From Chondrilla cf. caribensis (taxonomy: Eukaryota > Porifera > Demospongiae > Chondrillida > Chondrillidae), in assembly GCA_964020155.1 (NCBI GenBank), contig OZ026556.1:1-64000 (forward strand): 64,000 nucleotides of DNA, read 5' to 3'. Positions 1-64,000 of this stretch are shown here, piece after piece (the first letter of the stretch is position 1; every line of letters begins with the position of its first letter). Under the pieces are notes generated by a model that made no database searches, was not told the DNA's origin, and saw nothing but the letters and a program-made list of their open reading frames with translations. The translations under genes were made by a program, and so were the position numbers.

Positions 1-656
1 CCTAACCCTAACCCTAACCCTAACCCTAACCCTAACCCTAACCCTAACCCTAACCCTAACCCTAACCCTAACCCTAACCCTAACCCTAACTCTAACCCTA
101 ACCCTAACCCTAACCCTAACCCTAACCCTAACCCTAACCCTAACCCTAACCCTAACCCTAACCCTAACCCTAACCCTAACCCTAACCCTAACCCTAACCC
201 TAACCCTAACCCTAACCCTAACCCTAACCCTAACCCTAACCCTAACCCTAACCCTAACCCTAACCCTAACCCTAACCCTAACCCTAACCCTAACCCTAAC
301 CCTAACCCTAACCCTAACCCTAACCCTAACCCTAACCCTAACCCTAACCCTAACCCTAACCCTAACCCTAACCCTAACCCTAACCCTAACCCTAACCCTA
401 ACCCTAACCCTAACCCTAACCCTAACCCTAACCCTAACCCTAACCCTAACCCTAACCCTAACCCTAACCCTAACCCTAACCCTAACCCTAACCCTAACCC
501 TAACCCTAACCCTAACCCTAACCCTAACCCTAACCCTAACCCTAACCCTAACCCTAACCCTAACCCTAACCCTAACCCTAACCCTAACCCTAACCCTAAC
601 CCTAACCCTAACCCTAACCCTAACCCTAACCCTAACCCTAACCCTAACCCTAACCC
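1..656. repeat. Telomere, (CCCTAA)n
   Basis: About 109 tandem CCCTAA units read directly, with one visible variant (TCTAAC) near position 91. The C-rich strand runs 5' to 3' from base 1, which is the correct orientation for the left end of a chromosome, so the window begins at or inside a true telomere. The repeat is the TTAGGG type shared by most animals and some other eukaryotes. The last telomeric unit runs directly into the 51-bp satellite. Confidence 0.98.
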
Positions 657-3600
657 ACTAAACTTCACCCTCTCATGCCGCTAAGTCTAACCCTAGCAGC
701 CCCGCCCACTAAACTTCACCCTCTCATGCCGCTAAGTCTAACCCTAGCAGCCCCGCCCACTAAACTTCACCCTCTCATGCCGCTAAGTCTAACCCTAGCA
801 GCCCCGCCCACTAAACTTCACCCTCTCATGCCGCTAAGTCTAACCCTAGCAGCCCCGCCCACTAAACTTCACCCTCTCATGCCGCTAAGTCTAACCCTAG
901 CAGCCCCGCCCACTAAACTTCACCCTCTCATGCCGCTAAGTCTAACCCTAGCAGCCCCGCCCACTAAACTTCACCCTCTCATGCCGCTAAGTCTAACCCT
1001 AGCAGCCCCGCCCACTAAACTTCACCCTCTCATGCCGCTAAGTCTAACCCTAGCAGCCCCGCCCACTAAACTTCACCCTCTCATGCCGCTAAGTCTAACC
1101 CTAGCAGCCCCGCCCACTAAACTTCACCCTCTCATGCCGCTAAGTCTAACCCTAGCAGCCCCGCCCACTAAACTTCACCCTCTCATGCCGCTAAGTCTAA
1201 CCCTAGCAGCCCCGCCCACTAAACTTCACCCTCTCATGCCGCTAAGTCTAACCCTAGCAGCCCCGCCCACTAAACTTCACCCTCTCATGCCGCTAAGTCT
1301 AACCCTAGCAGCCCCGCCCACTAAACTTCACCCTCTCATGCCGCTAAGTCTAACCCTAGCAGCCCCGCCCACTAAACTTCACCCTCTCATGCCGCTAAGT
1401 CTAACCCTAGCAGCCCCGCCCACTAAACTTCACCCTCTCATGCCGCTAAGTCTAACCCTAGCAGCCCCGCCCACTAAACTTCACCCTCTCATGCCGCTAA
1501 GTCTAACCCTAGCAGCCCCGCCCACTAAACTTCACCCTCTCATGCCGCTAAGTCTAACCCTAGCAGCCCCGCCCACTAAACTTCACCCTCTCATGCCGCT
1601 AAGTCTAACCCTAGCAGCCCCGCCCACTAAACTTCACCCTCTCATGCCGCTAAGTCTAACCCTAGCAGCCCCGCCCACTAAACTTCACCCTCTCATGCCG
1701 CTAAGTCTAACCCTAGCAGCCCCGCCCACTAAACTTCACCCTCTCATGCCGCTAAGTCTAACCCTAGCAGCCCCGCCCACTAAACTTCACCCTCTCATGC
1801 CGCTAAGTCTAACCCTAGCAGCCCCGCCCACTAAACTTCACCCTCTCATGCCGCTAAGTCTAACCCTAGCAGCCCCGCCCACTAAACTTCACCCTCTCAT
1901 GCCGCTAAGTCTAACCCTAGCAGCCCCGCCCACTAAACTTCACCCTCTCATGCCGCTAAGTCTAACCCTAGCAGCCCCGCCCACTAAACTTCACCCTCTC
2001 ATGCCGCTAAGTCTAACCCTAGCAGCCCCGCCCACTAAACTTCACCCTCTCATGCCGCTAAGTCTAACCCTAGCAGCCCCGCCCACTAAACTTCACCCTC
2101 TCATGCCGCTAAGTCTAACCCTAGCAGCCCCGCCCACTAAACTTCACCCTCTCATGCCGCTAAGTCTAACCCTAGCAGCCCCGCCCACTAAACTTCACCC
2201 TCTCATGCCGCTAAGTCTAACCCTAGCAGCCCCGCCCACTAAACTTCACCCTCTCATGCCGCTAAGTCTAACCCTAGCAGCCCCGCCCACTAAACTTCAC
2301 CCTCTCATGCCGCTAAGTCTAACCCTAGCAGCCCCGCCCACTAAACTTCACCCTCTCATGCCGCTAAGTCTAACCCTAGCAGCCCCGCCCACTAAACTTC
2401 ACCCTCTCATGCCGCTAAGTCTAACCCTAGCAGCCCCGCCCACTAAACTTCACCCTCTCATGCCGCTAAGTCTAACCCTAGCAGCCCCGCCCACTAAACT
2501 TCACCCTCTCATGCCGCTAAGTCTAACCCTAGCAGCCCCGCCCACTAAACTTCACCCTCTCATGCCGCTAAGTCTAACCCTAGCAGCCCCGCCCACTAAA
2601 CTTCACCCTCTCATGCCGCTAAGTCTAACCCTAGCAGCCCCGCCCACTAAACTTCACCCTCTCATGCCGCTAAGTCTAACCCTAGCAGCCCCGCCCACTA
2701 AACTTCACCCTCTCATGCCGCTAAGTCTAACCCTAGCAGCCCCGCCCACTAAACTTCACCCTCTCATGCCGCTAAGTCTAACCCTAGCAGCCCCGCCCAC
2801 TAAACTTCACCCTCTCATGCCGCTAAGTCTAACCCTAGCAGCCCCGCCCACTAAACTTCACCCTCTCATGCCGCTAAGTCTAACCCTAGCAGCCCCGCCC
2901 ACTAAACTTCACCCTCTCATGCCGCTAAGTCTAACCCTAGCAGCCCCGCCCACTAAACTTCACCCTCTCATGCCGCTAAGTCTAACCCTAGCAGCCCCGC
3001 CCACTAAACTTCACCCTCTCATGCCGCTAAGTCTAACCCTAGCAGCCCCGCCCACTAAACTTCACCCTCTCATGCCGCTAAGTCTAACCCTAGCAGCCCC
3101 GCCCACTAAACTTCACCCTCTCATGCCGCTAAGTCTAACCCTAGCAGCCCCGCCCACTAAACTTCACCCTCTCATGCCGCTAAGTCTAACCCTAGCAGCC
3201 CCGCCCACTAAACTTCACCCTCTCATGCCGCTAAGTCTAACCCTAGCAGCCCCGCCCACTAAACTTCACCCTCTCATGCCGCTAAGTCTAACCCTAGCAG
3301 CCCCGCCCACTAAACTTCACCCTCTCATGCCGCTAAGTCTAACCCTAGCAGCCCCGCCCACTAAACTTCACCCTCTCATGCCGCTAAGTCTAACCCTAGC
3401 AGCCCCGCCCACTAAACTTCACCCTCTCATGCCGCTAAGTCTAACCCTAGCAGCCCCGCCCACTAAACTTCACCCTCTCATGCCGCTAAGTCTAACCCTA
3501 GCAGCCCCGCCCACTAAACTTCACCCTCTCATGCCGCTAAGTCTAACCCTAGCAGCCCCGCCCACTAAACTTCACCCTCTCATGCCGCTAAGTCTAACCC

Positions 3601-5663
3601 TAGCAGCCCCGCCCACTAAACTTCACCCTCTCATGCCGCTAAGTCTAACCCTAGCAGCCCCGCCCACTAAACTTCACCCTCTCATGCCGCTAAGTCTAAC
3701 CCTAGCAGCCCCGCCCACTAAACTTCACCCTCTCATGCCGCTAAGTCTAACCCTAGCAGCCCCGCCCACTAAACTTCACCCTCTCATGCCGCTAAGTCTA
3801 ACCCTAGCAGCCCCGCCCACTAAACTTCACCCTCTCATGCCGCTAAGTCTAACCCTAGCAGCCCCGCCCACTAAACTTCACCCTCTCATGCCGCTAAGTC
3901 TAACCCTAGCAGCCCCGCCCACTAAACTTCACCCTCTCATGCCGCTAAGTCTAACCCTAGCAGCCCCGCCCACTAAACTTCACCCTCTCATGCCGCTAAG
4001 TCTAACCCTAGCAGCCCCGCCCACTAAACTTCACCCTCTCATGCCGCTAAGTCTAACCCTAGCAGCCCCGCCCACTAAACTTCACCCTCTCATGCCGCTA
4101 AGTCTAACCCTAGCAGCCCCGCCCACTAAACTTCACCCTCTCATGCCGCTAAGTCTAACCCTAGCAGCCCCGCCCACTAAACTTCACCCTCTCATGCCGC
4201 TAAGTCTAACCCTAGCAGCCCCGCCCACTAAACTTCACCCTCTCATGCCGCTAAGTCTAACCCTAGCAGCCCCGCCCACTAAACTTCACCCTCTCATGCC
4301 GCTAAGTCTAACCCTAGCAGCCCCGCCCACTAAACTTCACCCTCTCATGCCGCTAAGTCTAACCCTAGCAGCCCCGCCCACTAAACTTCACCCTCTCATG
4401 CCGCTAAGTCTAACCCTAGCAGCCCCGCCCACTAAACTTCACCCTCTCATGCCGCTAAGTCTAACCCTAGCAGCCCCGCCCACTAAACTTCACCCTCTCA
4501 TGCCGCTAAGTCTAACCCTAGCAGCCCCGCCCACTAAACTTCACCCTCTCATGCCGCTAAGTCTAACCCTAGCAGCCCCGCCCACTAAACTTCACCCTCT
4601 CATGCCGCTAAGTCTAACCCTAGCAGCCCCGCCCACTAAACTTCACCCTCTCATGCCGCTAAGTCTAACCCTAGCAGCCCCGCCCACTAAACTTCACCCT
4701 CTCATGCCGCTAAGTCTAACCCTAGCAGCCCCGCCCACTAAACTTCACCCTCTCATGCCGCTAAGTCTAACCCTAGCAGCCCCGCCCACTAAACTTCACC
4801 CTCTCATGCCGCTAAGTCTAACCCTAGCAGCCCCGCCCACTAAACTTCACCCTCTCATGCCGCTAAGTCTAACCCTAGCAGCCCCGCCCACTAAACTTCA
4901 CCCTCTCATGCCGCTAAGTCTAACCCTAGCAGCCCCGCCCACTAAACTTCACCCTCTCATGCCGCTAAGTCTAACCCTAGCAGCCCCGCCCACTAAACTT
5001 CACCCTCTCATGCCGCTAAGTCTAACCCTAGCAGCCCCGCCCACTAAACTTCACCCTCTCATGCCGCTAAGTCTAACCCTAGCAGCCCCGCCCACTAAAC
5101 TTCACCCTCTCATGCCGCTAAGTCTAACCCTAGCAGCCCCGCCCACTAAACTTCACCCTCTCATGCCGCTAAGTCTAACCCTAGCAGCCCCGCCCACTAA
5201 ACTTCACCCTCTCATGCCGCTAAGTCTAACCCTAGCAGCCCCGCCCACTAAACTTCACCCTCTCATGCCGCTAAGTCTAACCCTAGCAGCCCCGCCCACT
5301 AAACTTCACCCTCTCATGCCGCTAAGTCTAACCCTAGCAGCCCCGCCCACTAAACTTCACCCTCTCATGCCGCTAAGTCTAACCCTAGCAGCCCCGCCCA
5401 CTAAACTTCACCCTCTCATGCCGCTAAGTCTAACCCTAGCAGCCCCGCCCACTAAACTTCACCCTCTCATGCCGCTAAGTCTAACCCTAGCAGCCCCGCC
5501 CACTAAACTTCACCCTCTCATGCCGCTAAGTCTAACCCTAGCAGCCCCGCCCACTAAACTTCACCCTCTCATGCCGCTAAGTCTAACCCTAGCAGCCCCG
5601 CCCACTAAACTTCACCCTCTCATGCCGCTAAGTCTAACCCTAGCAGCCCCGCCCACTAAACTT
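654..5663. repeat. 51-bp subtelomeric satellite, ~98 copies
   Basis: A 51-base unit repeats without any difference I could see for about 5.0 kb. Each unit contains a CTAACCCTAG core that looks telomere-derived. Because 51 is divisible by three, one plus-strand frame stays open through the whole array (17 residues per unit). This gives an apparent protein of about 1,690 residues, which I consider an artefact of the repeat. The extreme homogeneity implies very recent amplification or continuous homogenisation. Collapse or expansion by the assembler cannot be excluded. Confidence 0.97.
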
Positions 5664-6205
5664 AACACTATAATGCTGATACGGCTAGCCGCTGTCGATT
5701 CTCAATTCACAATACCCCTTGCAGGAATTCCAGCAGTTGAACATCTAAAATAATCTTTTTGATTTCACTTGTGGTTTCTAAAATAAGGAAAAACAGATAA
5801 GCATTTTTTGGCTCTAACACTGATCCAATCTTTCCAAAACTTTTAGCACTCATAACTTACCTAGAACTGCAGGTTATGGACTGGTTACAAATATCTTGAT
5901 GCATTTTATGTGGGTGTTAGGAAAAAGGGTTTGGGTTTAGGGTTAAATTCACGAACCAGAGTTTGACATTGGGGTTACTGGGTACAACCATTCATCCTGA
6001 CCCCCTAAGGGTTAGATTAAGGGGTAGGGCTTAAGGGTCAATTTCAATCCTTCAAACCAACCCTTCAGACCAACCCCCATGTGCGGAGGATGTAAGGATC
6101 AAGCATCTAAGCCAAAGTACAGATTCCTTCCAATGCATTTAAATCTACCTTGTAGGAAATCTTCAAATTTGCACCAAACTACATATATATATATAAATAT
6201 ATATA
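5664..6205. other. Subtelomeric spacer without a recognisable gene
   Basis: Low-complexity spacer between two satellite arrays. It contains degenerate telomere-like GGGTTTAGGG motifs near 5925-5945 and 6005-6035, oriented opposite to the terminal CCCTAA array, and a short AT dinucleotide tract near 6182-6213. No open frame here resembles a known protein. Confidence 0.6.
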
Positions 6206-9200
6206 TATATATGAATACAAAAGTATACACATTTTTAAATGTGGCACAAGGTCACGGAAGAAAATTTTTGGTTGACATCAAAATGCATCTTTTTTGCTAT
6301 CAGAAGGTAGCTACCAGGTCCAGGAGTGTGTCTGTGCATTTGGATTTGAGCTATGATGCATCACGTGCACACAGGAGAGGCCGTGGTGAAAACTTAAACA
6401 ATTGACATCTTTTGGCTTGTCATCACGAAAATTATAGCGCACTCAGGACAATCAGAATGCTTGCGAAATTGTGTTGGTGAGTTAGGCATGGACACTAGGT
6501 AGCCCTTGGTGACCAGAAAAGAAATCTCAAATTGCTTAGGTGATCACCACAAGGCGTATTACATGCATATATGAATGTACATACAAAGTATATACATTCT
6601 ATTATATGTGGCACTGGGGGGAAATTTTGGTCGACATCAAAATGCATCCTTTTTGCTATCAGAAGGTAGCTACCAGGTCCAGGAGTGTGTCTGTGCATTT
6701 GGATTTGAGCTATGATGCATCACGTGCACACAGGAGAGGCCGTGGTGACAAGACCAAAAATTGACATTTTTTGGCTTGTCACCACGAGGCTTATAGCGCA
6801 CTCAGGACAATCAGAATGCTTGCGAAATTGTATTGGTGAGTTAGGCATGGACACTAGGTAGCCCTTGGTGACCAGCAAAGAAATCTCAAATTGTTTAGGT
6901 GATCACCCAAGGCGTAATACACTTATATATGAACGTACATACAAAGTATATACATTCTATTATATGTGGCACTGGGGGGGAAATTTTGGTCGACATCAAA
7001 ATGCATCCTTCTTGCTATCAGAAGGTAGCTACCAGGTCCAGGAGTGGGTCTGTGCATTTGGATTTGAGCTATGATGCATCACGTGCACACAGGAGAGGCC
7101 GTGGTGACAAGACCAAAAATTGACATTTTTTGGGCTTGTCACCACGAGGCTTATAGCGCACTCAGGACAATCAGAATGCTTACCAAATTGTGTTGGTGAG
7201 TTAGGCATGGACACTAGGTAGCCCTTGGTGACCAGCAAAGAAATCTCAAATTGATTAGTGATCACCCAAGGCGTAATACACTTATATATGAACGTACATA
7301 CAAAGTATATACATTCTATTATATGTGGCACTGGGGGGGAAATTTTGGTCGACATCAAAATGCATCCTTCTTGCTATCAGAAGGTAGCTACCAGGTCCAG
7401 GAGTGGGTCTGTGCATTTGGATTTGAGCTATGATGCATCACGTGCACACAGGAGAGGCCGTGGTGACAAGACCAAAAATTGACATTTTTTGGGCTTGTCA
7501 CCACGAGGCTTATAGCGCACTCAGGACAATCAGAATGTTTGCGAAATTGTGTTGGTGAGTTAGGCATGGACACTAGGTAGCCCTTGGTGACCAGAAAAGA
7601 AATCTCAAATTGTTTAGGTGATCACCCAAAGCGTAATACACTTATAAATGAATCTACATACAAAGTATATACATTGGCAATAGGGGGAAATTTTGGTCGA
7701 CATCAAAATGCATCCTTCTTGCTATCAGAAGGTAGCTACCAGGTCCAGGAGTGTGTCTGTGCATTTGGATTTGAGCTATGATGCATCACGTGCACACAGG
7801 AGAGGCCGTGGTGACAAGACCAAAAATTGACATTTTTTGGGCTTGTCACCACGAGGCTTATAGCGCACTCAGGACAATCAGAATGCTTACCAAATTGTGT
7901 TGGTGAGTTAGGCATGGACACTAGGTAGCCCTTGGTGACCAGAAAAGAAATCTCAAATTGTTTAGGTGATCACCCAAGGCGTAATACAGTTATATATGAA
8001 CGTACATACAAAGTATATACATTCTATTATATGTGGCACTGGGGGGAAATTTTGGTCGACATCAAAATGCATCCTTTTTGCTATCAGAAGGTAGCTACCA
8101 GGTCCAGGAGTGTGTCTGTGCATTTGGATTTGAGCTATGATGCATCACGTGCACACAGGAGAGGCCGTGGTGACAAGACCAAAAATTGACATTTTTTGGG
8201 CTTGTCACCACGAGGCTTATAGCGCACCCAGGACAATCAGAATGCTTGCGAAATTGTGTTGGTGAGTGAGGCATGGACACTAGGTAGCTCTTGGTGACCA
8301 GAAAAGAAATCTCAAATTGCTTAGGTGATCACTCAAGGCGTAATACACTTATATATGAATCTACATACAAAGTATATACATTGGCAATAGGGGGAAATTT
8401 TGGTCGACATCAAAATGCATCCTTCTTGCTATCAGAAGGTAGCTACCAGGTCCAGGAGTGTGTCTGTGCATTTGGATTTGAGCTATGATGCATCACGTGC
8501 ACACAGGAAAGTCTGTGGTGACAAGACCAAAAATTGACATTTTTTGGGCTTGTCACCACGAGGCTTATAGCGCACTCAGGACAATCAGAATGCTTGCGAA
8601 ATTGTGTTGGTGAGTGAGGCATGGACACTAGGTAGCCCTTGGTGACAAGAAAAGAAATCTCAAATTGCTTAGGTGATCACCCAAGGCGTAATACACGCAT
8701 ATATGAATCTACATACAAAGTATATACATTGGCAATAGGGGGAAATTTTGGTCGACATCAAAATGCATCCTTCTTGCTATCAGAAGGTAGCTACCAGGTC
8801 CAGGAGTGTGTCTGTGCATTTGGATTTGAGCTATGATGCATCACGTGCACACAGGAGAGGCCGTGGTGACAAGACCAAAAATTGACATTTTTTGGGCTTG
8901 TCACCACGAGGCTTATAGCGCACTCAGGACAATCAGAATGCTTACCAAATTGTGTTGGTGAGTTAGGCATGGACACTAGGTAGCCCTTGGTGACCAGAAA
9001 AGAAATCTCAAATTGTTTAGGTGATCACCACAAGGCGTAATACACTTATAAATGAATCTACATACAAAGTATATACATTGGCAATAGGGGGAAATTTTGG
9101 TCGACATCAAAATGCATCCTTTTTGCTATCAGAAGGTAGCTACCAGGTCCAGGAGTGTGTCTGTGCAATCGGATTTGAGCTATGATGCATCACGTGCACA

Positions 9201-12200
9201 CAGGAGAGGCTGTGGTGACAAGACCAAAAATTGACATTTTTTGGGCTTGTCACCACGAGGCTTATAGCGCACTCAGGACAATCAGAATGCTTACCAAATT
9301 GTGTTGGTGAGTTAGGCATGGACACTAGGTAGCCCTTGGTGACCAGCAAAGAAATCTCAAATTGCTTAGGTGATCACCCAAGGCGTAATACATGCATATA
9401 TGAATGTACATACAAATTATTTGTGGCACTGGGGGGAAATTTTGGTCGACATCAAAATGCAACTTTTTGCTATCAGAAGGTAGCTACTAGGTCCAGGAGT
9501 GTGTCTGTGCATTTGGATTTGAGCTATGATGCATCACGTGCACACAGGAGAGGCCGTGGTGACAAGACCAAAAATTGACATTTTTTGGGCTTGTCACCAC
9601 GAGGCTTATAGCGCACTCAGGACAATCAGAATGCTTACCAAATTGTGTTGGTGAGTTAGGCATGGACACTAGGTAGCCCTTGGTGACCAGAAAAGAAATC
9701 TCAAATTGCTTAGGTGATCACCACAAGGCGTATTACACGCATATATGAATGTACATACAAAGTATATACATTGGCAATAGGGGGAAATTTTGGTCGACAT
9801 CAAAATGCATCCTTTTTGTCATCAGAAGGTAGCTACCAGGTCCAGGAGTGTGTCTGTGCATTTGGATTTGAGCTATGATGCATCACGTGCACACAGGAGA
9901 GGCCGTGGTGACAAGACCAAAAATTGACATTTTTTGGGCTTGTCACCACGAGGCTTATAGCGCACTCAGGACAATCAGAATGCTTGCGAAATTGTGTTGG
10001 TGAGTGAGGCATGGACACTAGGTAGCCCTTGGTGACCAGAAAAGAAATCTCAAATTGCTTAGATGATCACCCAAGGCGTAATACACTTATATATGAATCT
10101 ACATACAAAGTATATAAATTGGCAATATGGGGAAATTTTGGTCGACATCAAAATGCATCCTTTTTCTATTAGAAGGTAGCTACCAGGTCCAGGAGTGTGT
10201 CTGTGCATTTGAATTTGAGCTATGATGCATCACGTGCACACAGGAGAGGCCGTGGTGACAAGACCAAAAATTGACATTTTTTGAGCTTGTCACCACGAGG
10301 CTTATAGCGCACTCAGGACAATCAGAATGCTTGCGAAATTGTGTTGGTGAGTTAGGCATGGACACTAGGTAGCCCTTGGTGACAAGAAAAGAAATCTCAA
10401 ATTGCTTAGGTGATCACCACAAGGCGTATTACACGCATATATGAATGTACATACAAAGTATATACATTCTATTATATGTGGCACTGGGGGGGAAATTTTG
10501 GTCGACATCAAAATGCATCCTTTTTGCTATCAGAAGGTAGCTACTAGGTCCAGGAGTGTGTCTGTGCATTTGGATTTCAGCTATGATGCATCACGTGCAC
10601 ATAGGAGAGGCCGTGGTGACAAGACCAAAAATTGACATTTTTTGGGCTTGTCACCACGAGGCTTATAGCGCACTCAGGACAATCAGAATGCTTGCGAAAT
10701 TGTGTTGTTGAGTGAGGCATGGACACTAGGTAGCCCTTGGTGACCAGAAAAGAAATCTCAAATTGCTTAGATGATCACCCAAGGCGTAATACACTTATAT
10801 ATGAATCTACATACAAAGTATATAAATTGGCAATATGGGGAAATTTTGGTCGACATCAAAATGCATCCTTTTTCTATTAGAAGGTAGCTACCAGGTCCAG
10901 GAGTGTGTCTGTGCATTTGAATTTGAGCTATGATGCATCACGTGCACACAGGAGAGGCCGTGGTGACAAGACCAAAAATTGACATTTTTTGAGCTTGTCA
11001 CCACGAGGCTTATAGCGCACTCAGGACAATCAGAATGCTTGCGAAATTGTGTTGGTGAGTTAGGCATGGACACTAGGTAGCCCTTGGTGACAAGAAAAGA
11101 AATCTCAAATTGCTTAGGTGATCACCACAAGGCGTATTACACGCATATATGAATGTACATACAAAGTATATACATTCTATTATATGTGGCACTGGGGGGG
11201 AAATTTTGGTCGACATCAAAATGCATCCTTTTTGCTATCAGAAGGTAGCTACTAGGTCCAGGAGTGTGTCTGTGCATTTGGATTTGAGCTATGATGCATC
11301 ACGTGCACATAGGAGAGGCCGTGGTGACAAGACCAAAAATTGACATTTTTTGGGCTTGTCACCACGAGGCTTATAGCGCACTCAGGACAATCAGAATGCT
11401 TGCGAAATTGTGTTGGTGAGTTAGGCATGGACACTAGGTAGCCCTTGGTGACCAGAAAAGAAATCTCAAATTGCTTAGGTGATCACCCAAGGCGTAATAC
11501 ACGCATATATGAATCTACATACAAAGTATATACATTGGCAATAGGGGGAAATTTTGGTCGACATCAAAATGCATCCTTTTTGCTATCAGAAGGTAGCTAC
11601 CAGGTCCAGGAGTGTGTCTGTGCATTTGGATTTGAGCTATGATGCATCACGTGCACACAGGAGAGGCCGTGGTGACAAGACCAAAAATTGACATTTTTTG
11701 GGCTTGTCACCACGAGGCTTATAGCGCACTCAGGACAATCAGAATGCTTACCAAATTGTGTTGGTGAGTTAGGCATGGACACTAGGTAGCCCTTGGTGAC
11801 CAGAAAAGAAATCTCAAATTGCTTAGGTGATCACCACAAGGCGTATTACACGCATATATGAATGTACATACAAAGTATATACATTCTATTATATGTGGCA
11901 CTGGGGGGGAAATTTTGGTCGACATCAAAATGCATCCTTTTTGCTATCAGAAGGTAGCTACCAGGTCCAGGAGTGTGTCTGTGCATTTGGATTTGAGCTA
12001 TGATGCATCACGTGCACACAGGAGAGGCCGTGGTGACAAGACCAAAAATTGACATTTTTTGGCTTGTCACCACGAGGCTTATAGCGCACTCAGGACAATC
12101 AGAATGCTTACCAAATTGTGTTGGTGAGTTAGGCATGGACACTAGGTAGCCCTTGGTGACCAGCAAAAAAATCTCAAATTGTTTAGGTGATCACCCAAGG

Positions 12201-15200
12201 CGTAATACACTTATATATGAATCTACATTCAAAGCATATACATTGGGAATAGGGGGAACTTTTGGTCGACATCAAAATGCAACTGTTTACTATCAGAAGG
12301 TAGCTACCAGGTCCAGGAGTGTGTCTGTGCATTTGAATTTGAGCTATGATGCATCACGTGCACACAAAAGAGGCCGTGGTGACAAGACCAAAAATTGACA
12401 TTTTTTGGCTTGTCACCACGAGGCTTATAGCGCACTCAGGACAATCAGAATGCTTGCGAAATTGTGTTGGTGAGTTAGGCATGGACACTAGGTAGCCCTT
12501 GGTGACCAGAAAAGAAATCTCAAATTGCTTAGGTGATCATCCAAGGCGTAATACATGCATATATGAATCTACATACTAAGTATATACATTGGCAATAGGA
12601 GGAAATTTTGGTCGACATCAAAATGCATCCTTTTTGCTATCAGAAGGTAGCTACTAGGTCCAGGAGTGTGTCTGTGCATTTGGATTTGAGCTATGATGCA
12701 TCACGTGCACATAGGAGAGGCCGTGGTGACAAGACCAAAAATTGACATTTTTTGGGCTTGTCACCACGAGGCTTATAGCGCACTCAGGACAATCAGAATG
12801 CTTGCGAAATTGTGTTGGTGAGTTAGGCATGGACACTAGGTAGCCCTTGGTGACCAGAAAAGAAATCTCAAATTGCTTAGGTGATCACCCAAGGCGTAAT
12901 ACATGCATATATGAATCTACATACAAAGTATATACATTGGCAATAGGGGGAAATTTTGGTCGACATCAAAATGCATCCTTCTTGCTATCAGAAGGTAGCT
13001 ACCAGGTCCAGGAGTGTGTCTGTGCATTTGGATTTGAGCTATGATGCATCACGTGCACACAGGAGAGGCCGTGGTGACAAGACCAAAAATTGACATTTTT
13101 TGGGCTTGTCACCACGAGGCTTATAGCGCACTCAGGACAATCAGAATGCTTACCAAATTGTGTTGGTGAGTTAGGCATGGACACTAGGTAGCCCTTGGTG
13201 ACCAGAAAAGAAATCTCAAATTGCTTAGGTGATCACCACAAGGCGTAATACACGCATATATGAATCTACATACAAAGTATATACATTGGCAATAGGGGGA
13301 AATTTTGGTCGACATCAAAATGCATCCTTCTTGCTATCAGAAGGTAGCTACCAGGTCCAGGAGTGTGTCTGTGCAATCGGATTTGAGCTATGGTGCATCA
13401 CGTGCACACAGGAGAGGCCGTGGTGACAAGACCAAAAATTGACATTTTTTGGGCTTGTCACCACGAGGCTTATAGCGCACTCAGGACAATCAGAATGCTT
13501 GCGAAATTGTGTTGGTGAGTTAGGCATGGACACTAGGTAGCCCTTGGTGACCAGAAAAGAAATCTCAAATTGCTTAGGTGATCACCACAAGGCGTATTAC
13601 ACGCATATATGAATGTACATACAAAGTATATACATTCTATTATATGTGGCACTGGGGGGAAATTTGGTCGACATCAAAATGCATCCTTTTTGCTATCAGA
13701 AGGTAGCTACCAGGTCCAGGAGTGTGTCTGTGCAATCGGATTTGAGCTATGATGCATCACGTGCACACAGGAGAGGCCGTGGTGACAAGACCAAAAATTG
13801 ACATTTTTTGGGCTTGTCACCACGACGCTTATAGCGCACTCAGGACAATCAGAATGCTTGCGAAATTGTGTTGGTGAGTTAGGCATGGACACTAGGTAGC
13901 CTTTGGTGACCAGAAAAGAAATCTCAAATTGCTTAGGTGATCACCACAAGGCGTATTACACGCATATATGAATGTACATACAAAGTATATACATTCTATT
14001 ATATGTGGCACTGGGGGGAAATTTGGTCGACATCAAAATGCATCCTTTTTGCTATCAGAAGGTAGCTACCAGGTCCAGGAGTGTGTCTGTGCAATCGGAT
14101 TTGAGCTATGATGCATCACGTGCACACAGGAGAGGCCGTGGTGACAAGACCAAAAATTGACATTTTTTGGGCTTGTCACCACGAGGCTTATAGCGCACTC
14201 AGGACAATCAGAATTCTTGCGAAATTGTGTTGGTGAGTTAGGCATGGACACTAGGTAGCCCTTGGTGACCAGAAAAGAAATCTCAAATTGCTTAGGTGAT
14301 CACCCAAGGCGTAATACACGCATATATGAATCTACATACAAAGTATATACATTGGCAATAGGGGGAAATTTTGGTCGACATCAAAATGCAACTTTTTGCT
14401 ATCAGAAGGTAGCTACCAGGTCCAGGAGTGTGTCTGTGCAATCGGATTTGAGCTATGATGCATCACGTGCACACAGGAGAGGCCGTGGTGACAAGACCAA
14501 AAATTGACATTTTTTGGGCTTGTCACCACGAGGCTTATAGTGCACTCAGGACAATCAGAATGTTTGCGAAATTGTGTTGGTGAGTTAGGCATGGACACTA
14601 GGTAGCCCTTGGTGACCAGAAAAGAAATCTCAAATTGTTTAGGTGATCACCCAAGGCGTAATACACTTATATATGAATCTGCATACAAAGTATATACATT
14701 GGCAATAGGGGGAAATTTTGGTCGACATCAAAATGCATCCTTCTTGCTATCAGAAGGTAGCTACCAGGTCCAGGAGTGTGTCTGTGCATTTGGATTTGAG
14801 CTATGATGCATCACGTGCACACAGGAGAGGCCGTGGTGACAAGACCAAAAATTGACATTTTTTGGGCTTGTCACCACGAGGCTTATAGCGCACTCAGGAC
14901 AATCAGAATGCTTACCAAATTGTGTTGGTGAGTTAGGCATGGACACTAGGTAGCCCTTGGTGACCAGAAAAGAAATCTCAAATTGCTTAGGTGATCACCC
15001 AAGGCGTAATACACTTATATATGAATCTGCATACAAAGTATATACATTGGCAATAGGGGGAAATTTTGGTCGACATCAAAATGCATCCTTCTTGCTATCA
15101 GAAGGTAGCTACCAGGTCCAGGAGTGTGTCTGTGCATTTGGATTTGAGCTATGATGCATCACGTGCACACAGGAGAGGCCGTGGTGACAAGACCAAAAAT

Positions 15201-18200
15201 TGACATTTTTTGGGCTTGTCACCACGAGGCTTATAGCGCACTCAGGACAATCAGAATGCTTACCAAATTGTGTTGGTGAGTTAGGCATGGACACTAGGTA
15301 GCCCTTGGTGACCAGAAAAGAAATCTCAAATTGCTTAGGTGATCACCCAAGGCGTAATACACTTATAATATATGAACGTACATACAAAGTATATACATTC
15401 TATTATATGTGGCACTGGGGGGAAATTTTGGTCGACATCAGAATGCATCCTTCTTGCTATCAGAAGGTAGCTACCAGGTCCAAGAGTGGGTCTGTGCATT
15501 TGGATTTGAGCTATGATGCATCACGTGCACACAGGAGAGGCCGTGGTGACAAGACCAAAAATTGACATTTTTTGGGCTTGTCACCACGAGGCTTATAGCG
15601 CACTCAGGACAATCAGAATGTTTGCGAAATTGTGTTGGTGAGTTAGGCATGGACACTAGGTAGCCCTTGGTGACCAGAAAAGAAATCTCAAATTGTTTAG
15701 GTGATCACCCAAGGCGTAATACACTTATATATGAATCTACATACAAAGTATATACATTGGCAATAGGGGGAAATTTTGGTCGACATCAAAATGCATCCTT
15801 TTTGCTATCAGAAGGTAGCTACCAGGTCCAGGAGTGTGTCTGTGCATTTGGATTTGAGCTATGATGCATCACGTGCACACAGGAGAGGCCGTGGTGACAA
15901 GACCAAAAATTGACATTTTTTGGGCTTGTCACCACGAGGCTTATAGCGCACTCAGGACAATCAGAATGTTTGCGAAATTGTGTTGGTGAGTTAGGCATGG
16001 ACACTAGGTAGCCCTTGGTGACCAGAAAAGAAATCTCAAATTGTTTAGGTGATCACCACAAGGCGTAATACAGTTATATATGAACGTACATACAAAGTAT
16101 ATAAATTCTATTATATGTGGCACTGGGGGGAAATTTTGGTCGACATCAAAATGCATCCTTCTTGCTATCAGAAGGTAGCTACTAGGTCCAGGAGTGGGTC
16201 TGTGCATTTGGATTTGAGCTATGATGCATCACGTTGACACAGGAGAGGCCGTGGTGACAAGACCAAAAATTGACATTTTTTGGGCTTGTCACCACGAGGC
16301 TTATAGCGCACTCAGGACAATCAGAATGCTTGCGAAATTGTGTTGGTGAGTTAGGCATGGACACTAGGTAGCCCTTGGTGACCAGAAAAGAAATCTCAAA
16401 TTGCTTAGGTGATCACCCAAGGCGTAATACATGCATATATGAATCTACATACAAAGTATATACATTGGCAATAGGGGGAAATTTTGGTCGACATCAAAAT
16501 GCATCCTTTTTGCTATCAGAAGGTAGCTACCAGGTCCAGGAGTGTGTCTGTGCATTTGAATTTGAGCTATGATGCATCACGTGCACACAGGAGAGGCCGT
16601 GGTGACAAGACCAAAAATTGACATTTTTTGGGCTTGTCACCACGAGGCTTATAGCGCACTCAGGACAATCAGAATGCTTACCAAATTGTGTTGGTGAGTT
16701 AGGCATGGACACTAGGTAGCCCTTGGTGACCAGCAAAGAAATTTCAAATTGCTTAGGTGATCACCACAAGGCGTATTACACGCATATATGAATGTACATA
16801 CAAAGTATATACATTCTATTATATGCGGCATTGGGGGGGGAAATTTTGGTCGACATCAAAATGCATCCTTTTTGCTATCAGAAGGTAGCTACCAGGTCCA
16901 GGAGTGTGTCTGTGCATTTGGATTTGAGCTATGATGCATCACGTGCACACAGGAGAGGCCGTGGTGACAAGACCAAAAATTGACATTTTTTGGGCTTGTC
17001 ACCACGAGGCTTATAGCGCACTCAGGACAATCAGAATGCTTACCAAATTGTGTTGGTGAGTTAGGCATGGACACTAGGTAGCCCTTGGTGACCAGAAAAG
17101 AAATCTCAAATTGCTTAGGTGATCACCACAAGGCGTATTACACGCATATATGAATGTACATACAAAGTATATGTGGCACTGGGGGGAAATTTTGGTCGAC
17201 ATCAAAATGCATCCTTCTTGCTATCAGAAGGTAGCTACCAGGTCCAGGAGTGTGTCTGTGCAATCGGATTTGAGCTATGATGCATCACGTGCACACAGGA
17301 GAGGCCGTGGTGACAAGACCAAAAATTGACATTTTTTGGGCTTGTCACCACGAGGCTTATAGCGCACTCAGGACAATCAGAATGCTTACCAAATTGTGTT
17401 GGTGAGTTAGGCATGGACACTAGGTAGCCCTTGGTGACCAGAAAAGAAATCTCAAATTGTTTAGGTGATCACCCAAGGCGTAATACATGCATATATGAAT
17501 CTACATACAAAGTATATACATTGGCAATATGGGGGAAATTTTGGTCGACATCAAAATGCAACTTTTTGCTATCAGAAGGTAGCTACCAGGTCCAGGAGTG
17601 TGTCTGTGCATTTTGATTTGAGCTATGATGCATCACGTGCACACAGGAGAGGCCGTGGTGACAAGACCAAAAATTGACATTTTTTGGGCTTGTCACCACG
17701 AGGCTTATAGCGCACTCAGGACAATCAGAATGCTTGCGAAATTGTGTTGGTGAGTTAGGCATGGACACTAGGTAGCCCTTGGTGACCAGAAAAGAAATCT
17801 CAAATTGCTTAGGTGATCACCACAAGGCGTATTACACGCATATATGAATGTACATACAAAGTATATACATTCTATTATATGTGGCACTGGGGGGGAAATT
17901 TTGGTCAACATCAAAATGCATCCTTTTTGCTATCAGAAGGTAGCTACCAGGTCCAGGAGTGTGTCTGTGCATTTGGATTTCAGCTATGATGCATCACGTG
18001 CACACAGGAGAGGCCGTGGTGACAAGACCAAAAATTGACATTTTTTGGGCTTGTCACCACGAGGCTTATAGCGCACTCAGGACAATCAGAATGCTTACCA
18101 AATTGTGTTGGTGAGTTAGGCATGGACACTAGGTAGCCCTTGGTGACCAGAAAAGAAATCTCAAATTGCTTAGGTGATCACCACAAGGCGTATTACACGC

Positions 18201-20848
18201 ATATATGAATGTACATACAAAGTATATGTGGCACTGGGGGGAAATTTTGGTCGACATCAAAATGCAACTTTTTGCTATCAGAAGGTAGCTACCAGGTCCA
18301 GGAGTGTGTCTGTGCAATCGGATTTGAGCTATGATTCATCACGTGCACACAGGAGAGGCCGTGGTGACAAGACCAAAAATTGACATTTTTTGGGCTTGTC
18401 ACCACGAGGCTTATAGCGCACTCAGGACAATCAGAATGCTTGCGAAATTGTGTTGGTGAGTTAGGCATGGACACTAGGTAGCCCTTGGTGACCAGAAAAG
18501 AAATCTCAAATTGCTTAGGTGATCACCACAAGGCGTATTACACGCATATATGAATGTACATACAAAGTATATACATTCTATTATATGTGGCACTGGGGGG
18601 AAATTTGGTCGACATCAAAATGCATCCTTTTTGCTATCAGAAGGTAGCTACCAGGTCCAGGAGTGTGTCTGTGCAATCGGATTTGAGCTATGATGCATCA
18701 CGTGCACACAGGAGAGGCCGTGGTGACAAGACCAAAAATTGACATTTTTTGGGCTTGTCACCACGAGGCTTATAGCGCACTCAGGACAATCAGAATGCTT
18801 GCGAAATTGTGTTGGTGAGTTAGGCATGGACACTAGGTAGCCCTTGGTGACCAGAAAAGAAATCTCAAATTGCTTAGGTGATCACCACAAGGCGTAATAC
18901 ACGCATATATGAATCTACATACAAAGTATATACATTGGCAATAGGGGGAAATTTTGGTCGACACCAAAATGCATCCTTTTTGCTATCAGAAGGTAGCTAC
19001 CAGGTCCAGGAGTGTGTCTGTGCATTTGGATTTGAGCTATGATGCATCACGTGCACACAGGAGAGGCCGTGGTGACAAGACCAAAAATTGACATTTTTTG
19101 GGCTTGTCACCACGAGGCTTATAGCGCACTCAGGACAATCAGAATGCTTACCAAATTGTGTTGGTGAGTTAGGCATGGACACTAGGTAGCCCTTGGTGAC
19201 CAGAAAAGAAATCTCAAATTGCTTAGGTGATCACCACAAGGCGTATTACACGCATATATGAATGTACATACAAAGTATATGTGGCACTGGGGGGAAATTT
19301 TGGTCGACATCAAAATGCATCCTTCTTGCTATCAGAAGGTAGCTACCAGGTCCAGGAGTGTGTCTGTGCAATCGGATTTGAGCTATGATGCATCACGTGC
19401 ACACAGGAGAGGCCGTGGTGACAAGACCAAAAATTGACATTTTTTGGGCTTGTCACCACGAGGCTTATAGCGCACTCAGGACAATCAGAATGCTTGCGAA
19501 ATTGTGTTGGTGAGTTAGGCATGGACACTAGGTAGCCCTTGGTGACCAGAAAAGAAATCTCAAATTGCTTAGGTGATCACCACAAGGCGTATTACACGCA
19601 TATATGAATGTACATACAAAGTATATACATTCTATTATATGTGGCACTGGGGGGAAATTTGGTTGACATCAAAATGCATCCTTTTTGCTATCAGAAGGTA
19701 GCTACCAGGTCCAGGAGTGTGTCTGTGCAATCGGATTTGAGCTATGATGCATCACGTGCACACAGGAGAGGCCGTGGTGACAAGACCAAAAATTGACATT
19801 TTTTGGGCTTGTCACCACGACGCTTATAGCGCACTCAGGACAATCAGAATGCTTGCGAAATTGTGTTGGTGAGTTAGGCATGGACACTAGGTAGCCCTTG
19901 GTGACCAGAAAAGAAATCTCAAATTGCTTAGGTGATCACCACAAGGCGTATTACACGCATATATGAATGTACATACAAAGTATATACATTCTATTATATG
20001 TGGCACTGGGGGGAAATTTGGTCGACATCAAAATGCATCCTTTTTGCTATCAGAAGGTAGCTACCAGGTCCAGGAGTGTGTCTGTGCATTTGGATTTGAG
20101 CTATGATGCATCACGTGCACACAGGAGAGGCCGTGGTGACAAGACCAAAAATTGACATTTTTTGGGCTTGTCACCACGAGACTTATAGCGCACTCAGGAC
20201 AATCAGAATTCTTGCGAAATTGTGTTGGTGAGTTAGGCATGGACACTAGGTAGCCCTTGGTGACCAGAAAAGAAATCTCAAATTGCTTAGGTGATCACCC
20301 AAGGCGTAATACACGCATATATGAATCTACATACAAAGTATATACATTGGCAATAGGGGGAAATTTTGGTCGACATCAAAATGCAACTTTTTGCTATCAG
20401 AAGGTAGCTACTAGGTCCAGGAGTGTGTCTGTGCATTTGGATTTGAGCTATGATGCATCACGTGCACACAGGAGAGGCCGTGGTGACAAGACCAAAAATT
20501 GACATTTTTTGGGCTTGTCACCACGAGGCTTATAGCGCACTCAGGACAATCAGAATGCTTACCAAATTGTGTTGGTGAGTTAGGCATGGACACTAGGTAG
20601 CCCTTGGTGACCAGAAAAGAAATCTCAAATTGCTTAGGTGATCACCCAAGGCATAATAAACTTATATATGAATCTACATTCAAAGTATATACATTGGCAA
20701 TAGGGGGAAATTTTGGTTGACATCAAAATGCATCCTTTTTGCTATCAGAAGGTAACTACCAGGTCCAGGAGTGTGTCTGTGCAATAGGATTTGAGCTATG
20801 ATGCATCATGTGCACACAGGAGAGGCCGTGGTGACAACTCCAAAAATT
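6206..20848. repeat. Sat1: ~350-bp satellite array, ~41 units
   Basis: A unit of about 347-360 bases repeats head to tail roughly 41 times, judged from recurrences of a TTAGGCATGGACACTAGG marker between 6480 and 20600. Units fall into two length classes, about 348 and 359 bases. They differ in one internal segment that reads either GGCAATAGGGGG or CTATTATATGTGGCACTGGGG. Every unit carries a perfect GGTGATCACC palindrome, a TGATGCATCA palindrome, and a long hairpin with 12-base arms CGTGGTGACAAG and CTTGTCACCACG closing on a TGAC loop. Short open frames recur in each unit on both strands but match no family I know. They shift and break between units, so I do not call genes. Confidence 0.96.
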
Positions 20849-22510
20849 ACATACATGGAAAAAATATTAAGCACCTTCCAATGTAGTTGGGGTTACGGGT
20901 CACCTATTGAGATGGGAATTGTTTCAGAAGTTAGTTCACGTCCCTAGCTAGGTCTGTCTAAAATATCAAGTTGACATGTTTTCTCTCTCACGAGCTATGA
21001 AAAAAGGTGCTCAGCGTTTTCTCTCCTATACTCACGCCCCCTCCCCCATGACCTTGTCACCTATTGAGATGAGAATTGTTTCAGAAGTTAGTTCACGTCC
21101 CCAGCTAGGTCTGTCTGAAATATCAAGTTGACATGCCCCCTCTCTCATGAGCTATGCAGAAAGGTGCTTAGCGTTTTATCTCCTATACTCTCCCATACAT
21201 TAAAAAAGTATTAAGCACCTTCCAATGTAACTGGGGTTAAAGGTCACCTATTGAGATGAGAATTGTTTCAGAAGTTAGTTCACGTCCCTAGCTAGGTCTG
21301 TCTAAATTATCAAGTTGACACGCCCCCTCCCCATTAGCTATGCAGATAGGTGCTTAGCGTTTTATCTCCTATACTCTCCCATACATTGAAAAAATAATAA
21401 AGCACCTTCCAATGTAGTTGGAGTTACGGGTCACCTATTGAGATGGGAATTGTTTCAGAAGTTAGTTCACATCCCCAGCTAGGTCTGTCTGAAATATTAA
21501 GTTGACTAGTCCCCTCCCCCATGAGCTATGCAAAAATGTGCTAAGCGTTTTATCTCCTATACTCTCCCATACATTGAAAAAATATTAAGCACCTTCCAAT
21601 GTAGTTGGAGTTACGGGTCACCTATTGAGATGGGAATTGTTTCAGAAGTTAGTTCACGTCCCTAGCTAGGTCTGTCTGAAATATCAAGTTGACACGCCCC
21701 CTCCCCCATGAACTATGCAAAAAGGTGCTTAGCATTTTTCTCTCCTATACTCTCCCATACATTGAAAAAATATTAAACACCTTCCAATGTAGTTGGAGTT
21801 ACGGGTCACCTATTGAGATGGGAATTGTTTCAGAAGTTAGTTCACGTCCCCAGCTAGGTCTGTCTGAAATATCAAGTTGACACGCCCCCTCCCCCATGAG
21901 CTATGCAAAAAGGTGCTTAGCGTTTTCTCTCCTATACTCTCCCATACATTGAAAAAATATTAAGCACCTTCCAATGTAGTTGGGGTTACGGGTCACTTAT
22001 TGAGATGGGAATTGTTTCAGAAGTTAGTTCACGTCCCTAGCTAGGTCTGTCTGAAATATCAAGTTGACACGCCCCCTCTCTCATGAGCTATGAAAAAAGG
22101 TGCTTAGCGTTTTATCTCCTATACTCTCCCATACATTGAAAAAAAATATTAAGCACCTTCCAATGTAACTGGGGTTAAGGGTCACCTATTGAGATGGGAA
22201 TTGTTTCAGAAGTTAGTTCACATCCCTAGCTAGGTGTGTCTAAAATATCAAGTTGACACGCCCCCTCTCTCATGAGCTATGAAAAAAAGTGCTTAGCGTT
22301 TTCTCTCCTATACTCTCCCATACATTGAAAAAAAAAATAAACACCTTCCAATGTAGTTGGAGTTACGGGTCACCTATTGAGATGGGAATTGTTTCAAACG
22401 TTAGTTCACATCCCCAGCTAGGTCTGTCTGAAATATCAAGTTGACACGCCCCCTCCCCCATGAGCTATGCAAAAAGGTGCTTAGCGTTTTATCTCCTATA
22501 CTCTCCCATA
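20849..22510. repeat. Sat2: ~186-bp satellite array A, 9 units
   Basis: Nine copies of a unit of about 186-190 bases (the first shortened to about 156). The landmarks are CACCTATTGAGATG, AGCTAGGTCTGTCT, a C-rich CGCCCCCTCCCCCATGAG stretch and TCTCCCATACATTG. Copies differ by scattered substitutions and small indels, so this array is older or less homogenised than the 51-bp satellite. It begins exactly at the loop of the Sat1 hairpin and ends in a TACAC overlap with Sat1. Confidence 0.93.
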
Positions 22511-22965
22511 CACGCATATATGAATGTACATACAAAGTATATACTTTCTATTATATGTGGCACTGGGGGGGACTTTGGTCGTCATCAAAATGCATCCTTT
22601 TTGCTATCAGAAGGTAGCTACTAGGTCCAGGAGTGTGTCTGTACATTCGGATTTGAGCTATGATGCATCACGTGCACACACGAGAGGCTGTGGTGACAAC
22701 TCAAAAAATTGACATTTTTTGGCTTGTCACCACGAGACGTATAGCGCACTCAGGACAATCAGAATGTTTCCGAAATTGTGTTGGTGAGTTTGGCATGGAC
22801 ACTGGGTAGCCCTTGGTGACCAGCCAAGAAATCTCAAATTGCTTAGGTGATCACCACATGTGGCATATGGGCACTGGGGGAATTTTTGGTCGACATCAAA
22901 ATGCATCTTTTTTGTTATCAGAAGGACTGTACTAGGTCAAGGAGTGTGTCTGTGCATTCGTATTT
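22511..22965. repeat. Sat1 fragment (~1.3 degenerate units)
   Basis: The sequence resumes Sat1 at its GCATATATGAATG segment, runs through one diverged unit, then has a deletion near 22855-22865 (GATCACCACATGTGGCATATGG) that removes part of the next unit. It ends where the cysteine-synthase first-exon remnant begins. Confidence 0.85.
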
Positions 22966-22991
22966 CTCAAAGTTTCTGAGAAGATGGCCCT
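22966..22991 (-). pseudogene. First-exon remnant of cysteine-synthase-like copy D
   Basis: Aligned by eye with the first exon of the full-length copy (start codon at 36704), this is the same MAVFS-encoding start region on the minus strand. Here the ATG has become AGG. The body of the gene, expected at lower coordinates, is absent and Sat1/Sat2 arrays lie there instead. The promoter-side sequence at 22992-24320 is intact and nearly identical to the other copies. Confidence 0.6.
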
Positions 22992-24900
22992 GCTGGTGTC
23001 AGAAGGAAAGGGGGTCACTTACACCTATGACACCAGTGGGAATTACAAAATGGCATGTGCCGGTTGACGAGATATGTACCTAAATACCTGACCCATCGTA
23101 GTATAATGCGGTGTGCTAGATTTGGTATACATAATATAACTTATTGTGTTGACATTGTGATAATAGATTATTGTAAAACAGGTACTGGCAATAGTTCTAT
23201 TTTGATGTGTGTGTTTGCAGTGCTACACAGAACTATTAATTTTGCATGTGGAGGTCTGTCTTGTTTCCCACCAGAACAAGTGGTACTCTGAGAGCAGATG
23301 TAATACTTGAGTATGATAATCACAGTGGATCACATAATGATGTACTCACTGGTTACTACCGGTCATGTCCAGTATCTTGTCATGAATGATCTTCACTACT
23401 TCAAAACTGAACACAAAGCAAGTGAACATATTCTATCAGTTAATATACCTCAACCCATACCCTACACAACCACACCTCGAAGATGCAATTTGGTAATATC
23501 TTCTCTTTGGAGAGGAATACTGCTATGTCCCTTACAGTGTTCGCGCATTCTCCGACGAAGTTTCTATCACAGGAAAGCAATAATGCACATACAGTCTGGA
23601 ATACAGGAAACTTGACATACCCTCGGGTTTTATAGTATTAAAAACAGAAGACTTTGTAAAGCTCCCTTGCCGTAGCTACGAGCTACGTAGCTCCACCATC
23701 TTCGAGTATATTCGAATGTAGGAAATACTGCAGCATCATATAATATGCATTCCTACGCGTAACCACTACAGTGAATTTATATTATTTCTATTGTGCGAAC
23801 AAAATGGCCGATTTCAAAACGCCGACAATTAGGATTTGGGCTAGAATTTGAGCGCAAAGACTTCAACGAGCTTTAAATCTTCACCGAAGGTTCTTCTAAA
23901 CCTATTAGAGACGATCAAGTGATTCGAGTGCCTGTGGGTGGCCTATTCTCCGAATTGAACATTGAGGGCAACTTTAAATAGCGCAGATAATAACAATAAA
24001 ATAGATAGGTCACGGTGGCGGGGTGGTCAGGTGACACGACTCTAGGCTCCAGGTCGCGGGTTCGAATCCTCAAAAGGACGGTTTTTTTCTCTGAAAAAAA
24101 ATAGCTCACTTCCTGGTGGTCAGTCGCATACTCTCTACAAAGAACCGTAGGGGGGAGCTTTGGGACTCGCGGCTGACCTCCCAGCTAGAATAGTGTCTTC
24201 TGCATTCGTGGAATGACGCAAGTACACAGTATCTGTGGAAAGTCCCTGTAAAGCTCTCCATATATAGGTGTCTTTGACCCTGAGTGGGTGACTTTTTTAT
24301 TAATTACAATTTCTTCATTTCATTAATGTGATCATTATAATACAGTATTTTGATACTTGAACAAATTATGGACAACATAAGGTTGGAAAGAGTGAAAGCT
24401 ATTGCTACACCCACATACTACCATTTTAACTAATATTTATTATGTAATTATGTGTTTATTTTAATTGTCAATAACGAGTATCTTTGGCCTAAATAAGTAT
24501 ACCCAACTTAACCTAAGTGACAGTCGATTAGAACAGAGGGAATGGGTATTTCCTGTGAATGTGTAAAAGGGGTGGGTCCTGTATTGATGTTACGGCGTTA
24601 AAATCAAGATGCTGATTGTCCCACATGTAGTTAAATTTGATATTAATTTTTACAAAGCCAAAAGGTTTCAAAATGAAAGTATGTCAGTCACCTTTATCAG
24701 TTTGGAACACTTACGTATGTTTGCAAAAATTTCAATTGAGGAATAATATGACTGAATCAACTTTTTACATTTTATTAATAAGTAGAATGGTAAATTCAAA
24801 AGTTCTCAATTCTTGTTACTGTCAATGCAAAGAACTGTGATATTTCTCTGGAAGTGTTTGGAGAAGACCTGCAGGAAGGCAAGAGCAGAGCATTCACATT
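22992..24900 (-). repeat. Duplicated promoter/intergenic block, copy D
   Basis: About 1.9 kb that recurs nearly base for base at 32842-34698, with shorter versions at 29993-31391 and 36890-37885. Relative to the minus-strand cysteine-synthase-like genes it is 5' flank (to about 24320) plus the intergenic stretch before the last exon of the next copy. A 102-residue plus-strand frame (23307-23615) is kept in most copies, but it resembles nothing I know and lies in the promoter region, so I do not call it a gene. A tRNA-like Pol III unit sits inside at 24008-24088. Confidence 0.85.
24008..24088 (+). mobile_element. tRNA-Leu(UAG)-derived SINE head, copy 1
   Basis: The sequence contains a perfect B-box (GGTTCGAATCC) preceded by an A-box-like TGGCGGGGTGGTCAGG, and it ends in a run of seven T, a Pol III terminator. 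The anticodon-arm stretch CTAGGCTCCAG closely matches the same region of animal tRNA-Leu(UAG) as I remember it. The long variable arm is missing and the T-stem pairs only partly, so a functional tRNA is unlikely. A tRNA-derived SINE or tRNA pseudogene fits better. The element has been copied with the surrounding duplicated block rather than by four separate insertions. Confidence 0.6.
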
Positions 24901-25072
24901 TTACATACCAGCTACAGGTATGCACCTAGTGACCCTCTCACTTCGGTCCTTCAATACTGTCCTACTAAACAGTTTGGAGAAGTACCTCTGGAGAGTTAAA
25001 AATATATTCACATCGATTTGACTATTTCAGTGCACACTGCTGACCTGTCCTGAATCACACAAGCAAGTGACA

Positions 25073-28000
25073 TCAAAATGCATCCTTTCTGCTATCAGAA
25101 GGTAGCTAGCAGGTACAGGAGTGTGTCTGTGCACTCGGATTGGAGCTATGATGCATCACGTCCACAAAGGAGAGGCCGTGGTGACAACTCAAAAAATTGA
25201 CATTCTTTGGCTTGTCACCACGAGGCTTATAGCGCACTCAGGACAATCAGAATGCTTACCAAATTGTGTTGGTGAGTTAGGCATGGACACTAGGTAGCCC
25301 TTGGTGACCAGCAAAGAAATCTCAAATTGATTAGTGATCACCCAAGGCGTAATACACTTATATATGAATCTACATTCAAAGTATATACATTGGCAATAGG
25401 GGGAAATTTTGGTCGACATCAAAATGCAACTTTTTGCTATCAGAAGGTAGCTACCAGGTCCAGGAGTGTGTCTGTGCATTTTGATTTGAGCTATGATGCA
25501 TCACGTGCACACAGGAGAGGCCGTGGTGACAAGACCAAAAATTGACATTTTTTGGGCTTGTCACCACGAGGCTTATAACGCACTCAGGACAATCAGAATG
25601 CTTGCGAAATTGTGTTGGTGAGTTTAGTATGGACACTGGGTAGCCCTTGGTGAACAGAAAAGAAATCTCAAATTGCTTAGGTGATCACCACAAGGCGTAT
25701 CACATTTACATATGAATGTACATACAAAGTATATACATTCTATTATATGTGGCACTGGGGGGAAATTTTGGTCGACATCAAAATGCAACTTTTTGCTATC
25801 AGAAGGTAGCTACCAGGTCCAGGAGTGTGTTTGTGCATTTGGATTTGAGCTATGATGCATCACGTGCACACAGGAGAGGCCGTGGTGACAAGACCAAAAA
25901 TTGACATTTTTTGGGCTTGTCACCACGAGGCTTATAGCGCACTCAGGACAATCAGAATGCTTACCAAATTGTGTTGGTGAGTTAGGCATGGACACTAGGT
26001 AGCCCTTGGTGACCAGCAAAGAAATCTCAAATTGCTTAGGTGATCACCACAAGGCGTAATACACTTATATATGAATCTACATACAAAGTATATGCATTGG
26101 CAAAAGGGGGAAATTTTGGTCGACATCAAAATGCATCCTTTTTGCTATCAGAAGGTAGCTACCAGGTCCAGGAGTGTGTTTGTGCATTTGGATTTGAGCT
26201 ATGATGCATCACGTGCACACAGGAGAGGCCGTGGTGACAAGACCAAAAATTGACATTTTTTGGGCTTGTCACCACGAGGCTTATAGCGCACTCAGGACAA
26301 TCAGAATGCTTGCGAAATTGTGTTGGTGAGTTAGGCATGGACACTAGGTAGCCCTTGGTGACCAGAAAAGAAATCTCAAATTGCTTAGGTGATCACCCAA
26401 GACGTAATACATGCATATATGAATCTACATACAAAGTATGTACATTGGCAATAGGGGGAAATTTTGGTCGATATCAAAATGCATCTTTTTTGCTATCAGA
26501 AGGTAGCTACCAGGTTCAGGAGTGTGTCTGTGCATTTGGATTTGAGCTATGATGCATCACGTGCACACAGGAGAGGCCGTGGTGACAAGACCAAAAATTG
26601 ACATTTTTTGGGCTTGTCACCACGAGGCTTATAGCGCACTCAGGACAATCAGAATGCTTACCAAATTGTGTTGGTGAGTTAGGCATGGACACTAGGTAGC
26701 CCTTGGTGACCAGCAAAGAAATCTCAAATTGCTTAGGTGATCACCACAAGGCGTAATACACTTATATATGAATCTACATACAAAGTATATGCATTGGCAA
26801 AAGGGGGAAATTTTGGTCGACATCAAAATGCAACTTTTTGCTATCAGAAGGTAGCTACCAGGTCCAGGAGTGTGTCTGTGCATTTGGATTTCAGCTATGA
26901 TGCATCACGTGCACACAGGAGAGGCCGTGGTGACAAGACCAAAAATTGACATTTTTTGGGCTTGTCACCACGAGGCTTATAGTGCACTCAGGACAATCAG
27001 AATGCTTGCGAAATTGTGTTGGTGAGTTAGGCATGGACACTAGGTAGCCCTTGGTGACCAGCAAAGAGATCTCAAATTGCTTAGGTGATCACCACAAGGC
27101 GTATTACACGCATATATGAATGTACATACAAAGTATGTACATTCTATTATATGTGGCACTGGGGGGAAATTTTGGTCAATATCAAAATGCATCCTTTTTG
27201 CTATCAGAAGGTAGCTACTAGGTCCAGGAGTGTGTCTGTGAATTCAGATTTCAGCTATGATGCATCACGTGCACACAGGAGAGGCCGTGGTGACAACTCA
27301 AAAAATTGACATTTTTTGGCTTGTCACCACGAGGCTCATAGCGCACTCAGGACAATCAGAATGCTTACGAAATTGTGTTGGTGAGTTAGGCATGGACACT
27401 AGGTAGCCCTTGGTGACCAGAAAAGAAATCTCAAATTGCTTAGGTGATCACCACAAGGCGTATTACACGCATATATGAATGTACATACAAAGTATATACA
27501 TTCTATTATATGTGGCACCGGGGGGGAAATTTTGGTTGACATCAAAATGCATCCTTTTTGCTATCAGAAGGTAGCTACCAGGTCCAGGAGTGTGTCTGTG
27601 CATTTGGATTTGAGCTATGATGCATCACGTGCATACAGGAGAGGCCGTGGTGACAACTTAAAAAATTGACATCTTTTGGCTTGTCACCACAAGGCTTATA
27701 GCGCACTCAGGACAATCAGAATGCTTACGAAATTGTGTTGGAGAGTTTGGTATGGATACTAGGTAGCCCTTGGTGACCAGAAAAGAAATCTCAAATTGCT
27801 TAGGTGATCACCACAAGGCGTATTATACACATATATGAATGTACATACACAGTATATACATTCTATTATATGTGGCACTAGGGGGAAATTTTGGTCCACA
27901 TCAAAATGCATCCTTTTTGCTATCAGAAGGTAGCTACCAGGTCCAGGAGTGTGTCTGTGAATTCGGATTTGAGCTATGATGCATCATGTGCACACAGGAG

Positions 28001-28152
28001 AGGCCATGGTGACAACTCAAAAAAATTGACATTTTTTGGCTTGTCACCACGAGGCTTATAGCGCACTCAGGACAATCAGAATGCTTACGAAATTGTGTTG
28101 GTGAGTTAGGCATGGACACTAGGTAGCCCTTGGTGACCAGACAAGAAATCGT
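25073..28152. repeat. Sat1 array inside copy C (~9 units)
   Basis: Nine recurrences of the Sat1 marker between 25276 and 28110, with both length classes present. The distal units (27300 onward) are more diverged and carry an ACTCAAAAAATTGAC variant of the hairpin arm. The array begins inside exon 12 of a cysteine-synthase-like copy. Confidence 0.93.
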
Positions 28153-29615
28153 TACTCGATACTCTCCATACATTGAAAAAATTGAAAAAATATTAAGCAC
28201 CTTCCAATGTAACTGGGGTTAAGGGTCACCTATTGAGATGGGAATTGTTTCAGAAGTTAGTTCACGTCCCTGCCTAGATCTGTCTGAAATATCAAGTTGA
28301 CACACCCCCTCTCTCATGAGCTATGAAAAAAGGTGCTTAGCATTTTCTCTCCTATACTCTCCCATACATTGAAAAAATATTAAGCACCTTCCAATGTAGC
28401 TGAGGTTACGGGTCACCTATTGAGATGGGAATTGTTTCAGAAGTTAGCACACATCCCCAGCTAGGTCTGTCTGAAATATCAAGTTGACACGCCCCCTCCC
28501 CCATGAGTTATGCAAAAAGGTGCTTAGCATTTTATCTCCTATACTCTCCCATACATTGACAAAATATTAAGCACCTAATGTAGCTGGGGTTACGGGTCAC
28601 CTATTGAAATGGAAATTGTTTCAGAAATTAGCTCACATCCCCAGCTAGGTCTGTCTAAATTATCAAGTAGACACGCCCCCTCCCCCATGAACTATGCAAA
28701 ATGGTGCTTAGCATTTTATCTCCTATACTCTCCCATACATTGAAAAAATATTAAGCACCTTCCAATGTAACTGGAGTTAAGGGTCACCTATTGAGATGGG
28801 AATTGTTTCAGAAGTTAGTTCACATCCCCAGCTAGGTCTGTCTGAAATATCAAGTTGACACGCCCCCTCCCCCATGAGTTATGCAAAAAGGTGCTTAGCG
28901 TTTTCTCTCCTATACTCTCCCATACATTGACAAAATATTAAGCACCTAATGTAGCTGGGGTTACGGGTCACCTATTGAAATGGAAATTGTTTCAGACGTT
29001 AGTTCACGTCCCTGCCTAGGTCTGTCTGGAATATCAAGTTGACACGCCCCCTCCCCCATGAGCTATGAAAAAAGGTGCTTAGCGTTTTATCTCCTATACT
29101 CTCCCATACATTGAAAAAAAATATTAAGCACCTTCCAATGTAGTTGGAGTTACGGGTCACCTATTGAGATGGGAATTATTTCAGAAGTTAGTTCACGTCC
29201 TTAGCTAGGTCTGTCTAAATTATCAAGTTGACACGCCCCCTCCCCCATGAGCTATGCAAAAAGGTGCTTAGCATTTTCTCTCCTATACTCTCCCATACAT
29301 TGAAAAAATATTAAACACCTTCCAATGTAGCTGGGGTTAAGGGTCGCCTATTGAGATGGGAATTGTTTCAGTAGTTAGCTCACATCCCCAGCTAGGTCTG
29401 TCTAAAATATCAAGTTGACACGCCCCCTCCCCCATGAGCTATGCAAAAAGGTGCTTAGCGTTTTCTCTCCTATACTCATGCCCCCTCCCCCATGAGCTTG
29501 TCACCTATTGAGATGGGAATTGTTTCAGAAGTTAGTTCACGTCCCTAGCTAGGTCTGTCTAAAATATCAAGTTGACACGCCCCCTCCCCCATGAGCTATG
29601 CAAAAAGGTGCTTAG
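28153..29615. repeat. Sat2 array B, 8 units
   Basis: Eight copies of the ~186-base unit, two of them shortened near GCACCTAATGTAGC. They are similar in sequence and orientation to array A. The array is flanked on both sides by Sat1, and the distal junction shares AGG between the two satellites. Confidence 0.93.
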
Positions 29616-29955
29616 GTCCAGGAGTGTGTCTGTGCATTTGGATTTCAGCTTAGATGCATCACGTGCACACAGGAGAGGCTGTGGTGACAACTCAAAAAAT
29701 TGACATTTTTTGGCTTGTCACCACGAGGCTTATAGCGCACTCAGGACAATCAGAATGTTTCCGAAATTGTGTTGGAGAGTTTGGCATGGACACTGGGTAG
29801 CCCTTGGTGACCAGCCAAGAAATCTCAAATTGCTTAGGTGATCACCACATGTGGCATATGGGCACTGGGGGAATTTTTGGTCGACATCAAAATGCATCTT
29901 TTTTGTTATCAGAATGACTGTACTAGGTCAAGGAGTGTGTCTGTGCATTCGTATT
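29616..29955. repeat. Sat1 fragment next to copy C first exon
   Basis: About one Sat1 unit with the same internal deletion (GATCACCACATGTGGC) seen at 22855. It ends against the first-exon remnant of copy C. The shared deletion shows that this junction was copied together with the promoter block. Confidence 0.85.
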
Positions 29956-29992
29956 TCTCAAACTTTCTGAGAAGACAGCCATGCTGGTGTCA

Positions 29993-31391
29993 GAGGGAAA
30001 GGGGGTCACTTACACCTATGACACCAGTGGGAAATACAAAATGGCATGTGCCGGTCGACAAGATACGTACCTAAATACCTGACCCATTGTAGTATAATGC
30101 GGTGTGCTAGATTTGGTATACATAATATAACTTATTGTGTTGACATTGTGATAATAGATTATTGTAAAACAGGTACTGGCAATAGTTCTATTTTGATGTG
30201 TGTGTTTGCAGTGCTACACAGAACTATTAATTTTGCATGTGGAGGTCTGTCTTGTTTCCCACCAGAACAAGTGGTACTCTGAGAGCAGATGTAATACTTG
30301 AGTATGATAATCACTGTGGATCACATAATGATGTACTCACTGGTTACTACCGGTCATGTCCAGTATCTTGTCATGAATGATCTTCACTACTTCAAAACTG
30401 AACACAAAGCAAGTGAACATATTCTATCAGTTAATATACCTCAACCCATACCCTACACAACCACACCTCGAAGATGCAATTTGGTAATATCTTCTCTTTG
30501 CAGAGGAATACTGCTATGTCCCTTACAGTGTTCGCGCATTCTCCGACGAAGTTTCTATCACAGGAAAGCAATAATGCACATACAGTCTGGAATACAGGAA
30601 ACTTGACATACCCTCGGGTTTTATAGTATTAAAAACAGAAGACTTTGTAAAGCTCCCTTGCCGTAGCTACGAGCTACGTAGCTCCACCATCTTCGAGTAT
30701 ATTCGAATGTAGGAAATACTGCAGCATCATATAATATGCATTCCTACGCGTAACCACTACAGTGAATTTATATTATTTCTATTGTGCGAACAAAATGGCC
30801 GATTTCAAAACGCCGACAATTAGGATTTGGGCTAGAATTTGAGCGCAAAGACTTCAACGAGCTTTAAATCTTCACCGAAGGTTCTTCTAAACCTATTAGA
30901 GACGATCAAGTGATTCGAGTGCCTGTGGGTGGCCTATTCTCCGAATTGAACATTGAGGGCAACTTTAAATAGCGCAGATAATAATAATAAAATAGATAAG
31001 TCACGGTGGCGGGGTGGTCAGGTGACACGACTCTAGGCTCCAGGTCGCGGGTTCGAATCCTCAAAAGGACGGTTTTTTTCTCTGAAAAAAAATAGCTCAC
31101 TTCCTGGTGGTCAGTCGCATACTCTCTACAAAGAACCGTAGGGGGGAGCTTTGGGACTCGCGGCTGACCTCCCAGCTAGAATAGTGTCTTCTGCATTCGT
31201 GGAATGACCCAAGTACACAGTCTCTGTGGAAAGTCCCTGTAAAGCTCTGCATATATAGGTGTCTTTGACCCTGAGTGGGTGACTATTTTATTAATTACAA
31301 ATCCGACAATTTCTTCATTTCATTAATGTGATATTTCTCTGGAAGTGTTTGGAGAAGACCTGCAGGAAGGCAAGAGCAGAGCATTCACATT
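29993..31391 (-). repeat. Duplicated promoter block, copy C
   Basis: Near-identical to 22992-24320 and then joined directly to the last-exon region. About 510 bases present in copies B and D (24325-24836) are missing here. The breakpoint lies in TGTGAT, a six-base direct repeat that flanks the missing segment in the longer copies, consistent with a microhomology-mediated deletion. Confidence 0.85.
30999..31079 (+). mobile_element. tRNA-Leu(UAG)-derived SINE head, copy 2
   Basis: Same B-box, anticodon-like segment and T-run as the copy at 24008, with one substitution near the 5' end (AAGTCACGG). It is carried within the duplicated promoter block. Confidence 0.6.
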
Positions 31392-32841
31392 TTACATACC
31401 AACTACAGGTATGCACCTAGTGACCCCCTCACTTCGGTCCTTCAATACCGTCCTACTAAACAGTTTGGAGAAGTACCTCTGGAGAGTTAAAAATATATTC
31501 ACATCGATTTGACTATTTCAGTGCACACATTGACATTTTTTGGCTTGTCACCACGAGGCTTATAGCGCACTCAGGACAATCAGAATGCTTACCAAATTGT
31601 GTTGGTGAGTTAGGCATGGACACTGGGTAGTCCTTGGTGAACAGAAAAGAAATCTCAAATTGCTTAGGCGATCACCACAAGGCGTATTACACGCATATAT
31701 GAATGTACATACAAAGTATATACATTCTATTATATGTGGCACTGGGGGGAAATTTTGGTCGACATCAAAATGCAACTTTTTGCTATCAGAAGGTAGCTAC
31801 CAGGTCCAGGAGTGTGTCTGTGCATTTGGATTTGAGCTATGGTGCATCACGTGCACACAGGAGAGGCCGTGGTGACAAGACCAAAAATTGACATTTTTTG
31901 GGCTTGTCACCACGAGGCTTATAGCGCACTCAGGACAATCAGAATGCTTACCAAATTGTGTTGGTGAGTTAGGCATGGACACTAGGTAGCCCTTGGTGAC
32001 CAGCAAAGAAATCTCAAATTGCTTAGGTGATCACCCAAGGCGTAATACACTTATATACGAATCTACATTCAAAGTATATACATTGGCAATAGGGGGAAAT
32101 TTTGGTCGACATCAAAATGCAACTTTTTGCTATCAGAAGGTAGCTACCAGGTCCAGGAGTGTGTCTGTGCATTCGGATTTGGGCTATGATGCATCACGTG
32201 CATACAAAAGAGGCTGTGGTGACAACTCAAAAAATTGACATTTTTTGGGCTTGTCACCACGAGGCTTATAGCGCACTCAGGACATTCAGAATGCTTACAA
32301 AATTGTGTTGGTGAGTTTGGTATGGACACTGGGTAGCCCTTGGTGACCGGCCAAGAAATCTCAAATTGCTTAGGTGATCACTAAAGGCGTATTACATTTA
32401 TATATGAATGTACATATAAAGTATATACATTCTATTATATGTGGCACTGGGGGAAAATTTTGGTCGACATCAAAATGCATCTTTGTTGCTATCAGAAGGT
32501 AGCTACTAGGTCCAGGAGTGTGTCTGTGCATTTGGATTTGAGCTATAATGCATCACGTGCACACAGGAGAGGCCGTGGTGACAACTCAAAAAATTGACAT
32601 TTTTTGGCTTAACACCACCACGAGGCTTATAACGCACTCAGGACAATCAGAATGTTTCCGAAATTGTGTTGGAGAGTTTGGTATGGACACTGGCTATCCC
32701 TTGGTGACCAGTGTAGAATTCTCTAATTGCTTAGGGCACTGGGACATCAAAATACATCTTTATGTTATCAGAATGACTGTACTAGGTCAAGGAGTGTGTC
32801 TGTGCATTCGTATTTCTCAAACTTTCTGAGAAGACAGCCAT
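31392..32841 (-). pseudogene. Gutted cysteine-synthase-like gene, copy B
   Basis: Minus strand. The ATG is at 32841 (MAVFSESL, then satellite-derived sequence) and the intact last exon is at 31392-31478, ending VVGM-stop. The interior from 31529 to about 32812 is 3.6 Sat1 units. In the full-length copy the equivalent interval holds exons 1 (end) to 12, about 1.8 kb. The downstream junction joins intron-12 sequence (GTGCACAC) to the apex of the Sat1 hairpin (ATTGACATTTT). The replaced structure is the same as in copy C. Confidence 0.75.
31529..32812. repeat. Sat1 array inside copy B (~3.6 units)
   Basis: Sat1 units starting at the hairpin loop. The last units are diverged (for example AACACCACCACGAGG at 32610), and the array ends in a truncated unit before the first-exon remnant. 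Confidence 0.92.
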
Positions 32842-34698
32842 GCTGGTGTCAGAGGGAAAGGGGGTCACTGACACCTATGACACCAGTGGGAAATACAAAA
32901 TGGCGTGTGCCGGTCAACGAGATACTTACCTAAATACCTCACCCATTGTAGCATAATGCGGTGTGCTAGATTTGGTATACATAATATAACTTATTGTGTT
33001 GACATTGTGATAATAGATTATTGTAAAACAGGTACTGGCAATAGTTCTATTTTGATGTGTGTGTTTGCAGTGCTACACAGAACTATTAATTTTGCATGTG
33101 GAGGTCTGTCTTGTTTCCCACCAGAACAAGTGGTACTCTGAGAGCAGATGTAATACTTGAGTACGATAATCACAGTGGATCACATAATGATGTACTCACT
33201 GGTTACTACCGGTCATGTCCAGTATCTTGTCATGAATGATCTTCACTACTTCAAAACTGAACACAAAGCAAGTGAACATATTCTATCAGTTAATATACCT
33301 CAACCCATACCCTACACAACCACACCTCGAAGATGCAATTTGGTAATATCTTCTCTTTGCAGAGGAATACTGCTATGTCCCTTACAGTGTTCGCGCATTC
33401 TCCGACGAAGTTTCTATCACAGGAAAGCAATAATGCACATACAGTCTGGAATACAGGAAAACTTGACATACCCTCGGGTTTTATAGTATGAAACAGAAGA
33501 CTTTGTAAAGCTCCCTTGCCGTAACTTCGAGCTACGCAGCTCCACCATCTTCGAGTATATTCGAATGTAGGAAATACTACAACATCATATAATATGTATT
33601 CCTACGCGTAACCACTACAGTGAATTTATATTATTTCTATTGTGCGAACAAAATGGCCGATTTCAAAACGCCGACAATTAGGATTTGGGCTAGAATTTGA
33701 GCGCAAAGACTTCAACGAGCTTTAAATCTTCACCGAAGGTTCTTCTAAACCTATTAGAGACGATCAAGTGATTCGAGTGCCTGTGGGTGGCCTATTCTCC
33801 GAATTGAACATTGAGGGCAACTTTAAATAGCGCAGATAATAATAATAAAATAGATAGGTCACGGTGGCGGGGTGGTCAGGTGACACGACTCTAGGCTCCA
33901 GGTCGCGGGTTCGAATCCTCAATAGGACGGTTTTTTTCTCTGAAAAAAAATAGCTCACTTCCTGGTGGTCAGTCGCATACTCTCTACAAAGAACCGTAGG
34001 GGGGAGCTTTGGGACTCGCGGCTGACCTCCCAGCTAGAATAGTGTCTTCTGCATTCGTGGAATGACGCAAGTACACAGTCTCTGTGGAAAGTCCCTGTAA
34101 AGCTCTACATATATAGGTGTCTTTGACCCTGAGTGGGTGACTTTTTTATTAATTACAAATCCGACAATTTCTTCATTTCATTAATGTGATCATTATAATA
34201 CAGTATTTTGATACTTGAACAAATTATGGACAACATAAGGTTGGAAAGAGTGAAAGCTATTGCTACACCTACGTACTACTGCTTTAACTACCGTTTTAAG
34301 TTAACCCAACTTAACCTAAGTGACAGTCGATTAGAACAGAGGGAATGGGTATTTCCTGTGAATGTGTAAAAGGGATGGGTCCTGTATTGATGTTAAGGCA
34401 TTACAATCAAGATGTTGATTGTCCCACATGTAGTTGAATTTGACGTTTTACAAAGCCAAAAGGTTTCAAAATGAAAGTATGTCAGTCACCTTTATCAGTT
34501 TGGAACACTTACGTATGTTTGCAAGAATTTCAACTGTAGAATAATACGACTGAATCAACTTTCTGCATTTTATTAATAAGTAGAATGGTAAATTCAAAAG
34601 TTCTCAATTCTTATTACTGTCAATGCAAAGAACTGTGATATTTCTCTGGAAGTGTTTGGAGAAGACCTGCAGGAAGGCAAGAGCAGAGCATTCACATT
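32842..34698 (-). repeat. Duplicated promoter/intergenic block, copy B
   Basis: The longest version of the block. It is contiguous at its right end with the last exon of the full-length cysteine-synthase-like gene, so it shows the original gene-to-gene spacing in the tandem array. It carries the tRNA-like unit at 33857-33937. No independent gene was recognised. Confidence 0.85.
33857..33937 (+). mobile_element. tRNA-Leu(UAG)-derived SINE head, copy 3
   Basis: Identical in layout to the other copies; one base differs after the B-box (CAATAGG instead of CAAAAGG). It lies in the duplicated block. Confidence 0.6.
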
Positions 34699-35301
34699 TT
34701 ACATACCAGCTACAGGTATGCACCTAGTGACCCTCTCACCTCGGTCCTTCAATACTGTTTTACTAAACAGTTTGGAGAAGTACCTCTGGAGAGTTAAAAA
34801 TATGTTCACAACAATGCGACTACTTCAGTGGAGACTGCTGACCTGTCCTGAATCACACAAGCAAGTGACAATGGTCTTGCCAGGCCCCAATGTTCTTGCA
34901 ACCTATAAATTATGTGTGTGTGTTACCATGATACTAGCAAGGTGTAGACCATTAAGCAAACCTTAACAGCAGCAGCAACGTTCAGTCCAGATGATGCTCC
35001 CACAAAGAAACCTTCTTCATGGAGAATTCTAAATGTCTAAAAAGTGAAAACTACATGACTTTACAAATGAACAAATCAACTAATATTTTGCCACACACCA
35101 TTGTTACAGCCTCTTCATCAGATATCATAACAGCAGAATCTATAGGAGCACCAGATACATTGTTAGTCACTCTTCCCTGACCAATGCCTTCAGTAATTGA
35201 GGATCCTTCTGTTCTTTCCAGTTTACCATGAGAAAAGTAGTTGTAGAGTACACTTCCCTGAAATAATGCATCGCTTACACATTCACACATACACACACAC
35301 G

Positions 35302-35399
<98 letters not shown>

Positions 35400-36704
35400 A
35401 ACACGCACACACAAACACCACAACACCACAACAACACAGTCATGTTCACCTGAGGATCAGCAAGGACAACTTGCACTAGGGGATTCTTCTCTTTCAGGAA
35501 CAGACCAACACCTACCAATGGATACTTGATATATGGAATTCCTTTGTAGATATGTGAAGTACAAACCAGCAAGCGTTCCACCCGTTCCTGTTCAAAAAGT
35601 AACAGCATCAACTCTGCCATCTACAATTGATGGCAATATCACGATCACATACGTACATATGCCCATACCATTATACACACATGCATACTTGTTTGCCTCC
35701 AGATTTCAGGGCCTGTAGTCTCATAATGAGCTAGTCTGTTAGCTGTATTGTCAAACTATTTGGTCCAAACTGCATTTGAAAGAGAACTTGCAAATCTTTT
35801 GGCCTGCATAGAGTAGCATACTTTGACATCAAGACATCATTTTCAGAGATTATACTACTCATATTAACAAATTCACTAACTATGTGGTTGTAGTTTTCTG
35901 GGTTATCATAAGGGACAGCTGGTACTGGTCTAACGTCTGCTCCTAGGACACGTAGAGCATCTATTTTTTCCTGTATACAGTAAACAATGCATTCAGCCAC
36001 AAAGGAGTCGTAACCCAGTGATGTTGACGAACCTGGGATTGTGTGTCTGGCATAAAAATCACACATTGATAGCCAATAGCATTGCATAGATGTGCCAAAC
36101 CAATTCCTATGCACAGCAGAAGATCGGTTTGAGATATGTAACAACATATAACCCTAGCGTCGACAATACAAGAAAACGAACGCATAACAAACCAGACCTG
36201 TGTTGCCTGCTGTCCCTTCCACTATGGTCCCACCGGGCCTCACCAAACCTATCCAATTAATTTTGGAACAATAATACTGCATGGTTCAAACTTCGGTCAA
36301 TGTTTCTGACCTCTTTCTTCAGCGTCCTTGATGAGGTACAGAGCGGCCCTGTCCTTAACGGAACCACCAGGGTTTAGCTGCTCCGCCTTAACAAGATTAT
36401 TACATGACGTCTCTTCGCTTACACCCTTTAACCTCACTAAAGGAGTACTACAGGATATGAAAAGGCATCCATAAATTTCAGCCAGAAAACACTTGAATAC
36501 TCAAAGCACCCTCACTTGCCAACCAATTCTTTAAAACCATCCACAACGTTCGAACTATAACAAAACTACAGAGAGAAAGATTATGTCATGATAACCAAGA
36601 CTTATGCCAACATCGATAGGGCTGGGACACACTCTACACAGCCGCCCCACCACACGGACTGCAAACCTTCTACCAGAGCTCAAACTTCTTGAGAAGACGG
36701 CCAT
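34699..36704 (-). pseudogene. Cysteine-synthase-like gene (PLP fold type II), two stops
   Basis: Thirteen exons fit in phase: 36633-36704, 36516-36565, 36311-36447, 36198-36248, 36033-36106, 35881-35970, 35689-35803, 35567-35620, 35450-35511, 35099-35257, 34962-35036, 34843-34902, 34699-34785 (361 codons). Family motifs are clear: [27 protein letters not shown] with the PLP lysine at about residue 72, GGTIVEGTAGNTG, TGTGGTLAG, the TEGSSITEGIGQGR loop and VTCLCDSGQ. The arginine-rich N-terminus (24 residues) looks like a mitochondrial presequence; its donor (GTGTGT) is the least certain junction. An intact protein would make cysteine from O-acetylserine or a similar beta-replacement. Two in-frame stops break it: TAG at 35756-35758 (codon 174, where the family has WTNQFDN) and TGA at 35592-35594 (codon 206). 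The splice sites look sound. It is a recent pseudogene unless these are sequencing errors. Confidence 0.85.
35280..35430. repeat. (AC)n microsatellite in an intron
   Basis: An imperfect AC tract inside the intron between exons 9 and 10 of the cysteine-synthase-like gene. The overlapping open frames on both strands are repeat artefacts. Confidence 0.95.
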
Positions 36705-36889
36705 GCTGGTGTCAGAGGGAAAGGGGGTCACCACACTGTCATAACATAGACAACACCCTACGACACACCACACCGGCATAACATAGACAACACCCTATGA
36801 TATACATTAGGGCAAGATAGGGTGAAGATTGATACATTAAGAGTGTACATAGAAAAAAATCTGCTACCTTTGCATGTTGTGTCCTGTCT
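36705..36889 (-). promoter_or_regulatory. Rearranged proximal 5' flank of the full-length copy
   Basis: Just upstream of the ATG the sequence departs from the other copies: after about 25 shared bases it contains two near-repeats of CATAACATAGACAACACCCTA. It rejoins the duplicated block at the TCTTGTTTCCCACC segment near 36890. About 250 bases present in the other copies are missing here, so the core promoter of this copy is altered. No TATA box is evident. Confidence 0.5.
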
Positions 36890-37885
36890 TGTTTCCCACC
36901 AGAACAAGTGGTACTCTGAGAGCAGATGTAATACTTGAGTATGATAATCACTGTGGATCACATAATGATGTACTCACTGGTTACTACCGGTCATGTCCAG
37001 TATCTTGTCATGAATGATCTTCACTACTTCAAAACTGAACACAAAGCAAGTGAACATATTAATTCTATCAGTTAATATACCTCAACCCATACCCTACACA
37101 ACCACACCTCGAAGATGCAATTTGGTAATATCTTCTCTTTGCAGAGGAATACTGCTATGTCCCTTACAGTGTTCGCGCATTCTCCGACGAAGTTTCTATC
37201 ACAGGAAAGCAATAATGCACATACAGTCTGGAATATAGGAAAACTTTACATACCCTCGGGTTTTATAGTATGAAACAGAAGACTTTGTAAAGCTCCTTTG
37301 CGGTAGCTACGAACTACCCACGTAGCTCCACCATCTTCGAGTACATTCGAATTTAATATGCATTCCTACGCGTAAGTGCGAACAAAATGGCCGATTTCAA
37401 AATGCCGACAATTAGGATTTGGGCTAGAATTTGAGCGCAAAGACTTCAACGAACTTTAAATCTTCACCGAAGGTTCTTCTAAACCTATTAGAGACGATCA
37501 AGTGATTCGAGTGCCTGGGGGTGGCCTATTCTCCGAATTGAACATTGAGGGCAACTTTAAATAGCGCAGATAATAACAATAAAATAGATAGGTCACGGTG
37601 GCGGGGTGGTCAGGTGACACGACTCTAGGCTCCAGGTCGCGGGTTCGAATCCTCAAAAGGACGGTTTTTTTCTCTGAAAAAAAATAGCTCACTTCCTGGT
37701 GGTCAGTCGCATACTCTCTACAAAGAACCGTAGGGGGGAGCTTTGGGACTCGCGGCTGACCTCCCAGCTAGAATAGTGTCTTCTGCATTCGTGGAATGAC
37801 GCAAGTACACAGTCTCTGTGGAAAGTCCCTGTAAAGCTCTCCATATGTAGGTGTCTTTGACCCTGAGTGGGTGACTTTTTTATTA
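36890..37885 (-). repeat. Duplicated promoter block, copy A
   Basis: The fourth copy of the block, lying 5' of the full-length gene and ending at the GGGTGACTTTTTTATTAAT boundary shared by all copies. It is somewhat more diverged, with small deletions near 37350. Sequence beyond 37886 is not shared with the other copies, so this is the outer edge of the tandem array. Confidence 0.85.
37591..37671 (+). mobile_element. tRNA-Leu(UAG)-derived SINE head, copy 4
   Basis: The same sequence as copy 1, within the outermost promoter block. Confidence 0.6.
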
Positions 37886-37995
37886 ATATGAATCCTATAT
37901 ACAATTCTTGCTTTATTTCTTTCATTTTATTGCAATCATTTACTTTCTACTTACAATAAAACAGATTACTACGACAAGTACAATATTAATGAGTA

Positions 37996-38288
37996 TCAAA
38001 GAATTTGAAACTGTTTCTTCAGGTCAATCATCAATTGCCAATCACTCTTCTGCAAATCTTCTCTGAAGTATTTCTTGACAGCATTAATAGACTGTATACT
38101 TATCTGTATAGCAAAACAGTGTCAATAGAGTTTGAGCACATTACCTCACCAATGGCTTTGCTAAGAATCAGGTCAGCCTCATCAAAATATCACCCAAAGA
38201 GTCTAGGTGTCTCTCCTGGCATCTTTTATCACCAAATCAATTGGCTTGTGGTTGACCTTTATACTTGTTACAATGTCACAAACAATAC
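37996..38288 (-). CDS. 3' end of an unrecognised gene
   Basis: Three minus-strand segments join in phase with good splice signals: 38233-38288, 38145-38177 and 37996-38091. Together they encode about 60 residues, including KVNHKPIDLADLILSKAIGE and a basic end, LMIDLKKQFQIL, before a TGA stop. I do not recognise the family. No convincing upstream exon was found, because an AC microsatellite (38428-38565) and AT-rich DNA follow. It could be the end of a gene whose 5' part lies further right, or a relic. The conserved look of the peptide and the clean splice sites argue for a real gene. Confidence 0.35.
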
Positions 38289-38427
38289 CTAACGAAAACT
38301 GACAATAAATTAATGCTCCATTGGATCACATCCAATTATACTATATACTTGCACCCATTGAACATGCAAACAGGAAGCACAAATAAACTAACAATATATC
38401 ACAACCATGTTGAAGTATGTGTCACAT

Positions 38428-38520
<93 letters not shown>

Positions 38521-38572
38521 CACACACACACACACACACACAAAACACACACACACACATACAATACACACA
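38428..38572. repeat. (AC)n microsatellite
   Basis: An AC tract interrupted by three AAAACAC steps. The open frames reported over it on both strands are repeat artefacts. Confidence 0.95.
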
Positions 38573-38835
38573 GAGACGGAGACAGGGCTAGCTGGATAAG
38601 GGTAAGACCGGACCTTGTACTACTATAATCCAAGCAATGATATTGGATTATGGGGTACTTTGAGAAGCATACACTTACTACTCATGCACACTAAAAATCT
38701 CAGTTAGATACACAAAAAGGAAGAGGTTAGGAGTGATTGTGAAGAGATAAAACAATTAATACAATCGTGAACAAATACCAAATTAAATCAAATAATGAAT
38801 ATTGAATTAATAACAATAGTTAAAATACAACTGGT

Positions 38836-39190
38836 CTACTTGTCAGGACCCAAATCCAGCCTCTGGAGCTCTGTGGAGAGTTTAGCAATCATAACATTCA
38901 ACAGCAACCAGCAGTGGAACACACAAACCTTCATCTGTCAGACCTGATTTGAGTGGGTCTTCCTAGGGTTGGAAAACGTAATAAATTAAATATCAGAAGA
39001 TCACTGTTGATAATAAATAACAAAATTAATACTATCAACTTACAGACTTGATCTTCCCTTGAATTGATGCTCCTGCTGATTTGGCCCTAGCTCTTTGTAA
39101 CATTTGATAGGCCACCTATAGGTATCAATAATTAACATGATTACTATTTACTATAGGTTCACATTACCTTATACAATTTAGGTGGATCAC
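38836..39190 (-). CDS. 3' end of a second unrecognised gene
   Basis: Minus-strand exons 39168-~39190, 39044-39115, 38929-38962 and 38836-38870 join in phase. They encode LYK, then VAYQMLQRARAKSAGAS, QGKIKS, EDPLKSGLTDE and ELQRLDLGPDK before a TAG stop. The family is not recognised. The 5' part runs into an AC-rich tract (39190-39222) and a possible SINE-like stretch. The transcript would be divergent from the tubulin-ligase-like gene that starts at 39453. It may be one gene with the exons at 37996-38288 through alternative ends, but nothing here proves that. Confidence 0.35.
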
Positions 39191-39452
39191 ACACAAACAC
39201 ATACAAACACACACACACACCTCAAAGGTAGTCTCGCGTTGCCCAGACCCGGTGCAGTGCAGGGGTGACAGCGGGATTCAGATTCCTGAACTTGCACCTG
39301 CTTGAAAGTATAACAAGGCACACTAGTCTGGGGGTCGGTCGTAATACTCTCTAACCCTAACCCAAGCTGTACATCTGGTCACGTGGTACAGATATTAGAT
39401 ACCCCAAACAGCTTTTTGCGAGGCTCACGTGCGACTCTGCTGGTGACGTAAG

Positions 39453-41213
39453 ATGCTCTTTCAAACACGAGACAAAATTCTTATTATCGCTTTTCTACTC
39501 TTGTGGATTTCTTTACAAATTTTAGAACTAAGACGTTTGGAATTTTGCAAGGGACAATCAAGAGAAAAAGAACCATTGCCTTCGACGCTACGCTATGAAA
39601 TTAACTCCAGCACTCTTCTCTTCTCATCACGGGAACCTTTGGACACATGGCATAGCTATCTCGACTGTTCGGTTCTAACAGGAATTGGAGAAATCATCTG
39701 CGAAGTGCAGTATGCTTCGATGTTCTATTCTCCGACATCTCGCCCAACCGTAGCCGTCCGAGATATATCGTTCATGAGGTACTTCGCACAAAGAGACCTA
39801 CAGGGATGGACGTTTGCGTTTAGTAATCTCAGTTTCGAGTTGGTGGAACACCAGTCGAAGAGGAGCGTGCCTCTGGACGCCTTCGCTGTTCTCCTATGCT
39901 TAGGAATAAATCTTCAAGATACCTACTGTATTAAGAAAGAGAACTACGTTCATTTAAACCAGGGTCAAAGGGTTAATCAGATTTATAGTCTAAGAAACGT
40001 TCTTTGGAAGAAAGATGCGTTTTGCTACACCATGCGGGAAGCATTGAGTGGTTTGCAGTCTTCGAGTACAAATTTTATATTTCCATGCTGGGTTCTTCCC
40101 CATGATCTGACAACTTTGGATGCCATAATGGCAGCTAAAGTTACGGATTACATAGTTAAACCTAGTGACAGAGGAGAAGGACATGGCATATTTGTCACAA
40201 GGAATTTTGATGACTTGTTAAATGACACTTTTGTTCAATATGTTGTACAGCCATTGTTACCAGATCCACTACTCATCAAAGGGAGGAAGGTGGATTTACG
40301 AACTTATGTTCTGGTGACGTCCGTCCTACCATTGAGGGCTTACATTTTCAAGGAGGGACTTGTTCGTTTTGCTAGTACTAAATATGAGGGGGAAGGCAAC
40401 AATTCCAAAAATGAACAATCTTTCCTTACAAATACATCTATTGGGAAAAAATATACAGATTTATCTAATTTAACCTGGACCTTTGCAAAGTTCAAGTCCT
40501 ATATTGATACAATGACAAATACGAATGGTAGGAGTGTTTTTCAAGCAGTTAATGAAGTTATAGCCAAGACATTGCTTTCTTCTGAGCTGAGGTTTGCAAC
40601 TGAGTTTGCTAGCGATCTGGAAGGTTACAACTGCCGGCACTGCTACCAGTTGTTGGGTGTGGATGTCATATTAGATGTAAATTTCCAGCCGAAAGTTCTC
40701 GAGGTGAGTTCCTTTGTACTCTATGTCCTACCAAACTCCCATCCTGTTTTACCATTAATTTTGTAGGTGAATGGACTACCTTCAATGCAACTCTCTCATG
40801 AGCTAGGCGTCCTTCCAGATCCTTCTAATGTGTATACAGTCACCAAATATGAGCTGATGTCAAACATGCTTCAAATGATTTTTAAGCCAACAGATGTGAT
40901 GGGTTCCTTACTACATGACCTGAACGCTTTGAATATTGGTCTATCTCCAGGGCCCCTATGTGAACCATTGGTGCACAATGCATGCATTGACCGCTTGGAC
41001 TTAAGATACCTTATTCAATTGAAAAGAGAGCTAGTTAACAGTGGGGGGTTCAGCATCATATATCCCCAAGTCGATGGAGACAAGTTCAAACATCTTATAA
41101 GCCATATTCATAGGCGGATTCAACAAGGACCTTCATCCATACGATCTATTCGCACTAGCTATCTTTATCACAATCTGTCCAGTGCCATTTTGAAATTGCA
41201 CTTTCTCAATTGA
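39453..41213 (+). CDS. Membrane-anchored tubulin-tyrosine-ligase-like protein
   Basis: Two exons (39453-40703 and 40767-41213) joined across a 63-base GT-AG intron give 565 residues. A TTL-family ATP-grasp core lies in about residues 225-425: KPSDRGEGHGIFV (nucleotide loop), GRKVDLRTYVLVTS, YIFKEGLVRFA and GVDVILDVNFQP leading across the splice into LEVNGLPSM, the metal-binding end. TTL-family enzymes add amino acids to tubulin or other proteins. Unusually, the protein begins with a short basic stretch and one strong hydrophobic segment (residues 9-24), a type II signal anchor. Several N-glycosylation sequons follow, which would put the catalytic domain in the secretory lumen rather than with cytosolic tubulin. 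The start is the first ATG in the frame. The substrate is unknown. Confidence 0.8.
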
Positions 41214-41394
41214 ATCAATAATACTAATAATTATTGTTTTTCTGAATCGGAATCACTAGTCCATGCATGAAATCACATGCTTTTTGTTGAGTCAATCATG
41301 ATATTAATATGAATAATTGTACATATCAGAATATTGATATGGAAATATAGCTATAGTAAATTGAATTCACCTTTAGTATACCCTAAAAGTTGAA

Positions 41395-42689
41395 CTAGTG
41401 TTCAAACGTTCTTTGTTTAAGAATAGGCTTGGGGATTTGGCATGCCAATAAATTACTGTGTAAGAGTCTATGGTGCGATCTGTTGTCAGCATCTTGTACA
41501 TGCCCTTCAAGACATTTCATATTCTCCCTTACTTGGGTCAATAAACGAACATGGTCCTTACTGAGAATCTACAAGTGCAGGGAGGACAGATATGTTGTTA
41601 TAGGCTATGTGTCTAGACTCCACTACAAAGTATTGCACTTACCGGATTGTGAGGTTTTGAAGCAGTATTGGCGATGGTGGGAGTAGCTAAAGCAACCTGA
41701 TACATCTTTTCAAGCCCAGCTGCATTTTCATGCAACAGTCTAATCTTCTCGTTTTCCTTCATCTGCATGTCTTTCTCCAATTCTCTGGTATCACTTATTA
41801 CCATACCATGGACTTGATGGAATGCTTTGCAAAATGCCTGTAGACAATACATGGTACACAACCCAGAGTCAGTGTATGTACACACCATCTGAAGACATAC
41901 GTACATACCTGTTCCTCTGCAGTGTTGAGCTGTTGTAGTTGATATTTCAGGTCTCCCTCAAAATCCTTGAAATACCTTTTAGATCTGGCTTGTGAGTGTT
42001 TCAAATCTCTCAAACTGGATTTTACCACAGTCCCTTCCAACTTTTTCCTCTTCAATTCATTCTTATAATAAATAAACATGAAAAGTGATATAGATATCTG
42101 TAAACAAGACATAAACATTGAGCGATACATTTTCAGGCCCAGCCACGTATTCATGCATGGAAGTATTGTGGAAATAGGTCACAAGCCATACAGACTAGCC
42201 ACACAAAGCCTTTGCATTATGCAACTTACAATTCTGTGAGTTGCTTGAATATCTTTAGTCAACATTGTTTGGAATCGTTCTTGCTGCTTGTGTAAGTAAT
42301 TCAGCTATACAAGTGGACAAAAGTATTGAAACGGATGCAAGTAAACGAGAGAAAGTCACTTCATACGGTTGATTTTATTCTTGGTTGGCACGTATGTCTC
42401 AAATGCACACTGGTTGAAGCCTTGAAAAGTTTTTCCTGCTGCTTGCTCAGTACACGCGCGGTTGGTTGACTCCTATCACAAAATGGTAATTCGTGGTCCA
42501 AGAACTGCAACAAGTCCACAGTATCGGCTCCAGGAGTGTATAAGGCGTTTAATTTTCTATGCTGTCGCTGAGATTACAGTATCGTGTGACTAAAAAAAAT
42601 TTATCATAGATGCCCAATTCGCTCACTTGCTTATACTCTTGAACTAGCAGACGAACAAGCTCATCTTCATTAATAGATTGCTGCGCCAT
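41395..42689 (-). CDS. Coiled-coil protein, probably ciliary
   Basis: Six exons fit in phase: 42627-42689, 42367-42567, 42230-42304, 41909-42061, 41643-41837 and 41395-41568, giving 286 residues. It starts MAQQSINEDELVRLLVQEYK and is rich in E, K, Q and L heptad-like stretches, notably exon 3 (KQQERFQTML), exon 4 and exon 5 (ELEKDMQMKENEKIRLLHE). There is no membrane segment or enzyme motif. I do not recognise the exact family; the composition resembles axonemal or basal-body coiled-coil proteins. A palindromic X-box (GTTGCTTAGCAAC) lies 42 bases upstream of the ATG, which in animals marks RFX-controlled ciliary genes. The gene is divergent from Rac and converges with the tubulin-ligase-like gene (181 bases between stops). 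Confidence 0.7.
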
Positions 42690-42730
42690 CTTCCTGTCTT
42701 CAACTACAAGAGCTGTTGAATAATTGTACT

Positions 42731-42743
42731 GTTGCTTAGCAAC
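42731..42743. promoter_or_regulatory. X-box (RFX-type) motif
   Basis: GTTGCTTAGCAAC is a near-perfect inverted repeat matching the RFX X-box layout (GTTGC, three-base spacer, GCAAC). It lies in the 223-base divergent promoter, nearer the coiled-coil gene. Binding is inferred, not shown. Confidence 0.6.
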
Positions 42744-42783
42744 AGCGAGTAAGTGATCGCCATTTCTGTAGAGGGTGGTCGTT

Positions 42784-42822
42784 CTAAAAATAGATTATCT
42801 AAAAATAGAAGTCTATTTTTAG
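42784..42822. promoter_or_regulatory. Cluster of three MEF2-type sites
   Basis: CTAAAAATAG occurs at 42784-42793 and 42799-42808, and its complement CTATTTTTAG at 42813-42822. All three match the MEF2 consensus YTAWWWWTAR exactly, spaced 14-15 bases apart. They sit in the shared promoter, 91 bases before the Rac ATG. Confidence 0.5.
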
Positions 42823-42912
42823 AAACCGAGGGTTGCCACTGTTATAAACGGAGAAGAGAAGTGGTCTCATAAGCGATCTTTTCTTCGATATTCTAGAGTA
42901 TTTTAGCACAGG

Positions 42913-44061
<1,149 letters not shown>

Positions 44062-44276
44062 AGAATACAGCAGTCTTTGTATATTATTATTTAGTGATAA
44101 CTTTATTTGAATGCCTTGTCACAAGGACTTGCATACATACGTATTTTTGATGAGTGTACATCGCCATTAATGCAACACGTAGTATTTCAATTATGAGTGG
44201 AATGATCAGTGATTTAGTTACAGCGAAGACCCGGATGATGGCTTGATATTCATTCTCTCCTCTCTGTACATTGTAG

Positions 44277-44415
44277 AGAATCAGATGAGGAGAGTATGGA
44301 TACAAGTGACGATGAAATTGATAATGTAGGAGAAATTAATGCGAAGGCAAACGATCAACAATGCCATAGAGAAGCTGTGTTAGATGTGTTCGATGACGAC
44401 AACCTCGTGGGCTGA
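44277..44415 (+). other. Possible terminal exon encoding an acidic tail
   Basis: After a good acceptor (CATTGTAG) an open frame encodes ESDEESMDTSDDEID and continues to a GLY-stop end (DDDNLVG). The strongly acidic composition and clean acceptor suggest coding sequence, but no upstream exon of the same frame was found between the Rac stop and here. It could also be part of an alternative transcript of Rac or a chance frame. Confidence 0.25.
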
Positions 44416-44589
44416 GTTCTGAATAACGTGTCAGAAGAGTGACTTCACAATTGAATTCGTGTACCTACTGTATTATACAATTGCAAGAAATAACTTATTG
44501 TTTCACATTCACTTCAAATTTAAATTTGAACTGGGAATATAAACTAGATGCTGCGTGTATAATCTCTGCGTTATTTTCTTGCTGTTACA

Positions 44590-46500
44590 ATGTGGAGCTG
44601 TACTGTACAATTTCTTCGAGGGAAGATAGCAAGAATTCAAATTACTTCAAGTACCCCCCTTTACAAGGTGAACCGTATATAAAAACTGGGTAATCAGTCT
44701 TTGTCATCCCGTTCTAAATCCCGGCAATCTAGGTTTTAGATCAAGCTTGTCAGAAGTTCGATTATAATCCATCGGAGTATGTACTGAAGTAGGTTTATCC
44801 TATGGTTTTTATCGTAAAATAAGATAAAATCTATATTATAATATATTGTCTTCTTCAGGCATGGCCGTACTACTCTTGACCTTTCAGTGCCTATTCTGTA
44901 CTCAAACCTTCCAAACAAGGCCCACCTGGAAGCTGTTCAGAGGATTAGTTCAGGAAAAGATTCGCTACCCTCTGTCATTTCTATAGCATTGCAGCTACCA
45001 TCAAGTGATAGAGTTGAAAGGGACCATCCTAACACAGCTACATTGATGGACGTAGTTTCCAGTGGATTGCCGTGAGTGTTTCTCTCGGTATAAGCTCGAC
45101 TATCATTACCCAAAGTATGATCTTTAGAAACTTAAAGGATATCGGGGAGAGTCTTTCCATTGTGTACATGAGGCAGAGTTTTGTTGGGTTTGATGTACTT
45201 CAGAAGACGACGCTAAGTGATTTAGGACTTTCCACGGGGAAAGCAGTACTTAGGTATGTTCAAAATGAAAGAATTATATCACATGATAATCATGTGACAG
45301 TATTTTCCAGAGTGCATGTCCTTGGAGATAAAGACGAAACATTTTCTTTAACGGATAAGATGGACACCAGTAGCCAACTGTCTGTTTCTGGTGGAAGCAA
45401 AGATGACGTTGTTGCACCTACAATGACTGTGCCGGACAGTTTAATGAACCATCCTACTACAGATTCTCAGACAAACCAACCAAATTTAGTCATCTCTCCC
45501 AAGGAAGAATTTCAAAGAGAATTTGCTGTTTATCATAAATCTTCTATTCAAGAATCATATCAAGAAGATTTGCCTAATTCTTTCTTTGATGTCACCCCTA
45601 GTGATGTGGTCCTGATGCAGCGACACTTGACGGACTCTGTCAAGTCATTGGAAGACTCTCCTCTGAGGACGCAGTCCATGAGGCAGTGCTCCAAACCAGA
45701 TGAGGACAAGTATAAAAGGGTACAGTGTGTGCTTGTACTATTTCTTTCTATTTTTACCCTGTACCTATGGTAATATAATGTGTGTAGGCTGTCATACGTA
45801 CTCAATTTCCTGATGGTTGGATTTTAGAAGCAATATTTGAGGCAAATGATCCATGTAAGTGTGCAGACACAAGTACATTCTTAGTTTTTGTCAAGTGTAT
45901 ATGAGTGTATAATGTCTTTGCCTCTAGTACGAGCTATTGTTCTGTTTATCCATGAGCACTTGGATAACCCAAACGTGAAATTTCACTTGTACACAAGTCC
46001 TCCAAAGTCTGTTCTCAGAGGAGGTAAAAGGACGTTGGAAGAAGCAGGACTTGTTCCAGCTGCTGTAATCTACTTTGCCACAGATGATCCACCTTCTGAT
46101 GGTGATATTATTATTCCTTCTTGGAGAACCTATTGTGTTATTGACATAGTGTGTATTTGGTTGATAAGGTTTCTACTTGTGTAAGAGGTCATTATCAATG
46201 GAGTTGGCAGACATAAAGATGATAAGGGAAATGAGGGACAGAGTCCTGAGTCACTCCAGGTAAGGGAATGACCATGTAACATATTCCACTGCTTCTTTAC
46301 AAGGTTTTGTCTGTGAGTTTAGACAGCCAGCTGAAGCTCACCCAGACTGCTCCACAAGATACCACACTAGTGACCACACAGAACCAGTGGATAGTACATG
46401 CAAGTTAGAGGAAATGCCACATCTCACTGATCATGATTCAAGTACAACAAAAGAAAGAAAAACGCCAAAGTGGATGAAGCTTGGCCCAAACATGAAATAA
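44590..46500 (+). CDS. aspscr1: TUG/ASPSCR1-like UBX-domain tether protein
   Basis: Exons 44590-44667, 44733-44788, 44859-45071, 45128-45719, 45788-45854, 45928-~46148, ~46186-46259 and 46323-46500 give about 492 residues. The N-terminus is the TUG ubiquitin-like fold (TPLYK joined to VLDQACQKFDYNPSEYVLK, then RTTLDLSVPILYSNLPNKA). A second ubiquitin-like segment follows (SIALQLPSSDRVERDHPNT...GKAVLRYV), then a C-terminal UBX domain (AVIRTQFPDGWILEAIFEA...NVKFHLYTSPPKSVL...LVPAAVIYF). The very end, TPKWMKLG, matches the conserved PKWLKL tail of TUG. TUG tethers GLUT4-type vesicles and works with p97/VCP. The 46148/46186 junction would be a 37-base intron and is uncertain. The middle (about 45330-45700) is low-complexity and poorly conserved, as in the family. 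The stop is only 15 bases from the DDX47 stop on the other strand. Confidence 0.88.
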
Positions 46501-46515
46501 TTTTGTTTGTTATAT

Positions 46516-48782
<2,267 letters not shown>

Positions 48783-49072
48783 CTTGGGGGACAGTTTCAC
48801 TCCCGGTTCCGATTTATCATCGAAACGCTGGTCAGACCACCCACGTATTTAATTACCTTCAGGCGACCCTCCATTCTACCGACCTATCGGCCACTGCAGG
48901 AATCAGTCACTCGTGTATATCAATAGCATGCTCGCGGGGAAGCTGTACTACAAACCCTTAGTTCAAATGGGAATGAATTAGGAATAAACTCATGAGTTAT
49001 ATTCAAATATTGCAAGTAATTATGTACGTACATCATCCAAATAAGTAGAATATTACAGGGGCTAGTCAAAAA

Positions 49073-49487
49073 CTAGTCAAATGAAATTAGCTCAACAGAC
49101 TTCTGAGACATGGAGCGATCGCTTCTTGGCATCGGACTACTATTGGGTACTCCTCCATACCCACTAGTTCCCAATGGAGCCAAATATTGACTGCCCACAG
49201 ACGCTGGGACAGAATATCCCAAGTTACCCTCCTGGGTGAATTGTGGCAACTGGTGAGGCTGTGTTTGCTGGAAAGATGGAGGCTGCTGGAATGCTGTAAG
49301 CTGCTGCAAAGACGATGGCTGTTGGAATGACTGCGGTTGTGGGTAGGACTGGGGCTGTAGACTAGACGGCTGACCACTCTCAAGGGGGTTATCCAGAGGA
49401 GGCAGGTAGGGAGGTTGTACCATGGTTGATGATGGTAACATATTCTCTTGGTACAATGGAGGTCCACTAACATTGACTCCAAACAAC

Positions 49488-49527
<40 letters not shown>

Positions 49528-52206
49528 GCTGTAGTTGTTGCTCCTGCTGATGATAGGATCCTGGCATGCCAGTAACATTCATTGAACCAAACTGTTTCTC
49601 TAGCAACTGCTGCTCATACGCTTGTCTCATATGAGACTCCATTTCCTTCTGTTTGTACATCTGCTGCTGATACAGGCTCTGCTGCACTGACATTTCCTCT
49701 TGCCTACGTTGCTTGAGCAAATCCTGAAAAGCCGACTCTTCTGCTTTCAGTTGTTGTAGGAGAGCTCTCTTCTGCTCTACTTGCATACGTGCTAGCATCA
49801 TCATTTCTTCTTGCTGTTGCTTCAGTTTCTCTTGATGCTGGCGTCTCATTGCATCCAAAGACACTCTAGCCTCTTTGACGTCATCCAACTTCTTCAAGAC
49901 ATCCTGTTGCCTCTGCTTTTCTTGACTAAGCTGCTCTATTTGTCCCAGGAGTTGAGGGTGCATGGCAGTCAGGGTCTGAAACATGGATTGGACAGATATA
50001 TCTGTAGCAATGCTGCGTCCTGAGGCATTCACTTCCTGCATTCTCTTCACAAACAAGTCCAGAGTATTCTTGATGCTGGACAATATGGGATTGTCCTGTT
50101 TAGTGATTGATGTATTGGCAGCCAAAATAGGAAGAGGCCCAACATCAGAGGTATTAGATACCATGGTCCCCCTTTCAGCCAACTGATCTTCGTCTTGTTG
50201 TTTCTTACGCTGTTCCCAATAACTGCGGTCAAGATACTTTGACAACTGAAAAAGATCAACAGGCACATCAACATTGTGGTAAGTGTAAACTCTGTCATCT
50301 GAAGCACTCACAGCTGAGTCTGATCCTTCATCCTCCGGAATCTAGACAAAACAAAATCATAACAAAATTTTTAAGTTGTTAAAAACAATGTGTCATAAGT
50401 GCACTGTGTAACTCACCTGCCCATAGCTAATGGAGGAATACGGCGCTGGTTGGACCTCTGGCTGATGACTGGTGCTGGTAGATGAAGACTTTGGGGGTGA
50501 CTTCGTGGAAGAGACCTTTATCTGCTTGTTATCCTGGTCGTTAAGGGACATGGCAATGGCCAGCTCCAGCTCCTCCTGCTCTTTCAACTGAGCATCATTA
50601 CTGCGAGTTGAGGTCTGGGACTCCTTGGCCAAAGCACTCGTTAAATACTCTTGGGGAAGTCCCTCACTCCTTGGGGTGGACACAGCAGTAGTGGACAACC
50701 CGGGATCCCTGAAGAAGTATACAGAATTTAAAGGATCCCATTGCAATAAGATTCATACCGTCTCACCCTCTCTTCAGTTGTATGTAACAAGAATTACACA
50801 CTCTAACAGGTTCTTCGATACCAAACCGAGGGAGAGGATGGGACTTGGACGAGCAGTCGTGACAGAAGCTCTTTCCACAGTTGCGACAATGATGCTTCAA
50901 AGCAGAGTAACAAGTAACATACAATCTACATAATTCTAAGAGTAAAACTCACCCTTCCTCTACCCATCAGCTTGTTGAATTCAGTTCTACACTGACAGCA
51001 CCGCTGTGCTTCCATCCATTTTGGAGGTTTTTCAAGATATGAAGCAGCGCTGATCTGCACTTGTGGCATGAATATGCCCATTTGACTCAGCTCCTGGCAC
51101 ACCTCAACTACAGCAGAGTATTCACTCTCCCCGCCAAATGCAGACTTCCATTCTGCCAGTAACTCCAAAACACGGTTCACTGCACGGTCCGAAGTGGATT
51201 CCTATTGAGCAATTGAAGAAAACAACACTTGTAAGATAGTTGTATCACTAGGTTGCTGTTAGCCGAGGGTTGGGTACCGAGGTGAAACAACCCCTGAAGC
51301 CCTGACCCCCACCCGAATCCTAACCAATACCCCACCCGAATCCTAACCAATACCCCACCCGAATCCTAACCAACACCCCACCCGAATCCTAACCAACACC
51401 CCACTTGAATCCTAACCAACACCCCACCCGAATCCTAACCAACACCCCACCCGAATCCTAACCAACACCCCACCCCTCACAGCTGACATTTGAGAGGCCA
51501 AATGTGAAATTGTTTAGGTCTTAGCCCAACGGGGGCTTGTTCAATCAGCAAACAAAGTTCTCAGCTGGTAGGACCCTACATGCCAATAGGCACTTTTAGG
51601 CACCTATTGGCACTATGTTGATATGCTAATGGGTGTTGATTCCATGTATTTAGTTTGTATATGAGCACTGCTCCAGACAATAGACCTGATCTGATGAGTA
51701 TTCCACACTTTAATACATACAGAAAAGAGCCGAACAATGCCGGCCACTCACAATGACTATATTCTTCATTGCACTGAGGAACTCTCTTCCAAGGATCTCA
51801 TCTCTAACTTCAATCGAACAGTTCTTCATCACGAAATCAATTACTTCTAAGGTCAAACAAACGCTGAATTGATTCCCCTCAGTTAATTTCTTCCTTAAAT
51901 CTGACAAGGCACTTCTCAATCTAGATGGAACAAACATCATAGATTCCCAAGCCCTTCCTAACGAATAACCAGTGAAGTGTTTACCTGGAGCCCTTCAGTT
52001 TCTTCACTTCTTCCACGTACTCCATAATGGACGCGATATCTGGTTCATAAGTGGCCTTCTCGGTCACGGTATCTACGGGAGGCGGAGAATTGGATCGAAT
52101 AAACAAACTACGACTCGTGGACTCGATTTGACAACCAAGTGGAGGTCTTTCTGGGTTTAGGCTAAGTGTACGTGAACTTACCTAAAAGAGCTTTTAAGTT
52201 CACCAT
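49073..52206 (-). CDS. hgs: HRS/HGS, ESCRT-0 subunit
   Basis: Seven exons (52182-52206, 51985-52072, 51752-51920, 50953-51201, 50767-50894, 50417-50708, 49073-50341) are phase-consistent and give 739 residues. Domains in order: a VHS domain (about 1-150); a FYVE zinc finger ([14 protein letters not shown], then [17 protein letters not shown] and the PI3P-binding end RVCNSCY); a ubiquitin-interacting motif ([15 protein letters not shown]); a GAT/coiled-coil region (RSIATD...[17 protein letters not shown]); a polyglutamine tract encoded mainly by CAA (49490-49545); a P/Q-rich region; and a C-terminal clathrin box, LISFD, identical to vertebrate HRS. HRS gathers ubiquitinated receptors on early endosomes and recruits ESCRT-I. 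Intron 3 holds a 23-bp minisatellite. Confidence 0.95.
51296..51476. repeat. 23-bp minisatellite in HGS intron 3
   Basis: About eight copies of a unit containing CCCACCCGAATCCTAACCAA. CCTAACC recurs in each unit but the rest is unlike the telomere repeat, so I treat the resemblance as chance. Confidence 0.9.
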
Positions 52207-52404
52207 AGTTGGCGGTGATTGAAACACAAGTTATATCCGTTGTTTCGAAGAACAAAGTTGTTCAGTTAGATCGTCTTTGATCACTAACCGCCTTCACGTG
52301 ATTACCAAACATTTCCGCCCAGGAACATTACATCATATGCTATATATAGAAACAATTATTTCGCTAGCATACCCTCACAACAATAATGTAATAACAGTTT
52401 AACT

Positions 52405-54707
52405 TCATGTCATTGGAGTGGTGGTAGGTTGTGGAGGTCTACTTGGTTTGAGTTTGGAAACTGAAGGTTGTTTAGGTGGAGGAGGTCGTGAAGGCCTGGA
52501 TGGTTGTGGGGGTCGGGGAGGTGGAGAGACCCTTCCAGGAGTGGTGAGTTTAGCAACTGCCAGCCCAGGAGGGGAGGGTCGTGGGGGAGGACTCTTCTTG
52601 ACATTTTCTGAAGATGTCCTCATGGGAATAGGGGCATGTTGCAAATCTCTTACCTGTGGCAATGGAGCGGGTTACATGAAGACATACTACTATGCACTCA
52701 AAACAGACTGCTCACCACACTATCGGTCTGTGTTCTTTGAGGTGGTACTGGGATGTCAGTAGAGTTTCCTCTGGGTACAGGCCTGGGTGGTTCTACAGGA
52801 CATCTGTTCACGACAGTGGATTGTGGTATTTCCACTGTTTGCCATTCGCTTGGAATCGTCTGCTTCACATATTCAGTATCACCATCAAGGTTGTCCTCAC
52901 CAGTGATGTTACAATCTTTTCTATTGCTATCATATCCACAGTCATCATCAAAATCATCATTTTCTCCATCGATATCCCCATCCTCATCAACGTCTCCTTC
53001 ACCACCATCATCATCACTATCATCAATCACATCATGAACTGTCCCTCCTTCCTCGTCTGATGAATCCTGGATGAGGTCCGTGTCAAAATTCCAGTAATTA
53101 CGCTCCATGGGCTCATCCTCTGGTTCAGGACATGTTTCGGATATATTGAGATAACTGGACCCTTGTAAGGTGTTATCTGGTACTGGAGATAGCGCCGGAG
53201 ACAGACTATCCACCTTCACAGGAGTCCTCAAACGCACCTTCAATGTAACCTCATTACACTAGCAGAAGGACAAGAGGATATTCGAATGAACAAACACTCA
53301 AACAGATCACAGGTATGGTCCCACCTCCTTGCCATCCAGAGACAAGGCTTCCAAAGCACCTCTGGAATCATGCAATGTTATTTCATGTTCACCCTTGGTC
53401 TCTCTGGAGAAAAGTAACTGTTGACCCCCCTCCTTCCCCATCCCATCACAGCACACTAACACACCTCATCAACACAATCCCACCAAACTTCATCACCTCC
53501 CTAAGTAAACAGGGAGTATCAATCTCCTTCCCGTCTACTGAGGACACGACAATGGTCTGATCGGCTGGTCCCAGCTCCCTGAGGACCTCTCCTCGCACCT
53601 TGAAGTACTCGTTCTTCTTCAATTGAAGGACCTCAATGTCAAACACGGCAATCACTGGTCTGAAACAAGAGATTATAAATGTTCAATGATGAAAGGCAAA
53701 CAAACTGACCAGTCCCACCGGTGGTCAGAGGTCTTCAGTTCTGCTCTGTCATAGAACATCAGCTTCCCTGGGTTCCAATAAGGCTGCTTTGTCTTCAAGT
53801 CTTCTCCATAGGTCATGAGGATATCACTTGGGTGGAGACCCACATCTGGATCAAATGGCACAGGAGGAAGCTTGGGGAAGAGACTGTATTCTACCTGTCG
53901 TCTTCTCTTCCACAACACTCTGTCTGTCCAAGCAGGAATTCTCCCTTTTTCACTTGTGTCGTAATCGTCTGAAAACTGGTCATACTTGTAGGTTGGAGCA
54001 AATGACAAAACACCTTCAGAAAAACCTTGGAAAATACGTCCTGCTTTCTTTTCCTTGTTCAACTGGTCATTTGTGCTCAACTTGCCCCAGGCTTTGGAAG
54101 AAATACTAGCCTTACACTCCTCAATGCCCAGGTCTATCCTATAGTTGAGGTCTCCACACCAGAACACATAATCTTGTGTGTCCAGAGTGTGGTCCTAGTT
54201 ATAGAGCAGAACTGAAGATCAATTGACTGAAGTTTCTTCTCAGGTGAAAGGAATAACTCACAAAATTGAAAGATATCTTTTTGACAATTTCCTGGAAGTC
54301 TGAATTCCTCTCCTGCACATGGCTCTGATGAGCGGCCAAGTGTGCACAAACAAAACACACAGACGTTCCATGGAGGAGGAAGCGAATGGCAACAGCTCCT
54401 TTGTTCCCAGCTCTATTTCCCAGCCCGGTCTTCACTGTTGAGACGGACACATCTCTAAGGGGAAAGAGACCATGAGTGTATCACTACCAGAGAGTGACAG
54501 ACCACCACCAACTGACCTTATGAAAGGAACAAGATGAGGACGAACAAATATATACAAACATATCCCGACCATCTGTTCAGCAGTCAACAGTAAATAAGAG
54601 GTGTTCTGAGACAAGATTCTCTCCAGCTCTGCTCCCCACTCCCTTCTATTGGTGGAACTGTTCAAGGAAAATGAAATCACATGATAGTCATGTGACACAG
54701 ATGTGAA

Positions 54708-54748
<41 letters not shown>

Positions 54749-57423
54749 TCACCTGGTATGAACCAAAGATGAAGCTTTAAGATCAACAAGTTCCTCAAAT
54801 CCAATGGCAAATATATCAACTGGGCTGTCAGCAGCCTACAGTAGGAAGTTGCTGCCATGATAATACGGAGGACAGCATGCTACTTGGCTTACCTTGAGAA
54901 GGTCCTTGTAAGGGTCAACCAACCAGTCCATGAGTGAAGACTGTTTGAAAGCTATACTTCTGAAATGTTTGCCACCGTTAACATTCCAGGTTCCCACGGC
55001 AACACGGCAAGGTTCGGGTCTGGTATACTGTGTGAACCGTTCAATTAGTGACTTCCGATAGGTCACCGCAGCTGTGAGGGTGTGCAATGGTGATCATAAT
55101 ATCTGAAGATACTATAATCACCAAATCACACAAACTTACTGAAAGCATCTTCTGCAGACAAAAGAGAACGAGTTTGTCTTCCCAATTCTCCAAGATAAGC
55201 ATAACTAGAGAGCAGCTTGTTGATGGCCTCTTGCTTGGAACTGTCGCTGAATTTGTTCTGAATGGCTCTTTGAACCGACCTGCTACTGTCTACTAACTGA
55301 GTGTGAACATAAGCAGTAAATAAAACACCACCACAGCTTACTAACTGATCAAGGATTGGAATACCAATACCTTTGATGTCTTCTTCAGAGCACCAGACCC
55401 CGCATAGATCCAACTGAGGCTATCTCCATTCTTCCCCCAACAGGAGGTAAAAGCATCCATGAACCTCGGATACATCTTCTCTTCGATCCCCAACAACTTC
55501 AGTTGAACTCGTAGCATCTGTTAATTAATTCAACATGGAAGCATCATGTGGTTACTATGGTGACATAACCGAAATCTCACTTCCATGCCATGATAGGTCT
55601 GTGTGACATTGGTCCTGTCGAGGCAGTCCAGACAGTTGGTGCGGAGAGTGCCACTCTGCTTGCTGCCAACCAGAGACAGAGGCTACACTCACAGTCAAAA
55701 CAAGCTATCCAAAGCTATAAACTCACCAGACAATGATGCCTTTCTGACAGAAGAAGAGTCCATGCCTTTGCAGAAAGCCTTCTGTTTTTTTGTAGAGCGG
55801 AGAAATCATTTTATCCAATTTACTACTGGAAGAGACATGGCGATGGTAGTCAAAGGACACAAGCTCAATGTGATCTTTATGAGAGCTCTGGTCATAGTGG
55901 TCCTGAGAGTGTAGATCAAACACTGTTCTCAACACACCAATGTAGTCTACCTCACACCAGGAATCTATACCTGATAGGCCTCAGACAGGAGCTGGTCGGA
56001 GCCTCTACTGCCCAAAAGGTTGATGAACATCTGCTGGCCATACCTCTCCACCAGGCGAGCACAGTGCCTGCGGACACACACATAGGGTCAGCAATGACTA
56101 AGACTGCAATGTAGATGATGAACAAACCTCTCGAAAGCCGGATGACTACATTCAAATCCTCTTGATAATGTAACGCTTCCCCTACCCTACAAATGCATGG
56201 AAGGACATAGCAACAGAGAAGATCTTTACAAACTGTCTTTCTCACTGGTGTGCTGGACTGGTCCCAGAACACAGGAAGAGTTCCTCGAATTTGAACAAAT
56301 GATGTATATGCATCATCACGATACACAACCTGTTGATTGGAGCAAACTACAAGTCGTTAAATGTCACTTGCACATTCACACAAACAAACCTGTTCAGTTT
56401 CCACAAAGTTGGCCACATGTCCTTCATCGTCTACTCCTCTGACATTGAACCTTGTACCAGCTCTTTCACAGCTCAAACGAGACAACAACACAGCTTTCAC
56501 CTGTTCAGCTCCAACATACACAGTCTTCAGTTCAACACTGCCACATATTATCTTAAAACACCAGTCCCCTATAGACACACCAAAATCTGTCAGGTAACGA
56601 AGCATAGAGCGGTTCCTGCAAGCAAGGGAGACAAACAGTTGTTACAGACTACTACCATCCATCACAGTCACTACTACCATCCATCACAGTCACTACTACC
56701 ATCCATCACAGTCACTACTACCATCCATCACAGACTCACCATGTGAAGTCGGATACAGGTTCCATACTGTGTTGCTGGGCACTGGTTGTGAGACTAAAGG
56801 AGTCCGAATCTCCAGGGAAACTGAAGTAGAAGTGCCCACTGGAGAGCAGCTTGGCGAGGTCAGTGACATGAGTGGACTTTGAACTGGAGGTCAGTCCAAT
56901 AAAAGAGACTTGAGTGAGACGATAGATCTCCGCTTCACCCAGTCTGGCCACATTGATACATCCGGTTACCAATACCAGGTACTTCAGCACCTCGTCCTCT
57001 GCAGATAGCAAGTACACCCATACAAGAGCAGCAGGATGTCGACACAACCTTAGAACAAATACATGCGGCGCACAGTCCGCGTCAGAACGCGTTCGCGTAC
57101 GCCTATATAATATGCACCCACTCCTCCGCTAGCCCTTACCTTGGTTAGTACACAGAACACCCAGACAACCGTGCGCTTTAGCTACTTCATCGTAACTTTT
57201 ACAGAGAGATTCAACTTCGTTTGGGTCTGCCGAAGCATAAGAATCAATCATTGATCTCCCGTACCATCAACAGATACTAGACTAGTGAGGTCCTTAGACA
57301 CTTACATAACGAAAGAATCGATGTGGACTGAAAGAGAAGAGCTTCCTTTAATAATTTAGATTCCAATACAACAGTGAGAGGATGCGATTTCTTTAACACT
57401 CTAAGGTTCTTTTTTATAACCAT
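52405..57423 (-). CDS. synj: Synaptojanin, SAC plus inositol 5-phosphatase
   Basis: Twenty exons reconstruct 1,218 residues (first 57306-57423 and 57140-57226; catalytic exons 55581-55662 and 53719-54194; last 52405-52653). Residues 1-500 form the SAC phosphatase: [34 protein letters not shown] and the CX5R catalytic loop [11 protein letters not shown]. Then comes the 5-phosphatase: [59 protein letters not shown] and [10 protein letters not shown]. An RRM-like DUF1866 domain follows ([10 protein letters not shown] to VKVD), then an acidic tract (52900-53060) and a proline-rich tail with PPPRPSPPG, likely SH3-binding. It dephosphorylates PI(4,5)P2 during clathrin uncoating and vesicle recycling. 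The exon 7/8 junction (55951-55970) would require a 20-base intron. The gene lies 198 bases upstream of HGS on the same strand. Confidence 0.93.
54711..54745. repeat. Short (AC)n tract in a synaptojanin intron
   Basis: An AC run between exons 13 and 14. It directly precedes the ATGTTCAC donor on the minus strand. Confidence 0.9.
56647..56735. repeat. 22-bp minisatellite in synaptojanin intron 3
   Basis: Four copies of a unit reading ACTACTACCATCCATCACAG plus TC. The array abuts the exon 3 splice donor, so it fills nearly the whole short intron. Confidence 0.9.
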
Positions 57424-57564
57424 CCTCTCCAAATTCCTCCGTCCCTGCCTCCTCTCGTCACAAACTGCTTCTAGTCGTTTGCGTTTAGTTCCCGTTTGGC
57501 GTCATCTTGTATATACTGATCATTTCGGTACACATTTCTCCCAAAGTTTCTCGCGTTCCTCAGA

Positions 57565-58185
57565 CTAATAAGGATGTAAACAGACGAGTATAACGTTTCT
57601 CTTGAGACAAACTGTTTGCTCCTGACTCACTTCACTTTGTGTAACAAGATATTCTTCTTCCTCTCCTGAGCTTAAATCTTCTTCGGTGAGTTGCTCTCCA
57701 CATTCCTTTACACACGAATACAGGGTAAAGCAAACTCAACAAGACATAGAGTATGGAACCTTACTGTGATATCTCCCTGTTGAGAAAAGTCCAAGAGTTC
57801 ACTCAGTGAAGAAGGCCAATTGATAATGAGGTCCGGTCGGATACCTTTTTTGAGGAGTTGTGCAGCTATTTCCTCTTCTTTGCTCAACTGCAAAGCAGCA
57901 TTATCAGGAAGTTGTGACACTTTTGATATCAGCTTTGTACGATCCCCACACTGCTGGAGATCAGAGAGCCCAACTAGACAAACCAGAATATGTCAGTTCA
58001 TCACACGGAACCAACCACATCAAGTGGGGACAAGTCTTCAGCAGTTCTTGGAGGATCAGAAATTTCCATATACTTGAGAATACCATCAAGGACACGACAT
58101 ACTTTGCCAGCAGTACACACACTCGAGTCTGTGGAGGTATACCGGTACTATAGGTATTAGGATTGAGATACATACATGTACACAC

Positions 58186-58239
<54 letters not shown>

Positions 58240-59133
58240 TCAGACGCACATACCCAATAGGTCCAAACACAGAAGCCTACCAATATAGGGAACACTTTGT
58301 GCTTTCTTGAGAAGTTCTCCTTTAATATGGCTGACATAGCGGGTAGTGGTGGGCTGGTATATCAGAACATACAGTAGTAGAAAACCAACAACAACATCAA
58401 CAACAACAACAAACAACTTACAGGGGGAGGCTTGAGGGAAGTATATTTCTATTATCAGGAAATGTTATTCTGCGATAATTATTATTTCCATTAATGTTGA
58501 CACACCCACACCACTCACATAATGCTCCATCACAACATAAAAGATTCCCTCTTGAAAGGTACAGTGACTGCATTGGAACCAGCTAAGATATCAATGATCA
58601 CATGACAGTAACAACTCTAGCACTCACTTCCTCACAGCTGTAAATGGCCCATTTGACTCTGCAAGAGCCCGGAATAACCTTCAGATGGAGGAGCAAATAC
58701 CACTTGCTGGCTACGGTGCGCACCAATCATGATGGCTCACCTCACACAGAATTCTCTAATGCGCTGCTTCTCTTCAATTGTGCTCTTTCCCAATCTTTCA
58801 CAAACTAAAGCATCAAATATCTCCTCTGGTGTCTGTGTGTGCAGAGTGCAGTGAACTACAAGGCACAGTCGAGAGTATTTGAGGGCTCACAGCAGAACAG
58901 CGATGGGCAGTATTCTGCAGGACACCAGCTCCTTTCAACTTCTTCAGGACCTTGGTAACCAAGGATGGTCTGACCTCTAATCGAGTCTGTAGAAACAACC
59001 ATGCTCAACACATCTACCTGGTCAGCCCAATGTATAGCGGTGGCTTACACATATTTCCTTTAATGTGAGGGTTTTTCCTTCCTTTATGCATTCTTGGTGT
59101 ATGTACCTGACATATGAAATGCTTGGAGTAGCT

Positions 59134-59201
<68 letters not shown>

Positions 59202-59714
59202 TCACCATGCTATTATAGCCGCTCTCTCCTTAGTGGTGGGACGATAGCCCACTTCACTGTAGTAGATGCTGTATAAGAACAGTCGAATCTACATGAACGG
59301 CAAGACGAGATGCCATAACATACAAAAGTACAAAGTACAAATAAGTCCTTGTGTACATTTGTCTGAGTGTGTTGGCCCAGTGTGAACACTTCACATGATC
59401 TGACAACATTTCTACCAATGGAAGCCTGTAATGTGAGATAGGGCGGTTGAAAAGCCTGAACACACTCTGAGAGGAAGCACAAGGACTAGACCTTCAGCTT
59501 TGAGGGTAGTTTCTGATCGAATTCTGAACTAAAGCCAAAGACAAAAACATTCATGTGTGCAGAATCAAAACAAAGACAGTACTCACCCATGAAAACTTCT
59601 CATGCGCAATGTTCCTTGGGAAAATACATCCATGGTGAGTTTATTAGAAGGTACAGTAAGTCCACACTCCACACAAACCTGAAGGAATGCGTCACATAAC
59701 CTAACAACACACAA

Positions 59715-59805
<91 letters not shown>

Positions 59806-59927
59806 TACACACACACACACACACACCATTCATACAACACGATCCAACGTACTGTAATCTCTTCAGTTCCACTGGAGGCAAGCGTCGTCTTGCTGTGAGA
59901 GCACCCCGGAGTACGACTGGCGGCCAT
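57565..59927 (-). CDS. TFIIIB BRF-like transcription factor (tentative)
   Basis: Secure in-phase exons: 59853-59927, 59587-59678, 59492-59528, 58891-58986, 58741-58832, 58628-58678, 58519-58582, 58281-58353, 58019-58128, 57765-57973 and 57565-57705. The exons around 59220-59425 are less clear. The start MAASRTPGCSHSKTT plus VCVECGLTV gives a TFIIB-type zinc-ribbon pattern. It is followed, as in BRF2, by a segment like KLTMDVFSQGTLRMRSF. A cyclin-fold-like piece follows (YRPTTKERAAIIAW, then RPSLVTKVLKKLKGAGV). The end, LSSGEEEEYLVTQSEV, resembles the BRF block that binds TBP. BRF proteins recruit RNA polymerase III. Similarity is patchy and judged by eye; another TFIIB-fold protein is possible. 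The promoter is divergent with ERCC1 (80 bases between start codons). Introns carry three AC/GT microsatellites. Confidence 0.5.
58180..58238. repeat. (AC)n microsatellite
   Basis: An AC tract in an intron of the BRF-like gene. Confidence 0.95.
59135..59199. repeat. (AC)n microsatellite
   Basis: A pure AC tract of about 65 bases in an intron of the BRF-like gene. Confidence 0.95.
59715..59825. repeat. (AC)n microsatellite
   Basis: A long AC tract of about 110 bases with one AAACAT interruption, occupying most of the first intron of the BRF-like gene. Confidence 0.95.
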
Positions 59928-60007
59928 CTTAGCTTACGGTGCTGTGCCAATTTGCATTGGGCAATTTACAAAATGGCTGCTACATGTACTCTACCGCCGG
60001 TAGTGTG

Positions 60008-61875
60008 ATGGCTAAACGAGGACGGTTTACTTTACCCACGATAGAAGATATTCAAAAGGAAGAAGATATTCGAGTTCATGACCGACTTTTGTTGTTCAGG
60101 AACAAGACTTCTGCAGATTCGCATCTAGGAGACATCAATACTGGACGCGATGCAGAGAGAAAAACATATTCAACTGAGATGGGCTCTAGCAATCGACGTC
60201 CATCTCCATCGTCTGGGACAGAACCCGGTACCACGCTTCCTGGATCTTCCAGTGATGTGAATTACTCAGGAGCCAGCACGCAACTCAGACCACATGCCAT
60301 CACTGTTAATCCCGTCCAGGTAGAGTCTTGTTCAGGGTTGCTGTGATGGTTTGAGTTTGTCTGCAACTGACAGTTCGTATCTTCACACTTAGCGCAACAA
60401 CCCTTTAATGACATACGTGAAGAATGTACCTTGGGAAGTGGATGATATAGTTCCGGACTTCATCCTCGGGCGAACGACGTGTGCATTGTTTCTGAGGTAC
60501 TGAGCACTGCGTAGCTATTGTGGTGAGCAGTTTATATCAATGAGCCAAGCTGTTGTTTAGTTGCAGGTACCACGTTCTGAAGCCACATTACATACATGAA
60601 AGGCTTAGACAATTGGGGAAGAAATTTGAACTTCGATTACTGCTTGTTTTGGTTGACTCTGTGAGTTCCAGCATCACATTGAATCTAATATTCAATTGAT
60701 TTTTATATTGAATTAATTATAAATAATGTATGTTTATTTGTCATTATTATTGTTTGCCAATTGATGAAGACAGTTTTGAACGTCATTTTACATAATTCTA
60801 TAGAAAGATTGCCAAAGAGTATTGAGTGATTTGGCTAAAATTGCCATACTGAGTGACCTCACTCTCGTCTTAGCATGGAGGTTCGTCTGGTTGTTTGTAC
60901 AACTTGTAATAGTATGTCTGTACACCTAACATGTCTGTGCACAGAGCATGTCTGTACACCTAACATGTCTGTACATTTAACATGTCTGTGCACAGAGCAT
61001 GTCTGTACACCTAACATGTCTGTACACCTAACATGTCTGTACACAGAGCATGTCTGTACACCTAACATGTCTGTACACAGAGCATGTCTGTACACCTAAC
61101 ATGTCTGTACACAGAGCATGTCTGTACACCTAACATGTCTGTACACCTAACATGTCTGTACACAGAGCATGTCTGTACACCTAACATGTCTGTACACCTA
61201 ACATGTCTGTACACAGAGCATGTCTGTACACCTAACATGTCTGTACACCTAACATGTCTGTACACCTAACGTGTCTGTACACCTAACATGTCTGTACATG
61301 GCTTGTTCTCCAAATATTACTTGGCAGTAATGTCCTATGCAAGTTCTACTCAACGACCAGGTGCTGGTCTGTATTTGATCTTGTTCAGCTCAGAAGAGGC
61401 TGCTCACTATCTGGAGATGTACAAGGCCTTTGAGCACAAACCGCCTGATGCTCTCAAGGAGAAACTTGATAGTGACCTGAGTTCAAGGGTGGTGTTACCA
61501 TGGCGATTATCTTTGTCCTGTTCTGTGAACTTTACACTGAAGCCCTATCAATGTAGGCTATTGAGTGCCTGTCAAGTGTGAGAAAGGTGAATAAAACGGA
61601 TGCTTCCACATTACTGAGCAACTTGAAGGTAACTTTGTGTGACTGAACCAGTCAGTGCATCCAGTGATGGAGGTACCTCTATCAGACTTTAGAAGCTATT
61701 GTGAGTGCCACTCCAGAGACCCTAGCTATGTGCCCAGGAGTAGGAAGTCAGAAGGTAATGGGCGTGGTCACATCACAATTGCCCAATGGGCGTGGTCATG
61801 GTATACTCCTTCCATTATATGCAGGCTGGCAACTTGTGGAAAGTTTTTAATGAACAATTCACTAAACAGAACTGA
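60008..61875 (+). CDS. ercc1: ERCC1, subunit of the XPF-ERCC1 repair nuclease
   Basis: Eight exons (60008-60319, 60393-60496, 60567-60660, 60804-60880, 61389-61488, 61557-61628, 61686-61754, 61825-61875) are fully in phase and give 292 residues; human ERCC1 has 297. The central nuclease-like domain is clear: [43 protein letters not shown] and [20 protein letters not shown]. It is followed by [15 protein letters not shown]. The double helix-hairpin-helix ends with [21 protein letters not shown], which matches the XPF-binding and DNA-binding tail. ERCC1 lacks nuclease residues itself and positions XPF in nucleotide excision and crosslink repair. The disordered N-terminus (residues 1-104) is poorly conserved, as expected. 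The start [10 protein letters not shown] is preferred over an upstream in-frame ATG at 59939 because family similarity begins here. Intron 4 holds a 17-bp minisatellite. Confidence 0.95.
60911..61302. repeat. 17-bp minisatellite in ERCC1 intron 4
   Basis: About 23 copies of ATGTCTGTACAC followed by either CTAAC or AGAGC; the two variants interleave irregularly. Because three units equal 51 bases, open frames run through the array on both strands. These are artefacts of the repeat. The array takes up most of a 508-base intron whose neighbours are about 70 bases. Confidence 0.95.
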
Positions 61876-62142
61876 TTGATCTCTATCTGTAATTACTGTA
61901 ATTACTTTTGTGTTATCTCATTAATGCAATTCATCTCGGTGACCTGCTATGGCAACACTGTCTTGTGGTGAAGCATACTTGCAATAATTGTGGTCTGAGT
62001 GTTGTCATTCCAAAGTCACTCAAATCTGCACGAGATCTGATCAGGGAGTGAAGAGTTGGCAGTGAATAGCTGAAGACAATGAGTCAGTTACTCAATGCCC
62101 GGCCATAGCCACCGGACTGGGATAGTCATTGTTACAATTCGA

Positions 62143-63235
62143 ATGTTCTGTTCTTCAGGTCACTATGGAGAAGACTCCCAGTCCTCTTGTTGGAGTTGCT
62201 GCTCTGGTTGTTGTTCAAAGTTCTGGCAAAGCATCCCTTATGCCACCCTGGTGTTCCACACTCTGACTCTGATAGGTGTGATTGGGTTTGCTGTAGCTGG
62301 AGCTCAAGGAGCAGTGGCTTTGTCAGGGATACCTCAACTAGAGAGCACGTAAGACTCCTTCTGCTTTTGTTTGGAGTACCCTACTTCACCGCAGGCTTTA
62401 TTCCCTTTGAGCAGAGTTGCAATCTTTGGTCCCACCATAGCAGTGGTGTCTGGTGTGTCCTTTCTCCCCTTGATTTTGACCTTCGTATTCGCTGTCTATG
62501 CCACTGGCTACATTAGAGAAGTCATCAAAGGCCACATCCTAACCACCTGTTTGGGCTACAGCTGTAGTGTGTTTGTGAGTTACTCAGTGACACAAGCTAT
62601 CAAGCGTATTGGCTACCTCTCCCACTACTTGTCCCCTTCAGTCCATTCTTCTGCTGCTGTCCTTCACTTTGGTGTGGATAGTGGTGTGTGTGGCTGTAGG
62701 TTTACTTATTACTTTCTACATCGAGCTCAACCTAGCCTGTATACATGTGTTGAATCTGCCCGATGCTGAGAGATGTATCCCGACTGCCACTGTCTTGAGT
62801 GAGTTTGGATTGTGTCTTGTGCTAGGACAAGGACATAGTACATCTTGTTATTGGTATCTGGTGTATACTTGTCTAGACATTACTGCTAGTGATTTCTGTG
62901 GAGGGTCCGGTCTGGAAGAACTGTGTGAGGAGGTGAGGTAAAGGCTCTGTGAGAATCAGTGCGTGCTTCATTGATGCTGTCTCTGATACTCAGGGAATTG
63001 TCGCTGGTATTGCCTTCTCTCTGTCCCTAGCTTTTGCCTTCCTTGTGACTTTTGGTATGGTGAGTATTAATATTCTACTGTAATGTGTGTGGATGTGTGT
63101 TTGCATGTGTGTGGGAGTATTTCATTACCTTCTCCACCTGTGTAGGTCATTCTTCTCGTGATACAGACATGTAATTTTGTCAAGGTTCGTGAGGTGTCTC
63201 ACTATCACAACACATACGACATCAGTGACAGCTAA
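62143..63235 (+). CDS. PLP/DM20/M6-like tetraspan membrane protein
   Basis: Six exons (62143-62348, 62415-62574, 62642-62798, 62877-62932, 62994-63059, 63146-63235) are in phase and give 244 residues, the size of DM20 and M6 proteins. There are four hydrophobic segments. The cysteine-rich N-terminus (CWSCCSGCCSKFW before IPYATLVF) is laid out like CCARCLVGAPFASL of PLP, where the cysteines are palmitoylated. The second extracellular loop has four cysteines (LACIHV, AERCIP, DFCGG, EELCEE), as in PLP, and an NIT glycosylation site. The fourth membrane segment is GIVAGIAFSLSLAFAFL. Family members shape neuronal and glial membranes, filopodia and signalling. Identity rests on layout more than residue matches, so another tetraspan family is possible. 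The start at MFCSSG is the last ATG in the open frame; an upstream one in the same frame at 62095 cannot be excluded. Confidence 0.65.
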
Positions 63236-63509
63236 CCTCGACTGTGCACTCACAAATTGTTTATCCCAAAAGTCAGAGTATACATTGCTTTAACTGTATA
63301 GCATCAGATGACATATACTTTTAGTGCCATTTTCACTGTTTCAGACATGGTATTATATTGTTAATGTGTAATTATGGTTTTATTTGCTGTGTTAATCGAA
63401 GACATTATTATGTTTTGCAACATCTATCCATTACTCATAATATTATAATGCAATAAATATAAATAGCAGTACACACAAATCATTAATACGATAAAATTAC
63501 ATTAAAACA
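63236..63509. other. AT-rich intergenic region between convergent genes
   Basis: 274 bases between the PLP-like stop (+) and the ankyrin gene stop (-). It holds AATAAA-type signals usable as polyadenylation sites (63453-63465 region). No coding frame is supported. Confidence 0.6.
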
Positions 63510-64000
63510 TCATCCTGCTAAAGCCTCTCCTATTTCATTTGATGCTAAAATGGCTGCTAGAACATCATCTAACCCTTCTGATGTGACAAGCTCAATTAAA
63601 GAAGCGTATTCCAATTGGTCTACGAAGAGTAGTGCTCCTTGCTCAATCAAGAAGTTGGCCACACCAGTGTGACACCCACGGATGGCTAGCATGAGTAATG
63701 ATTGGCCGAGTGTGTTCCGCAGAGACAGGTCAGCAGATGGACACTCCAAGAAGAACTGTACCAGAGGTAGATAGCCCCGAGAGGCAGCCAGATGAAGTGG
63801 CGTGTTCCCACTTCTGTTCTGTTTGGACAAAGATGCACCGCGCTTGGCAAGGAACTCGGCTACCTCAAGGTGTGCATTAGCTACTGCAAAGTGGAGGGCT
63901 GTCTCCAAGGTGGTGCAGCAGGATACATCCATGTCCACTTCTCTGTTGACTAACACTGTCACCAAATCCAAGATCCCAGCTAAAGCTGATTCCATGAGTG
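63510..64000 (-). CDS. Ankyrin-repeat protein, C-terminal part
   Basis: An open minus-strand frame ends at 63510 and continues past the window edge, so only the last ~160 residues are seen. At least three ankyrin repeats are visible: ETALHFAVANAHLEVAEFL, NTPLHLAASRGYLPLVQFFL and QSLLMLAIRGCHTGVANFL, followed by a capping segment. The ATG at 63995 need not be the start. Ankyrin repeats are protein-binding scaffolds. The rest of the domain architecture, and therefore the identity, lies outside the window. Confidence 0.8.
   Translation of the reverse strand, partial: LMESALAGILDLVTVLVNREVDMDVSCCTTLETALHFAVANAHLEVAEFLAKRGASLSKQNRSGNTPLHLAASRGYLPLVQFFLECPSADLSLRNTLGQSLLMLAIRGCHTGVANFLIEQGALLFVDQLEYASLIELVTSEGLDDVLAAILASNEIGEALAG

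Follow-up and report, generated by a model that had tools for sequence, protein, structure and literature searches.

Nearly all chromosome ends of Chondrilla cf. caribensis carry the same interrupted gene. A tandem unit, made up of a spacer with Rheb exons, a promoter, a 13-exon cysteine synthase gene and a tail, lies near nearly all of the ends and is directed toward the telomere, and at nearly all ends a copy of this unit breaks off at one base of exon 1 and continues as satellite DNA. The window analysed here (64,000 nucleotides that form the left end of contig C11, a contig of 5.34 Mb in a surveyed assembly of 137 Mb and 37 contigs) is the usual chromosome-end structure of this genome, seen at one end. 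The comparisons described below suggest that this structure probably goes back to one ancestral cap in exon 1 that was copied across the ends, with hollow genes arising as stacked caps and with satellite being swapped inside a frozen boundary.

Gene fragments alternate with satellite at the left end of contig C11

From the tip inward, the window consists of telomere, a 51-bp repeat, Sat1, Sat2, Sat1, three blocks of gene parts split by satellite and a gene that still bears its body (Table 1). The 51-bp repeat is also present at several other contig ends, and was not found at the right end of C5, which was read continuously to telomere repeats. Two minor observations concern the repeats themselves: the letters of the 51-bp repeat (654-5663) are telomere-like, and each Sat1 monomer contains an inverted repeat of ~46 bases (for example, 31868-31914).

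Table 1. Features along the window, from the chromosome tip inward
Feature	Positions	Strand
Telomeric repeat (CCCTAA)n, chromosome end	1..656	
T51, 51-bp telomere-associated tandem repeat, ~98 near-identical units	654..5663	
Sat1 cap array, new 348-bp variant, ~41 units	6266..20852	
Sat2 array, 187-bp unit	20850..22512	
Sat1 piece up to the junction, with the old Sat1 variant in its final 73 bases	22516..22965	
Block D: tail, spacer, promoter and start of exon 1 (ATG changed to AGG); outermost cap boundary here	22966..24900	-
Last exon (E13) of hollow copy C	24901..24987	-
Exon 12 remnant of copy C, at the satellite/gene join (form b)	25047..25072	-
Satellite interior of copy C: Sat1, Sat2, Sat1	25069..29956	
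Promoter/exon 1 side of copy C and spacer, as far as the last exon of B	29957..31391	-
Last exon (E13) of hollow copy B	31392..31478	-
Satellite interior of copy B (Sat1); edge of old variant at 32743-32815	31529..32815	
Promoter/exon 1 side of copy B, spacer and tail, as far as the last exon of A	32816..34698	-
Copy A: cysteine synthase gene of 13 exons, interrupted by two in-frame stops	34699..36704	-
Spacer upstream of A, with Rheb-type GTPase exon sequence (first of two exons, 37033-36971)	36869..37887	-

The original prediction, made from this DNA alone, held that in each block the promoter and start codon of one copy are joined to the final exon of its neighbour, and both self-alignment and exon homology bear this out. 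Self-alignment pairs 22622-24332 with 29613-31332 (97.8%), the latter with 32507-34190 (95.2%), 24494-25072 with 34297-34870 (94.1%) and 24836-25037 with 31327-31528 (98.5%). The prediction had been staked on the homology of 24901-24987 and 31392-31478 to the last exon at 34785-34699, and this homology was found (97% and 94%, respectively, with a 101-base probe). The interiors are indeed satellite, with Sat1 in copy B and Sat1 (25069-28150), Sat2 (28181-29615) and Sat1 (29614-29956) in copy C, and the start codon is kept as ATG in B and C, in contrast to the AGG of D. The predicted replacement of the exons in between needs a correction for copy C, which retains ~25 bases of exon 12; the 3′ break lies inside exon 12 in copy C and in intron 12 in copy B. 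Two further claims had to be given up: block D is not a gene copy with only its promoter side left but the usual cap boundary, and the layout is not particular to this array, because the exon 1 junction is found at 47 of the 50 placed ends. What lies between two such boundaries is a ‘hollow gene’ or a variant of one.

The interrupted gene is a cysteine synthase

Copy A, on the minus strand, was modelled as 13 exons and 352 positions (the 3′ end of exon 1 being our choice in the splice model) and reads as cysteine synthase. A 164-residue piece of it matches the PALP family (Pfam PF00291) with an E value of 1.8e-36, named relatives of the L005 protein include animal cysteine synthases, and we take the lysine of the SVKDR stretch to be the PLP site. 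This body-bearing copy has two in-frame stops (TAG at 35758-35756 and TGA at 35594-35592), does not form an open reading frame and is itself a pseudogene. Eight body-bearing copies were compared, A and seven others, several of them covered in part; two, at the right end of C21 and at an interstitial site on C8, have an open frame in every exon sampled, exon 13 having been covered in part or not at all. In the copy at the right end of C8, the codon that carries the first stop of A is likewise a stop. We also considered a retrocopy and rejected this idea: the strongest PALP match in the genome, C16:5032130, reads by eye as another enzyme, serine racemase or threonine dehydratase, and therefore provided no cDNA of this gene.

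One exon 1 junction recurs at nearly every chromosome end

A 35-base pattern across the exon 1/satellite junction has 98 matches in the genome (≤3 mismatches), while the reversed control has none, which excludes chance for the junction; the pattern itself makes these matches alike, and on their own they are no proof of a single origin. A pattern for the uncut exon 1 region has 33 matches (control, 0). The junction matches, the uncut matches and 34 of the 48 PALP matches were placed on contigs C1-C25. By this placement, 79 junctions are within 100 kb of an end, 17 are interstitial and 2 are on small contigs. The 47 ends with a junction have it as the outermost of the markers searched in every case (47/47), and at 23 ends more than one junction is present. 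Every one of the 141 terminal markers is oriented toward the telomere, some genes giving two markers. The three other placed ends are the left end of C24, which lacks the junction and has a body marker alone, 2.9 kb from the contig start, and the right ends of C6 and C24, which have none of the markers searched. Contig C26 (27.5 kb), which bears a junction close to one of its ends and the 51-bp repeat close to the opposite one, may be a missing, unplaced chromosome end.

Eleven of the 17 interstitial junctions keep the polarity of their arm, a proportion that counts against one cap copied across the ends. As a separate observation, 29 of 38 interstitial satellite clusters, among the matches listed, have the orientation of the chromosome end closer to them, and these clusters look as if they were derived from chromosome ends.

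Blocks are exchanged between chromosome ends

The copying of blocks between ends is well supported by their similarity. Sixteen sampled blocks are 96.5-98.7% identical (four interstitial copies were dropped from this comparison for length), and their grouping crosses chromosomes: block D of the window groups with the right end of C1 (0.837) and block B with the left end of C10 (0.971), although several support values in the grouping are low. The claim that the copies spread by recombination therefore stands. Some blocks instead group by end, which counts against copying across ends, as seen for all three blocks at the right end of C5 (0.736) and three of the five at the right end of C2 (0.928). 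Sequence adjoining the 51-bp repeat is shared by the left end of C11 and the right ends of C4 and C1, and a shorter stretch of it also by the right end of C3. With a near-identical block on many non-homologous ends, in the same orientation to the telomere and exchanged across ends, the structure qualifies as a subtelomeric duplicon. We infer that the agent was break-induced replication or ectopic crossing-over.

An old satellite edge is retained at the junction

Sat1 occurs in two variants. The interstitial arrays at C10, C13 and C16 consist of an old 359-bp variant, with a consensus that agrees with that of the new 348-bp variant in 300 of the 361 columns aligned. Directly after the exon 1 junction, the initial 73 bases of satellite are closer to the old variant at all 20 edges sampled (90-97% identity, versus 79-88% to the new), of which 3 lie inside the loci that gave the old consensus and 17 outside. 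By contrast with these edges, 206 of the 213 monomers scored at eight sampled ends are the new variant, with the qualification that the new consensus was derived from the left end of C11 and the 41 new calls there are partly circular; the remaining 7 monomers (5 old, 2 mixed) are each the first or second unit after a junction. The classification of array edges covers gene-side edges, and there the older variant is at the edge and the newer in the core, the pattern of a layered expansion. At an interstitial site on C21, the first unit is old and the next four are new. Genome-wide, pattern matches (≤2 mismatches) number 280 for the old variant, edges included, and 1808 for the new, and deletions just past the edge are common to groups of ends. 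Since old edges adjoin new arrays, the break was most likely capped before new satellite took the place of old.

Gene-to-satellite joins are uniform and satellite-to-gene joins are diverse

We read six ends continuously, the left end of C11 and the right ends of C1, C2, C3, C4 and C5; telomere repeats were reached at C11, C1, C4 and C5, while C3 ends in the 51-bp repeat and C2 was read to a point short of its tip. Gene-to-satellite joins in these ends are the exon 1 junction in 14 of 15 cases. The exception, at the right end of C4, is the outermost join there, from spacer to Sat2 on the telomere side of its exon 1 junction, such that the exon 1 junction is truly the outermost join in 4 of the 5 ends read to the tip. 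A second odd join, from spacer to satellite, occurs at the interstitial site on C10. Both odd joins count against a single cap as the source of every boundary. The 11 satellite-to-gene joins in the six ends take six forms (a, four times; f, three times; b, c, g and h, once each). In form f, which occurs at the right ends of C2 and C5, the satellite passes into a flank that contains a TG repeat.

We propose that once, when the old satellite prevailed, a break in exon 1 was capped by satellite DNA, and that the capped end would then have been copied onto other ends via ectopic recombination or break-induced replication. Further caps, starting variously in the unit or in its upstream flank, would have joined into existing satellite and so produced the stacked, hollow-gene appearance, and two of these satellite-to-gene joins, forms a and f, may have been copied on in turn. 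Unequal exchange would have swapped old satellite for new and left the exon-anchored edge behind, while the gene bodies were presumably lost or are passively decaying.

A single double event is a possible alternative, which we consider unlikely: the interior between exon 1 and exon 12 would have been swapped for satellite at once, the hollow gene copied and trimmed, and the caps formed by exchange within satellite. Such an event would agree with the frequency of form a, the pattern of which is found at 29 places in the genome (control, 0) and which accounts for 22 of 27 sampled joins of satellite to last exon; this sample is biased toward last-exon joins, as 20 pieces were picked from the list after removal of likely intact genes and joins without the last-exon motif went uncounted. 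In addition, forms b and d end at the same satellite base, forms a, b2 and d can be read from their sequences as short deletions from b, and both joins of the interstitial site on C10 lie in old satellite. Form a, however, makes up 4 of the 11 joins in the continuous reads, and none of forms f, g and h has its point of entry in exon 12 or can be derived from b by simple trimming. We favour an order in which the cap came first and the stacking later because of the odd outermost join at the right end of C4 and the six satellite-to-gene forms, although the interstitial site on C10, in old satellite, already has both an exon 1 and an intron 12 join, which counts against this order.

The original prediction instead had satellite repeatedly invading gene interiors. 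The several satellite-to-gene forms and the two odd gene-to-satellite joins are what such invasion might produce, and on that side of the satellite the prediction is right that joining happened repeatedly (11 joins, six forms). On the exon 1 side it fails, as 14 of the 15 joins are identical to the base, and the same old edge is present at 20 of 20 junctions; we thus regard repeated invasion as very unlikely.

The promoter side of the boundary

That every terminal marker is directed to the telomere could also mean that the boundaries were kept since a telomere-pointing promoter drives the synthesis of satellite or telomeric RNA, and divergence is indeed low in parts of the block (0.003-0.014 at -1240 to -1000 and 0.008 at -280 to -200, versus 0.061 at -680). 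However, the orientation already follows from the block copying of ends, gene conversion likewise reduces divergence, the 120 bases that adjoin the junction belong to the more diverged parts (0.046-0.048), and the promoters in the window are ~22-32 kb from the telomere repeat. We therefore give this explanation little credence, and judge it highly improbable that the captured promoter of a metabolic gene would be the common source of satellite or telomeric RNA at nearly every end and would for that reason have fixed the exon 1 boundary.

An assembly artefact of collapsed or chimeric repeats is hardly credible: repeat-rich ends are prone to error, and the right end of C1 continues for ~1 kb of other sequence beyond the final stretch of telomere repeats (contamination or a misjoin may be the cause), but the junction recurs at 98 places, and the 20 copies sampled differ in their flanks and carry private changes.

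Relation to known chromosome-end structures

With one ancestral cap copied across the ends as the preferred reading, the structure is a form of subtelomeric exchange in which the satellite is layered much as in centromeres, and by published descriptions it combines features of the DDX11L and alpha satellite types with a fixed exon 1 boundary. Human DDX11L is described as a rearranged gene portion of single origin that was spread over many ends by subtelomere exchange (PMC2705379). Like DDX11L, the fragment found here has been propagated over chromosome ends; unlike it, as far as that description goes, the fragment ends in satellite at a fixed exon 1 base, at nearly all ends and with a fossil satellite edge (PMC2705379). 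DDX11L is moreover presented as a transcript family, whereas the present structure is known from genome sequence alone (PMC2705379). Human subtelomeric duplicons are described as blocks common to different ends in varied arrangements (PMC2323237); compared by description, the sharing between ends is the same, but here one boundary is present at nearly every end. In human centromeres, old divergent alpha satellite monomers are reported to flank a newer homogeneous core (PMC4496801). The older monomers at the array flank and the newer core are a likeness to the arrays described here, which differ from that account in being subtelomeric and one-sided, with an old layer that is often ~73 bp and anchored in an exon (PMC4496801). 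Khipu of common bean, a subtelomeric satellite with a long monomer (528 bp), similarly lies near chromosome ends, and its description mentions no gene-exon boundary (PMC3797529). At the level of titles and the starts of abstracts, we found no case of the present layout in the open-licence PMC literature.

Most chromosomes of this sponge thus share one scar at their ends, where satellite DNA cuts off a cysteine-making gene within exon 1. Through this single exon breakpoint, present at 47 of 50 placed ends, the copying of one end by another can be followed, and the trapped old edge points to satellite turnover that continued after the break was capped. The layers allow events to be ordered within one assembly (capping, escape to interstitial sites, stacking and satellite replacement), and end exchange and satellite turnover thereby become directly testable.

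The spacer and the neighbouring gene

The tandem unit is itself a mosaic. Its spacer contains two exons, the 34 joined residues of which match Rheb in PDB at 1.1e-10, while Pfam makes no family call on this 34-residue piece. The Rheb-type exon sequence is present in each unit of the window (37033-36971, with copies at 33255-33196, 30396-30334 and 23405-23346), and the first Rheb exon has 113 matches in the genome among the matches listed. The parent Rheb gene was not found among the 150 of 225 candidates scored, which matched the first exon and were spacer or spacer-like copies alone. A tRNA-like stretch at ~33880-33960 (plus strand), with a B-box-like GGTTCGAATCC, is by eye perhaps a SINE; ARAGORN and Rfam call no tRNA in the spacer. 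Beside the array, at 39453-40766 on the plus strand, a single frame encodes a protein of the tubulin-tyrosine-ligase family, whose nearest named relatives are from sponges.
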